Source of the DNA: Dehalogenimonas sp. WBC-2
GTDB taxonomy: Bacteria; Chloroflexota; Dehalococcoidia; Dehalococcoidales; Dehalococcoidaceae
Reading direction: 5' to 3'
Assembly: GCA_001005265.1 (NCBI GenBank)
Contig: CP011392.1
Coordinates: forward strand, 558,001-622,000
Length of the DNA: 64,000 bases
Shown here: positions 1 through 64,000 of the stretch, one piece after another
How the letters are laid out: the number at the start of each line of letters is the position of its first letter
How positions within the stretch are numbered: position 1 is the stretch's first letter
Notes under the pieces: model-generated
Database searches by the model: none
Told to the model about the DNA's origin: nothing
What the model saw: the letters and a program-made list of their open reading frames with translations, nothing else
Made by a program: the position numbers and the translations under genes

Positions 1-1325
1 CGGGGTACGAATTTCCATATCGGACTCATTATGGTAGCGTGGATTTCACGCGCAAAGTTCCTCATACCGATGAAGCCCGCAAGGGCTTCCTTACGTTCGT
101 GATTGTGATCACAGAAACCAAGTCCCAGTTTATATGCGAGGGCGCGTTCTTTAACTCCGCCGATAAAAACATCACATCTTTGCTCTTTCAAGAATGAGCA
201 AAGCTCCAGCGGATTGGCATCATCAACAATGATTGTACCAGGGTCGCAGATTTCCCTGAGCTGTTCATAATCTTCAGGGTTTCCTGTCTGGGTGCCCACT
301 AGAACGGTACCCATTCCAAGGGTACGTAAAGCTCGGACAAGTGAAAAGGCTTTGAAGGCTCCTCCGACGTATATGGCAGCTTTTTTGCCTTCAAGATCGC
401 GGGCATAACGTCTGATTTCCGGCATGATTGCCTGTGTTTCCTGGCGGACTAATTCTTTGGTTCTTGCCAACATAGAGTCATCCCCGAAAAACCTGGCGAC
501 GTCATAAAGCGCTGCGGCCGTATCTTCAATCCCGAAATAAGACACCCTTATAAATGGAATGTTATATTTTTCTTTAAGGCTGCGGGCCAAGTGGGTCATG
601 GACCCGGAACATTGGACTACGTTCAATGTTGCCCCGTGCATCTTCTGGATATCATTCACACGCCCGTCTCCAGTGACCGTGGCTACAACATTCACTCCCA
701 TGCGCTGATAATAGTCCCGGATAACCCAAGTTTCCCCGGCGATGTTAAAGTCTCCCAAGATATTTATTGATTTCGCTGAGATGGTGTCTGTGTTAGCCGT
801 CCCGGCCAAACTTAATAAGGCGTCACATGCGATCTTATAGCCATCCTTTTTTGTGCCGGCAAATCCCGGCGCCTCCACGGGTAGTACTGGTATGTCTTTC
901 TCGGCAGCGACCTTTTTACATATTGATACCACGTCATCACCGATAAGTCCCACGATACAAGTAGAATATACGAAGGCGGCTTTTGGCTTATAGGCGTCAA
1001 TCAATTCTATTAAAGAATGGTAGAGCTTCTGCTCAGCGCCATACACTACATCCATTTCATTTAGATCAGTGGAGAAGCTCATCCGATGTAATTCCGGTCC
1101 TGAAGATAGGGCGCCCCTGATATCCCACGTGTAAGTAGCGCAGCCGATTGGCCCATGGACCAGGTGCAGGGCATCGGCGACCGGATAGAGCACCACTCTC
1201 GAACCACAGAACACACAAGCCCTCTGGCTGACCGATCCCGCAACGCTCGCCTTTTCGCAGGTAATGCTCCCTGGTTCATCTCCCTTACGATGTATCTGGT
1301 TCCGGCGATCTTTAAGGATTTCCAT
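1..1325 (-). CDS. nifE: Nitrogenase cofactor scaffold NifE (3' end outside window)
   Basis: NifE is half of the NifEN scaffold on which the iron-molybdenum cofactor is matured before insertion into NifDK. The reading frame opens at ATG 1323-1325, 8 bases after the nifK stop, and stays open for about 441 codons to the left edge. The start of the protein carries the Cys-rich motif ACVFCGSR, then HGPIGCATYTW, and further on STCIVGLIGDD and GDFNIAGE, all typical of the NifD/NifE family. Its position as the gene after nifK and the short N-terminus favour NifE over a second NifD. It is the last visible gene of the operon; nifN or nifB would be expected beyond the left edge. Confidence 0.9.
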   Translation of the reverse strand, partial: MEILKDRRNQIHRKGDEPGSITCEKASVAGSVSQRACVFCGSRVVLYPVADALHLVHGPIGCATYTWDIRGALSSGPELHRMSFSTDLNEMDVVYGAEQKLYHSLIELIDAYKPKAAFVYSTCIVGLIGDDVVSICKKVAAEKDIPVLPVEAPGFAGTKKDGYKIACDALLSLAGTANTDTISAKSINILGDFNIAGETWVIRDYYQRMGVNVVATVTGDGRVNDIQKMHGATLNVVQCSGSMTHLARSLKEKYNIPFIRVSYFGIEDTAAALYDVARFFGDDSMLARTKELVRQETQAIMPEIRRYARDLEGKKAAIYVGGAFKAFSLVRALRTLGMGTVLVGTQTGNPEDYEQLREICDPGTIIVDDANPLELCSFLKEQRCDVFIGGVKERALAYKLGLGFCDHNHERKEALAGFIGMRNFAREIHATIMSPIWKFVP

Positions 1326-1333
1326 TATTTTGC

Positions 1334-2716
1334 CTACATTACCAGTTCGAAGGACTCTTCTTTAGAGTCCCGATCCTGTCTATCCATGAACGCCGATAAA
1401 ATCTTTTCCAAGAGGCGCAGCGCCCCCTTATAACCGACAGAAGGGAAGTAGGTGTGTCCTATCCGATCCATAATCGGGAATCCGAATCTAATAAGAGGAA
1501 TATCTTCATCACGGGCGATATACTTGCCATACGTATTGCCGATCAGCAGGTCGACCGGATCATTTTTTATCCATTGGTGGAGCAGGAACATATCAGCGCA
1601 CTGACCATTCTTGATATTAATATCAGGGACGACATCTTTGGTTATCGATCTGATGCGTTCTTCGAACCCCTTGTAGGGGGTTCCCGTTACGATGTGAGTA
1701 GGCCTCATATCGATACTGATGAGGAATTCGGTCAAAGAGATAAGTTGATCAGGGTCGCCAAATAAAGCGACTTTTTTACCGTACAGGTACTGCTGCATGT
1801 CGGTGATGACATCCACCAGTTGTCCCCGTTCTTCATTAATCGATCCCGGGACTTCGACACATGCTAATTTGCTTATCATGTCAATGAATCGGTCGGTGGC
1901 CTCCAATCCGATGGGAAGATCCAGTGTATGGCAAGGAACCTGACATTTAGCCGTAAGAGCCTCACCAGCAGCTTTTGAGGCGACTTCACCGAGTGCAATG
2001 GTGAACCTACTGTCGCCGGTATTCTTCAGATCGCTGACTGTCGTCCCTCCTTTAGGGTAAAAGATATGCTTACCGGTTTGAGGCGCGTCTAGAACCCCGG
2101 AGGTATCCGGGAAAATAATCGGGTTTATCCCCATTTCTTTGACCAGGCGTCTGATTTCACGCATATCTGATGGCTCAACCCAACCGGGGATGATGTTGAT
2201 ACGCCCGTTTCTTCTGCCACTGGATTCGGCGAAATAGTTCACCATTCCCTTGACCATATTGGAAAACCCGGTGACATGGGATCCTACATAGCTGGGGGTG
2301 TTGCAGTGGATAACATGCTTACCAGTTGGGATTTTTCCATCGTCATGGGCGGCCCTGACAATCTGGCCTACATCGTCTCCGATAGTTTCAGATAAACAGG
2401 TTGTATGGACGGCAATGATATCGGGGTTATAGATCTTGAAGATGTTCTGAAACGCTTCGATCAGATTAGCCTGCCCGCCGAAAACGGCAGAACCTTCAGT
2501 AAAGGCACTTGTGGCAGCCATAACCGGTTCCTTGTAATGCCGGGTCAGTGTGCTACGATGGTAGGCGCAACATCCCTGGGACCCGTGGCTGTGAGGCAAA
2601 CAGCCATGAATCCCAAGGGCTGCATACATTGCCCCGATAGGTTGGCAGGTTTTTGCCGGATTAATTGTTAGGGAATTCCGGTCGGTAATCTTTTCAGGAG
2701 TATGTCTAAGCAGCAT
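1334..2716 (-). CDS. nifK: Nitrogenase molybdenum-iron protein beta chain NifK
   Basis: NifK is the beta subunit of the dinitrogenase component and shares the P-cluster with NifD. The 460-residue protein has the P-cluster motif GCLPHSHGSQGCCAY near residues 38-52, followed by the RHYKEP segment, and the conserved CLSETIGDD block near residue 107. It is shorter at the N-terminus than proteobacterial NifK (about 520 residues), as is usual in clostridial and archaeal enzymes. It lies 27 bases downstream of nifD and 8 bases upstream of nifE, so cotranscription is very likely. Confidence 0.95.
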   Translation of the reverse strand: MLLRHTPEKITDRNSLTINPAKTCQPIGAMYAALGIHGCLPHSHGSQGCCAYHRSTLTRHYKEPVMAATSAFTEGSAVFGGQANLIEAFQNIFKIYNPDIIAVHTTCLSETIGDDVGQIVRAAHDDGKIPTGKHVIHCNTPSYVGSHVTGFSNMVKGMVNYFAESSGRRNGRINIIPGWVEPSDMREIRRLVKEMGINPIIFPDTSGVLDAPQTGKHIFYPKGGTTVSDLKNTGDSRFTIALGEVASKAAGEALTAKCQVPCHTLDLPIGLEATDRFIDMISKLACVEVPGSINEERGQLVDVITDMQQYLYGKKVALFGDPDQLISLTEFLISIDMRPTHIVTGTPYKGFEERIRSITKDVVPDINIKNGQCADMFLLHQWIKNDPVDLLIGNTYGKYIARDEDIPLIRFGFPIMDRIGHTYFPSVGYKGALRLLEKILSAFMDRQDRDSKEESFELVM

Positions 2717-2743
2717 CGGCTGTTCTTCCTTTTCGTGAATTTT

Positions 2744-4375
2744 CTAAGCTGTGGTATAGCAGGCTTGCAACTCGGGGTATTTTTGCCACGGTGCTTTAAT
2801 CAGTGCCCAAACTCTGGAATTTACGATGCGATCAATCTCCCGATAGTAGTTGATGGCACCTTCAAAGCCAGCATAGGGGCCACCGTAGTCATAGCTGTGC
2901 AATTGTTTGCAAGGGACTCCCATTTTCTGTACGGCATATTTCTCCTTGATGCCAGCGCAGAAGACACTTGGTTTATAGATATCTATCAATTGTTCCATTT
3001 CAGAGTGGCTGATGTCGTCAATAACCAGAGACCCTTCTGCCATATCGTTCATCAGCCCATCGTAATCCTTGAATTCCATGCCAGAATTGGTCAGGGTTTC
3101 AATCTGCTCCACCGTTCGTCGCGGTTCATAGCGTAAGGGATCAGCTTCAACGTCCAGTTCTTCGATATTTCGACTGTCGGCATCAACCTTGATGGTTGGA
3201 AGGACGGCTCTGCCTTCATAGTCATCACGGTGGCCGAACTCATAACCCGCCGCAACAACTTCCATGCCTATTTCTTTAAATAGTTCCTGATAATGATGTG
3301 CTCGTGAACCCCCTACGAAAAGCATGGCCCGTTTGCCAGCACAACGAGTGCGGACATCCTCCTGAGCTAACCTGACTGCCTCTAATTCATCGGCAATAAC
3401 ATGTTCGACTCGATTTATTAATTCAGCATCGCCGAAATACGCAGCAATCTTACGTAAGGCCTTGGCAGTAGCGGCCGCGCCGATGAAATTAACCTTTATC
3501 CAGGGAATACCGAATTTTTTCTCGATCATATCCGCGACATAATTTATTGATCTATGGCACATTACTGCGTTCAAGTCTGCCATATGTGAATTGGCGAACT
3601 GATCGTAAGTTGAATTACCGCTGAAAGTTGTAACCAGAGTGATGCCGCAACGTTTAAGCAGTTCCTCAATAACAAATGCGTCTCCGCCGATGTTATACTC
3701 GCCTAACAGATTGATCTTGAATTTACCCTCATGTTTCTGATCGTTTTTTCCGATGACGTGTTTGAATAGTTGATTATTGGCGATGTGATGACCAGCTGAC
3801 TGACTGACACCCTTATATCCTTCACAACTAAACCCGAAGATATTGATTCCCAAAGTTGCAGACATTTCCCGGGCAACGGCGTGAACATCGTCACCGATAA
3901 GGCCGACAGGGCAAGTCGAAAAAATACCGATCGCCTTGGGGTGGAAAAGGTCATAGGCTTCCTGGATTGCCATACGAAGCTTTTTCTCCCCGCCGAAGAC
4001 GATTTCGTTCTCCTGCATATCGGTTGAAAAGCAATATGGCATATAATTTTCCGATGAATCGGTTGGTGGGCGCGTTTGATTGCGGCGAGTCAACCAACTG
4101 TAAAAACCGCAACCTATCGGACCATGGGTGAGATTAACAATATCACGAGTGGGTCCCAGAACGACTCCCTTACAGCCGGCATAACTACAACCCCGCTGAC
4201 TGATGATTCCGGGTATCGTGCGTACATTGGCCTGTATTTCGGGAGTGGCTTCATTATCGTTTATTACGATTGATTTTGAACGTTTGCGCAAGACTTTGAC
4301 AGGGTAAATTTTAAGCAGTTCGTCTTTGACGGCAGTCGGGTTAAAATTATTATTTTTGGAAGAGACATTATCCAT
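2744..4375 (-). CDS. nifD: Nitrogenase molybdenum-iron protein alpha chain NifD
   Basis: NifD is the alpha subunit of dinitrogenase and holds the FeMo-cofactor. Visible landmarks are RGCSYAGCKG and HGPIGCGFYSW for the P-cluster, STCPVGLIGDD, and the cofactor-Cys region MCHRSINYV. The length of about 543 residues fits the group with the internal insertion found in clostridia and methanogens. An upstream GTG at 4390 overlaps the nifI2 stop, but ATG 4375 has a good GAGGTG ribosome site 8 bases before it, so I chose 4375. The gene follows nifI2 with essentially no gap. Confidence 0.95.
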   Translation of the reverse strand: MDNVSSKNNNFNPTAVKDELLKIYPVKVLRKRSKSIVINDNEATPEIQANVRTIPGIISQRGCSYAGCKGVVLGPTRDIVNLTHGPIGCGFYSWLTRRNQTRPPTDSSENYMPYCFSTDMQENEIVFGGEKKLRMAIQEAYDLFHPKAIGIFSTCPVGLIGDDVHAVAREMSATLGINIFGFSCEGYKGVSQSAGHHIANNQLFKHVIGKNDQKHEGKFKINLLGEYNIGGDAFVIEELLKRCGITLVTTFSGNSTYDQFANSHMADLNAVMCHRSINYVADMIEKKFGIPWIKVNFIGAAATAKALRKIAAYFGDAELINRVEHVIADELEAVRLAQEDVRTRCAGKRAMLFVGGSRAHHYQELFKEIGMEVVAAGYEFGHRDDYEGRAVLPTIKVDADSRNIEELDVEADPLRYEPRRTVEQIETLTNSGMEFKDYDGLMNDMAEGSLVIDDISHSEMEQLIDIYKPSVFCAGIKEKYAVQKMGVPCKQLHSYDYGGPYAGFEGAINYYREIDRIVNSRVWALIKAPWQKYPELQACYTTA

Positions 4376-4389
4376 TTCAGTACACCTCA

Positions 4390-4764
4390 CTAAAGAATTG
4401 CCGATTCACCTTGTTCACCGGTTCTAACTCGAACAGCATCTGATATTGAGCTGACGAAGATCTTCCCATCGCCCGCATTACCGGACTGGTTAACGGCGAT
4501 GATTGTTTTAATAACTTCCTGTGCTCGGTCGTCTGGTACAACCAATGTAATCATGCGTTTTGGTATCAGACGAGGCCCCCAGCCCAACTGAGCTATCGCT
4601 TCGTCGTGCCCTTCCATGGCTCCTTTTATCATCCTGAAGTCAACGTTACCTTTGCCTCGTCCGACAACTTTTCGGGCGGTGAGGCTCGGGATATCTATGT
4701 CAACCAAGGCTTTTTTGGTCGCATTTATTTTATTGATACGAATTATCGCGGTTATTTCTTTCAT
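4390..4764 (-). CDS. nifI2: Nitrogen regulatory PII-like protein NifI2
   Basis: NifI2 is a PII-family signal protein that, with NifI1, reversibly inhibits nitrogenase in response to ammonium and 2-oxoglutarate in methanogens and some bacteria. The 124-residue protein begins MKEITAIIRINK, has the KVVGRGKG motif preceding the T-loop and the C-terminal GDGKIFVSSISDAVRVRTGE block of the PII family. It is longer than NifI1, as expected for NifI2, with a changed T-loop. Its place between nifI1 and nifD is the diagnostic position of nifI genes. Confidence 0.92.
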   Translation of the reverse strand: MKEITAIIRINKINATKKALVDIDIPSLTARKVVGRGKGNVDFRMIKGAMEGHDEAIAQLGWGPRLIPKRMITLVVPDDRAQEVIKTIIAVNQSGNAGDGKIFVSSISDAVRVRTGEQGESAIL

Positions 4765-4798
4765 TGACCCCTCCAGACACGCTTTCGGTTAATGATAG

Positions 4799-5137
4799 TT
4801 AGAGAGATATCTGCTCCTGTTTTTCTCCGGTCCGTACCGTAAATACCTCTTCGACACTTGAAATAAATATCTTGCCGTCTCCGAAATTTCCTGTTTCACC
4901 GGTTCTTGCCGACTTTGTGACGGTTTCCACTACCAGATCCTTATCTTTATCGTCCACGACTAACAAGAGGAGTACTTTGGGTAGTTCATCATATGTGGCA
5001 GTACCGACTCTCATCCCCCTCTGTTTACCACGACCATAAACATCCATTTTGGTGACTGCGGGAAATCCTGCTTCCAATAGCGCGGCGAGAACTTCATCAT
5101 CCTTTTCAGGTCTGACGATGGCACGGATCATAATCAT
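4799..5137 (-). CDS. nifI1: Nitrogen regulatory PII-like protein NifI1
   Basis: NifI1 is the first of the paired PII-like regulators of nitrogenase activity. The 112-residue protein has the PII core: IRAIVRPEK at the N-terminus, VYGRGKQRG before the T-loop and GDGKIFISSVEEVFTVRTGE at the C-terminus. An AAGGAGA ribosome site lies about 5 bases before the start at 5137. The gene sits between nifH and nifI2. This arrangement implies post-translational ammonium switch-off of the nitrogenase rather than DraT/DraG ADP-ribosylation; no draT is seen here, though the operon is cut. Confidence 0.93.
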   Translation of the reverse strand: MIMIRAIVRPEKDDEVLAALLEAGFPAVTKMDVYGRGKQRGMRVGTATYDELPKVLLLLVVDDKDKDLVVETVTKSARTGETGNFGDGKIFISSVEEVFTVRTGEKQEQISL

Positions 5138-5180
5138 GGCATTCTCCTTAATTTATTCCCATATTGAGACCGTAAAAACA

Positions 5181-6032
<852 letters not shown>

Positions 6033-6744
6033 TTATGTAGATACTGGGTCCGTTTGTAAATTATGCACGTGATTAATTTGCCGTATTCATTACCGTAATT
6101 ATACGGCTGGAATATTTCTGATAGATTACTGACGGATTAAATACATGTTACGGGCCTAGATTTATGGGAAACCAAATATATAATTTGCCGGAAAGGCACG
6201 AATAAAATATTACAAGCAGATTACACCGGGAAAAATACGGGTAATTGTCCATTATGAATGACCGGGGGTGAAACAGAGACTATATGCAATGTGAACTATT
6301 GGAAATCCAATGAAAAACTGGGAATCACTATGGAAAGATATGGGCTTATATGGTCAAATGAGGAAACCTTAAAGTCAAATTAAGTGTTTTTTGGTGACTT
6401 TGAACCTGTTATAGGTAGCGCAAAGGTGGACCAAAACAATTGAGAAGCATGAGTATCATAAAAGATCAGTTTTTAAAATCAGAGTATTAAAACTGAACTC
6501 AAGGAACTCTGCTCTCGGATCGTGGCGGATATTAATACCTGCACGAGAGCCGACAAGAAAGAAGCCTTCACCTCTTTATACCTCAAGGTAAAGGCTTCTC
6601 CGCAAACCTGTGAAATTAAGGGTTATGTTGATTTTAACCTAATCACCACTGGACAAACATGAGGACCACTGTTCTGCTGTAGATATAGCTGTATTCCAGA
6701 AGCAGATTATTCTTTGCAGATCAGGTTTACGTTTCGAGACTAAG
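6033..6744. other. Intergenic region between nif promoter side and left element border
   Basis: I see no convincing gene in this 0.7 kb. It must hold the nif promoter, read leftwards. A partial operator candidate is the inverted repeat GCCGTAT (6080-6086) and ATACGGC (6101-6107) with a 14-base spacer, about 75 bases before the nifH start. A large hairpin is present at 6560-6599, listed separately. Confidence 0.6.
6560..6599. terminator. Large imperfect hairpin, terminator-like
   Basis: Arms at 6560-6573 and 6586-6599 pair at 13 of 14 positions around a 12-base loop. No T-run follows on either strand, so it may be a bidirectional barrier or a structured remnant rather than a classical terminator. 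Confidence 0.4.
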
Positions 6745-6757
6745 ATGGTGGGCGGTA
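6745..6757 (+). other. Putative left attachment site (attL)
   Basis: The 13-base ATGGTGGGCGGTA is identical to the tRNA-Val 3' end at 44202-44214 and in direct orientation. A chance match of this length in 64 kb is very unlikely. Identity stops sharply on the right side (CTGTTC here, GTGGTC there). Confidence 0.65.
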
Positions 6758-6765
6758 CTGTTCAA

Positions 6766-6787
6766 AAGACAGAACCGCTTCTGTCTT
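6766..6787. terminator. Perfect 9-bp hairpin just inside the left border
   Basis: AAGACAGAA (6766-6774) and TTCTGTCTT (6779-6787) form a perfect stem with a CCGC loop. There is no T-run. In a circular excised form this would lie inside the extended reading frame of the recombinase. Confidence 0.4.
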
Positions 6788-6835
6788 CAAATTATCGTTT
6801 AAAGTGTAGCATTTGTATTGGACTCTTACAAACAC

Positions 6836-6862
6836 TTGACTTATTGTTATTTGAGCTATAAT
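6836..6862 (+). promoter_or_regulatory. Probable sigma-70 promoter of the metK cassette
   Basis: TTGACT at 6836-6841 and a perfect TATAAT at 6857-6862 are separated by 15 bases, slightly short of the usual 16-18. They sit about 30 bases before the riboswitch aptamer, which is the expected place. Confidence 0.65.
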
Positions 6863-6891
6863 ATGTATCTAGAACCTGAACAACAGAATAG

Positions 6892-6981
6892 CTATCGAGA
6901 GTGACGGTTAGGGAATTGGCCCGATGATCCGTCCGGCAACCTTAGGTCTTTTCTTAAGGTGCCAAAGCCAAAAAGCGATAG
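6892..6981 (+). promoter_or_regulatory. SAM-I riboswitch (S-box) aptamer
   Basis: The outer stem pairs CTATCG (6892-6897) with CGATAG (6976-6981). Inside are the conserved S-box blocks: GAGAGTGACGG, GGGAATTGGCCCGATGA, CCGGCAACC and AAGGTGCCAAAGCC. SAM-I riboswitches bind S-adenosylmethionine and switch off downstream genes. Here the downstream gene is metK, the SAM synthetase, so the logic is product feedback. Confidence 0.93.
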
Positions 6982-7010
6982 GTCACGGTTAAGCCGTGAA
7001 AAGAAAAGAC

Positions 7011-7040
7011 GGAACCTCCGTCTCGGGGGTTTTTGTTTTT
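7011..7040 (+). terminator. Riboswitch expression-platform terminator
   Basis: AACCTCCG and CGGGGGTT (allowing G-U pairs) form an 8-bp stem with a TCT loop, extendable by two G-U pairs, and a TTTTTGTTTTT run follows. An overlapping alternative stem, GACGGA with TCCGTC (7009-7023), could act as the competing antiterminator. It lies 30 bases after the aptamer and about 120 bases before metK. Confidence 0.8.
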
Positions 7041-7157
7041 AGCCGTCTCTTGATAGCAATAGCTGGAAAGGAGGCGGCTTTTGTATTAATGATAGTTTTT
7101 AAAGGGCTAAAAGGTCGTTGATCTCGGAAAAAGATAAAAAGTTTGAAGGAGACACAA

Positions 7158-8330
7158 ATGGTCAAGGAATATTTACTAAGTTCTGAATCAGTATCAGAAG
7201 GTCATCCTGACAAAATTGCAGATCAGATATCTGACGCTGTTCTCGATGTGATGTTGCGCCAGGATAAGCAAGCTCGGGTTGCCTGTGAGACATTGGTAAC
7301 TCAAAGTTTGGTAGTTGTGGCGGGAGAGATCTCAACTGTAGGCAATATTTGTGTGGAATCGCTTGTTCGCAATGTACTGAGAGATATCGGCTACAACGAT
7401 GCCTACAACGGAATTTCCTACGATTGCTGTACCGTGTTATCCGCTTTAGGTAGACAGTCTAATGAAATAGTGGCAGGAATATCTCTAGCGAATGGGGCTT
7501 TGGGCGCCGGGGACCAAGGAATGATGTTTGGTTATGCAACAGATGAAACACCCGAACTGATGCCGCTTGGAATTTCACTCGCTCATAAACTGATGCAAAA
7601 ACAGGCCGAACTTCGTAAAAACGAGACATTACCTTGGCTGAGGCCGGATGCGAAAGCGCAAGTAACAGTCAAGTACATTGACAACAATCCGGTTGAAGTC
7701 ACGAATGTTGTCATCGCAACTCAACATGAAGACGTGCCGCCGTCGATGATAAAAGAAAGAGTAGTTGAGGAGATTATCAAAAGAGTAATACCGTCTAATC
7801 TAATTACGGATACGACTGCATTTCAGGTTAATACTGCCGGCAGGTTTGTTGTCGGCGGTCCAAAGGCTGACACAGGTCTCACGGGACGAAAGATAATCGT
7901 AGATACCTATGGAGGGATGTGCCCTCACGGCGGCGGAGCATTTTCTGGGAAAGATCCGTCAAAAGTTGATCGGACTGGGGCGTATATGGCCCGCTATATA
8001 GCTAAGAACATAGTGGCTGCGGGTATCGCGCGGCGCTGTACTGTACAGCTTGCGTATTCTATAGGAGTCCCAGACCCTGTATCTTTTATGATTGATACTC
8101 ACGGCACTGGAAAAGCAGATGAATCTGGATTGAAAGAACTAATCCGCTGGTTGTTTAGGTTGGATGTCAGCGGAATGATTGAAACGCTCGATTTACAGCG
8201 TCCCATCTATCGCCAAACGGCGGCCTATGGCCATTTTGGCCGTGAGTTACCGGATTTTACCTGGGAAAAAACTGATAAAGCCGAAGTATTGAAGGAGTAT
8301 TGCAAGACTAGCGGAGGAATAAGGAGATGA
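7158..8330 (+). CDS. metK: S-adenosylmethionine synthetase (methionine adenosyltransferase)
   Basis: MetK makes S-adenosylmethionine from methionine and ATP in the cytoplasm. The 390-residue protein has the signature SVSEGHPDKIADQISDA at its start, GAGDQGMMFGYA in the middle, the GGGAFSGKDPSKVDR loop and RYIAKNIVAAG near the C-terminal third. A TTG start at 7143 is possible, but ATG 7158 has a GAAGGAGA ribosome site directly before it. It lies under a SAM-I riboswitch and inside the putative mobile element, so it is likely a second metK rather than the housekeeping copy. Its stop overlaps the next start as ATGA. Supplying SAM to the BREX methyltransferase is a possible role, but that is inference. 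Confidence 0.95.
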   Translation: MVKEYLLSSESVSEGHPDKIADQISDAVLDVMLRQDKQARVACETLVTQSLVVVAGEISTVGNICVESLVRNVLRDIGYNDAYNGISYDCCTVLSALGRQSNEIVAGISLANGALGAGDQGMMFGYATDETPELMPLGISLAHKLMQKQAELRKNETLPWLRPDAKAQVTVKYIDNNPVEVTNVVIATQHEDVPPSMIKERVVEEIIKRVIPSNLITDTTAFQVNTAGRFVVGGPKADTGLTGRKIIVDTYGGMCPHGGGAFSGKDPSKVDRTGAYMARYIAKNIVAAGIARRCTVQLAYSIGVPDPVSFMIDTHGTGKADESGLKELIRWLFRLDVSGMIETLDLQRPIYRQTAAYGHFGRELPDFTWEKTDKAEVLKEYCKTSGGIRR

Positions 8331-8452
8331 CTACAGGAGCGGAAATCCGCAGAGTGATAAACGTGCCGATTAAACTGCCGGCGCCGATCATCTCACCTGT
8401 AAAGAACCCTGGCGTAGCGGTACCGGTAAAAACTAGGGAGGTCGTCAAATGA
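8327..8452 (+). CDS. 41-residue small protein coupled to metK
   Basis: The frame starts at ATG 8327, overlapping the metK stop (ATGA), and ends at 8452, overlapping the next gene's start (ATGA again). A GGAGG-AATAAGGAG stretch just upstream provides a ribosome site. The peptide is Pro- and Val-rich with short repeats of the KxPxP type (IKLPAPIISPV, VAVPVKTREVVK) and has no Cys, signal peptide or membrane segment. I do not recognise it. The double four-base overlap is the main evidence that it is translated. Confidence 0.65.
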   Translation: MTTGAEIRRVINVPIKLPAPIISPVKNPGVAVPVKTREVVK

Positions 8453-9516
8453 TAGGCATCAGAAGAAAAACCGATATTAAAATTAAAATTACGAAAGCTG
8501 AACAACAGCGATATAAATACGATGCCAACATCGCCGGTAGTATTCAGCTGCCCGAAGAACTCAGTGGCATAATCGCTGTCAGGAGTTGGCATCTTATCAG
8601 CGGAATGCATATTGCTTCCACCAATCGAAATAGCCAGTATGATTCAACTTGCATCTGGGCGGATCAGATTCCGGAGCCTAGTAATGAGAGTGGCATATAT
8701 GCTTGCCAGCTTCCGAATTACAATTGGATTACTTCTTCATACGAGTCGGCAATTGTTATTGGAATTGTGGAATTGGCAGGCAAGATTGTTGAGCATAAAG
8801 ACGGAATATTGAGGGGTGAATTCTGTAAAATTCTTTTTTCCATAGCTCATCCTTATCATGCCACTAGGCTCAGCAAGATTTATGGAATACCATGCGTCAC
8901 AGCCAATGATGCCGCGGAGGCGTTCGTTAAACTCACTGATTGGTTTAGCAGCGAAGACGGTATTAGATGCTTGCGCTGGAATAGACAGCTTGTTGTAGAT
9001 TTACAGGCCAAGAGGTTGCTTGGCGGAATATTGTCTCCGGAGTTTCTGGGCGAGGACAATGATGTACGGCAAATGATTCCCGAACACATAAAAGATAAGG
9101 GTACTGCGATACCATCTTCTAAGTTATTCCCAAAACAAACAGCTTCAGTTAGGCGAGTTGCTTCAAAAACGGTCACAGGAGGCATTAAGTTTGGTGGAGA
9201 AGGCATTGCCATCAAGAATACGGCTATAGACGACCGTTATCCTCATGGGCTTAGAGGTTTTAGGCGTCAATACGCTTGTATATCAAACTCCAGCATCACC
9301 TTAGTAAAAAGGGGAAAACCGGATAACGCAGGCGAGTTGTTATTAGACCTAAGGCGAAATGGTTTGATCATCGGAGATGACTATGTACTGTTATCGGAAA
9401 CACAAACCAAGGACGGTGAAAATGGAATCTTTTGCTACCCTAATTCTAAATGGTTACAAACTAAGGTTGTTAGATATGAACGAATAATTTATTTTAGTGA
9501 GGAAATCCATTGCTAA
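8449..9516 (+). CDS. Unknown 355-residue protein in metK cassette
   Basis: The gene starts at ATG 8449, overlapping the stop of the 41-residue ORF. Near residues 108-124 is the motif GIVELAGKIVEHKDGIL, a pattern I associate with proteins of unknown function on accessory elements, preceded by GIYACQLPN. There is no signal peptide, P-loop or clear catalytic motif. The N-terminal part looks globular and the C-terminal half is rich in basic residues. The 7-base overlap with the following frame (TTG 9510) continues the chain of overlapping genes. Function cannot be assigned from sequence alone. Confidence 0.75.
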   Translation: MIGIRRKTDIKIKITKAEQQRYKYDANIAGSIQLPEELSGIIAVRSWHLISGMHIASTNRNSQYDSTCIWADQIPEPSNESGIYACQLPNYNWITSSYESAIVIGIVELAGKIVEHKDGILRGEFCKILFSIAHPYHATRLSKIYGIPCVTANDAAEAFVKLTDWFSSEDGIRCLRWNRQLVVDLQAKRLLGGILSPEFLGEDNDVRQMIPEHIKDKGTAIPSSKLFPKQTASVRRVASKTVTGGIKFGGEGIAIKNTAIDDRYPHGLRGFRRQYACISNSSITLVKRGKPDNAGELLLDLRRNGLIIGDDYVLLSETQTKDGENGIFCYPNSKWLQTKVVRYERIIYFSEEIHC

Positions 9517-9818
9517 AAACACTTAGAACTGGTTCTTGTGGATATGTCAGGGTGAGCATTATGGCGAAAGAACTGGATGAGCCCCATCACTTATACAGGA
9601 CAGGTCTTTATTAAGAAGGCCAAGCCATTCCTACTGTAAATACATGGGTAACTCAAAATCTATTTAAGGAACATGGTCGGGGGAATTACCGAATACCCCT
9701 CGCACATTGTATTGAAAAGATAAGTGTCGTAGGAGTATTCTGGGATAACCACTGGGCAACATTTGGAAATAATTCCATTAGGAAAGCACCAACAAAAACA
9801 AAGGATGGCGTCAAATGA
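9510..9818 (+). pseudogene. 102-codon frame of the metK cassette interrupted by one TAA
   Basis: A single frame runs from TTG 9510 (or ATG 9561) to TGA 9816-9818, where the stop overlaps the next ATG as ATGA. It is open except for one TAA at 9612-9614. The two halves read MAKELDEPHHLYRTGLY and then EGQAIPTVNTWVTQN, ending in KAPTKTKDGVK. Overlap with the gene on each side is the same pattern as in the rest of the cassette, so the ancestral gene was most likely intact and took a nonsense mutation. The product family is not recognised. A sequencing error or recoding cannot be excluded. Confidence 0.55.
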
Positions 9819-11287
9819 AAAACTATAATATTGGTTTTAGCCCAGAAATAGTGGCAAAGACATGTCGGAGGATTTTAAAAACTGACCCAAATGATATTTT
9901 GGCACACTATTACTTGGGTCAAGCTTTCGAAGAACAAGGAAAGTTGCTTAAGGCCGTCGATGAGTATCAAGAAGTTTTAAGAATTGATCCACACAAAGGG
10001 AAGCCACACTATCATATTGGAAATATCTATCAATCCCAAGGTAAGTTGGAAGACGCCATAGACGAATATGTGCAAGCAATCAAGATTGTACCGAATCAGT
10101 ATCAGTTTCACTTTTCCTTGGGAACAGCCTATGAACAGCAGGGTAAATTTCAAAAAGCTATTTATGAATATAAAGAAGCGTCTAAAACCTGTCTGGATTG
10201 TGACAGAGAGCGTATTTTAACATTACTTGGAAGTTTATACATACGACATGGCAAAATGGCCGCAGCTATTAGAGAATTCCAAAAAGTATTGACGATTAAT
10301 CCCGACAAGGAATACGCCCATTTTAGTTTGGGAATAGCCTATAATACACAGGGAAAATTTCAAAAAGCGATTCAAGAATATGCAAAAGCGTTGGAGTTAA
10401 ATCCAGATTCAGCTCGGGTACATGTTTTGTTGGGGAATGTCTATAAAGAACAAGGAAGGCTAGATGAAGCCGTAAAGGAGTTCCAACAAGCTCTGGAAAT
10501 TGATATCGGTTACGTGAATGCCCACTATTTTTTAGGTGATGCCTATGTATCTCAAAACAACCTACCTGCTGCTATTGAGGAGTTTAGAGCAACACAAAAA
10601 ATAAATCCTGATCATTTAGGAGCTCACCATGACCTTGGGATAGTTTTCGAGATGTTAGGTCAGGCCAATGAATCCATGCATGAGTGGAAGCATTTTATAA
10701 ACAAAGCGACAGGTAATCTAGCCCATAAAAGTTTCGTCGATGATGCTAAGCGAAGAGTACTAGACTTGGAGATGAAGTTAGAGCTTCAGAGATCCAATAA
10801 CCGAATCATATATGGCTTGATTAAAATATCCGAATCTGAACAAGGACACGCGCTATGTTTCTTGGGTGAAGAGCGAGCATTATGGTTAAATAATATTTGG
10901 AAAATAGCGAACGGGTCAAAAACATGGGGCGAATTTCTAAATCAATTACCACTTGATGATGCTCAATCATTTCGTGATGTAGGGAATTTACCATTACCAG
11001 AGAAAGACGAACCCCTTCATTTTAATGACCTTTGCCTTTTTTACCACGGCCAAAAACTTGAATGGCCTTTTTTTTCTATGTTGAGGTGGATTCCTGAAGA
11101 GATTAAAAGTAAATACGGCAAAATAAAAATGACCATGGTTTTTGGCGATTTCTTATATTTCAATCCAATATTTGAAGCTCCATTAGTAGCGTCATTAAAG
11201 CAACATGGCTATATTTTGGAAAGAAATGATGAGTTGATTCAAAGAACCAATGCAGACAACTTTTTCTATTTTGTTGATTGTGAGTAA
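9815..11287 (+). CDS. TPR-repeat protein with a C-terminal domain shared with the next gene
   Basis: The 490-residue protein has about eight tetratricopeptide repeats between residues 20 and 290 (units such as AHYYLGQAFEEQGKLLKAVDEY and AHFSLGIAYNTQGKFQKAI), which form a protein-binding superhelix. From about residue 325 a different domain begins with YGLIKISESEQGHALCFLGEERALWL and contains KTWGEFLNQLP. The 188-residue protein encoded next contains the same domain. It has no signal peptide, so it is probably cytoplasmic. The start overlaps the preceding frame (ATGA). A scaffold role is a guess from the TPRs. Confidence 0.85.
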   Translation: MKNYNIGFSPEIVAKTCRRILKTDPNDILAHYYLGQAFEEQGKLLKAVDEYQEVLRIDPHKGKPHYHIGNIYQSQGKLEDAIDEYVQAIKIVPNQYQFHFSLGTAYEQQGKFQKAIYEYKEASKTCLDCDRERILTLLGSLYIRHGKMAAAIREFQKVLTINPDKEYAHFSLGIAYNTQGKFQKAIQEYAKALELNPDSARVHVLLGNVYKEQGRLDEAVKEFQQALEIDIGYVNAHYFLGDAYVSQNNLPAAIEEFRATQKINPDHLGAHHDLGIVFEMLGQANESMHEWKHFINKATGNLAHKSFVDDAKRRVLDLEMKLELQRSNNRIIYGLIKISESEQGHALCFLGEERALWLNNIWKIANGSKTWGEFLNQLPLDDAQSFRDVGNLPLPEKDEPLHFNDLCLFYHGQKLEWPFFSMLRWIPEEIKSKYGKIKMTMVFGDFLYFNPIFEAPLVASLKQHGYILERNDELIQRTNADNFFYFVDCE

Positions 11288-11323
11288 CATTCTTTAATCA
11301 ACCAAAATAGTCAGGAGTATCCC

Positions 11324-11890
11324 TTGACAAAGAGCAATTCTCAAACAATCCCAACTACACTCGTGTATGGCACTATTCACGATTATTGGTCTGGAGAGGA
11401 GGGGTATACACTATGCTTTATTGAGAAAGAACGAGCACTTTACTTAAAAAGACTAGGGGAAATTCTTAAGGAAACCAAAACCTGGGGTGAGTTTGTGTCT
11501 AAATTGCCACCAGAAGAGATGGAGTATATTCGTGGTTGGATGACCGCTATACCAGAATCAAATCAACCTTTTGACCCGTGTGATATCGGCCCATATTGCG
11601 ATGGCGACTGGCCTGAATGGAATAATCAATCGATGCTATATTGGATGCCGAAGGACATCGTCAGCAAATACGCTAAAACCGAAGAGACTGTGCTTAATGG
11701 TGGAGTCCTTTCTATTTCCCCCTTTGACCAAATTGGAATTATAGCTGCTTTAAAGAAACATGGTTACACCGTGGAGAGAGATGATGAACTTGTGCGTAGG
11801 GCACAAGCAGGTCATTCCGAATACCACGATGACCAAAATTGCTTCTCGGATTCTCCGGTGTGGGACCTAGAAGAAGAGGAAAAAGAATGA
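11324..11890 (+). CDS. Unknown protein, paralogue of the C-terminal domain of the TPR protein
   Basis: The 188-residue protein starts at TTG 11324 after a CAGGAG ribosome site. It aligns by eye with the end of the upstream TPR protein: YGTIHDYWSGEEGYTLCFIEKERALYL, TWGEFVSKLPPEE, PEWNNQSMLYWMPKDIVSKYAKTEETV and AALKKHGYTVERDDELVRR all have counterparts there. The C-terminus is acidic (WDLEEEEKE). No catalytic motif is visible. The shared domain suggests two proteins acting on the same partner, one with a TPR arm. Confidence 0.8.
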   Translation: MTKSNSQTIPTTLVYGTIHDYWSGEEGYTLCFIEKERALYLKRLGEILKETKTWGEFVSKLPPEEMEYIRGWMTAIPESNQPFDPCDIGPYCDGDWPEWNNQSMLYWMPKDIVSKYAKTEETVLNGGVLSISPFDQIGIIAALKKHGYTVERDDELVRRAQAGHSEYHDDQNCFSDSPVWDLEEEEKE

Positions 11891-12268
11891 CTTCCATTTC
11901 AAACATGGGAATCAAAAACAAGTTTACTTAATAACAAGATGCACTTTCTATGATTAAATGTCAGGGTTTTGAAGGCAAGGGTGTCGTTCCACGTTGGTTG
12001 TTTAACACGATATGGCCCTCACCAAGTAAGTAAGAACAACTAAACTAGAACGATACTTTTCTAAGATATTAACTCGCCTATTGATGGAGAGTCAAGGCAG
12101 TTAAAAGGAACCTTTATTGCCACTCCAAAAAGGTAATGCCTTGCGTCATATCTATGCCACGCCTATAATTGCCATAATCGAAAGGACTTGTTTTGAAACC
12201 TATCCTCCGACATGCAAATGAGTCATAAGGTTCAGACTCAGGATTCAAAACCAAGGTGACTCCAATCA
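11891..12268. other. Intergenic region before the BREX operon
   Basis: About 380 bases with no convincing gene. It should contain the promoter of brxA. I see no strong inverted repeat or riboswitch, and the ribosome site of brxA is weak. Confidence 0.5.
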
Positions 12269-13042
12269 ATGCAAAACATTCTGCTAGGTTTCTCCTCAGC
12301 CAAAATTGGTGGTCACTCAGCACGGTCAATGATGTTGTTGGAGATGGATACTCTTGTTCATGCGTTACCTCCCACTATCACAAAGAACGATTTCACAAAG
12401 GCGATCATCGAAGAGAACCTTTTAAACAAACCTACGTTAAGTAGCCGGAAGAAGAGTTTTCGCCATTTAATGGACCTTTATGGTCTGGATCCGTCTAAGG
12501 CAATGTTCCGTGTTTTCTGGGATTTTGCCCATGCAGATATCGATTCTTTACCCCAGCTTTGTTTGGTCTGTGCGTATGCCCGAGATCCGCAATTACGCCA
12601 AAGCTTCGAGTTGATTCGTACGTTACGCCTGGGAGAGGTGCTTGTCAGGGCAGACATGGAACAGCATCTCGAAAATGGCTTTCCTGCCCGTTTTAGTTGC
12701 GCCACGAAAGCATCGATGGCCAGAAATGTGGACACTTCTTGGACCTTTGGCGGGCACCTCGAAGGCAGAGTAAAAAAAACTAGAAGGCTACCTCAACCGC
12801 GTCCAATTTCAGCGGCCTACGCTATGTTTGTTGGCTATTTGACTGGTCTGAGAGGCGAACGATTACTCGACTCCCTTTATGCCGCTCTTGTCGCATCAAA
12901 TCGAGCCCAACTACAGGCGGCTCTTTCACTGGCTTCTGCAAAAGAACTTATTTCTATTAAACAAGCTGCTGGCATTGTGGAATTTGATTTCTCCAATCTC
13001 CTGACCCAAGCAGAACAGGACTTAATACATGAATCGAATTGA
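12269..13042 (+). CDS. brxA: BREX protein BrxA (DUF1819 family)
   Basis: BrxA is a small, largely helical DNA-binding component of type I BREX defence. The 257-residue protein matches the DUF1819 pattern: an N-terminal helix-rich part, the LMDLYGLDPSKAMFRVFWDF segment near residue 70, then FALIRT-like FELIRTLRLGEVL and the C-terminal FSNLLTQAEQDL segment. It is the first gene of the operon and overlaps brxB by 14 bases, which is the canonical brxA-brxB order. Confidence 0.88.
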   Translation: MQNILLGFSSAKIGGHSARSMMLLEMDTLVHALPPTITKNDFTKAIIEENLLNKPTLSSRKKSFRHLMDLYGLDPSKAMFRVFWDFAHADIDSLPQLCLVCAYARDPQLRQSFELIRTLRLGEVLVRADMEQHLENGFPARFSCATKASMARNVDTSWTFGGHLEGRVKKTRRLPQPRPISAAYAMFVGYLTGLRGERLLDSLYAALVASNRAQLQAALSLASAKELISIKQAAGIVEFDFSNLLTQAEQDLIHESN

Positions 13043-13583
13043 TCAACTGCTCGAAAACTACCGCAGCCATATTCAAATGCCACTTCGACCTGGATTGCCC
13101 GCTTCCCAACGTGTCTGGTTTGCTGTCTATCCCGCTACAGAAGAAAGAAGACTGCTTAATTGCATCGGCGAATTTGAAATGGTAACAAAAGAAGCTGGCC
13201 ATCCATGGGTTCCCATAGACCTGAAGGGAAGTCTAGCTCGATGGCTTTCTTCCGTTGAAGAGGGAGAGCGAGCGGAATGGTTTAATAATCCCGGTGATAT
13301 CGAGTTGTATGCCAAAACCGAATGGAAAAGCGTCCTCACCGAGTTCTTCCGAAAAGAGGTAGCCCGTGCGACTGAGCCGGAGGGTACGGTCTTTGCCCTG
13401 ACCGGTTTGATGGACCTCTATGACTTTCTACATGTATCCGAGTTGATTGACGGTTTGGAAAAAACCTTTCCTGGATTTTTACTCGTCTTTTTCCCAGGTG
13501 AAAAGGAAGGTAACACCTACCGCTTTCTTGATGCTCGAACGGGTTGGAATTATCTAGCAACTCCGATACTTTCCGATAAATGA
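13029..13583 (+). CDS. brxB: BREX protein BrxB (DUF1788 family)
   Basis: BrxB is a small protein of unknown biochemical role required for type I BREX. The 184-residue product starts MNRIDQLLENY, has VWFAVYPATEERRL near residue 30 and ends with LLVFFPGEKEGNTYRFLDAR and GWNYLATPI, the recognisable DUF1788 ending. It overlaps brxA by 14 bases and is followed 22 bases later by brxC. Confidence 0.9.
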   Translation: MNRIDQLLENYRSHIQMPLRPGLPASQRVWFAVYPATEERRLLNCIGEFEMVTKEAGHPWVPIDLKGSLARWLSSVEEGERAEWFNNPGDIELYAKTEWKSVLTEFFRKEVARATEPEGTVFALTGLMDLYDFLHVSELIDGLEKTFPGFLLVFFPGEKEGNTYRFLDARTGWNYLATPILSDK

Positions 13584-13605
13584 AGTCAAAAGGAGACACC
13601 CCACA

Positions 13606-16600
13606 GTGAAAACCAGAGAAATCTTCATCAAAGACCCGTTGGATTGGAAACTTGTCAATGAGGGGGTCTCCAGCAATAACACTGAGGATCTCACCACACT
13701 GAGGTACGAACTTGAATCGTTCGTATGCGAGGGTGAATATCTCAACGGCATGCGTCGCATCCTTCAGAGTTATCACGATACATTCAAAGCTCCGGAGCAG
13801 AAGGCGGCCTGGATCAGCGGTTTCTATGGCAGCGGAAAGTCCCACCTCGCCAAAGTACTCCGATACCTCTGGATCAACTTTGAGTTTCCCGACGGAACAA
13901 CCGCTCGCTCGCTTGCACATCTCCCTGAAGAAATCACCGATCTCCTTACTGAAATCTCAACCCTTGGCAAGCGTCATAACGGCTTGCATATGGCAGGCGG
14001 CACCCTTAAAGCGGGCACGGGCAACGTCCGCCTGCGGGTAATGAGCCTATTCTTCAAATCGGTTGGACTGCCTGAAGGGTATCCCTACGCCAAATTTCTT
14101 ATTCATTTGAAACGTGATGGCAAGCTCGATGAATTTAAAAAAGCCATTGAAGATCAGGGTAAAGATTTCGATAAAGAACTCGTACGCTTATATACCTCCG
14201 GTGCGGTGGCGAAAGCCTATGTCCAGTGTTATGATCACCTGAAGGATCCCTCGCAGGTAGGCGGGCTGCTCAGGGCCGAATACGCTAATTTGGATGATGT
14301 CAGCATAGACGAGATGTGTAGTATCATCCGTGAAGCGATTTCAGGTAATGGTAAAATGCCCTGCACTCTTTTGGTTCTCGACGAAATTCAACAATTCATC
14401 GGCCAGGATGCTCAAATTGCCCTGGACGTTCAGGAAGTCACTGAGGCACTTAGCAAAAGTATGGATGGACGTCTGATAGTTGTTGGTACAGGTCAGAGTG
14501 CCCTCAACGACATGCCAAATCTTCAACGCCTGATGGGCCGGTTCACTATTAAGGTACATCTTAAAGATAACGACGTCGAAAAGGTCGTTCGTACGGTCGT
14601 CTTGCAGAAGCGCGAGGATAAAAAGGCGGATATCAAAAAGCTAATTGATAAAAACGAGGGGGAAATCACCCGTCAGCTCAAGGGGACTAAACTTGCCACC
14701 CAATCAGACGACAACCTTGCCTATATACCTGACTTTCCGTTGCTTCCCGTCCGCCGCCGATTTTGGGAGCGAGTTCTCCATTCGGTAGACCCCACGGGCA
14801 CTGCAGCCCAGATGCGCACCCAACTCCGAGTCGTCCATGAAGCTTGTCGCGCTTACGCCAATGCCGAACTCGGTGCCGTTGTGCCAGGTGATTTCCTTTA
14901 CGATCAGATTGCCAATGACCTTGTGAGTACCGGTGAAATGCAAAAACGTTTCCAAGAAATTATCGAATTACAAAAGACTAAACCGGATGGCGCTTTACGC
15001 AGCCGTATTTGCGCTTTGGTGTTTCTGATCAACAAACTTTCGCGGGAACACGGCACTGACATCGGCGTACGTGCTGAACCTGAGCATTTGGCTGATTTGC
15101 TTAGTGAAGATCTGGTCATGGGCAGTACCCAACTCCGACAGCAACTTCCCGGATTGCTCGTAGCCTTGGAGCAAGATGGCATGCTCATGAAGGTGGATAG
15201 CGAATACCGTCTGCAAACCACCGAAGGGGCAGCTTGGGAAGCTGAATTCCGCAAACGTCGCGCTGCGGCTTTAAATGACCAGCCTTTGATAGCATCAAGA
15301 CTGTCTCAGTTCCTCGATAAAGCTTTGACTGACACTCTTGGTAACCCTTCAGTGCTCCACGGCGATGCCAAGGAGCGTCGGAAGATTACCATTCACCACA
15401 GTGAGGGCAAGCCGGAAGAAACTGATGCAATCACCCTTTGGGTACGCGACGGTTTCTCAACTCCGGAGTCTTCCGTGCTGGCCGATATCCGCAAACTAAG
15501 CACCGATGACCCAACGCTTCACCTATTCCTTCCGAAAATCCACGCCGATGAACTCAAGAACGCCATTGCCTCCGCGCAGGCCGCCGAAGAAACCCTGCAC
15601 TTCAAAGGCAACCCCACCTCCCCTGAAGGAAAAGAATGCCGCCAGTCAATGGCCACCAAACAAAACGCAGAAGAGCTGCGGGTTGAAGAACTGATTGATC
15701 AACTCCTTAATAACGCAAGCCTCTTTCTTTCCGGGGGGCAGGAGCAACCGGTAATGTTGCTCAAAGAAGGAGTGGAGACCGCCGCCAAACAGGTACTTAA
15801 TCGTCTGTACCCTAAGTTTTACGATGGCGATTCTGCGAGGTGGCCCCAAGTCCTGAAGAAAGCCAAAGAAGGTTCTCCCAGCGCGTTAGACCAGATCAGT
15901 TTTACCGGCGATCCCCAGAATCACCCAGTATCTGTGGCAATCATTGGCTTCATGGGCTCTGGCAAGACGGGCTTAGAGATCCGCAAAAAGTTTAATGCTC
16001 CGCCTTATGGTTGGCCTCAAGACGCCATTGACGGCGTCCTAACAACACTACTAGCGAGCAACCACCTCAGCGCCCGTATAAATTCCACTCCGCTCTCGCT
16101 TGCCGAAGTGGACCAGAAAAAGCTCGGGCAAGCAGCTTTCCGCATCGAGAGCCCGGTGCTTACCGTCGCTCAAAAACTAGCTATTCGCAAACTCTTCCAA
16201 GAAGCCGGACTTTCCAAGACGACTCCTGGCAATGAACATATCGATGCTGTACGTTTTATAGAACACGCCAAAGCGGTTGCCGCGCAGGCGGGCGGGGACC
16301 CGCCTGCTCCGATGGCACCCGGGGCTCCGGAGGTTAGCGCCTTAGAGTTTTACTCTGGTAATGATCTTCTCATGGCACTTCATGATCAGCGGGATGCACT
16401 ACTTGAAAAGATTAAAGTCTGGCAATCCGCTGGCAAAGAAATCGCTAAACGTCTTCCCGCGTTCGCCCTGACCGAAAAACTCGTCGCCCAAGCAGTTGGT
16501 CTAGCGGGGCAAGTCGAATGGTCCCCCACTCTAGCCGTCATACGAGCCAATCGTTCCCTGCTTGATGATCCTGACCCTGTCTCATACGTCCTTCATGCAG

Positions 16601-17022
16601 TATCAAATGCGCTACGAGTTAGTCTCGCCCAGGCATATAAGGCTTACTCCGAGATGTTTACGGTTCAGACAATGCGCATTAACAGTAATCCGGTGTGGCA
16701 GAAACTGGCGGACATGAAACGCCAATACCTGCTCTCTAGTGTCGGAGCATCGCAACGGGCAATACCCACTACTGGTTCGGATGAACAACTCCTTGCGGCT
16801 CTTCAGTCTTGTTCTCTAGCGAACTGGCAATCGCAGACCGATGCTTTAGCTGCCCAGTTCGACAAAGCTCTCGCTGCTGCCATAATCGAAGCCGAGCCCA
16901 AAGCCCGGCGAGTTACACTTTCCGCTGCAACAATTCATAATCAAACTGAACTAGATGCATGGTTAATTAAGTCTAAAACTGCCGTTGAAGCTGCCCTGAA
17001 AGAGGGACCAGTAATTCTCTAG
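13606..17022 (+). CDS. brxC: BREX ATPase BrxC
   Basis: BrxC is the large AAA-type ATPase of BREX. The 1138-residue protein has a P-loop GFYGSGKSHL at residues 72-81, a Walker B-like LLVLDEIQQFIG near residue 255, and a second P-loop-like stretch IIGFMGSGKTGL near residue 780, probably degenerate. The N-terminus (MKTREIFIKDPLDWKLVNEG) is typical for the family. The start is GTG 13606 with an AAAGGAGA ribosome site. It is in the standard place between brxB and pglX. Confidence 0.93.
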   Translation: MKTREIFIKDPLDWKLVNEGVSSNNTEDLTTLRYELESFVCEGEYLNGMRRILQSYHDTFKAPEQKAAWISGFYGSGKSHLAKVLRYLWINFEFPDGTTARSLAHLPEEITDLLTEISTLGKRHNGLHMAGGTLKAGTGNVRLRVMSLFFKSVGLPEGYPYAKFLIHLKRDGKLDEFKKAIEDQGKDFDKELVRLYTSGAVAKAYVQCYDHLKDPSQVGGLLRAEYANLDDVSIDEMCSIIREAISGNGKMPCTLLVLDEIQQFIGQDAQIALDVQEVTEALSKSMDGRLIVVGTGQSALNDMPNLQRLMGRFTIKVHLKDNDVEKVVRTVVLQKREDKKADIKKLIDKNEGEITRQLKGTKLATQSDDNLAYIPDFPLLPVRRRFWERVLHSVDPTGTAAQMRTQLRVVHEACRAYANAELGAVVPGDFLYDQIANDLVSTGEMQKRFQEIIELQKTKPDGALRSRICALVFLINKLSREHGTDIGVRAEPEHLADLLSEDLVMGSTQLRQQLPGLLVALEQDGMLMKVDSEYRLQTTEGAAWEAEFRKRRAAALNDQPLIASRLSQFLDKALTDTLGNPSVLHGDAKERRKITIHHSEGKPEETDAITLWVRDGFSTPESSVLADIRKLSTDDPTLHLFLPKIHADELKNAIASAQAAEETLHFKGNPTSPEGKECRQSMATKQNAEELRVEELIDQLLNNASLFLSGGQEQPVMLLKEGVETAAKQVLNRLYPKFYDGDSARWPQVLKKAKEGSPSALDQISFTGDPQNHPVSVAIIGFMGSGKTGLEIRKKFNAPPYGWPQDAIDGVLTTLLASNHLSARINSTPLSLAEVDQKKLGQAAFRIESPVLTVAQKLAIRKLFQEAGLSKTTPGNEHIDAVRFIEHAKAVAAQAGGDPPAPMAPGAPEVSALEFYSGNDLLMALHDQRDALLEKIKVWQSAGKEIAKRLPAFALTEKLVAQAVGLAGQVEWSPTLAVIRANRSLLDDPDPVSYVLHAVSNALRVSLAQAYKAYSEMFTVQTMRINSNPVWQKLADMKRQYLLSSVGASQRAIPTTGSDEQLLAALQSCSLANWQSQTDALAAQFDKALAAAIIEAEPKARRVTLSAATIHNQTELDAWLIKSKTAVEAALKEGPVIL

Positions 17023-17035
17023 GAGTTTACGTTCT

Positions 17036-20000
17036 ATGCCGACATTAATCTCCAAAGAAAATCGTAGACTTCTCGAAAAAGTCACCGCCGCCGCTCGCGT
17101 TTTAGCCGAGGCGTCATGTAAAGCTGCACTGGAAAACTTGGCTGTTCACGAGGGAGATTACCGTGATCACATGAATGTGGAGCAGCGCAAATTGCGAAAT
17201 CGCCTGCGCGCTCGCGGAAAAGCTCTGGGACAGTCCCGAGACCCACGCACTGGTCTTCAGGACATTCACCGCCTCACTGAATCGGCAGCTTACGAACATT
17301 GGCACCGCCTACTGTTCACACGTTTCCTCACTGAGAATCATCTTCTGATTACCGATGAGGCTAATGGATTTGTACCCATAACCCTTGAAGAGTGCGAAGA
17401 ACTAGCCCCAGAACTCGGTGCGCGAGATGGTTTCGATCTCGCCTGTCGTTTCGCTAGCCACACACTCCCTGGTGTTTTCCGACGTGACGATCCAGTACTC
17501 GATCTCCCCATTGCCCTCAATGACCAGGTAGAGTTGCGCAAACTGCTCGCATCCCTCCCATCCGAAGTATTCCGAGCCAACGACGCACTCGGTTGGACCT
17601 ACCAGTTCTGGCAAGCCCAGCGCAAAGATGAGGTTAATGCCTCCGGGAAAAAGATCGGCGCCGATGAACTGGCACCGGTGACCCAACTTTTCACCGAAGA
17701 TTATATGGTGGAGTTTCTCCTCCACAATACCCTCGGCGCGTGGTGGGCTGGCAAGATTGGACCAATCAAGGCAGACAACGAAGAAGATGCGCGAGCGCAA
17801 GCGGCATTATCCGCCCGTGATAGCGTGCCGGCAATCACGTGGCCTTATTTGCGTTTTGTACAGGATGAGAGAACAAAGACATGGCTCCCCGCCGCTGGCA
17901 CTTTCGACGGTTGGCCAAAACACGCACGCCTCATTCGTTTGCTTGACCCCTGCATGGGTAGCGGTCATTTTCTCGTGTTTGCCCTCCCACCACTCGTTCG
18001 CCTGCGTATGGAGGAAGAAAAAATCAGCGTGCAAGCAGCAGTAGTTGCGATACTTAAGGACAACATTCACGGCTTAGAACTTGACGAACGCTGCACACAG
18101 ATTGCCGCATTCAATGTCGCTTTGACGGCATGGAAACTGGCGGGTTATCAAGTCCTACCCAGTCTTAACTTGGCTTGCTCTGGACTTGCGCCCAGCGCCA
18201 CGGAGGCGGAGTGGGTAGTCCTAGCGGGAAACAACGAACGTGCGAGCAGCGGCATGGTTCGCCTGCACAGTCTCTTTGCGGATGCCCCCGTTCTCGGTAG
18301 CCTAATCAATCCCCACGCGCAAACCGGGGATATGTTCGAGGCCGAGTTCCATGAATTGGCCCCACTGCTAGAAAAGGCACTGGGTCAGGAAACCGAAGAC
18401 GACACCGCCCATGAGATGGCTGTGACCGCGCGCGGTCTCGCCAAAGCCGCCGAGTTGCTCGCAGGGCAATTTACGCTCGTAATTACCAATGTGCCCTACC
18501 TAGGTCGGGGAAAGCAAGATGACGTGCTTAAAGTTTATTGCGAACGCGTTCATCCCGAGGCCAAAGCAGACCTAGCAACTTGTTTCGTTGAGCGATGCCT
18601 GGATTTTTGCGCTCAGGGGGGAAGTACAGCTCTAGTGACACCACAGAACTGGCTGTTTATGGGCACTTACGTAGAATTAAGGCAAAAACTTTTAGTTGGT
18701 TCTAAGTGGGAATTTATCGGACGACTTGGCCCTAAAGGCTTTCAAACGCCGATGTGGGATTTCAATATCGTTCTCATTTGCCTGTCACGCAAAAACCCAA
18801 TCCCAAGCTCTAAGTTTTTCGGCCTTGATGTCGCTGATAACGAAACACCTTTAGATAAACAAGTTGCACTTGTGTCGACCAACATTTTACTTTTAAAGCA
18901 AAATGTTCAAAAAAATAATCCAGACGCGACTCTGCGTCTGGAGGATGCGTCTTCTCTCCCACTTCTCAGTGAATATACGCTTGGCGTTCATGGGACTAAC
19001 ACAAAAGATAGCATTCGATTTATAAGAAAATTTTGGGAAATTCCCCTTTTGTTAAAAGAATGGAGTTTTGGACAAACCACAACAGACACGTCAATGGAAT
19101 ACGCAGGATACCATAATATCTATTTTTGGGAAGAAGGTAAAGGCATCTTATATGACCTTTATAGGCGTGGCATAGCTGTTCTTGCTGGCGGCTTAGCTTG
19201 GCACAAAAATGGAGTTCTGGTGAGCCAAATGAATCGATTACCCGTTGCGCTCTATATAGGAACATTGTTCGACCAAAATTCCGCAGCTATTGTACCGAAA
19301 TCTGCTAAGGATTTACCTGCGATTTGGGCATTTTGTAACTCTTCAGAATTTAATCTCGAAGTCAGAAAAATTGATCAAGCACTCAAGGTTACCAACAATA
19401 CTTTGGTTAAGGTTCCATTCGATCTTAATCACTGGCAAAAAGTGGCCTCAGAGAAATACCCCAACGGTTTGCCCAAGCCGCACAGTAATGACCCTACACA
19501 GTGGCTTTTCAATGGTCATCCCAAAGGCTCGGGGCAACCGCTGCACGTCGCCGTCGCCCGCTTGCTGGGTTACCGCTGGCCGCGCCAGACCGGCAGCAAC
19601 TTCCCCGATTGCCCAGCGCTCGGCCCCGATGGTCTGGAATCCTTCACCGACGAAGATGGTATTGTCTGCCTGCCGCCGCTCAACCGTGAGCAACCAGCAG
19701 CAGCCCGTCTGCGCCAGCTCCTCACTGTCGCCCTTGGCACATTCGACGAACACGCCCTCATCGCCACCACCGGGCTCAAAGGCAGCAAATCAAAAACCGT
19801 CGAAGACTGGCTACGCGACGAATTCTTCGAACAACATTCCAAGCTTTTTCACGACCGTCCGTTTATCTGGCACCTCTGGGACGGACGCGCAGATGGCTTC
19901 CACGCCCTAGTCAATTACCACAAACTTGACTACTCTATGCTACAAAAGCTGACCTATAGTTACCTGGGCAACTGGATCCAACAGCAAGCCGATGACGCCA

Positions 20001-20425
20001 AGGCTGACAAACCCGGAGCCGCAGCACGTTTAGGAGCCGCACGTGAGCTTCAGTCCAAACTCGCTGCCATTCTCGAAGGTGAGGCGCCGCTTGATATCTT
20101 CGTCCGATGGAAGCCCCTTAAGGACCAATCTCAGGGCTGGCACCCCGACTTCAATGATGGTATCCGTCAAAATGCACGCCCCTTCCTCCTCGCTGGAGAT
20201 GTCGGCAAACGCGGAGCAGGATTGTTCCGCGCCGTACCTCTTTCCCTGAAGGACAAGGATCGTGGCGCCGAACCTCAATGTTCCAAAGACGAATATCCTT
20301 GGTTTTGGTGTGAAGAAGAACCAAGGACCGATTCCTTGGGCGGGAAAGAATTCGTTGGCAACAGGTGGAACGATGTCCACCTCACACTCGCGGCTAAAAG
20401 AGCCGCGTTAGGAGATCTGCAATGA
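17036..20425 (+). CDS. pglX: BREX adenine-specific DNA methyltransferase PglX
   Basis: PglX (BrxX) methylates the N6 of adenine at a non-palindromic site to mark self DNA; it is needed for both modification and defence. The 1129-residue protein has the SAM-binding motif DPCMGSGHFLVFA near residues 303-315 and the catalytic motif as NVPYLGRG near residue 483, in place of the more usual NPPY. The C-terminal half, from about residue 750, should hold target recognition. It ends with an ATGA overlap into the sbcD-like gene. The NVPY form keeps the Asn and the Tyr and should be active, but this is untested. Confidence 0.92.
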   Translation: MPTLISKENRRLLEKVTAAARVLAEASCKAALENLAVHEGDYRDHMNVEQRKLRNRLRARGKALGQSRDPRTGLQDIHRLTESAAYEHWHRLLFTRFLTENHLLITDEANGFVPITLEECEELAPELGARDGFDLACRFASHTLPGVFRRDDPVLDLPIALNDQVELRKLLASLPSEVFRANDALGWTYQFWQAQRKDEVNASGKKIGADELAPVTQLFTEDYMVEFLLHNTLGAWWAGKIGPIKADNEEDARAQAALSARDSVPAITWPYLRFVQDERTKTWLPAAGTFDGWPKHARLIRLLDPCMGSGHFLVFALPPLVRLRMEEEKISVQAAVVAILKDNIHGLELDERCTQIAAFNVALTAWKLAGYQVLPSLNLACSGLAPSATEAEWVVLAGNNERASSGMVRLHSLFADAPVLGSLINPHAQTGDMFEAEFHELAPLLEKALGQETEDDTAHEMAVTARGLAKAAELLAGQFTLVITNVPYLGRGKQDDVLKVYCERVHPEAKADLATCFVERCLDFCAQGGSTALVTPQNWLFMGTYVELRQKLLVGSKWEFIGRLGPKGFQTPMWDFNIVLICLSRKNPIPSSKFFGLDVADNETPLDKQVALVSTNILLLKQNVQKNNPDATLRLEDASSLPLLSEYTLGVHGTNTKDSIRFIRKFWEIPLLLKEWSFGQTTTDTSMEYAGYHNIYFWEEGKGILYDLYRRGIAVLAGGLAWHKNGVLVSQMNRLPVALYIGTLFDQNSAAIVPKSAKDLPAIWAFCNSSEFNLEVRKIDQALKVTNNTLVKVPFDLNHWQKVASEKYPNGLPKPHSNDPTQWLFNGHPKGSGQPLHVAVARLLGYRWPRQTGSNFPDCPALGPDGLESFTDEDGIVCLPPLNREQPAAARLRQLLTVALGTFDEHALIATTGLKGSKSKTVEDWLRDEFFEQHSKLFHDRPFIWHLWDGRADGFHALVNYHKLDYSMLQKLTYSYLGNWIQQQADDAKADKPGAAARLGAARELQSKLAAILEGEAPLDIFVRWKPLKDQSQGWHPDFNDGIRQNARPFLLAGDVGKRGAGLFRAVPLSLKDKDRGAEPQCSKDEYPWFWCEEEPRTDSLGGKEFVGNRWNDVHLTLAAKRAALGDLQ

Positions 20426-21678
20426 TACGTTTCATCCACATCGCTGATGCCCACATTGACAGCCCGCTTAAAGGTCTGGAGGCGCATGAAGGGGCACCCG
20501 TTGATTTTCTCCGCGGCGCAACGCGACGGGCTTTCGTAAACCTGATCCAACTGGCAATTGATGAGAACATTGATTTTCTGGTTATTGCTGGTGATATCTA
20601 TGACGGAGATTGGAAGGATTATAGTACCGGCTTATTTTTCCGGGGACAGTTGGCTCGATTGCGCGACAAAGGCGTTCAGGTTTATATGATTGCGGGCAAT
20701 CATGACGCGGCCTCGGTGATTTCCAAGAAACTGAGCCTGCCAGATAATGTGCATGTCTTTTCCACTCGGACGCCGGAATCCATGGAAGTGGAGGGATTTC
20801 CCGTGGTGATTCATGGACGTGGATTCCCACACCGGGCTGTGCCCGAGAATCTGGTAGTTGATTATCCCGCTGCCGTGTCGAATAAGTTCAACATTGGGCT
20901 CCTGCACACCAGCCTGACCGGTCGCCCCGGTCACGACATCTACGCCCCGTGTTCGGAAACGGACCTGCGTCAGAAAGGCTATGGCTACTGGGCGCTCGGT
21001 CACGTTCACAAACCCGAGGTGATCAGTCAGAATCCCTGGATAGTGTTTGCAGGGAACTGTCAGGGACGGGATGTGGGAGAGGTAGGTCCACGCGGTTGCC
21101 GATTAGTGACGGTGAATGATTCCTTGGAGGTGGAGCATGCGGAGTGGCATGACCTGGATGTTGTCAGATGGCAGGTGCTTGAGATCGATCTCACTGGGGT
21201 TACAGAAGAATCAGAGGCACTCAGTCGCGTCACCAAATCGATGGCTGGCGCTGTCAGTGAAGCGGAGGGGCGATTAGTCGCTGCCAGAATTGTGTTCACT
21301 GGAGCCACACCTCTGCACGGTTCCCTTCACCGTGAAACGCATCGCTGGCACGCCGAATTGCTGGGTCGTGCCCAAGACCAGGGCGAGGAGGCCATCTGGA
21401 TTGAACAAGTCAAGGTTTTAACATCTCCAGTGTATAGCCTGGCACAACTTGCTGAGCGAGATGCTCTTACCAAAATCGTTCTTGAGACGCTGGAAGAAGC
21501 CAGAGTAGAACCGGGAAATATTCCTAACGAGATTAAAGAGATGCTCGAAGTTCTGCCTCCCGAAATCCGAAACGAAGTTGAATATGACTGGGAAGAAAGC
21601 CAAAAGGCGACAGCGATGGAGGATGTTCGAGCCATCATTCTGGATGCCTTGGGCACGAAGGGGGGTAGCGCGACATGA
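20422..21678 (+). CDS. SbcD/Mre11-like metallophosphoesterase (YhaO-like) embedded in BREX
   Basis: The 418-residue protein has every metal-binding motif of Mre11/SbcD nucleases: DAHID at residues 9-13, GDIYDG near 56, GNHD near 91, LHTS near 157 and GHVH near 192. Proteins of this group are Mn-dependent DNA nucleases working with an SMC-like ATPase. The general layout, with a short C-terminal extension after residue 250, resembles Bacillus YhaO. The gene overlaps pglX (ATGA) and the next gene (ATGA), so its expression is tied to BREX. The role within BREX is unknown; restriction or trimming of phage DNA is an inference. Confidence 0.9.
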   Translation: MIRFIHIADAHIDSPLKGLEAHEGAPVDFLRGATRRAFVNLIQLAIDENIDFLVIAGDIYDGDWKDYSTGLFFRGQLARLRDKGVQVYMIAGNHDAASVISKKLSLPDNVHVFSTRTPESMEVEGFPVVIHGRGFPHRAVPENLVVDYPAAVSNKFNIGLLHTSLTGRPGHDIYAPCSETDLRQKGYGYWALGHVHKPEVISQNPWIVFAGNCQGRDVGEVGPRGCRLVTVNDSLEVEHAEWHDLDVVRWQVLEIDLTGVTEESEALSRVTKSMAGAVSEAEGRLVAARIVFTGATPLHGSLHRETHRWHAELLGRAQDQGEEAIWIEQVKVLTSPVYSLAQLAERDALTKIVLETLEEARVEPGNIPNEIKEMLEVLPPEIRNEVEYDWEESQKATAMEDVRAIILDALGTKGGSAT

Positions 21679-24600
21679 GATTTGATCGATTACACATCCC
21701 GGCCTTCGGACCTTTTACCGATCTGGAGCTCAAGTTCCCCGCTCAGGGCGGTGATCTCCATGTCATCTACGGATCCAACGAAGCGGGTAAGAGTTCTCTG
21801 CTTCGCGCTTTTCGCGATCTGCTCTTCGGTATCCATGCTCAATCGTCCGACAGTTTCGTGCATGACTATAAAAAATTACGAATCATGGGAGATATAGTCA
21901 GTCGGGCCGGGGAACGGCTTACCTTTCAACGGCGCAAAGGAAACAAAAATACCTTGCTGGATGTCGATGGCAATGAATTGCCGGATAACGCCCTTATCCC
22001 TTTTCTGGGCAGTGTGGATCAGGAATACTTTTCCACGATGTTTGGCCTTGGGACGAGGGAACTTCGCGAAGGAGCAACAGAACTACTCCGTGGGGATGGA
22101 GATATCGGTAAAGCTCTTTTCTCGGCCAGTATGGGTGGAACCCCAGTTCAACGGGTCCTGGAGACACTGACGGCAGAATCAGACCGTCTTTTCAAGGGTC
22201 GTTCTACAACCAGTGTATCGATTCGCCCGGCGGCAAATGGGTACATTGATTTTCTACATAAAAGCCGCGGTGCCGTCGTAAGTCCTGAGGCGTGGGAGGA
22301 GATTGAAAAAGAATTGGCGACAGCTGAGGAGGCTAAGGCCAAACTGGAAGGTGAAATTTTAGCTTTTACTGGAGACCTGGAATGGATTTCCCGTTGTGAA
22401 GATGCGCTTCCCACCGCGGGACGTTTAAGTGAGGAGATGCGAAAACTGGAAGTGCTTCCTTCAATGCCCAATGTTTCCTCCGATTTCGTCGAGCGGGCGC
22501 GAGCCGCCCGGAAAGCAACCGGCGAAGCTCATGCAGAAGTCAACCGCCTCACGTCTCAGATCGCCAAACTTGAAGAACAATTGGCAGGTTGCCAGACCTC
22601 GCCGACCTTGCTGGCTGAGGCCGACGCTATGGATCGTTTGCATCAGGACCTTAGCGTTTATAGGGATCGTAAGAATTCCCTGACCGACCTGGAAACCGAA
22701 TTGGCAGGACTTGAAGCGACTCTGCGGGCGGGCATGCAAAATCTGGAGCTAACTGGTAGTCTGTCTGAACTCGAAACACTGCGGCTCGGCAGTGCCGTTC
22801 GGCTAGCCTGCGAGGAGGTAGCCGATGATTTTCAAAAGGCACTGGATGAGCGCAAGAAAAACAAAGAGAAGACAGAAGACCTTAAGACGCAGATCAAAAC
22901 TCTGGAAACGCAGTTGCAGGCTCTGCCGGAAACCGACCTTACCAATCTCCGGGAGACCTTATCCGTAGCGGCAGCAGCCACTGAGGCCAACCGCACGCTT
23001 TCGGCCAGCGAATCTGAGGTAAAACGCCTCACCCTTGAAGCAAGTGATCACCATCGGGAGTTGACCGGCGCCCCAAACGACTTGGACACGACGGGAAGCC
23101 TTTCAGTTCCTACCAAAGCGACCATCCGCCGAATCGGCGAGGAAATGGACGGGATAAATCGGGATATCAAGAGCGAGGAAACCAAAATCCTTGACGGGGA
23201 AAAACGGATAGAGGCCCTTCAAGCCGAACTTGGTCGGATGGGGCGCCGTGGAGAATTACCCTCCGAACAGACTCTCCGTAAAGCCAGAGAACATCGAGAT
23301 CATGGCTGGAACCTTGTGCTGGCAGAGTGGAAAGGCAACGGCAGCGAGGAAGAATTAATCCCAGGCACACCTCTCGAGGGAGCCTTTCCACAAACGATTG
23401 TCCAAGCTGACGACATTGCGGATCAACTCCGTGAACAGGCTGAAGCTGTGGCTCAGGCGGAGGAAAAGCGTTTCCAGATAACCCTATCTGAAAAACAGCG
23501 CCACGAGGGGCAAGAGAAATTATTGAAACTCCAGAGCAAGCGGAGGGAATGCCAGACCTCATGGGAAGCGGCATGGCTGCCAAGCGGAATTTCGCCGCGG
23601 GCTCCGGCCGAAATGGAGGAATGGCGAGAAGCGTTGAGAAAGTTCAAAGACCTTCTGCTTCAATTGAGAGTTGCCGAGGAAACATTCCAACAGAAAAACA
23701 TCCAGGTCCAAAACGCCAAGGAACAGCTCGCCACTGTTCTCTCCGACTCTGTAGAAAAAGAGTTTACGTTGCTTTTCGACAAAGCCAGAAGGCGAGTCCA
23801 GCAAGGTGAACAGGCAACAGGTCGAAGAATCGAGGTGATCAATCAACTCCAAGGACTGAAGAGTCCATTGGAAACCCTTGAGCAATACAATGCACGGTTC
23901 GCAACTGCGGTCGATGTTGCGATGAACAAGTGGGAGACACAGTGTCAGATAGTTGGCATGCCGAAAAACATGTCCCCCAAGCCTGGCCTAGTTCTGTTGC
24001 AGGAACGAAAAGAACTCCTCGCGAAATTCGACAGCTGGAAGGAAGCATCTACCAAATCGCAGAGAACTAAGGATGCAATCGGTCAGTACGAACAAGACAT
24101 AAACGAAAAAGCCGTCGCCCTTGGCGCCAGAGGAGATACCACCGAGGCTCAGGAAATTGATTTGTGGAATACGTTGGCTAAAGCCCGCGACAACCAAACG
24201 CGCCGTGAGCAACTTGTTGGCCAAATCAAAGAAGCAAAAAGCACCCTTGGGGAGAATCAGGCATCCTATAACCAAGCGGTTCAAGCGTTTGAAGAGCTGA
24301 TCAACCTGGCGAAGCTTGAAACGGCTGAAGCGCTGGAGCCGTTGCTTGCGAATTTGGAGTTACGCGACAAAGTGAAGAGTCAGATTGCCAACTTCCGTGA
24401 CACTCTAAGCGGCCTCGCTCGTGGCCAAACAGTGGACGACTTCCTCGGCCGCATCAGGGAGGAAGATATCGAGGCCCTTCCCCGAAGGAAGGGCACGCTC
24501 CAGAGCCGGAAACAGGAACAGGAAGCAGCGCTCCAGACGGTGCGCGACACCCTGTATGCACTCAAAGGCCAGAGGCAAACGCTCGAAGTTGCCGGAGATG

Positions 24601-25160
24601 CCGCCGCGAACTATCGGCAGCAGGCCGAATCTTGCGCGGCGCGATTGAAGCAAGATGCTTCACGTTTTGTCCGTCTGCGTTTGGCTGCGCATTTCCTGCA
24701 GACTCAGATTGAGCGGTTCCGGAAGGAACATCAAGGCCCATTGCTGGAAAAATCGGGCCAAGTCTTTCAGAGTATAACTCGGGGCGCGTTCTGCGGGCTG
24801 GGCGCGGAGTTCAATGCTGATGATATCCCTATCCTGGTGGGTTTGCGCCCAGATGCGCCTTCAGTCTCTATTGTAGGAATGAGTGACGGCTCGCGGGATC
24901 AACTCTTTCTAGCACTTCGTCTGGCTGCGTTGGATCAATATCTTGAGAAACATGAGCCTATGCCCCTTATACTGGATGATTTGCTGATCACTTGTGACAA
25001 CGACCGTGCCGCTGCGATTCTCCCGCAACTGGCCACATTGGCCCAGCGCACCCAAATATTTCTCTTCACCCACCACGATCACCTCGTCGAACTTTGCCGC
25101 AAAACCCTGGGTGAGGACACTTTTCATCTCCACCAACTGAACACACTAACCTCAGAGTAA
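21675..25160 (+). CDS. SbcC/Rad50-like SMC ATPase (YhaN-like) embedded in BREX
   Basis: The 1161-residue protein has a split ABC-type ATPase: P-loop GSNEAGKSS near residue 33, long central coiled coil (about 200-1000, rich in E, K, L and Q), signature SDGSRDQLFLALR near 1068, Walker B LILDDLL near 1097 and a switch His in FTHHDHL near 1134. The N-terminal GRGDGDIGKALFSASMGG-like region (here LLRGDGDIGKALF) is typical of the YhaN branch. I see no CxxC zinc hook. It is coupled by ATGA to the SbcD-like gene, so the two should form one complex. It is followed after 15 bases by pglZ. Confidence 0.9.
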   Translation: MRFDRLHIPAFGPFTDLELKFPAQGGDLHVIYGSNEAGKSSLLRAFRDLLFGIHAQSSDSFVHDYKKLRIMGDIVSRAGERLTFQRRKGNKNTLLDVDGNELPDNALIPFLGSVDQEYFSTMFGLGTRELREGATELLRGDGDIGKALFSASMGGTPVQRVLETLTAESDRLFKGRSTTSVSIRPAANGYIDFLHKSRGAVVSPEAWEEIEKELATAEEAKAKLEGEILAFTGDLEWISRCEDALPTAGRLSEEMRKLEVLPSMPNVSSDFVERARAARKATGEAHAEVNRLTSQIAKLEEQLAGCQTSPTLLAEADAMDRLHQDLSVYRDRKNSLTDLETELAGLEATLRAGMQNLELTGSLSELETLRLGSAVRLACEEVADDFQKALDERKKNKEKTEDLKTQIKTLETQLQALPETDLTNLRETLSVAAAATEANRTLSASESEVKRLTLEASDHHRELTGAPNDLDTTGSLSVPTKATIRRIGEEMDGINRDIKSEETKILDGEKRIEALQAELGRMGRRGELPSEQTLRKAREHRDHGWNLVLAEWKGNGSEEELIPGTPLEGAFPQTIVQADDIADQLREQAEAVAQAEEKRFQITLSEKQRHEGQEKLLKLQSKRRECQTSWEAAWLPSGISPRAPAEMEEWREALRKFKDLLLQLRVAEETFQQKNIQVQNAKEQLATVLSDSVEKEFTLLFDKARRRVQQGEQATGRRIEVINQLQGLKSPLETLEQYNARFATAVDVAMNKWETQCQIVGMPKNMSPKPGLVLLQERKELLAKFDSWKEASTKSQRTKDAIGQYEQDINEKAVALGARGDTTEAQEIDLWNTLAKARDNQTRREQLVGQIKEAKSTLGENQASYNQAVQAFEELINLAKLETAEALEPLLANLELRDKVKSQIANFRDTLSGLARGQTVDDFLGRIREEDIEALPRRKGTLQSRKQEQEAALQTVRDTLYALKGQRQTLEVAGDAAANYRQQAESCAARLKQDASRFVRLRLAAHFLQTQIERFRKEHQGPLLEKSGQVFQSITRGAFCGLGAEFNADDIPILVGLRPDAPSVSIVGMSDGSRDQLFLALRLAALDQYLEKHEPMPLILDDLLITCDNDRAAAILPQLATLAQRTQIFLFTHHDHLVELCRKTLGEDTFHLHQLNTLTSE

Positions 25161-25175
25161 AAGGCGATTAACACC

Positions 25176-27479
25176 ATGACTATTCTTGAATCCATCTTCC
25201 AATCCCTTCGGAAGGCGGCCTCATACAACAAGCACGAATTAGCTGCACCACGGGTCATCCTATGGCCTGACGAGGAACGGTTGTGGACACAATGTTTCGA
25301 GCCGCTACCGGCGAGCTTTCCCTCTCTTTGGTCGCTCGGAGATTACGCTCCTGAGAAAAAGACCGGCCCGGCGGCTTGGTTGCGATTCCAACTGGAAAAG
25401 CAGGCCGGAAACGATATCCCGATAATTTACCTTCCAGCTATTGGACGCGCCGCTTTCCGTAGCGCAGACCAGTGCCCGATCAAAGCAAAGCATTTATTTG
25501 CGCTCCAGTTCCAAGGGCAATTCTGGACACAAAAGAACGGAAAGGACTGGACCCCATTTGCTTTCCTGTCGAGCGGGGATGGCGGGCTGGGGCTTGAAGT
25601 TGCCTCAGATCAAGACACGAAAAAAGCCATTCAGGAATGTCTTCGGGAATTACTGGAAGTTGAGGTAGATGCACTCAAGGGACGCAAGCTCGACGCTGGA
25701 GACTTCCGGGCTATCGTCATGAAGGATCCCGCGCAGACGCTTCTACGATGGATGGGAAATCCGCACAAAACTAGGATGGAACTTGAAAAACTCGGATCGG
25801 ATTGGGTCAGTTTCCGGGCAGTATGCCGGGATATCTATCACTTCGATCCAGAGAAGGATGGAGCGATTACTGCGGCCGAAAAACTGTCCTGTAGCAATGC
25901 TGCCTGGACGCTTGTTTGGCGACGTTACAAAGAAGCCCCCCGTGCCTATCCGGGTGTTGAGAAGTTGCTGGATTCTACGGAACAGCTCACCCTTTTTGAA
26001 CCCACGAGTGAGTATAAGCCGGGCTCGAATCGACAAGCGGAAGAAGGTTTGGAAAAAGAACTCCTCTCGTTGTCGTCGGCCTCCCATAAAGAGGCAATCA
26101 CAAAAATCAAGGTCTTGGCCGATGAACATGCCCAGCGCTCCACCTGGGTCTGGGCAGCCTTGGGGGAATCACCATTAGCTACAGCCATAGGTCATTTGCG
26201 GGATATGACTGAGGTCATACAGACGTCCGGAAATCCTTCCACTTGGGAAGCCCTTGCTGATTATTATTCAAAAATTGGTTGGAGAGCCGACCGAAGCATG
26301 CTGAGGGCTTTGGATGTCGCCAGATCGCCTTCTGCTACCAAGGCGGTAACAACCGCCATCCGAGCGATATATCTCCCATGGCTTGAAAAACTTGCCGCAC
26401 TCACTCAGACCTTAGCGGCTTCTTATCCGACAACCGGACCCAAGACTTGTCGTGTCTTAACTGTGGAAGAGAGTACGGTCTATCTTTTTGTTGATGGTCT
26501 CCGCATGGATTTGGCAAAAGACCTCGAGGAAAAACTTACTTCCTCCGGATTGGAGGTGAACAATTGGTATGAATGGTCAGCATTGCCAACGGTTACCGAG
26601 ACAGCTAAATTTGCTTGGATGCCGCTTGCAGAAAAACTGGGGGGACCGCTGGAAGGAGAGGGTTTCGAGCCTAAAGATGTATCAAACGGGAAGTCGATCA
26701 CTCACCCACGGTTCAAGCAACTTATCGAAGCACTTGGAATGCCATTCCTAGTATTTGATGGAACCTTATTCCCAACGGAGTGCGCTTGGTCTGAATTCGG
26801 TTCGATTGATACACGTGGCCATAATGAAGGCATGAAGATCGCATGGAGGGTTGAAGAAGAACTCATAGCGTTGCATCAGCGAATACTAGACCTTCTTCAC
26901 ATTGGGTGGACAAAAGTCAAAGTAATCACCGACCATGGTTGGCTCATGCTTCCCGGTGGGTTGCCTAAAACTGAGTTGCCCAAACATCTTACTTCATCCC
27001 GATGGGGTCGTTGCGCAATTCCAAATGCGGGCGCACAACACGGTTTTCCAATGACCTCATGGTTTTGGGATTCTGCTGAAGCGGTCGTACTCGCACCCGG
27101 AGTGACCTGTTTCACCGCAGGCTTGGAATATGCTCATGGCGGACTCACTTTGCAGGAAGCATTGATTCCTGCTTTGTCAATTTCAGTCAGTGAGACCAGC
27201 GACACCAAAGCCATTGTTCTGAAAGAAATAAAGTGGTCCGGCCTAAGATTGAACGCGATCTTCGAAGGTGCTCAAGGGCTTACCGTTGATATTCGCAGCA
27301 AAGCCGCCGATGCTGGCACCAGCTTGACTATATCTCCGGTGATTGCAACGGCTACCGGCCAAAAAACCAGCCTCCTTGTTGCAGATGATGACGCCCTTGG
27401 TTTAGCGGCTTTTCTCGTTATCGTCGACCAACAAGGCCAGCCCGTTTTCAAGCAACCCATTGTGATTGGAGAAAACTAA
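25176..27479 (+). CDS. pglZ: BREX phosphatase-domain protein PglZ
   Basis: PglZ is a core BREX protein with an alkaline-phosphatase-superfamily domain. The 767-residue protein has the metal-binding motif LFVDGLRMD near residue 436, SALPTVTETAKFAW near 465 and the second motif ITDHGWLMLPGG near 583. The N-terminal half is helical and family-specific. Its usual position in type I BREX is directly after pglX; here the SbcD/SbcC-like pair separates them. It ends 2 bases before brxL. Confidence 0.93.
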   Translation: MTILESIFQSLRKAASYNKHELAAPRVILWPDEERLWTQCFEPLPASFPSLWSLGDYAPEKKTGPAAWLRFQLEKQAGNDIPIIYLPAIGRAAFRSADQCPIKAKHLFALQFQGQFWTQKNGKDWTPFAFLSSGDGGLGLEVASDQDTKKAIQECLRELLEVEVDALKGRKLDAGDFRAIVMKDPAQTLLRWMGNPHKTRMELEKLGSDWVSFRAVCRDIYHFDPEKDGAITAAEKLSCSNAAWTLVWRRYKEAPRAYPGVEKLLDSTEQLTLFEPTSEYKPGSNRQAEEGLEKELLSLSSASHKEAITKIKVLADEHAQRSTWVWAALGESPLATAIGHLRDMTEVIQTSGNPSTWEALADYYSKIGWRADRSMLRALDVARSPSATKAVTTAIRAIYLPWLEKLAALTQTLAASYPTTGPKTCRVLTVEESTVYLFVDGLRMDLAKDLEEKLTSSGLEVNNWYEWSALPTVTETAKFAWMPLAEKLGGPLEGEGFEPKDVSNGKSITHPRFKQLIEALGMPFLVFDGTLFPTECAWSEFGSIDTRGHNEGMKIAWRVEEELIALHQRILDLLHIGWTKVKVITDHGWLMLPGGLPKTELPKHLTSSRWGRCAIPNAGAQHGFPMTSWFWDSAEAVVLAPGVTCFTAGLEYAHGGLTLQEALIPALSISVSETSDTKAIVLKEIKWSGLRLNAIFEGAQGLTVDIRSKAADAGTSLTISPVIATATGQKTSLLVADDDALGLAAFLVIVDQQGQPVFKQPIVIGEN

Positions 27480-27480
27480 C

Positions 27481-29526
27481 ATGCAACTCGATCCGCTAGA
27501 CCAAATCGCTGCCAAGGCGTTTGAAGGATACCTCGTTCGCAAAGATCTCGTACGCAAATTCAAAGGACAGTACCCGGTACCTACCTATGTTGCAGAGTTT
27601 CTTCTCGGGCGCTACTGCGCCAGTGTTGAGGAGGGAGAGATACAGGAAGGGCTCGCCATAGTCCAGCGACAGTTAGCCAGCCGGACTGTCCGGGCGGGTG
27701 AGGAAGAATTGTTTAAAGCCCGAGCTAAAGAACAGGGACGAGTAAAGCTTATCGATTTGATCAAGGCTAGGTTGGATGCCAAGAATGATTGCTTTGTAGC
27801 AGAACTCCCAAGTCTACGGCTTAATGATGTTCGGATTTCTGATGACCTGGTACATACGCATGACCGTATGTTGACAGGAGGATTTTACGCTGAAGTAGAT
27901 CTCACCTATGACCCCACCATCGCAGAAGAAAAAAGCGGCCATCCTTTCGGCATTGAGTCCCTTCGCGAAATCCAACTCTCGAAGAGTGATGTCCTGGAGA
28001 TATTATGCAAAGGGAGAATACTATTTACGTTCAAGGAGTGGAGAGACCTACTCATTCGTAGCATAGGGCTGGAGCCATCAATTCTCGGAGAACGAACGTG
28101 TGATGTGTTACTTCTTCGCATGGTGCCTTTTGTCGAGAACAACTACAACGCGGTAGAACTTGGCCCCCGTGGTACTGGTAAAAGTCACTTGTATCAACAG
28201 GTATCGCCTTATGCTCATTTGGTTTCAGGTGGCAAAGCTACTGTGGCAAAAATGTTTGTTAACAATGCCAATGGACAGCGTGGCCTCGTCTGTCAGTACG
28301 ATGTAGTGTGCTTCGACGAGATCTCGGGTGTTTCTTTCGACCAAAAAGACGGTGTGAATATCATGAAGGGTTATATGGAGTCTGGTGAGTTTAGCCGTGG
28401 CAAAGAAAGCATTCGCGGGTTTGGCGGAATAGTGATGGTGGGTAACTTTGACGTCGACGTGGAACATCAACAGCGCATAGGACATCTATTGGGGCCACTT
28501 CCACAGGAGATGCGTGACGACACAGCCTTCATGGATCGTATTCACTCATACATTCCGGGTTGGGATGTTCCAAAAGTAAACCGGGAGCAATTAACCGACC
28601 ATTTTGGCTTGGTAAGTGATTTCCTTTCATCTTGTTGGAACCATCTGCGGGTTCAAAGCCGGGTTAACAAACTCCAAGGGCGTATACAATTTGGTGGAGC
28701 CTTAAGCGGTCGAGATACATCGTCCACACACAAAACTATGAGCGGGCTGCTCAAACTCATGTTTCCAGATTCTAGAGTAGATGTTCCGGATGACGCCATT
28801 GAATGGGCTGCCAGGCTTGCCTTAGAAAGTCGTCGCAGAGTGAAGGAGCAGCAAAAACGCATCGGTGCCGCCGAATTCCGAAACACTCATTTCAGCTTTA
28901 CTATTATTCCCGATGGCATGGAGCAATTCGTGTCGACACCTGAACTCCGGAGCGAGAACAGCATCGGCAGCGACCCGCTCCCTGCCGGTCAAGTATGGGC
29001 ATTATCACCCGGGGGTATAGATGAAAATCCTGGACTATTTCGCATTGAGGTCACTGAAGGACCAGGAGGTGGGGTCAAGATTTTAAATCAAAGCCCTCCG
29101 GGACCACTAAAGGAGAGTGTGCATTGTGCTGCGCAGAATCTCTATACAAGGGCAAAAGAACTAGTTGGTGATCGTGATCCGCGTTCTCATGAATTCACTA
29201 TCCAATTTCGAGCTTATGATGCCAACAAGGGTGCCACGGCAACTGGAATTCCTATTTTGCTTGCCATGTGTTCGGCGCTTGTAGAGCGCAGCCTCGAAGG
29301 TGGGCTTGTTATCGTCGGCGGGCTTAATCTCGGTGGATCAGTTGAACCTGTGTATAATGCTATAAGCATCGTTGAATTGGCTGCCGACAAAGGTGCACAA
29401 AAAATACTAATGCCAGTTTCAGTGCGCAAACAACTTTTCGAACTCCCTGATGACTTGGCCACTAAAGTGACCATTATTTATTACGCGGACACGAAGGACG
29501 CCTTGCTTAAGGCCTTAAACGATTAG
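27481..29526 (+). CDS. brxL: BREX Lon-like AAA protein BrxL
   Basis: BrxL is the last core gene of type I BREX, an MCM-like AAA ring with a Lon-like C-terminal domain. P-loop GPRGTGKSHL lies near residue 227 and Walker B FDEISG near 277. The C-terminal domain (about 575-680) resembles Lon (GGLNLGGSVEPVYNAISIVELA) but the usual PSAG serine position reads TATG and the lysine position in the GGLKEK motif reads P, so protease activity looks lost. A TTG at 27466 would overlap pglZ, but ATG 27481 with a GGAG site is the better start (681 residues). Confidence 0.92.
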   Translation: MQLDPLDQIAAKAFEGYLVRKDLVRKFKGQYPVPTYVAEFLLGRYCASVEEGEIQEGLAIVQRQLASRTVRAGEEELFKARAKEQGRVKLIDLIKARLDAKNDCFVAELPSLRLNDVRISDDLVHTHDRMLTGGFYAEVDLTYDPTIAEEKSGHPFGIESLREIQLSKSDVLEILCKGRILFTFKEWRDLLIRSIGLEPSILGERTCDVLLLRMVPFVENNYNAVELGPRGTGKSHLYQQVSPYAHLVSGGKATVAKMFVNNANGQRGLVCQYDVVCFDEISGVSFDQKDGVNIMKGYMESGEFSRGKESIRGFGGIVMVGNFDVDVEHQQRIGHLLGPLPQEMRDDTAFMDRIHSYIPGWDVPKVNREQLTDHFGLVSDFLSSCWNHLRVQSRVNKLQGRIQFGGALSGRDTSSTHKTMSGLLKLMFPDSRVDVPDDAIEWAARLALESRRRVKEQQKRIGAAEFRNTHFSFTIIPDGMEQFVSTPELRSENSIGSDPLPAGQVWALSPGGIDENPGLFRIEVTEGPGGGVKILNQSPPGPLKESVHCAAQNLYTRAKELVGDRDPRSHEFTIQFRAYDANKGATATGIPILLAMCSALVERSLEGGLVIVGGLNLGGSVEPVYNAISIVELAADKGAQKILMPVSVRKQLFELPDDLATKVTIIYYADTKDALLKALND

Positions 29527-29625
29527 ACTCTAAATTAGCAATGAGGATATGCTATGGTGATACTTTTCGCTGATTTCAGATGGCTGGCAGGTACCGTATT
29601 CGTCCTTATGTACACTAGTGAATAA

Positions 29626-30354
29626 ATGCTATTAGCAGGGATAGATTTAGCTTGGAACCCCGACAAGAATACAACCGCCATTTCGATTGGAGATTGTGAT
29701 GGCAATATCATCTCCTTATCCAAAATCTTTCCAGCAGTGCACGGACTAGACGCCATCAAATCGGTACTCAATTCTGAATCCGGTCTCTCCGGAGTTGCGA
29801 TTGACGCGTCCCTAATAGTCACTAATGAATCAGGGCAGCGGGAGTGCGAACGGTTAATTGGTGAACAATATGGATCCCGCGGGGCTTCATGTCATTCGAC
29901 CAATACCAAACGTATAAATGAGGCCAGCCGAATGCTATCTAGTTATTTGTCATATAAAGGGTTCACGCATGGGCGTTCCGACTCGAGCGGTAAATTCCAA
30001 ATCGAATGCTATCCCCACCCCGCCTTGATTGAAATATTTGAGTTGAATGAACGTCTGTGCTATAAAAAGGGCTCGGTACAACAAAAAAAGGACGGGCAAA
30101 AAGATCTAGCAAGGCGTTTAAACCTTTTACAAAATTCCGATGTAATCAAGCTCGACATTCGTGAAAATTGCAGCCATTATTTTAATCCCACACACATACA
30201 ATCTCTTGCTGGGCACGGCCTCAAGGTCAATGAAGATGTTTTGGATTCTGTCGTCTGCCTTTACACCTGTGCCTTATATTCAATGGGGTTACCTTGCATT
30301 TTTGGTTCGTTATCCGAAGGGTATATTTATGTTCCACAACAAAAATGCGTCTGA
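29626..30354 (+). CDS. DUF429 family protein (predicted RNase H-like nuclease)
   Basis: The 242-residue protein starts with the RNase H-like strand and Asp LLAGIDLAWNPDKNTTAI, has VAIDASLIVTNESGQRECER near residue 65 and the ECYPHPALIEIF block near residue 128, all typical of DUF429. The fold is predicted to be RNase H-like; the biochemical activity is not established. It follows brxL by 100 bases on the same strand and could be a passenger of the defence operon. Confidence 0.8.
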   Translation: MLLAGIDLAWNPDKNTTAISIGDCDGNIISLSKIFPAVHGLDAIKSVLNSESGLSGVAIDASLIVTNESGQRECERLIGEQYGSRGASCHSTNTKRINEASRMLSSYLSYKGFTHGRSDSSGKFQIECYPHPALIEIFELNERLCYKKGSVQQKKDGQKDLARRLNLLQNSDVIKLDIRENCSHYFNPTHIQSLAGHGLKVNEDVLDSVVCLYTCALYSMGLPCIFGSLSEGYIYVPQQKCV

Positions 30355-30596
30355 ACATTTCAATGTCCATCCATGGTACAAATCAAGCTCTACCACTCCA
30401 ACGCATTCTTACTCTTCAATGAGAGAAAAGGGTTCCTTTCTTCGCAGACGCGATTAGCTTTGGCGGGATAGCTTTGGGAATGGGCGGACCTTTATTGCTC
30501 CGGTCGATCTTGCTTTAAGCAGTCGATATTGATAATCCTGTCCGTTAAAATCGTTCGCCGTGGTCTTACCGCCTGTTTCCCAAGAATATAATCGGG

Positions 30597-31196
30597 CTAT
30601 TCGATTCCACTTAATCCTCCCATTTCCTCGATGAAATACCATCCACATCTATGGCAAATCAACTTATTAATTCGGAATGCACTTTCAAAATCGGGAACCC
30701 ATTCGTCCTTAGTTTTCAAATCTATGCTACCGCAGTTTGGGCATTTATAATATGGTCGCTGAACAAGAAGATTCCCTTTTGATAGGGTCTCAAGCACGAG
30801 TATCATCGATAGACCAGAAGCTAATAAGCACTGAATTGCCATGGCTTCGGTTGCGTTTACATCGTGTTCGAGTTTATTGCATAAATCGAACGCGCCCTTC
30901 ACCATATCCATGAGACTCGCATAGTGGATACTTTCCCTTTCAAGTATAGCCTCAATCAATCTTTTAACATCGGTGTGACTATGTTGGACTGTTGTGCCTT
31001 GCGGCACAAAAACACTCTGAGAAAATTCAATCCAGGCATCACGTACAACAATCCCGATTTGCTGACATTCCTCCACTGAATCCACCCGTTGCACTTGTTG
31101 TAAAGCAACCTCAAATTTTCTGGATGCACAAGGGCTTTGGGCACCAATTCCAATCATGACGTGTTGGGCAATTTCGTTTATTTGCTCACTAATCAT
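30597..31196 (-). CDS. Unknown protein with C-terminal zinc ribbon
   Basis: The 199-residue protein is helical for its first 150 residues with no recognised domain. At the C-terminus are two CxxC pairs, CPNCGS and CHRCGW, spaced about 28 residues, which should bind one zinc ion. The start is ATG 31196. The gene runs opposite to the BREX operon and next to a membrane protein gene on the same strand, 46 bases downstream of it. Confidence 0.7.
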   Translation of the reverse strand: MISEQINEIAQHVMIGIGAQSPCASRKFEVALQQVQRVDSVEECQQIGIVVRDAWIEFSQSVFVPQGTTVQHSHTDVKRLIEAILERESIHYASLMDMVKGAFDLCNKLEHDVNATEAMAIQCLLASGLSMILVLETLSKGNLLVQRPYYKCPNCGSIDLKTKDEWVPDFESAFRINKLICHRCGWYFIEEMGGLSGIE

Positions 31197-31242
31197 ATGG
31201 CATTATCTCTCTAAATTCGTTCCTATAAATAAAGCATCCACA

Positions 31243-32109
31243 TTATGAAAACAAAAACAGAAGTACGGCTCCCGTTAACCCCGCAGTAACCGTGTATCCA
31301 ATATAATAATTTTTCCTCACCTCATTGCTATCGAGGTCTAGTTTTGATCCAAAAAATGCGTTCAACCCCCAAGCAGGCCAATGCAGGATTATCAACAAAA
31401 GATCGATAAAGAATATCGCGATGGTATACACGGGACCAGTAATCCAGTTGTAAAAAAAGTGATGACTGATTCTCTTGAGCGCCTGTCCTAAATCATCAAG
31501 GATATACCTTTTCAGGCGTTCAACACTTGCTCTTTTATGTTTTATCTTTAATTCGATAGCGTATTGATTAACAGCTGAAAACAGATTTATCAAGCCAGCT
31601 CCGATAAACCATAGCACCAGCCATAGCACTGGAATATGAGTAGTACCAACGATATTTAATACGATAAAAACCCAAAAACCAATCATTAGGAACAAAACAA
31701 TTGGCAAACCCATCAACCACAGTAACGCCACGTTCCAAATGTTGTATACGCTCTTGCTGGATTGAACCGTAAGCCAAACGTATCCAGGTTCTCTTGGGTA
31801 TAGCGCCATCAGCATTGTTGATACAACACGCAGAAATACAGTGAATAACGTGCATTTGAATAGCAACTCGAATAAAACATAACCGCCTGTGGTTATTCCA
31901 AAAATAGTTAACACCAATCCGATAATGGACAACGTATGGTTTTCACTTAACACGCGCCGATTATACAGCAAAGGGTTCAAAACGTGTTCAAAGTGTTCTC
32001 GTATTTGGGCTAAGAACCCAACCTTGCGGCAAAGGATTATAATTACCATATGGACAAAGGCATAGTACAAAAACCAAAGAATAACGATGACTTTTGAAGA
32101 CGCCTTCAA
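31243..32109 (-). CDS. Multi-pass membrane protein of unknown function
   Basis: The product has hydrophobic segments near residues 7-27, 58-80, 85-100, 122-165 and 170-190, and a C-terminal one around 263-288, so it should be an inner-membrane protein. The longest frame (288 residues, ATG 32109) overlaps the divergent RNase H gene by 23 bases, which leaves no room for promoters. A start at the internal ATG near 32049 would resolve this. No family is recognised. Confidence 0.65.
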   Translation of the reverse strand: MKASSKVIVILWFLYYAFVHMVIIILCRKVGFLAQIREHFEHVLNPLLYNRRVLSENHTLSIIGLVLTIFGITTGGYVLFELLFKCTLFTVFLRVVSTMLMALYPREPGYVWLTVQSSKSVYNIWNVALLWLMGLPIVLFLMIGFWVFIVLNIVGTTHIPVLWLVLWFIGAGLINLFSAVNQYAIELKIKHKRASVERLKRYILDDLGQALKRISHHFFYNWITGPVYTIAIFFIDLLLIILHWPAWGLNAFFGSKLDLDSNEVRKNYYIGYTVTAGLTGAVLLFLFS

Positions 32110-32887
32110 TATCTATACTGACGGGTCTTCCCGATCCCACCCAAGAACCGGGGGAATTGGCATTCGATTGATTGTCGTTAACTCTGACGGAATAGAGGAA
32201 ACGGAAGATATCGAACTTCCTGGTTATCATGGTTCAACGAACAACCAAATGGAGTTGTTGGCCTGTATTGAAGGAATAAAGCAAGCAATGCGGCATTTGT
32301 TATTTGGGAATTTCGGGCGGATAGCTATCTTTTCAGACTCGATTTACGTTGTTGAAAACCAGAGTAGGGCATTTTGGACATGGTCCAGAAACAGATGGCT
32401 CAATAACGATGGGAAGGCAGTCGACAACGCAGATTTATGGAAAGAATTATTACGCGTCATAAAACGATGCCAGAAAAGAGTTGATTTTTACTGGATAAAA
32501 GGGCATTCAAAAGATCAACACAACAAGGCAGTCGACAAAATGGCAAAACGATCTAGCAAGAACCCACTTAATCCCCCGGTGTCGATCATTAAAGTGCGCA
32601 GAAAACTGTCTGAACGTTCCGTCGACCCGGGCTGCGTTCCTATTAAGGGGCAAAGAATATTCATCAGAGTAATCAATGACACTTATCTCGCTCTTCAAAG
32701 ACGTTTCAAATATAAGTACGAAGTGATTTCAACGGGTAATCCATGTCAGGGATATGTGGATTTTATTTATTCTGAAAAGGAGATCATGTTGAACGCTGGG
32801 CATTGCTACTCAGTAAAGTTAAATGACAATCCGAAGAATCCTATGATAATCAAGGTATTCAGGGAGTTGGAGAAACGAAAGGCTTGA
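32087..32887 (+). CDS. RNase H family protein with C-terminal extension
   Basis: RNase H cuts the RNA strand of RNA-DNA hybrids. The four catalytic acids are all visible: D in IYTDGSS (residue 11), E in NNQMELLA, D in FSDSIYV and D in NKAVDKMAK, and the basic WIKGHS is also present. The RNase H domain fills residues 6-165; the last 100 residues are an extension of unknown function. It lies in the accessory part of the element, so it may act in element replication or defence rather than housekeeping. Confidence 0.9.
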   Translation: MTFEDAFNIYTDGSSRSHPRTGGIGIRLIVVNSDGIEETEDIELPGYHGSTNNQMELLACIEGIKQAMRHLLFGNFGRIAIFSDSIYVVENQSRAFWTWSRNRWLNNDGKAVDNADLWKELLRVIKRCQKRVDFYWIKGHSKDQHNKAVDKMAKRSSKNPLNPPVSIIKVRRKLSERSVDPGCVPIKGQRIFIRVINDTYLALQRRFKYKYEVISTGNPCQGYVDFIYSEKEIMLNAGHCYSVKLNDNPKNPMIIKVFRELEKRKA

Positions 32888-33081
32888 TGCAATCAATTTA
32901 AAGTTCTGTGAACGGCCCGGACGCGCGCATTCCTAAACCACGCATCCCGTGTTTGCACGGCACGGGGAGTGTCAAGGATCAATCAATAAAGGATGTCCGA
33001 TAATACTGGCCATTGTTCAAGAGTAATTTGAACAATCAGACTCCATGGTTTAATATTCGAAATCAGGGAGGGACACCAGTG

Positions 33082-35073
33082 ATGTCTGAGAATGCTTCCA
33101 GATTCATCGAGTTTCAGATGGAACCTCAGTTGCTGACAAAACAACTGGGATCAGACCTTTATCCTTCATCTGGTGAAGCGTTATGCCAGCTTATCGCAAA
33201 TGCGCTTGATGCTGGATCTTCACAAGTAAGAGTTACAGTCAAGCGAAACGATCTTGATGCTCCTCAGGAAGTAGTTATTTCTGATGACGGTATGGGAATC
33301 ACGATCAAACAACTTGACCAAGCATATAGGTGCGTCGGAAAACATTTTCAACCCTATGCATCCAAAAGAGAGACTATTGGCTCTCGTGGAATAGGCAGGT
33401 TCGCAGTTTTTGCCCTTGCTCCTGAATCATATTGGCGGACCGTCGCGTTAGAAGGCACACAGTTTTTTTGTCATGAATGGACCTTGGTGGAAGGGTCATT
33501 GAAATTCCAGGTTACGAGCAAAGCGGTTGACGAAAAGACAGGTACGACGGTCACCCTTCCCCTTAAACAAAATGAGGGAATTAGTCGATTGTTTGGTGGA
33601 ACGCAATCCGTTAAAAGGCTATTGTTTAATGCCTTTGCTTGCTATCTTTTTCGATACGAGAACGAGGTTTCGATCTTTGTTGATGACGAACCCGTCAAGC
33701 CTTCGGAGTTTGTTGAACGTAGCGAATCCGAAGAAATCCCAGAATCCGAAAAAATCCCACAAGCTACTCTCCGTCATTTGGTACTTGGGAGAGCCGTTGA
33801 TCAAGAATGCTCAAGTCTATTACGTTTTTCCACGCACGGAACGACCATTTCAAGTAAACCAATTGAAGGCGAACCCATTCCTGGAAGCAAATATTTGGGA
33901 TTGGTAGACTCTCCATATCTTTCTGATTTGACCAACACCGCCAAATCAGAATTAGCTCATCTGGACAAACGCTTTCTTGAGCTTGAGAAGGAAACTATAA
34001 CTCGCGCTCAACGATATATATTGACGCAACGGGCGAATAGAGTACGATCATTCCTAGAGGAGGCGAGAGAAAAGCCATATTACCCCTATAAGGAACCCCC
34101 TCGTACGATTATCGATTCTACGAGTCAACAACTCTATGACGGAATTTTAATGTCTCTTGAAACAGGTTACGGTATTCGTAGCCTTCAACCAAAACAACAA
34201 CGTCTCGTTTTTATTTTAGCAAAACAGCTTCTACAAAGCGAAGACTTGGCCGACGTACTTACAAGCGTTTTGGGTTTGAGTGGAGATGAAATCACAAAGT
34301 TCGCTGATTTATTAAAACGCACCTCTCTGAGTTCAGTTATTGCGATTTCAGAGCTTCTCGTTGGTAGGTTTCAATTCATCAACGAACTCAAAGAGCTCAT
34401 CTATGGAGCATCATCAGTGTTGGTAAAAGAAAGGCAGCACCTACATAAAATTATTGAAGGACATACCTGGATATTTGGCGAACAGTTTCATTTACTTGGT
34501 AGTGATGTTGCCATAAACACTCTACTACCAATAATAAACTCCGTTGTTAAAGACGCAACGGAAAGTGAAGCATTTATCACCGTAGGTGATCAGTTACGCG
34601 ATATACCCGATCTATATTTAATGGGCACAAAATGGAACGAAGGGTCAAAATATCACCAACATCTAATTGTGGAAATGAAAAGGCCGTCTATCAAGATTGT
34701 TGCCGAACATATTGAACAGTTAAAACGATACGCATCGAAAATAGTTCAGCATCCGATGTTCGCTCAGCAACCAACTAGCCACAGGTTCACTTTTATATGT
34801 GTTTCAAGTGACGTGTCAGAGAATGTACAAAAAACGGAATATCAGGCTAATGAGGAACCGGGTCTACTCGGACGTCCACACGGATTTGGTCACCCAACTG
34901 AGTTGTGGGCTCTCAGATGGTCTGATCTTCTTGATAGACGCACCGGTGAAATGAACTATCTGAAAGACAGAATCGTGATGCAGGCGAACCCTTCGGATCT
35001 CGAATACTTACGAGAGCAGGTGGCTGGATTTCTCCCTAAACAGGTATTAGAACAGATTAATACTTCGATTTAA
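33082..35073 (+). CDS. GHKL-type ATPase fused to a probable PD-(D/E)XK nuclease domain
   Basis: The N-terminal 200 residues carry the ATP-binding motifs of the HSP90/MutL/MORC class: N-box LIANALDAG (about 36-44), DDGMGI (66-71) and GSRGIGRFA (99-107). Near the C-terminus IPDLYL (about 508) and LIVEMKRP (about 528-535) fit the D...ExK pattern of PD-(D/E)XK nucleases. A TTG at 33013 extends the frame, but ATG 33082 with a GGGAGGG site is better (663 residues). The gene is convergent with the next pair and overlaps it by 4 bases. A stand-alone defence or DNA-repair effector is plausible; the exact family is not known to me. Confidence 0.75.
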   Translation: MSENASRFIEFQMEPQLLTKQLGSDLYPSSGEALCQLIANALDAGSSQVRVTVKRNDLDAPQEVVISDDGMGITIKQLDQAYRCVGKHFQPYASKRETIGSRGIGRFAVFALAPESYWRTVALEGTQFFCHEWTLVEGSLKFQVTSKAVDEKTGTTVTLPLKQNEGISRLFGGTQSVKRLLFNAFACYLFRYENEVSIFVDDEPVKPSEFVERSESEEIPESEKIPQATLRHLVLGRAVDQECSSLLRFSTHGTTISSKPIEGEPIPGSKYLGLVDSPYLSDLTNTAKSELAHLDKRFLELEKETITRAQRYILTQRANRVRSFLEEAREKPYYPYKEPPRTIIDSTSQQLYDGILMSLETGYGIRSLQPKQQRLVFILAKQLLQSEDLADVLTSVLGLSGDEITKFADLLKRTSLSSVIAISELLVGRFQFINELKELIYGASSVLVKERQHLHKIIEGHTWIFGEQFHLLGSDVAINTLLPIINSVVKDATESEAFITVGDQLRDIPDLYLMGTKWNEGSKYHQHLIVEMKRPSIKIVAEHIEQLKRYASKIVQHPMFAQQPTSHRFTFICVSSDVSENVQKTEYQANEEPGLLGRPHGFGHPTELWALRWSDLLDRRTGEMNYLKDRIVMQANPSDLEYLREQVAGFLPKQVLEQINTSI

Positions 35074-35480
35074 CATATTCTAGTGAATTTATTTCGCCAA
35101 GCAGCTGCTTCAATGGAAGATCTCTGTTCTATCTTGAGGATTGCCTCCTGAATTCGATACTGTAATCCTGCTGTCTGGTGTAGGCGGTAGGCCTGTTTAA
35201 GGAATCCGTGATAATCCTTTGCTTCAAATGCACGATTAAGTAAAGTTGCTGTGTCATATGGAAGTTTTATATCCACTGTACCGATCATTGCAAGCAGAGT
35301 ACTTGCGCACCCGCGCAGGAACATCTCTTTCGCAGTGGTATCTATATCTTCCTGTGGAATTACAAAACCTGCGACTTTAGCTTTTCTTATGGCTTTTGCT
35401 AACTGTCCTTGACGTAGAAGGGCTGTTATCTCTGAATCCTTGGTCTTCTGTGCTACCACTTGCTGACGGAAATCTTGCAT
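35070..35480 (-). CDS. Small unknown partner of the helicase gene
   Basis: A 136-residue, mostly helical protein (MQDFRQQVVAQKTKDSEITALL at the start), with no Cys, membrane segment or known motif. Its start codon at 35480 overlaps the last base of the helicase gene stop, so the two are translationally coupled and probably work together. Confidence 0.65.
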   Translation of the reverse strand: MQDFRQQVVAQKTKDSEITALLRQGQLAKAIRKAKVAGFVIPQEDIDTTAKEMFLRGCASTLLAMIGTVDIKLPYDTATLLNRAFEAKDYHGFLKQAYRLHQTAGLQYRIQEAILKIEQRSSIEAAAWRNKFTRIC

Positions 35481-37018
35481 TAAGTTGTTACCTCTAGGAT
35501 AAATAGTTGTTTCACCGCTCTAGACATAGCAATATAAGCATCGATTGCTACACCGTAATTTCTACGCAAAGCATCAACCTTGTTTGTCGTCATTATGATT
35601 ACTTGTCGCTCGTAACCACGAATTTCCGATGAGGAAGTAACAATGATACCTTTCTGGTTGAGATCGTTAGTGACGGGTAATTTTCGTTCAGCAAGTGCAC
35701 GATAGACTTCTTGTGAATCTTGATCGAATATTATTAAACCAATCTCTTGAGGATTGTGACTGCCTAGTAATCGGTATACAAGACTCGCAAGAACATCGTT
35801 GATTTCTTTTTGCTTGACGTGGTGGTTGATGACCTCTCCTACCTCGAATACTGGAACATCAGCGAGGGGTTTTGCAGGGAGGGATTCGGAGAGAAAGGAG
35901 AGATAATGCTCGGCAATCTCACGTCCGTTTCTATAGTTTATGCACAAGCTGAATTTCTGAATTCTGGGAAATTGACTAAGCATATCCTTCCAATCGGTAA
36001 TGCGCCTCCGGTAACGAGCGATATCCCCATTCGCAATATTCCCTCCAAGTTGATTAATATCGTAAAAAAGTGTTAATCCCACAGCATCTGGCATTTCCTC
36101 ACTGAGTTTACGGAGCCAGGTCACGGGGATTTCCTGGGCTTCATCAAAAATTAGATGATCAACCACACCGGCAAGTTGTAGTAGTTCATCAGGGTGTCGC
36201 GGAACGAAAAAATAGTTTCGATCCTCATCCTTTCCGATCATATTTTGAAGGTGCTTCTTAGAGATACCAAGTGCTGACTCATTTGGGCAAACGAATCCAA
36301 CAGATAAACCGCAGTCTGTCAGGTACTTGGTGCGATGCCATCCACATATAGTTTTCCCGGTACCCGCAGACCCAACAACTGCCGCACGGAATGGGGCTGG
36401 TAACTCCACAATGAATGACTGAGAAGGATGTAAATATAACTCCCAATCACCGCCACCATCTTCAAGAATCCGGGTCAAGTCTTCATCATTTTGGAGTATT
36501 CGAAAGCGAGCATGAGGGATAATAAGCCCACTAGTTTCATAAAGAGTCAAGGCAAGATTCGCTGTAGCTGAAGATACCTCAGATGCTGCTACAAGAAGGT
36601 CATCCTCAGTAGTACAATTACGAAATCGCTCGGCTTCACTCCCTGTCACACCGAATGAAAAAAGAGCCTTATATATTGCATCTGGCATTAATTGGTCAGT
36701 AGAAATTTGAGCAATTGGTACACCTTGATCATTACGATTGACTATTGCACGATCGGCCAAATCGTGCTTTACAACACGATGCAGGATGAGGCTGCCCCCA
36801 TCCAATTCCCCTAAGATCCTGTAATTCATGTCTAATGAGAGGGATATCATATTGGATCCACTCAAACAATGCAGCCTCCAGCCAGGAAGTGCCTTTTGTC
36901 GTAATGCAGAAGGATCAATAAAGTGTAGTTCGATGGTAAGATCTCTACATTTATTTGCCAATGAAGTCGGTAAGGATTGAAAATCCCGAAGAAACTTCTC
37001 TGTGAATTTTATCTGCAT
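35480..37018 (-). CDS. SF1 DNA helicase with RelE-like N-terminal domain
   Basis: The first 90 residues (IKFTEKFLRDFQSLP ... GWRLHCLSGSNMISLSLDMNYRILGELDGGSLILHRVVKHDL) have the look of a RelE/ParE/YoeB-type fold. After a linker there is a UvrD/Rep-type ATPase: P-loop GSAGTGKTICGWH near residue 212, Walker B IFDEAQE near 289, and the C-terminal helicase part with VTSSSEIRGYERQVIIMTTN near 460. GTG 37054 is an alternative, longer start. The combination of toxin-like fold and helicase occurs in some mobile-element proteins; the nuclease residues are not obviously intact. Confidence 0.8.
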   Translation of the reverse strand: MQIKFTEKFLRDFQSLPTSLANKCRDLTIELHFIDPSALRQKALPGWRLHCLSGSNMISLSLDMNYRILGELDGGSLILHRVVKHDLADRAIVNRNDQGVPIAQISTDQLMPDAIYKALFSFGVTGSEAERFRNCTTEDDLLVAASEVSSATANLALTLYETSGLIIPHARFRILQNDEDLTRILEDGGGDWELYLHPSQSFIVELPAPFRAAVVGSAGTGKTICGWHRTKYLTDCGLSVGFVCPNESALGISKKHLQNMIGKDEDRNYFFVPRHPDELLQLAGVVDHLIFDEAQEIPVTWLRKLSEEMPDAVGLTLFYDINQLGGNIANGDIARYRRRITDWKDMLSQFPRIQKFSLCINYRNGREIAEHYLSFLSESLPAKPLADVPVFEVGEVINHHVKQKEINDVLASLVYRLLGSHNPQEIGLIIFDQDSQEVYRALAERKLPVTNDLNQKGIIVTSSSEIRGYERQVIIMTTNKVDALRRNYGVAIDAYIAMSRAVKQLFILEVTT

Positions 37019-37346
37019 TTTGGTTTCTTTCACTGATGGAGTAATAGTGACCACTCAACACATTATAACTGCCGAGAAATAGAATGCAATAGCTAGACTG
37101 AAAACTGAGCCTGGTTATCAGTCATTTCGAGATGGCTAACCAGGAGATTACAGAATACACCGGGGTTTTCTAGAATCAGCTGTGCTAGTAAGGTAATCTG
37201 GGGTATCTTTCGCTGGCGATTTTTACTCGGCAACATAACGCAAGATTGGTGGAGGCATGAATGGTTTGGTTTCCGAATTTGCCATCGGACCTCACTTTTG
37301 ATCGGGATATTTTGGTAAGGACGAGTATAAACGCCGCTCCCACCTG

Positions 37347-38279
37347 TCACCAACTTTGAGAATAATCGTATATTTCGCCCCGGTCGGCGTCAACAATAAT
37401 GCTCTGTCCTGATTTGATGGCATCAGTCGCCCCTACACAGCGGCTTATACAAGGAATACCACACGACCAACCTGCTGATTCGCCACCATGCCGGCCATGA
37501 GAAAAAATCGCGGCACTCGATCTGTTTAAAGCTGCTTGAAAAGCACCATACCCGCCAATTTGATGTGTTGCTAGTGTATGGGGACTAGGCTCCGGGGATT
37601 GTTGATTTGAAAGAAGATTCGGCATTGGGGTCATTTCCTGAAACCCGAGTTTCTCGTTAAAGCTTTGTAATGATTTTTCTTTGGATGGGGTGATTGCCCT
37701 TGGCATGCTAAACTTCTTGGTGAGGGCAGCAGCTGTCTCGTCGTCGCACTCACTGTAGATCACCCAACCCGGTCGATCCATTACCAATATTTGTCCATCC
37801 CGGAAGCCCAATAGATCCGCCATTTTCTTGGCTACTAAAGCAGTTCCGACAACAGTCCCTTTACTAACGGAAGTGCCCTTTGCCAATAGCGCATTTGAAT
37901 AACTGTCCTTTATTAGCCCAATGATTACCGGGAGCAGTTGGTCTATGTTGCAATAATTGTCTTTCCAGGGTTCACCTGGGCGAAGTAGGCTGGAAAGTGT
38001 CAAAGTGATTGACCGGGCTTGGTCAAAGCTTACACAAAGTTTGTTTTCTTCGAGCAATCCCGATACCAATATCAGGTCAGCCCATTCTACATTAGCGTAA
38101 ACACCCGGATCGGTAATATTAAGTCCGTATTCACTGCCTTCAATCAAGGATTTGCGGACCTCGACTCCGGCAAGTTTAAGGACTTGGTCTTCTCTCACCG
38201 TTTGTGTAAGCTGTCCCGCCAATTCGTCAATAATTCCTGGCTCGCAGTTGGCAAAGAGTACTTTTTTAATTCTTCTCAC
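37347..38279 (-). CDS. Orphan protein with C-terminal phosphohistidine (PEP-utilising) swivel-like domain
   Basis: The last 55 residues (AAIFSHGRHGGESAGWSCGIPCI, then ATDAIKSGQSIIVDADRGEIYDYS) match the mobile domain of PEP-utilising enzymes, where a His carries phosphate; here the candidate is His in SHGRHGGESAGW (about 258-262). The first 110 residues contain KVLFANCEP and are of unknown fold, and there is no kinase or PEP-binding part, unlike complete PEP synthases. Start GTG 38279. The gene is divergent from the XRE regulator. A role cannot be given from sequence. Confidence 0.65.
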   Translation of the reverse strand: MRRIKKVLFANCEPGIIDELAGQLTQTVREDQVLKLAGVEVRKSLIEGSEYGLNITDPGVYANVEWADLILVSGLLEENKLCVSFDQARSITLTLSSLLRPGEPWKDNYCNIDQLLPVIIGLIKDSYSNALLAKGTSVSKGTVVGTALVAKKMADLLGFRDGQILVMDRPGWVIYSECDDETAAALTKKFSMPRAITPSKEKSLQSFNEKLGFQEMTPMPNLLSNQQSPEPSPHTLATHQIGGYGAFQAALNRSSAAIFSHGRHGGESAGWSCGIPCISRCVGATDAIKSGQSIIVDADRGEIYDYSQSW

Positions 38280-38413
38280 AGTATCGACCTCCTAGATGGA
38301 AATACAGGTTGCAGCTCCGGACTAAACAACGCATATATAGTCGAACCGGATTATAGCATCAAGAGTTCCTAACTGGAACATTCTAGCGGCGCTTTTACCC
38401 TAAAATCATCGGA

Positions 38414-38647
38414 ATGGTTCGAAGGAATATTATTGGGCAGCAAGTCCGGATTGCACGGCTAAAGGCTAAGCCCGCGATAACACAGGCGGATTTAGCTGCC
38501 CGTTTACAGGTTGGTGGTCTACAAATCGAACGGGTTACGATATCCAAAATTGAAACAGGTTATCGCGAGGTCACTGACATGGAGGTATTCGCCATTGCCA
38601 AGGCGTTAGGCGTAACTATCAGTTGGCTGTATGGGGAGCAGCGTTAG
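38414..38647 (+). CDS. XRE-family HTH transcriptional regulator
   Basis: The 77-residue protein is a single Cro/CI-type helix-turn-helix: IGQQVRIARLKAKPAITQADLAARLQVGG, then VTISKIETGYREVTDMEVFAIAKALGV. Such small proteins repress their own or neighbouring promoters. It is divergent from the swivel-domain gene (135 bases apart), so it may control that intergenic region. Confidence 0.88.
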   Translation: MVRRNIIGQQVRIARLKAKPAITQADLAARLQVGGLQIERVTISKIETGYREVTDMEVFAIAKALGVTISWLYGEQR

Positions 38648-39104
38648 CGAGGAACTGATTGAAAAATCCCACTTAACACCAAAACTACAGTATTGACCTT
38701 ATCCTTGAAGTTGCCTAAACTCTTGCTTAGACGCCGCTGCTCGTAACCGCACTACCAATGCAAATGATCTTATCGAATCTTGACCTCATCTCATCCAATT
38801 CCTACACTCTCCTCATAGTGTGCTTCCGGATCGTATTATCGTGGTAATTCTTCACGTGGCTTCCCCCGTAGCACCTATTTCAAGTTATTACCTTCGCGTG
38901 AGAGCGTCTCCCATGCGCGGCTGGGGAAACCGTTAGCCATATACTCCGAAGAACATACCGATTGAAAATATATCAATCGGTATATTGTGGGATCACAAAA
39001 CAGTCACAATAAAGTCACAAGAATTTCCCCCCTCATAATTCCCCGTGCTAGGATGAACTCAACAACAGGCGCGCGTAAGGCGCGCGTGCGAAAGGAGCGT
39101 TGAA
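38648..39104. other. Intergenic region with inverted and direct repeats
   Basis: About 450 bases without a convincing gene. The right part holds an 11-bp perfect inverted repeat (38955-38983), two AGTCACAA direct repeats (about 39001-39020) and a GGCGCGCGT tandem repeat (about 39067-39087) before the zinc-finger gene's ribosome site. Confidence 0.6.
38955..38983. repeat. 11-bp perfect inverted repeat
   Basis: ATACCGATTGA (38955-38965) and TCAATCGGTAT (38973-38983) with a 7-base AT-rich spacer. No T-run follows, so an operator or a replication-protein site is more likely than a terminator. Confidence 0.6.
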
Positions 39105-39476
39105 ATGCTAACCAGAAGTTACCAGTGCCAGAAGTGTAAAAAAACCTTTCGAACCCCAGGTGGCAGGGAATGGCATATCGCACATCGCCATGAGGCGCCG
39201 GCTACCCTTACCTCCATTCGAAATGAATACCAAACTTTAAAAGAGATGCTAACATCAGAAAATAAGGCACTACTTGAAAAAACCCAGCGGATGGAAACTG
39301 AGCATATCTTCGAGAAATTCCGCCTGCTCCGTGAACATGCTGCTGAGGCAGTCCGGGTGCAAGCTTTCTTGGACGAAAAAAGCCGTCTGGAACATGAACA
39401 GCAAGTCTTGGCGTTGGCCGTATTACTTCAAACGAAGAAAGCTGATCAGCCTGGCAATGCGAGTAACCGGGAGTGA
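39105..39476 (+). CDS. C2H2 zinc-finger protein with helical tail
   Basis: Residues 6-30 form a C2H2 finger: YQCQKCKKTF followed by REWHIAHRH, with the CxxC and HxxxH spacing of eukaryote-type fingers, rare in bacteria. Residues 40-110 are predicted helical (coiled-coil-like, rich in E, K, L). A good AAAGGAG ribosome site precedes ATG 39105. No homologue is named with confidence; DNA or RNA binding in an element regulator is the simplest reading. Confidence 0.75.
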   Translation: MLTRSYQCQKCKKTFRTPGGREWHIAHRHEAPATLTSIRNEYQTLKEMLTSENKALLEKTQRMETEHIFEKFRLLREHAAEAVRVQAFLDEKSRLEHEQQVLALAVLLQTKKADQPGNASNRE

Positions 39477-39508
39477 TGAAAGAATTTAAGATCACCCAAG
39501 GGGTTTCA

Positions 39509-39539
39509 ATTAATTCGGAAAAACATTATCCGAATTAAT
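39509..39539. repeat. 11-bp perfect inverted repeat
   Basis: ATTAATTCGGA (39509-39519) and TCCGAATTAAT (39529-39539) with a 9-base spacer, in the space between the zinc-finger gene and the convergent HTH gene. Could be a bidirectional terminator without T-run or a protein-binding site. Confidence 0.6.
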
Positions 39540-39592
39540 CGGTGCGCCAAAAGAAAAGCAGTAATGAATCTAAGCACGAACTGCCATCCTTC

Positions 39593-40051
39593 TCAATCCA
39601 GCGGTTTAGTGGCTGAAATGCGCGTATTGGTATTCCGGCTTATCCTCAAGAATTGGCATGCCAATAGCTCAGTTGCTTGTGGACGGATCTTTCGGGACAC
39701 ATACTCCCTGTTCAGGTTAAGTTCACGACTGATTTTACCACGGGCCAATCCCTTGCAGGAAAAGTCGAGGAAGGTGAGCATGCGAGAATAACGCGCTTCC
39801 CCAGCCAAGTCTCTTTTTAGTTGCGCGACTGCTTCCAGAATCAGATGGCGCAAAGCCATTCCTCGGGGTAGGACACCCTGCGCGAAATTCGTCGCCGCGA
39901 CTTCTTTTACATGTTTCAGACGAGATAAAGGGTTGAGATTCAAAGCTGATCTGTCGTCAAGATAACGCAAGGCGTGATCCATTAATGGTGCCCATCGTTT
40001 CGCTCTTGCGGATGGCTTAAGGATGGTCAATTCTGAATTCAATGGTTTCAT
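39593..40051 (-). CDS. Helix-turn-helix protein of unknown function
   Basis: The 152-residue product is helical. Near its C-terminus FSCKGLARGKISRELNLNREYVSRKIRPQATELL looks like a helix-turn-helix (sigma-region-4 or LuxR-like). A GTG at 40060 is possible, but ATG 40051 follows an AAAGGTG ribosome site. The gene faces a 16-bp inverted repeat just upstream of its start, a likely operator. Confidence 0.65.
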   Translation of the reverse strand: MKPLNSELTILKPSARAKRWAPLMDHALRYLDDRSALNLNPLSRLKHVKEVAATNFAQGVLPRGMALRHLILEAVAQLKRDLAGEARYSRMLTFLDFSCKGLARGKISRELNLNREYVSRKIRPQATELLACQFLRISRNTNTRISATKPLD

Positions 40052-40078
40052 TGAACACACCTTTCACACGGCCAGCGC

Positions 40079-40124
40079 TGGAATAGTATTACCACGCTTC
40101 CGAGGGGCTGGTAATACTATTCCA
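40079..40124. repeat. 16-bp perfect inverted repeat upstream of the HTH gene
   Basis: TGGAATAGTATTACCA (40079-40094) and TGGTAATACTATTCCA (40109-40124) are perfectly complementary, with a 14-base GC-rich spacer. It lies 28 bases from the HTH gene start. There is no T-run. An operator or recombination or replication site is likely. Confidence 0.7.
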
Positions 40125-40290
40125 TTTCCCATGGCAAGGGAGTCAGCCCCACTCATCGAACTGTCTTTTTAACGTCCAACTAATCCCCGCCCCAATTGTT
40201 TTTGTCGAGGTTGAGGTATAATCTAAGTGTAATCTGAATTCTGTTGGAACGGTCCCGCTTAAGCAGAAGTTAATTACGTTTGGAGGCGGA

Positions 40291-41166
40291 TTGGCTAAAC
40301 GCACCCCAGAGCAGCGCTGGAAAGATATTGTATTAGAGCGTTTTGTCGCCTTCATGCGATCAGAACAGAAAAAGGCGTTGACCCGAGAAGGCCTAACCGT
40401 GCTCCAACACCTTCTTGGCAAGCGACGAAAACTGACAAGCTGGGAGTACTTTTCCAGTTCTCGCGAGAGAAGAACATCCAGCAGGTACCAAGCCTGGCGG
40501 AAGAAAGGCCAAATAGTAGCCAATCAATTCGGACTTGCCCCTTGGACAATCGAAATGGCGTGCCTGCTCAAAGATTATCACCCGGAGCATACGGGGCTGG
40601 TGATTGAGGGGAGTTGGCCAACTATTCAAGTTGTCACAGGATGCACAAATCCCGAGTATCTCGAAAAACTCTCCGAACCAGTAGCAGAGGCGGGATTCCG
40701 AGTAATCACAGAAGGAAACGATTGTTGCACTCTCGGATCAAGCGATCAAATATCCACTGCCCATACGGCTTTCAGGGTGACTATCGGAATACCATCAGGC
40801 TTTCCGCCAGAGGCAGCTATCAATCTTCTGAAAAAGGCGTTACGGGTGCAAAACGAGTTGCTCAAACGAATTGGATATCCCGTAAAAAAACGGATTCGGT
40901 CATCGCCATTTATTCGCCAAGCGGGGAAATTAAAGGTAGGTCGTCCCATTGAGCGCAATGAAATATATAAGATCGCAGATGCGATCTACGGGGTCGACGA
41001 AACTGGACAACACGACCGCCAGAGGCGCTCAACGACCAAGTCCCGGAGAAATAGACTCACCCAACGCCTGGTAAGCCCGTACGAGCACCACGAATCGCCG
41101 GAATCCCCTTGTTTAGATCAGACCGGAGCTTCGCCTGATCAACCGAAGACCATAGGAATCTGCTGA
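40291..41166 (+). CDS. Unknown basic protein of the element
   Basis: The 291-residue protein starts at TTG 40291 after a GGAGG ribosome site; a TATAAT box is seen about 75 bases before. The N-terminal 70 residues are very basic (RRKLTSWEYFSSSRERRTSSR), the middle has an EYLEKLSEPVAEAGFRV segment and the C-terminal tail is basic again and low in structure. I recognise no family. It may bind nucleic acid. Confidence 0.65.
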   Translation: MAKRTPEQRWKDIVLERFVAFMRSEQKKALTREGLTVLQHLLGKRRKLTSWEYFSSSRERRTSSRYQAWRKKGQIVANQFGLAPWTIEMACLLKDYHPEHTGLVIEGSWPTIQVVTGCTNPEYLEKLSEPVAEAGFRVITEGNDCCTLGSSDQISTAHTAFRVTIGIPSGFPPEAAINLLKKALRVQNELLKRIGYPVKKRIRSSPFIRQAGKLKVGRPIERNEIYKIADAIYGVDETGQHDRQRRSTTKSRRNRLTQRLVSPYEHHESPESPCLDQTGASPDQPKTIGIC

Positions 41167-41301
41167 TTCAGAGTAATCATTTAATTGTCGCATAGCATTG
41201 ATGGTGGAGGTGTGGCGGAACTGGTGAATTCGATCGGGAGCGGTTATCCCTTATGCTGGTCACCCGCACACTACTGAAATAATGTTTTTCGATATATCCA
41301 A

Positions 41302-41787
41302 TTAGCTTTGACCAAGGCTGGCTGCGTATTCATGAACAGCCAATTCCTGGTTTTTCATCTCAATCGAGCCGGACCTCTTTTTGCTCACTTCTTTAATGGC
41401 CGTGTCGGCGTCATAACCCTTGCTGACCAGCACACAGGCCAAAATCGTGCCAGTTCTACCAATGCCGGCACGGCAGGAGACACTTACCGGCCTGCCGGCC
41501 TCCTCGGCCTTCTGAATGAACCGGATGATCCGATCTATCTGTTCAGGAGTAGGGGCACCAAAATCCGTAATCGGCTCATGGCAATCCCAAATACCCATTG
41601 CCTCGATTTGTTCGGCGGTTACTTCCGCCTGGTTTTTCTCAATCAGTCTAACCATTGCCTGAATACCCTGCTGTTTCAGCCACCTGAGGTCGTCAATGTT
41701 CACAACGCCCTGGTGTCCGGCCAGCTGGCCTTCAATAACCCAAGAAAAATTTAGTCTGTAGTTCATGCCAGCCATTTTGAGCTCCAT
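41302..41787 (-). CDS. Dual-specificity protein phosphatase
   Basis: The 161-residue protein has the PTP active-site loop SCRAGIGRTGTI (CX5R) near residues 103-114 and the general acid Asp in EPITDFGAPT near residue 75. This small single-domain class removes phosphate from phosphotyrosine or serine/threonine, or from nucleotides. ATG 41787 gives the longest frame; ATG 41775 has a GGAG 6 bases before and may be the real start. It is divergent from the 41903 gene over an AT-rich operator-like region. Confidence 0.85.
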   Translation of the reverse strand: MELKMAGMNYRLNFSWVIEGQLAGHQGVVNIDDLRWLKQQGIQAMVRLIEKNQAEVTAEQIEAMGIWDCHEPITDFGAPTPEQIDRIIRFIQKAEEAGRPVSVSCRAGIGRTGTILACVLVSKGYDADTAIKEVSKKRSGSIEMKNQELAVHEYAASLGQS

Positions 41788-41855
41788 TTCGATATATAGA
41801 ATAATACATTAATATATACAGTATTGCAATATACTCATTATTGTAGTACAGTGTA

Positions 41856-41870
41856 TATCACTCAGTGATA
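41856..41870. promoter_or_regulatory. Small palindromic operator candidate
   Basis: TATCACT and AGTGATA flank a single C (41856-41870), 33 bases before the start of the 41903 gene. A second palindrome TATTGCAATA lies at 41822-41831 in the same divergent intergenic region. Confidence 0.45.
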
Positions 41871-41902
41871 GAGACACTAAGCATTATATTAGGAGTGAGG
41901 AA

Positions 41903-42337
41903 ATGGAGATACCATTCAGTATTCCGGTCACCGGAGTAATTCATCTTGATGGAGACAAAATCACCATCATCGTCAATAGAGCCGAGACGATAGTAGACTT
42001 ACCCTTCCCAAATAGGTCGCGGCAAATCTTGAAACCGGCGTCAGGCAAGAGTACCGATAGTCTTATTCTGGAAGTCGCCAGAAAGTACGTTAAGAAATAT
42101 CAAACCAATCGTTTCAGCGGGCCTGATTTATTCAAAGTAGCAGTGGAAATCAATCCCGGGCTGAATAAAAGGACTTTTCTATCCCGTATGGTTGCCGTAA
42201 CACCCAATCATTCTTCATACCATCATTTCCCGTCTGGAAAAGACTATCTCGAGAGAATCGGCAAAGGACAGTATCAGTTAACCGAACCTTACCTTCCTGA
42301 CCCTGTCACACCAGCTATACGACCGATAAGATTATAA
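41903..42337 (+). CDS. Unknown protein with C-terminal winged-helix-like segment
   Basis: The 144-residue protein has a short beta-rich N-terminus (GVIHLDGDKITIIVNRAETIVDLPF) and a C-terminal part, from DLFKVAVEINPGLNKRTFLSRM to YLERIGKGQYQL, reminiscent of winged-helix domains fused to restriction and mobile-element proteins. The family is not certain. A GGAG ribosome site precedes ATG 41903. Confidence 0.65.
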   Translation: MEIPFSIPVTGVIHLDGDKITIIVNRAETIVDLPFPNRSRQILKPASGKSTDSLILEVARKYVKKYQTNRFSGPDLFKVAVEINPGLNKRTFLSRMVAVTPNHSSYHHFPSGKDYLERIGKGQYQLTEPYLPDPVTPAIRPIRL

Positions 42338-42356
42338 GAAAACAGGGAGAACTGCA

Positions 42357-42620
42357 ATGAGTGCCGATCTAAATCAACGACCTACAAACTCTGGCTTGGA
42401 AGACGGAAATCCATTCCACAACGGTCTAGCCATTCTAGCTCGAATTATTTTCAGAGTTTATCAGAGGGATTTGCAACTGCTACGGCTAAACATTCCAAAT
42501 TTCGCTCACGAAATCTGCGGTGGCGTCCCTACTTATTGTGGTTATCAGCCCCATCTTGAGTGGGCTTTCATAGGTGCTGACGGAAATCACTATTTAGTCA
42601 CTGCAACCCTGAACAATTAG
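42357..42620 (+). CDS. Unknown 87-residue protein
   Basis: A small protein starting at ATG 42357, 19 bases after the previous gene, with a GGGAGAA ribosome site. It has ARIIFRVYQRDLQLL and CGGVPTYCGYQPHLEW; the two Cys do not form a known motif. It lies directly before the recombinase gene and is probably in the same transcript. Confidence 0.6.
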   Translation: MSADLNQRPTNSGLEDGNPFHNGLAILARIIFRVYQRDLQLLRLNIPNFAHEICGGVPTYCGYQPHLEWAFIGADGNHYLVTATLNN

Positions 42621-42664
42621 AGTTGTTTACAAAGGTGAGTATAGACCAACAGGGAGATAGAACA

Positions 42665-44215
42665 ATGAAAGTTGCCATATATGCCAGAGTAAGCAGTGTA
42701 GCTCAAGACGTTGATTTGAGTATCTCAGCCCAGATTAAAGCACTGCGGGAGTTTGCCAACAAAAACGGATATCAGATCATCAGGGAATTCATTGATGAGG
42801 CTGAGAGTGGTTGCACCGATTCTAGGCCCGAATTCAGGAACATGATTAATATGGCGCATGCTAAAGAAAAACCTTTTGAAGGCATTTTAGTTTGGAAGTT
42901 TTCACGCTTCGCCCGGAGTCGCAAGGATTCAATCGTATACAAGACATTGTTGCGCAAGAACGGCGTACAGGTGGTTTCCATCAACGAACCTAGTGAAGAT
43001 ACACCTACCGGCAGACTACTGGAAGGTATCATCGAATCCTTGGATGAGTTTTATAGCGACAACCTGGGCCAGGAAGTGTCTCGGGGTATGAAGGAAAGTG
43101 TCTCGCGGGGTTTTTACATCGCTCGTAAACCACCGTATGGTTACTGCAAGGTTAAGGTGAAAGACAGCGATCATGAGAGGACCAAACTAGCATTAGACCC
43201 GGCACAGGCTGAAGTCGTCAAATCTATCTACAATGATACTCTCGCTGGTATCGGCGTGATTGACATAGTGCGACGCCTGAACGCCCAATCAGTACCATCT
43301 CCAAAGGGGAAAGGCTGGAACAAGAGCGGTCTGCACTGCATATTGTCTAACGAGATATTTACCGGAACCATGGTTTGGGGGACAGCCGCAAAGAGAATGA
43401 GCGAACCCCTCCGTATTCCGAATTACTGTCCCGCCATTGTTGACACGGAAACGTTCGACAAAGTACAGAAGCTGATAGCCGGAAGAGCTCCCAAGATTTG
43501 CCATCCCAGGGTAACCACTAGCCGTTTCCTGCTGAGCGGCTTAACCAAGTGTGGTCACTGCGGTAAGGCACTGGTAGGGCAGGACGCTAAGAGTGGCAGG
43601 TTTTCGTATTATGTTTGCGGATCTCTCAGTAAGAAGGGTGCGGGTGCCTGCAATGCCAAATATCTCAATGCGCCTAGGTTTGAAGCCATTGTACTTGATA
43701 AAATCAGAACCCTCATCTTGAATGAAGAGAGAATCCGTGAACTGGTCACGATGGTCAATAATGATCTAAATGCAAATCTTGTCAGCCAAAAGGAGCAGTT
43801 GAACTCAGTTAAATTACAGATTGCAGACATACAAAACAGGCTGGATGGTCTCTATGAGGCCATTGAACTTAGACAATTCGATATGGAAGACCTTAAGCCG
43901 CGGATACTCCGCCATAAATCTACTATGGATCAACTCATGGCCTGCAAAACCGACCTTGAGACTCAGCTAAATCAAAATTGGACACCAGAAATCAGCCCTG
44001 AGATATTGCGTGCTTATATCGATGATTTTCTGGCCTTATTGGAAGAGGGAACTGTTGCTGAAAAAAGGGCTTTCATTCGTGGTTTCATCAAACAATTGAC
44101 CGTTGTAGACGGGAACGCGACCCTTGAATATACACTTCCGCTGGCATCGTCAACCTTGAGTTTGAAGGAGACTAATGATGGAGTTCTGTCTTTCGAACAG
44201 TATGGTGGGCGGTAG
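42665..44215 (+). CDS. Large serine recombinase (integrase of the element)
   Basis: The 516-residue protein has the resolvase N-terminus MKVAIYARVS with the catalytic Ser at residue 10, then DEAESGCTDSRPEF and FSRFARSR, the recombinase domain (GFYIARKPPYGYCKVKVKDS, WNKSGLHCIL), a zinc ribbon with TKCGHCGKALVG, YYVCGS and ACNA, and a coiled coil. TTG 42623 extends the frame, but ATG 42665 with GGAGA before it gives the canonical start. The stop codon (44213-44215) lies inside the tRNA-Val 3' end, so the last residues YGGR are encoded by the attachment site. It should catalyse integration and excision. Confidence 0.93.
   Translation: MKVAIYARVSSVAQDVDLSISAQIKALREFANKNGYQIIREFIDEAESGCTDSRPEFRNMINMAHAKEKPFEGILVWKFSRFARSRKDSIVYKTLLRKNGVQVVSINEPSEDTPTGRLLEGIIESLDEFYSDNLGQEVSRGMKESVSRGFYIARKPPYGYCKVKVKDSDHERTKLALDPAQAEVVKSIYNDTLAGIGVIDIVRRLNAQSVPSPKGKGWNKSGLHCILSNEIFTGTMVWGTAAKRMSEPLRIPNYCPAIVDTETFDKVQKLIAGRAPKICHPRVTTSRFLLSGLTKCGHCGKALVGQDAKSGRFSYYVCGSLSKKGAGACNAKYLNAPRFEAIVLDKIRTLILNEERIRELVTMVNNDLNANLVSQKEQLNSVKLQIADIQNRLDGLYEAIELRQFDMEDLKPRILRHKSTMDQLMACKTDLETQLNQNWTPEISPEILRAYIDDFLALLEEGTVAEKRAFIRGFIKQLTVVDGNATLEYTLPLASSTLSLKETNDGVLSFEQYGGR
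44202..44214 (+). other. Putative right attachment site (attR)
   Basis: The 13-base ATGGTGGGCGGTA, identical to 6745-6757, forms the end of the tRNA-Val gene (on the minus strand it covers the CCA end and the acceptor-stem 3' strand) and the last codons of the recombinase. Confidence 0.65.
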
Positions 44216-44279
44216 TGGTCTCGAACCACTGACCTCTGCGATGTCAACGCAGTGCTCTAACCAACTGAGCTAACCGCCC
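44203..44279 (-). tRNA. tRNA-Val (anticodon GAC)
   Basis: Read on the minus strand from 44279, the cloverleaf is complete: acceptor stem GGGCGGT with ACCGCCC, D-arm AGCTCAGTTGGTTAGAGC, anticodon stem CTGCG/CGCAG around loop TTGACAT with anticodon GAC, and T-arm with GGTTCGAGACC. A 3' CCA is encoded. It is intact at the right border of the element, so integration restored its 3' end. Confidence 0.96.
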
Positions 44280-44329
44280 ATGAAAAGGTTTTAAGATTTT
44301 AGCTGAAGTAACCCATTAAGGCAAGTGCG

Positions 44330-44923
44330 TCAGCGTTTAGGGGTGATGGCCTGAGCAACGGTAGCGGCAGCCATGGTTTTAATAATATCGCCAGCGATGA
44401 ATGGAATTATTCCCAGAGCTAAAACTGATGACAATGTAACCGTTTGTCCTGCAAAGCTGAGCCACAGCGCCAGCCAGATTGCCCCGGGAACATAGATCAG
44501 TAGAACAGAAACGGCGGCCATTATTCCGAACATTTTGGTGAAAGTTCGTGCTTGTATATATTTATCTGTTAAATGACCAATAACCATAGCCGCCAGAATA
44601 AAACCGATGAGATAACCAAAGGTGGCGCCTAAACCAGAGACATTGCCTGTGAACCATGGTATTCCAGCAATGCCAAGACCGGTGTAAAGAGCCATGGATG
44701 CTCCACCCCACCAACGTCCCAGCGTGACGCCGGCCATTAGGACAGCAAAGGTTTGCATGGTAACCGGTACCGGTGTAAATGGAAGGTAGAACTTTACTTG
44801 CGCCAGTAATCCGGTTAAGGCGGCAAAACTGAGAGCAAGCGCAATTTTTGCCGGCACTGACAATGCGATGCGCCTGCGGAAAACATCATATCTAACCTGT
44901 TCTATTTGATGGAGCAGTTCCAT
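44330..44923 (-). CDS. bioY: Biotin transporter component BioY
   Basis: BioY is the membrane substrate-binding (S) component of biotin ECF transporters. The 197-residue protein has about six membrane segments and the BioY hallmarks PFTPVPVTMQTFAVLMAG near residue 48 and AGIPWFTG near 84. No bioM or bioN is seen here, so the energising unit must be shared or elsewhere. It is followed upstream by a small gene at 44939. Confidence 0.9.
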   Translation of the reverse strand: MELLHQIEQVRYDVFRRRIALSVPAKIALALSFAALTGLLAQVKFYLPFTPVPVTMQTFAVLMAGVTLGRWWGGASMALYTGLGIAGIPWFTGNVSGLGATFGYLIGFILAAMVIGHLTDKYIQARTFTKMFGIMAAVSVLLIYVPGAIWLALWLSFAGQTVTLSSVLALGIIPFIAGDIIKTMAAATVAQAITPKR

Positions 44924-44938
44924 AATGATCTCCGTTGC

Positions 44939-45208
44939 TTATTTTCTAACGATAGTGGGCTTTTCGCTGGCTAATAGGTTGTAGGTGCTTACCCGCCCGC
45001 AACCAGAACAGGTTACAGATATAGTAATCGGTTGGCTCATGACTCTCTCGGCGACATTAGTGACGATGGAATCAATATTATCCAGCCGTTCATCAAACAG
45101 GGCCAACTGTTGCGCCATGTCTTCCAGCGTGGGTACGGCATCACGGCGGTGAACGTGAGGTTTGGGCTTATCGTCCAAAATACGCTCCGAGGCTCTTAGA
45201 TTCTGCAA
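44939..45208 (-). CDS. Small unknown protein with a CxxC motif
   Basis: The 89-residue protein has an N-terminal basic part, a helical middle (EDMAQQLALFDERLDNIDSIVTNVAERV) and CSGCGRVSTYNLL near residues 67-79. One CxxC pair is visible. It sits 15 bases before bioY on the same strand and may be cotranscribed with it. Function unknown. Confidence 0.6.
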   Translation of the reverse strand: MQNLRASERILDDKPKPHVHRRDAVPTLEDMAQQLALFDERLDNIDSIVTNVAERVMSQPITISVTCSGCGRVSTYNLLASEKPTIVRK

Positions 45209-45308
45209 GACCCATTATAGGTATAAGGAGATGAGGTGTCAAAACTACCAAAGTTAACCAAGACTGAAAAAGTTTTGCAGGGTGGAAAATTAAAGTGATA
45301 AGAAATGG

Positions 45309-45773
45309 TCATGCCAGTTTTTTGAGCAGGTTGGACATTTCGATGGCCTGTACGGCGGCATCAAAACCCTTGTTACCCATTTTAGAGCCGGCGCGTTCGA
45401 TAGCCTGCTCAAGTGTATCGGCGGTGATAACACCGAAAATAACAGGCACACCCGTTTCCAGACTCACAGAGGCGATCCCCTTGGATACTTCGCTGGCTAC
45501 GTATTCAAAATGAGGCGTACTGCCTTTAATGACGGCTCCAAGGCAGACCACTGATTGATAACGGCCGCTTTGGGCTAATTTCTTGGCCACCATGGGTATC
45601 TCAAAGGCTCCGGGAACCCAGGCTAAATCTATATCTGCCTCGGCGACACCATGTCTGAGAAAGGCGTCCTTGGCCCCGCTCAGCAGTTTGCCGGTCATAA
45701 ATTCATTAAATCGGGAAACGACCACGGCGAATTTAAGTCCCTGGCCTATCAGCGAACCTTCAAAATTAGCCAC
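45309..45773 (-). CDS. ribH: 6,7-dimethyl-8-ribityllumazine synthase
   Basis: RibH condenses the pyrimidine intermediate with a four-carbon phosphate to make lumazine, the penultimate riboflavin step. The 154-residue protein has the family's [14 protein letters not shown] near residue 20, [15 protein letters not shown] near 53 and [17 protein letters not shown] near 80. It overlaps the end of ribBA by 8 bases and is the last gene of the rib operon. Confidence 0.95.
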
Positions 45774-47004
45774 TTGTTGCTCCTTCAGCCTTACCGGCCT
45801 GTTTCAATATATGCCCTAATTTTAGGCGCTTGGTCTCTAGATATTTCACGTTATGAGGATTTGAGGGTATTTCTATTCCTATTGTTTCTACCACTTTCAG
45901 GCCATAACCTTCAAGTCCAACTACTTTTTTGGGATTGTTGGTCAGCAGTTTGATGTCATGGAGACCCAGATCGGCCAGAATCTGAGCTCCGATACCGTAG
46001 TCTCTGAGGTCGGCATCAAACCCCAAGCTTTGATTGGCTTCAACAGTGTCCTGCCCCTTGTCCTGCAGCGCGTAAGCACAGATCTTATTGTGGAAGCCGA
46101 TGCCCCGGCCTTCCTGCCGCATATAGAGCAGGACGCCGCGTCCGGCGGCGGTGATCTGTTTTAAAGCAAAATCCAGTTGTTCGCCGCAGTCACAGCGTAA
46201 ACTTCCCAGGACATCACCGGTAAGACACTCTGAATGAACGCGAGTGAGCACAGGTTCAGCATTTTCATGGTTGGAGATATCACCATAAATCAATGCCATG
46301 TGTTCCCCGGGATCGACTTCACTTTTGAAGCCGATGATGGTGAAATCACCATAACGGGTGGGCAGATGGGCTTCCGCCACCCGGTGCACCAGCTTTTCGG
46401 TACGGCGGCGATAAGCGATAATATCCGCCACGCTGCCGATTTTCAACCCCCACTCGCTGGCTAATATTTCCAGTTTTGGTCTGCGCGCCATTGTACCGTC
46501 GTCATCCATGATTTCACAGATGACGCAAGCCGGATACAGTCCGGCCATCCGCGCCAGATCAACCGAGGCTTCGGTATGGCCGGCGCGGACCAACACACCG
46601 CCGTCTTTTGCCCTAAGCGGGAAGGTGTGACCCGGCCGCAACAGGTCTTGGGGGCGTGTATTCGGGTTGATAAGTGTTTTTACCGTCTCAGCCCGGTCGG
46701 CTGCGGAAATGCCAGTGCTGACGCGGTGACCGGCCTCAACAGATACGGTAAAGGCGGTAGTATGCTTGGATGTGTTATCCTGCACCATCAAAGGGATATT
46801 CAGCTCGTCTAAACGGCTGCCGGTTAAAGAGACACAAATAAGACCGCGGCCGTTTTTGGCCATGAAATTGATGGCATCCGGAGTCGTTTTGTCAGCGGCT
46901 ATAACAAGGTCACCCTCATTTTCCCGGTCATCATCATCGACAATGATAACAAACTTGCCGGCTTTAATATCGGCGATTATTTCAGTTACGGATGCTAATG
47001 CCAT
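45766..47004 (-). CDS. ribBA: Bifunctional 3,4-dihydroxy-2-butanone 4-phosphate synthase / GTP cyclohydrolase II
   Basis: RibBA makes both early riboflavin precursors. The N-terminal half (RibB) has [11 protein letters not shown] near residue 24 and [11 protein letters not shown] near 147. The C-terminal half (RibA) has the zinc site [25 protein letters not shown] near residue 257 and [20 protein letters not shown]. Length 412 is normal. Third in the rib operon, 90 bases after ribE. Confidence 0.96.
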
Positions 47005-47094
47005 TATGTCACTGATCTCCTGTCGGGGATATTGAAATGAATGGATATCTTTTTCAAGTCTAGCTATGTCTATAATACAACAAAATATGTCTAA

Positions 47095-47721
47095 TTACGA
47101 TAAGAAACCGTTGTCCGCCAGGAAAGCCTCGTTCAGTACCGGTTCTTTGGACGATACAAATCTTTCAACATACTTGGCGATGATGTCGGCCTCCAGGTTG
47201 ACCTGGTCACCAAGCTTTTTGTGGCCCATTGTAGTGTGCTCACGGCTGAACTGAACCAGGGAAACGGTGAAACTGTCAGTAGTTGTAGCCATGACGGTCA
47301 GGCTCAAGCCGTCCACCGCGATGAAACCTTTGCCGACGATATACCGCATAATTTCAGGCGGGGCTGAAATGGTCATCAGCGTAGCCGCATATTCTTGCTG
47401 GAGATATTTAATAGTACCGGTACTGTCGATATGGCCCTGTACCAGGTGGCCCCCGAGACGGCCTGAGAAGGTCAGTGCGCGTTCCAAATTGACGATGTCG
47501 CCGCGCTTAAGTGCGCCGAGATTGCTACGCCGCTGAGTCTCCGGCATGACGTTAGCAGTGAAGGTATTGATCTTGACTTCATTGGCGGTGAGGCAAACAC
47601 CGTTGACAGCCACTGAATCGCCGGGTTTTAGTTGTTCGAAAATAAGACTACCTTTTATGGAGAGACTACCGCCGGTAACGGCTGTTACTACGCCTGTTTC
47701 TTCCACAATACCGCTGAACAA
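47095..47721 (-). CDS. ribE: Riboflavin synthase alpha chain
   Basis: Riboflavin synthase turns two lumazine molecules into riboflavin plus the pyrimidine. The 208-residue protein starts MFSGIVEETGVV, the family signature, and has the internal duplication: VAVNGVCLTANEV and VDGLSLTVMAT occur in the two halves with GGHLVQGHIDSTG between. It starts 6 bases after ribD ends. Confidence 0.96.
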   Translation of the reverse strand: MFSGIVEETGVVTAVTGGSLSIKGSLIFEQLKPGDSVAVNGVCLTANEVKINTFTANVMPETQRRSNLGALKRGDIVNLERALTFSGRLGGHLVQGHIDSTGTIKYLQQEYAATLMTISAPPEIMRYIVGKGFIAVDGLSLTVMATTTDSFTVSLVQFSREHTTMGHKKLGDQVNLEADIIAKYVERFVSSKEPVLNEAFLADNGFLS

Positions 47722-47727
47722 GTTAAA

Positions 47728-48834
47728 TCAGTCCTTGGCCAGGTAGCCTGTAATGACAGTATCGGTGCCGATCTGGCTGACCCGGACATTCTCCAACCAT
47801 TGTGCCGCATCTATCTTTTCCGCCCCGGTACCGCCGACCGGAGTTTTGGCCGTGTCACCGCCGATAATGACCGGTCCGATGAAGACAATAACCTTGTCGA
47901 TTAGCCCGGCGTCAAAAAGGCTACCCAGAAGAGTGCTGCCACCCTCGACTAGTATGCTGGTTACCTGTTGCTGTCCCAGATACTTGATGAGTGCGGAGAG
48001 GTCAACACGGGAATGCCCGTCAGGAAATTCGGCCACCTTGGCACCGGCTTTGATGTAGGCTGACTTCAGTTCTTCGGACGTATTGCCGCCCAGGGCAATA
48101 ACGGTCTTACCAGGCTCACCGAAAAGGCAAGCGGTGAGGGGGGTTTTGCCAACAGAGTCAACAACCACACGAAGAGGTTGTTTGTGGGACGTGCCGCCGC
48201 GCCCGGCGCAGCAGCGGGCAGTTAACTTGGGATCATCGGCAATAACGGTTCCGACTCCGGCCATAATAACATCTGCGTCATGGCGCAGGTTGTGGGAAAA
48301 AGAGCGTGAGTCCTCACTGGATATCCATTTAGAGTCACCGCTGCGGGTAGCAATTTTACCATCCAGGCTCATGGCGTATTTAGCAATGACGAAGGGAAGA
48401 CCGGTGTTGATATATTTGAAATAAGCCTCATTAAGCTCACGTGCTGTCTCTCTGTGTTCGCCAACATGGACTTCAATACCAGCAGCTTCAAGTTCCGCTT
48501 TACCTTGACCGAAGACTACAGGGTTGTCGTCAAGCGTGGCTATATGTACTTTTTTGATACCGGCGGCGATGATGGCTTGAGAGCATGGCGGCGTGCGCCC
48601 GAAATGATTGCATGGTTCAAGGGTAATATACATTGTGGCCCCACGGGCTTTAACACCAGCTTGCTTCAAAGCGACGATTTCGGCGTGGTCATGACCGGGC
48701 GGCTGAGTATAACCCTGACCGATAATCTCATCATCTTTGACAATAACTGCGCCGACGGCCGGATTAGGGCTGACCTCTCCCAGTGCCAGCCGGGCTAATT
48801 TGAGTGCTTGTTCCATGTAGTCCATCAGTGGCAT
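47728..48834 (-). CDS. ribD: Riboflavin biosynthesis deaminase/reductase RibD
   Basis: RibD carries out deamination and side-chain reduction in riboflavin synthesis. The deaminase part has the zinc motif HAEIVALKQAG near residue 50 and EPCNHFGRTPPCSQAI near 75. The reductase part has AKYAMSLDGKIATRSGDSKWI near 150 and LVEGGSTLLGSLFDAGLIDK near 300. First gene of the rib operon. I looked for an FMN riboswitch upstream and saw none. Confidence 0.95.
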   Translation of the reverse strand: MPLMDYMEQALKLARLALGEVSPNPAVGAVIVKDDEIIGQGYTQPPGHDHAEIVALKQAGVKARGATMYITLEPCNHFGRTPPCSQAIIAAGIKKVHIATLDDNPVVFGQGKAELEAAGIEVHVGEHRETARELNEAYFKYINTGLPFVIAKYAMSLDGKIATRSGDSKWISSEDSRSFSHNLRHDADVIMAGVGTVIADDPKLTARCCAGRGGTSHKQPLRVVVDSVGKTPLTACLFGEPGKTVIALGGNTSEELKSAYIKAGAKVAEFPDGHSRVDLSALIKYLGQQQVTSILVEGGSTLLGSLFDAGLIDKVIVFIGPVIIGGDTAKTPVGGTGAEKIDAAQWLENVRVSQIGTDTVITGYLAKD

Positions 48835-49071
48835 TCTAGCACTCGTTGCTTTAGAGGCGCAAACGCACTACTGGTATACCGGAATTTTGATTTCTGTATG
48901 TTTTGAGGCACTTAGCAAAAGAGGCTGCCGATATTGCGTTGTTTCTGACCGTGCGGATTAGTTGGAGGTTTTGACGCAAAAGTTCAGAAGTATGTTAGCC
49001 TGACGCTTGTATATTTTGCGGCTGAAACAAGATGATATAGTATTAATAGAATACCTGTTTGGAGATACTTA

Positions 49072-50442
49072 ATGAAAGAGTACGATGTAATCGTTATCGG
49101 CTCGGGTGCAGGTTTGGACATTTTGGATGTAGCGGTGGAGCATGGACTAAAGTCGGCACTTATCGACAAAGGACCTGCAGGCGGTACTTGTTTAAATGTT
49201 GGCTGTATTCCTTCAAAAATGCTGATTTTTCCCGCTGACCGAATTACGGAGATCAGAGAAGCGGCCAAACTTGGCATCGCGGCTGAGATAAAATACATTG
49301 ACTTCGGGGTTATAATGCGCCGCATGCACAAGGTTGTGGATACTGACCGCAAGCAGATCAAGAAATACTTAAGTGAATCCAAGGAATTGGATTTTTATGA
49401 TGAGACCGCTGAATTTATTGGTGAATATATGCTCAAGGTGGGTTCAGAGACAATTAAAGCCAGCCAAATTTATATTGCGACGGGTACCAGACCTGATATT
49501 CCTCCGCTACAGGGACTTGGAAAAGTAGATTATCTGACCAATGAAACACTCCTGAAACTCACCGCACTGCCCAAGAGCCTGGTGATCATAGGTGGCGGTT
49601 ATATCGGTATGGAATATGCCCATTTTTTTGAGGCAATGGCTACAGAAGTGACTGTGCTGGAAATGGGGCCGCGTTTGTTGCCAGCGGAAGAACCGGAGAT
49701 TTCTGCTACTTTGCAGAGAGCTTTGGCAAGGCGTATGACAATCCACACTCATAGTGTAGCGGAGTCAGTGGAACAAACCCCTGATGGTATCGTAATCACG
49801 TTCAAGCATCTTGCTACCGGACAGGTGTCGCGTTTGAAGGCCGAGAAGCTGCTGATGGCCACCGGACGAAGATCCAACGCTGATCTGCTCAGGGTGGAAA
49901 AGTGCGGCATTAAAAAAGACAAACACGGTTTTATCAGGGTGAACAGTCAGATGGAAACCAACAAAAAAGGAATCTATGCTATTGGCGACGCAAATGGAAT
50001 AGAGGCTTTTACGCATACCGCCCATGCTGAGGCAGCGGTGGCAGCGGCCAACGGCATTCACGGCCAACGGAAAAGAATGAATTATCACGCATCGCCGCAC
50101 GCTGTGTTTACCCATCCGCAGGTAGCATCGGTGGGACTTACCGAGGAAGAGGCAGTCAAAAAGTACAAAATCATGGTAGGACGGGCAGACTTTGGCGATA
50201 CGGCACTAGGTACAGCCATGATGGAAGACGAGGGGTTTGTTAAAATAATTCTGGAACAAACCAGCGGCAAAATACTGGGCGGGCATATTATCGGGCCGTG
50301 GGCATCGGTGCTGATTCAGGAGATTGTTAACGCAATGGCCAGCGGCGGTGGCCGTGACGGAATTGCATCGGGGATACATATTCACCCGGCTCTGTCAGAA
50401 GTGGTAATCAAGGCATTATTTAATGTGAATTCCGTGGCGTAA
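49072..50442 (+). CDS. Pyridine nucleotide-disulfide oxidoreductase (dihydrolipoamide dehydrogenase-like)
   Basis: The 456-residue flavoprotein has the FAD-binding N-terminus YDVIVIGSGAG, redox-active disulfide GGTCLNVGCIPSK at about residues 41-53, NAD(P)-binding IIGGGYIGMEYAHFF near 170, YAIGDANG near 302 and the C-terminal dimer motif HIHPALSEVV with its catalytic His. It is a stand-alone gene, not beside a 2-oxoacid dehydrogenase, so its electron acceptor cannot be named; mercuric or lipoamide-type are alternatives. Confidence 0.9.
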   Translation: MKEYDVIVIGSGAGLDILDVAVEHGLKSALIDKGPAGGTCLNVGCIPSKMLIFPADRITEIREAAKLGIAAEIKYIDFGVIMRRMHKVVDTDRKQIKKYLSESKELDFYDETAEFIGEYMLKVGSETIKASQIYIATGTRPDIPPLQGLGKVDYLTNETLLKLTALPKSLVIIGGGYIGMEYAHFFEAMATEVTVLEMGPRLLPAEEPEISATLQRALARRMTIHTHSVAESVEQTPDGIVITFKHLATGQVSRLKAEKLLMATGRRSNADLLRVEKCGIKKDKHGFIRVNSQMETNKKGIYAIGDANGIEAFTHTAHAEAAVAAANGIHGQRKRMNYHASPHAVFTHPQVASVGLTEEEAVKKYKIMVGRADFGDTALGTAMMEDEGFVKIILEQTSGKILGGHIIGPWASVLIQEIVNAMASGGGRDGIASGIHIHPALSEVVIKALFNVNSVA

Positions 50443-50571
50443 TGACCAGTCCGACAAATAAGCATATTCACAAAACTGAGTGCAAACCTTAAAATATGGG
50501 TGGTTATAGAACTTGACGATTGAAGGTAAATACGATACCCTTCAATGACTGTCCCACGATAGGAGTCCACA

Positions 50572-51777
50572 TTGGAAACACCAATCGGACGTTCGGCGCT
50601 TTCTGAAATTGAAGAATTATTGAAGTGGCATAAACCGCCACCGCTAAAGATTGGCCAGCATACGGCACGTCTGCCGATTATTCAAGGCGGGATGGCGGTA
50701 GGTATTTCACTGTCAGGTCTGGCTTCGGCGGTGGCCAATGCCGGCGGTATCGGTGTTATTGCCGCTCCGGGTGTTGGCCTTTTTGAGTCAGATTTTGCCA
50801 GTAATTTCTTTGAGGCCAATATCCGCGGCTTGCGCAAAGAGATCCGGCGCGCCCGGGCCAAAACCAGCGGCGTACTGGGTGTCAATATCATGGTGGCTCT
50901 GACTGACTTTGTCGAAATGGCCAAGGCGGCTATTGAAGAAGGCATAGATATTATCTTTGCCGGTGCCGGGTTGCCGATGAGGTTGCCGGAACTTTTAGGC
51001 AATAATCGTCATACCAAACTGGTGCCTATCGTCTCCTCCGGCAGAGCGGCGCGAATTTTGTGTAAGAAATGGCAAGACGACTTTGGCTATACTCCGGACG
51101 GCTTTGTGGTTGAAGGACCTTTGGCCGGGGGGCATTTAGGTTTCAAGGCGGAAGAATTAGACCAACCTGAAAACCTTTTGGAACGCCTGGTGCCTGATGT
51201 TATCGAGGCGGTTAAACCCTTCGCTATGGCTGCAGGACAGCCGATACCGGTTATTGCCGCTGGCGGCATTTATAGCGGCGCGGATATTTACCATATGCTG
51301 CGCCTGGGCGCCAGCGGTGTCCAGATGGCCACCCGGTTTGTGGCCACCGAGGAATGCGACGCTTCTCCACTTTTCAAACAGGCTTATGTGGCATCCAAAG
51401 AGGGTGATGCCGTCATCATCAAGAGTCCGGTGGGTATGCCTGGGCGGGCATTGCGGAATGCATATATTGACAGCGTCAGCGCTGGCCATAAGAAACCATT
51501 CAAATGTCCGCAGCGCTGTGTGAAAACCTGCAATTACCTTGAAAGCCCTTATTGCATATTTATTGCCCTGCTTAACGCCCAACGGGGTCACTTAAGCGGC
51601 GGCTTTGCTTTCTGCGGCGCCAATGTCCATAGAGTCAAAGAGATCGTCACGGTGAAGAATCTCATTGGTTCACTTGTTAAAGAATACAAGGCCGCGGCGG
51701 TGCAATCCCTGTTGGAACTGATGACCCGCTACATGAATGGTATGCTGGCGCCGTCAGTAGGCCGGAGTCTGGCCTAA
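50572..51777 (+). CDS. Nitronate monooxygenase / 2-nitropropane dioxygenase-like flavoprotein
   Basis: The 401-residue protein has the TIM-barrel FMN family motifs: PIIQGGMAVGISLSGLASAVANAGGIGVI near residues 34-62, IIFAGAGLP near 129, EGPLAGGHLG near 183 and VIAAGGIYSGADI near 227, followed by GASGVQMATRFV. The C-terminal part has four Cys (KCPQRCVKTCNYLESPYC) seen in a subgroup. Start TTG 50572, with AGGAG before it. An FabK-like or other dehydrogenase role is also possible. Confidence 0.85.
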   Translation: METPIGRSALSEIEELLKWHKPPPLKIGQHTARLPIIQGGMAVGISLSGLASAVANAGGIGVIAAPGVGLFESDFASNFFEANIRGLRKEIRRARAKTSGVLGVNIMVALTDFVEMAKAAIEEGIDIIFAGAGLPMRLPELLGNNRHTKLVPIVSSGRAARILCKKWQDDFGYTPDGFVVEGPLAGGHLGFKAEELDQPENLLERLVPDVIEAVKPFAMAAGQPIPVIAAGGIYSGADIYHMLRLGASGVQMATRFVATEECDASPLFKQAYVASKEGDAVIIKSPVGMPGRALRNAYIDSVSAGHKKPFKCPQRCVKTCNYLESPYCIFIALLNAQRGHLSGGFAFCGANVHRVKEIVTVKNLIGSLVKEYKAAAVQSLLELMTRYMNGMLAPSVGRSLA

Positions 51778-51782
51778 AAGAT

Positions 51783-52487
51783 ATGAAGATAGCTGTTTAC
51801 CAGATTGCCGACACCGGTGATGCCGCGGCCAATATTGCCAAGGCATATGATGCCATAATAAACACAGAAGCCGATTTTTTTGCCCTGCCGGAATTTTTTT
51901 CCATCCCCGGCGGTGATTTCCGCAAGCCCTATACCTTACAAAGCTGTCTTGAAGAAACCGCGTTACCAGCCTATGTGATGCTTCAGCGTGCCAGCCGACA
52001 ATTTAAAGGGTATATTATCGGCGGGAGCATCCTGGAACGTGACGGAGACTGTTATTACAACACCTGTTACGTCTTTAAAGGTGGAGAACAGGTCACAAGT
52101 TACCGTAAGATCAAGATCACCCACGAAGAAGTTGAGCTTCAGATCTGTCCCGGCAAAGACACGGTAACCTTTGATACGCCCTTCGGGCGGGTGGCGTTGA
52201 TGATCTGTGCCGACTGCATTTCCTGGGAACTGGTCGACAGGTTGTGTCCCGGTGCTAAATATGTTTTCCTGCCGGTCTCTCTGACCGACCCCAATCATCC
52301 GCCCTTCACCGGCCATCCGGTCTCAGACACGATTGCTAAGAAGTTCGGGGCGACGGTAATCAAGATTACCCGGGTTGGTACTTTTGGCGGCAAGGTGCTG
52401 TCATCAAGGAGCGCCATAACCACCCCCGCAGGCACTGTCTGGGAGGCTCCTGACGCCATGGAGCATCTGGCAGTGGTTGAACTTTAA
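51783..52487 (+). CDS. Carbon-nitrogen hydrolase (nitrilase/amidase superfamily)
   Basis: The catalytic triad of the superfamily is visible: Glu in FFALPEFF (about residue 38), Lys in YRKIKITHEE (about 106) and Cys in LMICADCISWE (about 141). The length of 234 residues is short, near the low end for the family. It follows the nitronate monooxygenase-like gene by 5 bases, so they form an operon. Its stop overlaps the end of epmA by 4 bases. The substrate is unknown. Confidence 0.87.
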   Translation: MKIAVYQIADTGDAAANIAKAYDAIINTEADFFALPEFFSIPGGDFRKPYTLQSCLEETALPAYVMLQRASRQFKGYIIGGSILERDGDCYYNTCYVFKGGEQVTSYRKIKITHEEVELQICPGKDTVTFDTPFGRVALMICADCISWELVDRLCPGAKYVFLPVSLTDPNHPPFTGHPVSDTIAKKFGATVIKITRVGTFGGKVLSSRSAITTPAGTVWEAPDAMEHLAVVEL

Positions 52488-53389
52488 TCTGCCAAAGCCA
52501 TTACATCTTCAATTAAAGGACTATTACAAAAGAGCATCGCCAGGCGGTCTATACCCAAGGCTCCACCTGCGGCTTCGGGCAGGTGTTCCAGAGCGGTCAG
52601 GAAGTTTTCCGGCATGTCTGTCTTGCGTCCCAGTCTCCGGGCTAGCTCTATCTCGGCATTGAAGCGTTGACGCTGTTCTACCGGGTCGGTCAACTCAGTG
52701 AAGATGTTAGCCAGTTCCAACCCGCCGATAAATATCTCCGTCCGCTCAGCAACCCGATCATCGCCGGGTTTAATTTTGGCCAGAGACGCCGCCGAGGCGG
52801 GGAAATCATAAAGGATGACCGGCCGTGACAGACTAAGACCGGTAACGGTGGTAGCCAGGTCCAGATCGAAACGTTCAGGATCGTTAACTGCAACAGGGTC
52901 CCAGCCGCATTCGGTTAAAAAGGCCTGCCGTACTGACAATCGCTGCCACGGGCGGCTGAGGTCAATCAATTGTCCCTGGTATTTAAGATGGGATGAGCCG
53001 TTGAGGGATTCGGCCACAAAAATAACAAGGTCTTCAGTCTCGGCGGCCAGATCCAGATAACCGGCTCCGACCCGATAGTATTCCAGCAGGGTGAACTCCT
53101 CACGGTGCTGGGCGCCTTTTTCACTCTTCCTGAAGGCATGGCATATTTGAAAAATATCGCCGTAACCGGCGGCCAACAGCGGTTTCATATACAGTTCCGG
53201 TGACGGCAACAGGAAACCACGCTCAGTGGCGACCGGCTCTATATAGGCCTCCGGTAACGGCCGGGAGGCTAGCAGCGGCGTTTCTACTTCCAGGAAATGG
53301 CGCTGGTAAAAAAATAATCGGACGAGGCGCAATATTTCAGCGCGGCGCTGGAGATTAGCTTTCCGGGCAGCCAGCCGCTCAAGATCCAC
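52484..53389 (-). CDS. epmA: EF-P lysine ligase EpmA-like (class II lysyl-tRNA synthetase paralogue)
   Basis: EpmA attaches (R)-beta-lysine to a lysine of elongation factor P. The 301-residue protein has only the class II catalytic core: FLEVETPLLASRP near residue 33, motif 2 GDIFQICHAFRKSEKG and HREEFTLLEYYR near 78-107, and motif 3 GGALGIDRLAML near the end. It lacks the N-terminal anticodon domain of LysRS, which separates EpmA from LysS. It lies directly after efp (6 bases), a strong functional link. Confidence 0.9.
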   Translation of the reverse strand: MDLERLAARKANLQRRAEILRLVRLFFYQRHFLEVETPLLASRPLPEAYIEPVATERGFLLPSPELYMKPLLAAGYGDIFQICHAFRKSEKGAQHREEFTLLEYYRVGAGYLDLAAETEDLVIFVAESLNGSSHLKYQGQLIDLSRPWQRLSVRQAFLTECGWDPVAVNDPERFDLDLATTVTGLSLSRPVILYDFPASAASLAKIKPGDDRVAERTEIFIGGLELANIFTELTDPVEQRQRFNAEIELARRLGRKTDMPENFLTALEHLPEAAGGALGIDRLAMLFCNSPLIEDVMALAD

Positions 53390-53395
53390 TGGCGT

Positions 53396-53956
53396 CTAGC
53401 CTACGACGCGTTCCACATAAGAGCCGGTGAGGGTGTTGATGCGCAGTACTTCACCTTCTTTAATAAAGGCAGGCACACCGATCTCAAGCCCTGTTTCCAT
53501 CCGGGCGATCTTTTGCTGGGCGGTAACGGTGGCGCTTTTCATGGAGGCTTCGGTCTCAACGACTTTCAGTTCTACGGCCTTGGGAAGGATGAGGTCAATA
53601 GGACGCTCTTCCCACATCATGACCTGAACGCCAAGATTGTCTTTGAGGTAGAATTTTTTATCGGCGACATTGGTTTCATCCATGATGTATTGCTCAAAGC
53701 TGCCGGTGTCCATAAAGTGGAAGTGGCCTTGTTCTTCGTAGAGGAATTGCATGTCACGGACGGTGATGCTGGCTTCATCGAACTTGTCGCCGGAGTGGTA
53801 GGTAGGCTCGGAGAGGACGCCGTTCATGAGGTTTCTCATTTTGAGGTGATAAATGGCGCGACCTTTGCCCGGTTTTACAAAACTGACGTTTTCTACGGAA
53901 TAGGGTACGCCATCAATAAGTAGTTTATTATTCTTGCTGACTTCAGAGACTTCCAC
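53396..53956 (-). CDS. efp: Elongation factor P
   Basis: EF-P relieves ribosome stalling at polyproline stretches. The 186-residue protein has the KOW-like N-terminal domain with the modification loop KPGKGRAIYHLK (the Lys in PGKG is the target), and the OB domains with EERPIDLILPKAVELKV near residue 128 and VPAFIKEGEVLRINTLTGSYVERV at the end. Presence of the GK loop together with epmA fits lysylation. Start is ATG 53956. Confidence 0.96.
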   Translation of the reverse strand: MEVSEVSKNNKLLIDGVPYSVENVSFVKPGKGRAIYHLKMRNLMNGVLSEPTYHSGDKFDEASITVRDMQFLYEEQGHFHFMDTGSFEQYIMDETNVADKKFYLKDNLGVQVMMWEERPIDLILPKAVELKVVETEASMKSATVTAQQKIARMETGLEIGVPAFIKEGEVLRINTLTGSYVERVVG

Positions 53957-54588
53957 GAGTTTGGGCGTCCTCCATTTATTAAAAAAAATTTCAAAGGCTG
54001 AGACGATATTATATGCGCTTCATCGTAGGGGGGCAAGTGAGTGTATTCCAAATTGCCAGGGCTGAACAGCGAATTGTTTTGACACAAATACCCGTTTTTT
54101 TGCACCTGGAGTTTTGATTCAAAGCAACAATTGGGGGCGAATAATACCAATAATCCAATAATACCAAATCCAATTTCCAATAAGAGGGGTGGATTCTCCA
54201 CGCGTTACCCTTTCGGTTGATGCAGAACACAGATTATTCATAGGACAATACCTTCCAATATCCGACCTCCGGCGCCGGAAAGAAGCCCTGCGGAGGTTGT
54301 TTCCCCGAAAGTGAAAATTACGGAAACAACCCCTTTTTTACGATTGAAAGCGGCTAAAACAACCGGTTGTTTGCCGTAAACAACCTCAATAAACCCGAAA
54401 ACAACCGATGACAAATACGCTCTATAACTACCAGAACAAGATGGAACATATGTTAGCACAGGGTAGTGGCAGTGTCAATGGGGTTTTGGAACTTTTTGGC
54501 AGTTTATTTTTTTGATGGGGTGGGGGTGGTGAGGATACCTCTAAATAATCATCGGGATGTTTGTCCTTCCATGCGTATGTTCATTTAC
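53957..54588. other. Intergenic region with clustered AACAACC motifs
   Basis: About 630 bases with no supported gene. The 54290-54405 part has six copies of AAACAACC or its complement, including a 16-bp palindrome. A near-repeat of CCAATAATACC type sits at 54146-54180. It should contain the efp promoter. Confidence 0.5.
54290..54405. repeat. Cluster of AAACAACC / GGTTGTTT motifs
   Basis: GGTTGTTT, AAACAACC, AAACAACCGGTTGTTT (a perfect palindrome near 54357-54372), AAACAACC and AAACAACC follow within about 115 bases. This looks like a binding array or a remnant of a short repeat. Confidence 0.5.
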
Positions 54589-55089
54589 CTATCCCAAAGT
54601 ATGATTAAAAAAAACGTATGCCAAGACGCCGATCACCATCGTTAAAACGCCAATTAGAACCACTAAACCACAAATCCGGATATAATATCCCAAGTTGTGT
54701 GACATTTGGTCGAATTCATCATTGATTTCCTCGTTTGAAAGTATATGGTCAGAAATCTTCCCGAGACCCTTTCGTTTAATCAGAACCCATGTTAAACCCA
54801 CAATTAAAATTACTTCGAAACCAGTTAAAAAGGTGATAAAAAGAGCATCCTTTGTGTTTCCCATCATATTGTGGCCTATGATAGAAAGAGCCCATAAGGT
54901 TGTAATGAATAAAAGCAAACCATACACCCCAAGTGAAATGAATAAAATTCTCTTTTTGAGCGCACTTGATGGTTCAGATGCTTCTGGCGTTTTATCGGAT
55001 ACGAAAACGAAGAAAGCAGTTCGAATAATAGAAACAAAACGAGGCGCCAACAACAATGTGAAAAGTAATATAAAAGGCAAAGCATTCAT
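54589..55089 (-). CDS. Membrane protein of unknown function
   Basis: The 166-residue protein has hydrophobic segments at about 3-22, 48-70, 82-105 and 138-160, so four membrane spans are likely. No catalytic motif is seen. It faces the first RHS cassette divergently. The sequence is AT-rich compared with the core genes around 45-53 kb. Confidence 0.6.
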   Translation of the reverse strand: MNALPFILLFTLLLAPRFVSIIRTAFFVFVSDKTPEASEPSSALKKRILFISLGVYGLLLFITTLWALSIIGHNMMGNTKDALFITFLTGFEVILIVGLTWVLIKRKGLGKISDHILSNEEINDEFDQMSHNLGYYIRICGLVVLIGVLTMVIGVLAYVFFNHTLG

Positions 55090-55156
55090 ATAGTTCTCAT
55101 CTGGTATCTTAGTTTATTCCCTGATTGTAACGACTCTTAACCTTGCTGTACAATCT

Positions 55157-55999
55157 ATGCAATACATTCACCAGGACAGCCTGAACAGCACAGCGCTGGT
55201 GACGGCGGGCAACGGAACATCACTGGGGACAACGGCTTACTATCCCTACGGCGCGACCCGCAGCGGCTCAGTACCGACGGATGAGAAATTCACCGGGCAG
55301 AAGCTGGACAGCACCGGACTGTACTACTACAACGCCAGGTACTATGACCCCATTATAGGAAGATTCATCAGCGCGGATACGCTGGTTCAAAATTTCACAA
55401 ATCCGCAGACATTAAACAGATATTCATATACATCTAACAACCCCCTGAAATACGTTGATCCGACGGGACGCTACTGGATTTCAGATGATGGCGGGGGCGG
55501 TACAACAACTCTGGTAGAACCTCAGCCAAATTCAGGGAGTTCTGACGCAGACCTAGGCCTTCCGATGAGTTCCAAAGAGCAGGTAGTGCCGACAAAGCCA
55601 GAACCGTCCTTGGCGGCACAGGGACTCACCGGAGCTAACGGAACTTCTTCTGTTAATGCAGGAACATCTGCAACATTAACTTATTCACAGGCCGCAAAGT
55701 TAGCCGATCAATATGGAGGAAAGCCATCGGAATATATAAATGGGACGAGAACGGCGTCGGATCATCCTGTTGGAGCACTGGTTACAAGTGTAATAACTGG
55801 TGTTTTGGCTGTTGGTCTATTCATAGGAGGTGCTTATTTAGTTTCGACCGGAATGGGTGCTATAGTAGGCGTTGGAGCTATTGAATTGGGCATGGAGCTA
55901 TTCGCTACGAGTGGTTGGTTTTTCGCTGGATCATTATGTCTCACTGGGGCATCAATAGCATCGTACAAGGCAGGTACCGGCCGAAAAGTAGGAAAATAA
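55157..55999 (+). CDS. RHS-repeat tip cassette 1, truncated at the 5' end
   Basis: The protein is only the end of an RHS core: QYIHQDSLNSTALVT, then FTGQKLDSTGLYYYNARYYDPIIGRFISADT and NRYSYTSNNPLKYVDPTGRYW. RHS proteins end in a variable toxin tip after this hallmark. The tip here (residue 200 onward) is hydrophobic with two membrane-like segments (LVTSVITGVLAVGLFIGGAYLV). The upstream repeats of a full RHS protein are missing. A small membrane protein gene follows 1 base later and may be an immunity gene. Confidence 0.75.
   Translation: MQYIHQDSLNSTALVTAGNGTSLGTTAYYPYGATRSGSVPTDEKFTGQKLDSTGLYYYNARYYDPIIGRFISADTLVQNFTNPQTLNRYSYTSNNPLKYVDPTGRYWISDDGGGGTTTLVEPQPNSGSSDADLGLPMSSKEQVVPTKPEPSLAAQGLTGANGTSSVNAGTSATLTYSQAAKLADQYGGKPSEYINGTRTASDHPVGALVTSVITGVLAVGLFIGGAYLVSTGMGAIVGVGAIELGMELFATSGWFFAGSLCLTGASIASYKAGTGRKVGK
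55266..55754 (+). repeat. RHS core repeat, copy 1
   Basis: About 490 bases, nearly identical to 56946-57434 (offset 1680 bases), differing at few positions. It codes for the GQKLDSTGLYYYNARYYD to GKPSEYINGTRTA part of cassettes 1 and 2. Confidence 0.9.
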
Positions 56000-56000
56000 A

Positions 56001-56690
56001 ATGATATTCGATAAAAATATTATCATTCCCGTTGTAAGTGCGGTTTGTTGGATTCTATTTGGAATTTGGCTAACGAGAGATGATCCAACTCATCTTTTTA
56101 TGATCGGTTTTTTTATTTCCGGTGCATTAGGAGGACTATTAGGATACTGGCTCATTCGTTTACTTTCTGCCGGGATTATTATTGACCAAAGATGCGAAAA
56201 GAAATCATCAGGACCTTTTCATTTGAATTATACCCTTGGTCATCGTGATGTTATGGAATTTAGACTTCTGATAAATCGGTTCAGAAGAACAAGAAATCTA
56301 GCCTATGCATTAGCAGGTTCGATCTCTTTTTACCTAATAGTTCAACAGATATCAGATCGAAACTATTTATTGGCATTACTCATTATATTATTGAGCGCTG
56401 CTTATTTCTTGTTATATAAAAAGCTCTTTTTTTCTAAAATAATATCCCTCGAAAAGATGGCCGAGTATGTGGATGGCAAACATGAATTGCATATAGATTG
56501 TAAAAGTATAACCGATAATGATGTTATTTCAGATTGGCGCAATGTCTTCTATCATATTTCACAAGGTGAGTATATTTATATTTTCAGTAAACTCCCTTGG
56601 GTTTTCGTAATACCTAAAAATGTGATTGAAGGAGAATATTCTGCAAAGTTTAATGATTCGATTGCATGTTTTAGAAAATACTCCCTTTGA
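56001..56690 (+). CDS. Membrane protein after RHS cassette 1 (possible immunity protein)
   Basis: The 229-residue protein has hydrophobic segments near residues 8-20, 28-52, 100-115 and 118-140. It starts at ATG 56001, one base after the RHS stop codon, so it is probably cotranscribed. The position immediately after a variable RHS tip is that of an immunity gene; no homology is claimed. Confidence 0.65.
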   Translation: MIFDKNIIIPVVSAVCWILFGIWLTRDDPTHLFMIGFFISGALGGLLGYWLIRLLSAGIIIDQRCEKKSSGPFHLNYTLGHRDVMEFRLLINRFRRTRNLAYALAGSISFYLIVQQISDRNYLLALLIILLSAAYFLLYKKLFFSKIISLEKMAEYVDGKHELHIDCKSITDNDVISDWRNVFYHISQGEYIYIFSKLPWVFVIPKNVIEGEYSAKFNDSIACFRKYSL

Positions 56691-56945
56691 ATGCCATTCA
56701 TTTTGCTGATGATTTGAGGGTTTGGCAATAATATCCACTTAATCAATTAGGCATAGGTTGATAGGCTATAATTGAGAATGAAAGACTTCACTAAATATAC
56801 TATATATTTCTATAGGTCTTTTCCCGATTCCACTTGTTATTAGTTTATTACTAATTTATGGCATCCAAGATGGTTTTGTTTACTAACTGGTCTAAGACAG
56901 ACAAACTTTGTCTCTATCTGGACCTGAATAAATGACATAAATTCG

Positions 56946-57434
56946 GTTCAGTGCCGACAGACGAGAAGTTCACCGGGCAGAAGCTGGACAGCACCGGGCT
57001 GTACTACTACAACGCCAGGTACTATGACCCCATTATAGGAAGATTCATCAGCGCGGATACGCTGGTTCAGAATTTCACAAATCCGCAGACATTAAACAGA
57101 TATTCATATACATCTAATAACCCCCTGAAATACGTTGATCCGACGGGACGCTACTGGATTTCAGATGATGGCGGGGGCGGTACAACAACTCTGGTAGAAC
57201 CTCAGCCAAATTCAGGGAGTTCTGACGCAGACCTAGGCCTTCCGATGAGTTCCAAAGAGCAGGTAGTGCCGACAAAGCCAGAACCGTCCTTGGCGGCACA
57301 GGGACTCACCGGAGCTAACGGAACTTCTTCTGTTAATGCAGGAACATCTGCAACATTAACTTATTCACAGGCCGCAAAGTTAGCCGATCAATATGGAGGA
57401 AAGCCATCGGAATATATTAACGGGACGAGGACCG
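56946..57434 (+). repeat. RHS core repeat, copy 2
   Basis: Near-identical copy of 55266-55754. It marks a recent duplication followed by tip replacement: the two sequences part at about 57434 to give different C-termini. Confidence 0.9.
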
Positions 57435-57721
57435 CTAAGACAAGTGATGTTTCTAAGAACATTACAAAAGCTGTCGGAGCGTTATCTTTGACTGTGGGTG
57501 TGGCATCGGTGATCGTTGGCGGTTTCTTTGTCGTAGCGGGGTTGGTGATGGTGGCTACGGGTGACCCACTCGGTGCTGTAGCAGTCTATTCGGGAACGCA
57601 AGCTGTGGAATTCGGGGTTGGTGCAATAAACTTAGGTTCTGCTGCTATGGAAGCTGACTTAACACTACCAAGTCCGATCAGACCATGGTATTATCATGAT
57701 CCAAAGGACAAAACTAGTTGA
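56951..57721 (+). CDS. RHS-repeat tip cassette 2, truncated at the 5' end
   Basis: The frame begins PTDEKFTGQKLDSTGLYYYNARYYD at ATG 56951 (a start is not guaranteed) and shares the core with cassette 1. The tip from about residue 160 differs: KAVGALSLTVGVASVIVGGFFVVAGLVMVATG, hydrophobic, then GAINLGSAAMEADLTLPSPIRPWYYHDPKDKTS. A directly upstream folE-like remnant (see findings) shows how the piece was placed. Small membrane protein genes follow. Confidence 0.7.
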   Translation: MPTDEKFTGQKLDSTGLYYYNARYYDPIIGRFISADTLVQNFTNPQTLNRYSYTSNNPLKYVDPTGRYWISDDGGGGTTTLVEPQPNSGSSDADLGLPMSSKEQVVPTKPEPSLAAQGLTGANGTSSVNAGTSATLTYSQAAKLADQYGGKPSEYINGTRTAKTSDVSKNITKAVGALSLTVGVASVIVGGFFVVAGLVMVATGDPLGAVAVYSGTQAVEFGVGAINLGSAAMEADLTLPSPIRPWYYHDPKDKTS

Positions 57722-57743
57722 TGATTGAGGAGGGATAGCTATT

Positions 57744-57932
57744 GTGAGTCCTGGTAGTTTTTTATTGCAAAGTATCTTTACCTTAATAATGGGTATTCTG
57801 GTTTTCCGAATTGGCAATATTAAACCGGATATAAGTGAATCTAGCTTGTTAATTAAGGGCGGGGGGGTGTTCTTAATAACAGTTTCGACTATTGGAATAA
57901 TTATTTCCCTTGTTCTATTTATAGTAAGTTAA
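57744..57932 (+). CDS. 62-residue membrane protein after RHS cassette 2
   Basis: Two hydrophobic segments (residues 4-22 and 37-60). Start is GTG 57744 with a GGAGGG ribosome site 8 bases before. Probable immunity or accessory protein of cassette 2; no family recognised. Confidence 0.55.
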   Translation: MSPGSFLLQSIFTLIMGILVFRIGNIKPDISESSLLIKGGGVFLITVSTIGIIISLVLFIVS

Positions 57933-57957
57933 AGCTAAGTGTATATTTGAGGATTAA

Positions 57958-58368
57958 ATGAAACTGTATGTAACAAGCCTTTGGTTTACTAGTTTGTGTT
58001 TGATCACTATAGGACTGGTATTGTTTCCTTTGTTAGCCCCTCCCAAATTGTTAACGCTGTTCGAAGGTTCTATTGTCGCTATTATACTTCATCTTATAGC
58101 CTTCGGCACGATCATTACTGACTATCGATTGAACAAGTATCTAAAATTGACTAAGAATGATATAAACAAAACTCGCTCCATTTATATTCTCCTATTCTTC
58201 AGGGTTTGCCTGTTAATTATTCCAGCAATATTTGGTTTGGTGATGTATTATATTCTTGGCATAGCTTGGTATCTTTCCATGCCCTTAATTATTATTTCAA
58301 TTATTTTACTTTGTTATTATTTCCCTACGCATAAAAGATTAGAATCAAAATATTCTGCTCGGACTTAA
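57958..58368 (+). CDS. 136-residue membrane protein after RHS cassette 2
   Basis: Four hydrophobic segments (about 7-25, 36-52, 69-95 and 100-122). ATG 57958 follows the previous gene by 25 bases. It may be part of the same accessory group. Function unknown. Confidence 0.6.
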   Translation: MKLYVTSLWFTSLCLITIGLVLFPLLAPPKLLTLFEGSIVAIILHLIAFGTIITDYRLNKYLKLTKNDINKTRSIYILLFFRVCLLIIPAIFGLVMYYILGIAWYLSMPLIIISIILLCYYFPTHKRLESKYSART

Positions 58369-58466
58369 CTATTTAATAGAATTTATTTTACTATGTAGAG
58401 ATACTCTGAAATAAGCCTCGAAGTTTGCCAGATTAAATACTTGTATTGAATGCTTATGTGTATTGA

Positions 58467-58799
58467 CTAACAAAGTACGATGTCAAGAAAAAAGGCCAGC
58501 AAATCCGAGCAGATATCATTTATGATGATGGGGAAAATCTAATATGGATAACCGAGACTAATAAACTGATACCCAGTCTTGTTCGTAAGAATATGAAGTA
58601 CGTTACGGTGATCGTAAATAATACTCCAGTCACCATCGCGAATCGTACTTCGGTTCCATTTTCTTTGAAATCGGCCCGTGAAACAATGTCAGTTGTGCAC
58701 GCTCATTGGCACTTCAAAGGGATGTACTTCTATTTGAGTTCGGATAATTTATCTTTTAGTGAAGCAGAAAACGTTATTGCGTCTTTAATTAATATATAA
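58467..58799 (+). pseudogene. C-terminal fragment of an unknown (DUF4367-like) gene without start
   Basis: The frame is open from 58467, after a TGA, to the stop at 58799, reading YDVKKKGQQIRADIIYDDGENLIWIT, later VVHAHWHFKGMYFYLSSDNLS and AENVIASL. No start codon with ribosome site lies near its beginning; ATG 58593 lies inside. The WITETNKL and SEAENVIASLI segments recall DUF4367-type anti-sigma regulator ends, with low certainty. It is most likely the end of a gene that was cut in the rearrangements of this zone. Confidence 0.55.
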
Positions 58800-58889
58800 T
58801 AGTGGGTAACGATCTTGTAGCCTCTTTAATAATGTATCTAGGCCATTATTGATGAAGGACAAGTACATGCCGTGTGCTTTATAGATGAT

Positions 58890-58925
58890 CGCTAACCCTG
58901 AATCAGCGACATAAACTCGGCGCGG
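58890..58925 (+). pseudogene. folE 3'-end remnant fused to RHS cassette 3
   Basis: Sequence TAACCCTGAATCAGCGACAT and following bases through GGCGCGG match the end of folE (61330-61362) and run directly into GTGCTGACAGAGGAGAAG, the RHS core. The shared GGCGCG may be the join. Confidence 0.65.
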
Positions 58926-59203
58926 TGCTGACAGAGGAGAAGTTCACCGGGCAGAAGCTGGACAGCACCGGGCTGTACTACTATAACGCCAGGTACTATG
59001 ATGCGGCGCTGGGGCGGTTTATCAGTGCGGATACGGTTATTCCGAGCTTTCTGAATCCCCAGAGCCTCAATCGGTATAGCTACTGTTACAATAATCCGCT
59101 AAAATATACCGATCCGACGGGACATTGGGGTTGGATTGGTGCAGTAGTAAATACTGCTGCTTATACGATAACCCATCACGATAATTTTTCTTGGGGGCTT
59201 TAA
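58925..59203 (+). pseudogene. RHS-repeat tip cassette 3, front part, frameshifted
   Basis: It has the same RHS core in a diverged form: FTGQKLDSTGLYYYNARYYDAALGRFISADT, NRYSYCYNNPLKYTDPTGHWGW, followed by GAVVNTAAYTITHHDNFSWG. The frame stops at 59203. A run of five G at 59193-59197 lies where the next frame (59191-59694) takes over, so one indel there would join them. This makes cassette 3 a frameshifted gene or a site of programmed shift. Confidence 0.7.
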
Positions 59204-59694
59204 CTACATATGCCGTGACTGGTGTGGTGAGTGGGGCAATTGGGAATTTCAGTCCGATAGTTGCTTCATTGGTGGGTATGTATTCTGCCGTAGTTCAAAA
59301 TGTATCAAACGGAGAAGAGACAACGGCTCTTGATCTCCTTGCTGGGGGTGGAAGTGTTTTATTGGGGAATTTAGCGGGGACGACATTAGCGAATCACTTA
59401 ATCAAAGATTCTGTTAAAGGAGTAGGTGCTTTTGACCTCGTGGTTGAGTCAAGTACACTTGAAATTACAGAGACTAGCATCACTATGGGTTCGAGTACGA
59501 CTGTAATAAATGGTTTAATACTTCAAACAACTCCTGCTGTCTCAACTGCCGCTTACAATATAGTTCAAACTACTGTAGAGGCGACGGTTGGACAAGTCAT
59601 TGATTTCGGATTGAAACAGGCAAGTATCCAATCAAATAGTGATTCTTATTACCAGCATAAAACCAGAGGGCTTCTTTTTGATGCTGACTGGTGA
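59191..59694 (+). pseudogene. RHS cassette 3, tip part in a shifted frame
   Basis: The frame continues with GALTTYAVTGVVSGAIGNFSPIVASLVGM, typical of the region after the RHS hallmark, but is one frame off cassette 3's front part. The tip ends in QASIQSNSDSYYQHKTRGLLFDADW. It has no ribosome site of its own at 59191. A membrane protein gene follows. Confidence 0.65.
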
Positions 59695-59726
59695 ATTCGT
59701 TTTTCATATGAAGCAGTATAGGTAAT

Positions 59727-60074
59727 GTGTTAATGAGTATGCGGTCACCTAATAAATCTTGGGTCGGTTGGGAAAATCACATTTTAAATATTGTCGTCAT
59801 ATCATTGATAATAGCCCCTTTGGCATATCTTCTAAGAGTGTGGGAAATCCCCCTGTTTTGGGAACTTGGATTATTCGCTATAATATTGGCTTTCTGTCTT
59901 GATCGTATTCCAAAGCGCAATCGTTGGTTAATAGTGATAATACTGACTTTACCAATTGTTGCAATAGTATACGCGAAAGCAGGTATAAGTCAGTATTTAC
60001 TAGTTGATGCCGGTATATTTTTTTTAACCTTGGAATTAATTGAATATTATAAGGAAAAACAGCGGGTCCAATGA
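59727..60074 (+). CDS. 115-residue membrane protein after RHS cassette 3
   Basis: Three or four hydrophobic segments (about 20-38, 42-60, 66-85 and 90-108). Start GTG 59727 or the following in-frame ATG. It occupies the place of the membrane proteins after cassettes 1 and 2, so an immunity role is possible. Confidence 0.6.
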   Translation: MLMSMRSPNKSWVGWENHILNIVVISLIIAPLAYLLRVWEIPLFWELGLFAIILAFCLDRIPKRNRWLIVIILTLPIVAIVYAKAGISQYLLVDAGIFFLTLELIEYYKEKQRVQ

Positions 60075-60143
60075 AGATCAGTAAGCTTAACAGATCCAAT
60101 AATCAGACTGCCTGCCGTAGCACGATGTGTGCTTGTGTGATGA

Positions 60144-60354
60144 TCACCGAATCAGTGACATAAACTCGGCGCGGGTGGCGGCGCGTTTGGCGAAGCCGCC
60201 TCGTAAGGCCGATGTGACGCCGGGCTTCTTGATACCGCGCATGGTCATGCACATGTGCTCCGCGGTAATGACGACACCTACACCGTCAGGGCTGAGACCT
60301 TCCATGATGGCATTGGCGATATCGGTGGCCATGCGCTCCTGAATCTGGGGGCGG
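60144..60354 (-). pseudogene. folE fragment (3' third), truncated copy
   Basis: Minus-strand sequence matches the last 65-70 codons of folE (61329-61540) with few differences, including [10 protein letters not shown] and [17 protein letters not shown]. It lacks the start and has a small deletion in the [10 protein letters not shown] part. It is a duplicated piece of the nearby gene. Confidence 0.9.
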
Positions 60355-60454
60355 CACCTCTTACGGCCTGTCTTTCGACGGGAAATAAGAAAATATATAG
60401 TTTACCTTAGTGGTATAAAGTAAAATAGGAATACATTTATTTTAGGGAAAAGAA

Positions 60455-60528
60455 TCCTATTACCTGGGCGGTAGGCTGGTGGCGGAACGGGAAGGCACAG
60501 ACCTGCGCTTCTTCCACCAGGACAGCTC
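60455..60528 (+). pseudogene. RHS core fragment
   Basis: In frame it reads YYLGGRLVAEREGTDLRFFHQDS, the RHS sequence that normally precedes LNSTALVT. It is cut after HQDS by the palindrome and the toxin-antitoxin genes. The continuation appears at about 61288-61330. Confidence 0.75.
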
Positions 60529-60559
60529 AGTGTCAAGTGGGATTGTCCCACTTGACACT
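60529..60559. repeat. 14-bp perfect palindrome with 3-base loop
   Basis: AGTGTCAAGTGGGA (60529-60542) and TCCCACTTGACACT (60546-60559) flank TTG. It lies at the left join of an apparent insertion inside RHS sequence and 40 bases before the antitoxin gene, so it may be an operator or an insertion end. Confidence 0.7.
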
Positions 60560-60601
60560 ATTCCCATACAGGTCTAGAATTAACCAATAATACGTGAGGG
60601 T

Positions 60602-60904
60602 ATGTCTATGTCGACCTTGATAAGAGATGAAGAACTCAAAAGAATCGCCGTTGGAGTAAAAGTAGATTCCAAGAGGCGGCTTCTCCTTCCAAAAGGTTAT
60701 GTTGGAGGGGATAATATTTTCCATATATATGTGAACAAATTCGGACAAATTGTGCTGGATCCACAAGTGAATATTCCTGCATCCGAAGCCTGGCTATTTG
60801 AAAATGAACCCGCATTGGCTTCGATTGATAAGGGAATGCGCGAAGTAAAAAAGGGGCTTACTGTTAATCGAGGTTCCTTTGCGAATTTTGCAGATGAACC
60901 GTGA
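60602..60904 (+). CDS. AbrB-type antitoxin of a RelE-like toxin-antitoxin pair
   Basis: The 100-residue protein has a swapped-hairpin AbrB-like N-terminus: AVGVKVDSKRRLLLPKGY near residues 17-34 followed by FHIYVNKFGQIVLDP. The C-terminal part binds the toxin. Start ATG 60602. It overlaps the toxin gene, as is normal for antitoxin-toxin order, and probably represses the operon. Confidence 0.75.
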   Translation: MSMSTLIRDEELKRIAVGVKVDSKRRLLLPKGYVGGDNIFHIYVNKFGQIVLDPQVNIPASEAWLFENEPALASIDKGMREVKKGLTVNRGSFANFADEP

Positions 60905-61214
60905 ACTGCGGTTTACACCAACAGCGAGTGAACAGCTCTCCACTTTAGAGGGTGATCCTAATTTTCAAGGAATTTTAAAACAGGTAAGAAAAACCTTAGG
61001 TCTTCTTGAAACGGACCTCCGTTCAAAATCGCTACAAACCCATGAGTTTGAATCACTCACCAAGAGATACAAGAAAAAAGTATTTGAGGCATACGCCCAA
61101 AATCAGACTCCTGGCGCTTACAGAGTGTTTTGGCATTATGTCCCAGACGAAAAAGACCAACAAGGGCAAAAAGTAGCGACCATTACTATCGTAGCTATCA
61201 CCCCTCATCCTTGA
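60894..61214 (+). CDS. RelE-like toxin
   Basis: The protein (106 residues from ATG 60894; TTG 60879 is an alternative) has the RelE/ParE-type shape: TASEQLSTLEGD, then KVFEAYAQNQTPGAYRVFWHYVPDEK and ATITIVAITPHP. RelE toxins cleave mRNA in the ribosome. The overlap of 11 bases with the antitoxin gene supports a real operon. Confidence 0.75.
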   Translation: MNRELRFTPTASEQLSTLEGDPNFQGILKQVRKTLGLLETDLRSKSLQTHEFESLTKRYKKKVFEAYAQNQTPGAYRVFWHYVPDEKDQQGQKVATITIVAITPHP

Positions 61215-61287
61215 TATCTGCTAAGGCCTAATCAAGGAGTTTGGGGGGCGAAGTAAGAGGGATTGTCATTCATGAGGTGATGGTAAT

Positions 61288-61330
61288 GAACAGAACAACA
61301 GCACGGGGCTGGTGATAGTGGGGGAGTTCT
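61288..61330 (+). pseudogene. RHS fragment joined to the end of folE
   Basis: In frame it reads [12 protein letters not shown] before a TAA; NSTGLV corresponds to the RHS stretch LNSTALVT. It directly abuts the folE stop and completes the RHS fragment at 60455-60528. Confidence 0.6.
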
Positions 61331-61892
61331 AACCCTGAATCAGCGACATAAACTCGGCGCGGGTGGCGGCTCGTTTGGCGAAGCCGCCTCGTAAGGCCGA
61401 CGTGACGACCCGGGAGCCGGGCTTCTTGATACCGCGCATGGTCATGCACATGTGCTCGGCGGTTATGACGACACCGACACCGTCAGGACTGAGACCTTCC
61501 ATGATGGCATTTGCAATATCAGTGGCCATGCGCTCCTGGATCTGGGGGCGGCGGGCGATGGTCTCAACCACCCGGGCCAGCTTGGAGATACCGACGACGC
61601 GGCCATCTTTGCCGGGCACATAGCCGATGTGAACGACACCTGAAAAGGGCAATAAGTGGTGCTCACACATAGAATAAAAAGGGATGTCTTTCAGGATAAC
61701 CATTTCCCGGTGACCGAGTTCATAACCAACCTTGAGGTCTTCCACCGGGTCCCTGTCCATACCGCTGAAAATCTCTGAATACATCTGGGCGACGCGGCGG
61801 GGGGTTTCTTTGAGACCTTCACGTTCAGGATCATCGCCGATGGCTTTCAGTATGCTTTCAACGGCGGTTTTTATGGCATCTTCATCAATCAA
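61329..61892 (-). CDS. folE: GTP cyclohydrolase I
   Basis: FolE converts GTP to dihydroneopterin triphosphate, the first step to folate. The 187-residue protein has the zinc and catalytic motifs [10 protein letters not shown] near residues 74-83 and [16 protein letters not shown] near 143-158, as well as [26 protein letters not shown]. The start is TTG 61892, with AGGAG about 9 bases upstream. Three remnants of its 3' end lie to the left in the RHS zone. The following gene on the same strand ends 12 bases before. Confidence 0.96.
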
Positions 61893-61903
61893 TGTTCATT
61901 CTC

Positions 61904-62488
61904 CTATATAGCGCCCGGCTGGCCGAACTTTTCCCGTTCCATGGTTTCGATGGTGGCTTTGAACTTGGTGATGTATTTATCGTTACCCATGTAAAAGGCC
62001 GGAGTAACGGTCTTCAGATCAAGGGTCTCTTCTGCGGTGAAAGCCTCCGACAGGCTGTGGACGGCCACGACCTCACCGACGAGGAGTTGGTGATCTCCAT
62101 AAGGGCGGTTGTCACTGAGTTTGCATTCATAAGCGGCGTAAGCATCGGAAAGGACGGGAGCGTTCACTTTTAGCGGGATGTCTTTGGCGATATTAAATGA
62201 TTCAAATTTGTCGATGGCGGCACCTTTGCTGCCACCGATAGCGGCGATTAGGCCGGCTGCGGCGGCGGGCAGGAAGTTGACGGTGAATTCACCGCTTTCC
62301 AGAATCATTTTATAGGTTTGACGCCGGGGTGAAAGCGATACGCCGAAGAGCGGCGGATTAAACGATAGCGGGGAGTGCCATCCGGCGGTCATGGCATTGG
62401 ATTTGCCGTTATGATAGGCGGTGACCACCACGGCGATACGCGGATAGTGGTGATAGAAAGCGCCGGTGTTTTCAGATACCTGTTTCAT
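61904..62488 (-). CDS. Flavin reductase-like domain protein
   Basis: The 194-residue protein has the FMN-binding split-barrel pattern: YPRIAVVVTAYHNGKSNAMTAGWHSPLSFNPPLFGVSLSP near residues 15-54, then FTVNFLPAAAAGLI and CKLSDNRPYGDHQLLVGEV. Such proteins bind FMN and may reduce flavin or act as oxidoreductases. It is upstream of folE on the same strand, 11 bases apart. Confidence 0.85.
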   Translation of the reverse strand: MKQVSENTGAFYHHYPRIAVVVTAYHNGKSNAMTAGWHSPLSFNPPLFGVSLSPRRQTYKMILESGEFTVNFLPAAAAGLIAAIGGSKGAAIDKFESFNIAKDIPLKVNAPVLSDAYAAYECKLSDNRPYGDHQLLVGEVVAVHSLSEAFTAEETLDLKTVTPAFYMGNDKYITKFKATIETMEREKFGQPGAI

Positions 62489-63069
62489 TTTTGTGTTACC
62501 TCGGGGCGGTTGTTTAGATTTATGACCGTGGAGTGTTATTCATTATATCATCCCTGGTGGCGGGCGGCGATGGGGGGCCTTCACGAAGCACAAATATCTA
62601 ATGTCTAAATCCCTTCGGCAAACTCCCCTAGTGCTAACTCGGGACAGGCAGGACAGGCCTAAACAAGTCCAAAATACAAAGGTTCAAAGTATAAAACTGG
62701 GACGTGGATTCTCCGCTTTTGCGTAGAATGACAGTAGGGAGATAAGACGGGAAGAGGAAGACCCTTCGACAGGCTCAGGGCGAACGTAATTTTAAGGGCA
62801 TGCCATCTACAAGTTCCCCGAGTGCTAACTTGGGGCAGGCAGGGCGAATGTATTGTTTAACGATGGATTTGTTGGTTGTATAGGTGCGATTGCCATCCAT
62901 CGACTTCGTTCCCGAGTACTAACTCGGGGCAGGCAGGGTAGACGTAGTTTTAAGGGAATGCCATCTACAAGGCTCACCGAGTACTAACTTGAGGCAGTCA
63001 TAGCAGACGGTGATTAATGGATTCTCCGCTTTCGCGTAGAATGACAATGGGGTGGGGCGCGCCCTGGCC
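62489..63069. repeat. Repeat-rich intergenic region
   Basis: No gene. Motif families recur: CTAACTCGGG/CTAACTTGGG-GCAGGCAGG about four times (near 62632, 62818, 62912 and 62977), GGATTCTCCGCTTT-GCGTAGAATGACA twice (62705 and 63019), and TTTTAAGGG-ATGCCATCTACAAG twice (62789 and 62949). CCCTTCGACAGGCTCAGGG (62762-62781) is a known widespread intergenic type. They look like short interspersed repeats. Confidence 0.75.
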
Positions 63070-64000
63070 TTACAGGTTGAGGGCTTTTTCCATGGCGGAA
63101 AGGTTGGCAGCTACTTCTATGAACTGACCGGAGAAGCCTTTAATGGCGGTGTCCGCGTCTTTAAGACCGCTGCCGGTGATGACACAAACAGCGCGGCTGT
63201 CGCTGAAATCATGGCCTTTACCCCGCAGCTTGATCAGCCCGGCCAGGGAGGCGGCGGAGGCCGGTTCACCAAAGATGCCGCCTTTCTCAGCCATGAAATG
63301 GTAGGCGGCAAGTATCTCATCATCAGTGACAGAGTCAATGATGCCACCGGATTCATCCCGCGCCGCAACGGCCTGTTTCCATGAAGCCGGATTACCGATG
63401 CGGATGGCGGTGGCAATGGTTTCAGGTTTATCCACCGGATGGCCCAGGACGATAGGGGCAGCGCCTGCCGCCTGGAAGCCCATCATCTTAGGGGTTGACA
63501 TAACAATACCGGCGTCACGGTATTCCTTGAAACCTTTCCAGTAGGCGGTGATGTTGCCAGCGTTGCCCACCGGCAGGAATAGCTGGTCGGGCGCTGAACC
63601 CAGCGCATCGCAGATCTCAAAAGCGGCGGTCTTCTGGCCTTCTATGCGGTTAGGATTGACTGAATTGACCAGAGCGATAGGGTGCTTCTGTGCCAGCTCC
63701 TGAACCATCCTCAGGGCATCATCAAAGTTGCCGTCAATCATGATGATCCTGGCCCCATAGACGATGGCCTGGGCCAGCTTGCCCAGGGTGATCTTGCCTT
63801 TGGGGATAACGATAATAGATTCGATACCAGCGGAAGCGGCATAAGCCGAAGCGGAGGCTGAGGTATTGCCGGTGGAGGCGCAAACGACAGCCTTATAGTC
63901 TGATTCCAGCGCCTTGGCGACGGCCATGACCATGCCGCGGTCCTTGAAGGAACCGGAAGGATTGCAGCTTTCTAATTTGAAATAAAGCTCTTTGACGCCA
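63070..64000 (-). CDS. thrC: Threonine synthase (5' end outside window)
   Basis: Threonine synthase is a PLP enzyme that turns O-phosphohomoserine into threonine. The PLP lysine is in [11 protein letters not shown] (around 63934-63970 on the minus strand). Further landmarks are [33 protein letters not shown] and [16 protein letters not shown]. The frame is open to the right edge, so the first part is missing. The minus-strand frame is not limited to ATG 63933, since the PLP lysine lies before it. Confidence 0.93.

Follow-up and report, generated by a model that had tools for sequence, protein, structure and literature searches.

The stretch of DNA that we analyzed, called the window here, comprises 64,000 nucleotides of Dehalogenimonas sp. 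WBC-2 (GenBank assembly GCA_001005265.1, contig CP011392.1, positions 558,001 to 622,000), whose genome is complete and consists of a single contig of 1.73 Mb. Eight genes lie on the same (forward) strand between positions 12269 and 29526 of the window, in the order brxA, brxB, brxC, pglX, a metallophosphoesterase gene, a coiled-coil ATPase gene, pglZ and brxL. The product of brxA (12269 to 13042) matched the PADLOC BrxA model at 253.9 bits and fell slightly below the cut-off of the Pfam BrxA model, and that of brxB (13029 to 13583) matched PADLOC BrxB at 178.7 bits. The AAA+ ATPase gene brxC (13606 to 17022) was recognized by PADLOC (1299 bits) and by NF033441 (753 bits; cut-off, 400), and the adenine methyltransferase gene pglX (17036 to 20425) by PADLOC (1472 bits) and by alignment. 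Beyond the two extra genes, pglZ (25176 to 27479) scored 802 bits with PADLOC and 784 bits with NF033450, "BREX-1 PglZ type B" (cut-off, 400), and brxL (27466 to 29526) scored 943 bits with PADLOC and 435 bits with TIGR02688 (cut-off, 329) and matched Pfam BrxL_ATPase (1.2e-123). With brxA, brxB, brxC, pglX, pglZ and brxL ordered on a single strand, we assign the operon on its gene content as a complete type I BREX system with a type B PglZ.

The G+C content is 0.50 to 0.53 over most of the BREX operon, compared with 0.39 to 0.43 just upstream and 0.41 to 0.43 downstream, and none of the seven other genomes of the genus that we searched contained a type B PglZ above the cut-off. It therefore seems probable that the operon was acquired. 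Motif IV of PglX (residues ~484 to 488) reads NVPY rather than NPPY, as it does in essentially all of the type B-associated PglX proteins that we aligned. A few kilobases downstream of the operon lie genes for an Hsp90/MORC-type HATPase protein (33013 to 35073) and a Schlafen-group-3-like helicase (35480 to 37054), which are possibly further defense genes.

An Mre11-fold nuclease and a Rad50-like ATPase between pglX and pglZ

The first of the two extra genes (20422 to 21678, forward strand) encodes a protein of 418 amino acids that matched Pfam Metallophos (4e-13). Its match to the curated SbcD model TIGR00619 (7.8e-14, 52.1 bits) lies below the NCBIfam cut-off of 77.65, and we therefore place it in a divergent branch rather than with SbcD proper. 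All five metal motifs are intact, namely, ADAH (8), GDIYDG (57), GNHD (92), LLHT (160) and GHVH (193), and an alignment showed that the metal ligands are invariant across 39 relatives. The predicted structure (pLDDT 85) returned only Mre11/SbcD chains among its top 50 matches in the PDB (E values of 3e-16 to 3e-12), the best of them (3e-16) being Mre11 from Mre11-Rad50-DNA complexes, so that the model points firmly to an Mre11 fold.

The second gene (21675 to 25160, forward strand) encodes a 1,161-amino-acid protein that matched Pfam AAA_27 (8.4e-67). It carries a Walker A motif, GSNEAGKS (33), a signature motif, SDGSRDQ (1070), a Walker B motif, LILDD (1098), and an FTHH motif (1131). In the predicted structure the ABC head is split between the two ends of the protein, with a long coiled coil between them, which is the architecture of Rad50 and SbcC. 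Foldseek matched the model to condensin, MukB, Smc5/6, Wadjet JetC-type and Rad50 chains, the head regions aligning with Rad50 at 17 to 20% identity; global TM-scores were low because of the flexible coiled coil. No CxxC zinc hook was found in the window protein, and the hook was absent from 31 of 32 sequences compared. In all 32, an Asp replaces the usual catalytic Glu of Walker B, giving DD. Together with the missing hook, this substitution suggests that the activity of the pair may differ from that of SbcCD. We take the nuclease and its AAA_27 ATPase partner to be a pair of the YhaO/YhaN type.

The joints of the pair and the other SbcC and SbcD genes of the cell

The nuclease gene overlaps pglX by four bases (ATGA, 20422 to 20425), and the ATPase gene overlaps the nuclease gene in the same way (ATGA, 21675 to 21678). 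An earlier account made from the letters of the window alone (the sequence-only reading) had reported both overlaps, the order of the BREX genes and the coordinates of the pair correctly; its descriptions of the two proteins, an SbcD/YhaO-like nuclease in which none of the five metal motifs is missing and an SbcC/YhaN-like SMC ATPase, are likewise borne out by the matches, motifs and models described above. We considered the overlaps as evidence of a coupling specific to BREX and rejected this. Most copies of the pair, inside BREX or outside, have the four-base overlap between nuclease and ATPase genes. Of 40 sampled loci, 18 have a pglX that terminates in ATGA (against 81 of 383 other open reading frames), and the genes that follow are as varied as YhcG, Fic and pglZ itself. 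The joints thus reflect operon organization and no special link. In four stand-alone copies of the pair (L017, L068, L069 and L070), the two genes do not overlap and lie 0.8 to 3 kb apart.

The pair is not the only SbcCD of the cell; had it been, the sequence-only reading would have counted this against its proposal. The same genome encodes a canonical SbcC, whose hook reads CPVC, at ~882.3 kb, and another, separate SbcD-like gene lies at ~1044.2 kb.

Recurrence of the pair in BREX operons

The sequence-only reading had suggested looking for the order pglX-sbcD-sbcC-pglZ in other genomes. Using the nuclease as the query over 84,980 genomes, we recovered a clade of 36 loci at 55 to 85% identity, followed by a break to 50% or less. 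A second sample, unbiased toward the pair, came from a family search for type B PglZ in 1,550 genomes. The arrangement does recur: six further loci, from Verrucomicrobiota, Gammaproteobacteria and the phylum of the Geobacteraceae, have the pair in a BREX operon. In a Geobacteraceae metagenome-assembled genome (MAG) (L006), the pair lies within a whole BREX operon with both pglX and pglZ, both of which are also present with the pair in two Verrucomicrobiota MAGs (L013 and L022). The type B PglZ sample contributed one locus with the pair between pglX and pglZ (L175), and in a Lamprocystis MAG (L028) and a MAG labeled Akkermansia (L034) the BREX operon containing the pair is cut by contig ends. 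Two other loci have only brxL just upstream of the pair (L040) or a pglX remnant nearby (L023). Counting these two, BREX genes were found on the same piece of sequence in 7 of the 36 loci at 55% identity or more, whereas none of the 44 relatives at greater distance had any (Fisher test, p = 0.0026).

We placed the BREX and stand-alone labels on trees of both proteins. The SbcC tree, restricted to firm labels (7 BREX loci and 13 stand-alone loci with long flanks), required five changes between the two states, all of them forced by well-supported branches. The SbcD tree, where three uncertain labels (L018, L023 and L040) were kept, required nine changes, at least seven of them forced. These forced changes mean that the pair entered BREX several times independently, in different phyla, and they led us to reject a single ancestral recruitment followed by coevolution. 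On both trees the labels were no more clustered than shuffled labels, which gives no indication of a lasting specialization for BREX. The nuclease and ATPase trees trace the pairs of the window, L006 and L175 to a single origin or close to one. For the pair of L028, the nearest neighbors on the trees are stand-alone copies from other Chromatiaceae, while the PglZ of that locus groups with Verrucomicrobiota loci, which indicates that, on these phylogenies, its cargo was picked up locally.

The pair as optional cargo of the pglX-pglZ slot

Among the 25 sampled type B loci that had both pglX and pglZ on the same piece (one of them, L172, is from a genome in which a stand-alone copy of the pair had also been recovered), 8 had an empty gap between the two genes, 1 contained the pair and the rest contained other genes. 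Within the window's own PglZ subclade, the pair was present in three of seven members; for three of the others (L173, L184 and L167), the piece covered hardly any or none of the stretch leading to pglX. In none of the plasmid-borne type B BREX loci that we examined was the pair found in the slot, whether annotated or called from open reading frames.

The genes between pglX and pglZ proved optional and exchangeable from locus to locus. They encode YhcG nucleases (L006 and L206), GmrSD (L160 and L183), Fic with DUF932 (L175), a cytosine methylase with a PD-(D/E)XK nuclease (L022) and a DUF4143 ATPase (L204), and McrBC-like, HNH and DarT genes occupy the slot in plasmid loci. Where the pair is present, other genes lie between it and pglX or pglZ in L006, L013, L022 and L175. 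A recurrent cargo of another kind, an SMC/ABC-like ATPase (833 to 1,040 amino acids) followed by a Schlafen AlbA_2 protein (390 to 424 amino acids), was seen in L164, L165, L177, L181 and L182. In three loci pglX is broken into two or more frames (797 plus 290 amino acids in L175, 681 plus 346 in L164 and 433 plus 308 in L182), which may reflect phase variation, decay or assembly error. Extra genes have been reported in the pglX-pglZ gap of approximately 7,000 of 9,000 genomes, approximately 5,000 of them without a known system there (PMC11341690).

Most members of the pair's own clade are located away from BREX, and in two genomes (G404 and G409) the type B PglZ locus lacks the pair, which lies on a different contig. 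Stand-alone pairs adjoin ordinary genes, such as those for NADH dehydrogenase, glutamine amidotransferase and a citrate transporter. Since neighbors of this kind predominate, we rejected the idea that stand-alone copies belong to other defense systems; the only defense-like neighbors were an OLD-TOPRIM gene (L026) and a ThiF/E1-E2-like gene (L035). An origin in phages or other viruses was also rejected, IMG/VR yielding only two relatives (42% and 24% identical) and the phage records none with more than 80% coverage.

We therefore consider it highly probable that the pair is an accessory Mre11-Rad50-type module captured as optional cargo in the pglX-pglZ slot. The sequence-only reading was right that an Mre11/Rad50-like pair lies within a BREX operon of type I that is complete; the arrangement recurs in other genomes, and the pair is not the cell's only SbcCD. 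Its proposal that the pair is an internal, coupled component of BREX does not survive the stand-alone position of most of the clade, nor the scarcity of the pair among type B loci and within the PglZ subclade.

Discussion

The sequences and loci that we compared show that the BREX core and the motifs of both the nuclease and the ATPase are intact, that the nuclease has an Mre11 fold, and that the pair is embedded codirectionally, recurs, is optional and entered BREX several times independently. A role for the pair can be proposed by analogy. PglZ is a metal-dependent nuclease that contributes to defense (PMC12205998), which makes the premise from which the sequence-only reading started, that BREX usually blocks phage without clear DNA cleavage, out of date; SbcCD cuts DNA ends, hairpins and blocked ends (PMC6265447). 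In the scheme we propose, BREX halts replication of unmethylated phage DNA, which PglZ can nick or cut. The SbcD-like and SbcC-like proteins, produced together with BREX, would assemble into a complex, gated by ATP, and engage DNA ends, hairpins or protein-blocked ends in the manner of SbcCD of Escherichia coli. By degrading exposed ends, stalled forks or branched replication intermediates, the module would make the block irreversible, adding to BREX defense and being dispensable for methylation. Given the analogy with SbcCD and the contribution of the PglZ nuclease to defense, we lean slightly toward such an end-processing antiviral mechanism. The broader idea that BREX repeatedly recruits a dedicated Mre11-Rad50-type end nuclease to finish off stalled phage DNA, linking recognition of unmethylated DNA to destruction of ends and replication intermediates, is put forward tentatively, and we regard it as somewhat doubtful.

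The stand-alone members of the clade beside ordinary genes suggest that the pair may have a general role in repair. Carried further, this would make the window copy a YhaON-type repair pair that landed in the operon by chance, or one that mends self-inflicted chromosome damage such as PglZ nicks and stalled forks, with no direct antiviral role. That most copies in the clade lie outside BREX, beside unrelated genes, is consistent with this idea, as is the annotation of plasmid-borne relatives as "DNA repair exonuclease." Against both versions stand the repeated, independent insertions at a single slot of the BREX operon, one otherwise filled by nucleases and defense genes, and the other SbcC and SbcD-like genes that the cell already has. 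We consider a housekeeping passenger of either kind unlikely.

Two further explanations tie the pair more closely to BREX. Like PARIS, it might be a back-up effector that guards BREX and, triggered by phage antirestriction proteins or by failure of BREX, cuts DNA and aborts infection. Its position is of the same kind as those of PARIS (PMC11341690) and BrxU (PMC8565348), and a coiled-coil ABC ATPase with a nuclease resembles the Lamassu-type sensors (PMC10586767), with a weak match to LmuB; but the nuclease has a repair-type Mre11 fold rather than that of an abortive effector, and the pair is also found alone, without BREX, so we judge such a guard improbable. It is more improbable still that the pair is a genuine extra subunit of a separate BREX subtype, binding PglX or PglZ and required for restriction. 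In five loci the pair lies between pglX and pglZ, and in the window, L006 and L013 it adjoins pglZ, as would suit a subunit, but 24 of the 25 sampled type B loci lack the pair, as do 4 of the 7 members of the window's PglZ subclade (3 of these with too little upstream sequence for certainty), and other genes separate it from pglX or pglZ in the four loci noted above.

The reading of the pair as an optional end-processing module bears on how BREX stops phage, which is still unsettled in the field. Repeated, independent recruitment of a recombination-type end nuclease into one slot suggests that what remains after BREX has acted is phage DNA ends or stalled replication intermediates. Closely related BREX loci that either carry or lack the pair offer a natural plus/minus comparison.

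Comparison with known systems

The window pair resembles SbcCD and Mre11-Rad50 in its Mre11 fold, five metal motifs, split ABC head, long coiled coil and adjacent overlapping genes, but it differs in scoring below the SbcD cut-off, in lacking the zinc hook, in its Walker B DD, in its place inside BREX and in the presence of a second SbcC in the cell. The YhaO/YhaN-type pair of Bacillus subtilis would share with it a nuclease of ~420 amino acids, an AAA_27 ATPase of ~1,160 amino acids and the lack of a hook, but the window pair is embedded in a BREX operon. Lamassu also combines a Rad50-like ATPase with a nuclease, and PADLOC gave a weak LmuB match (6e-13); LmuB, however, is ~650 amino acids long (PMC10586767), and the Lamassu effector does not have the Mre11 fold. 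Genes for the LmuA effector and LmuC were not found in the window BREX operon, and we rejected membership in Lamassu.

Extra defense genes inside a type I BREX operon are known from BrxU of pEFER (PMC8565348) and from PARIS of Salmonella D23580 (PMC11341690); the window differs in that its cargo is an Mre11-Rad50 pair and in that BrxU sits between brxC and pglX. The auxiliary BREX nucleases described in the main text of a 2026 survey are likewise nuclease modules within the core locus, with REase, HNH, HKD, OLD/TOPRIM, HEPN, PIN and Schlafen effectors (PMC12839542). That main text does not mention Mre11, SbcC, YhaN or YhaO, and our literature search found no BREX paper reporting SbcCD as cargo. 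On the strength of these sources, the Mre11-Rad50 pair is a new type of cargo in a known BREX slot.
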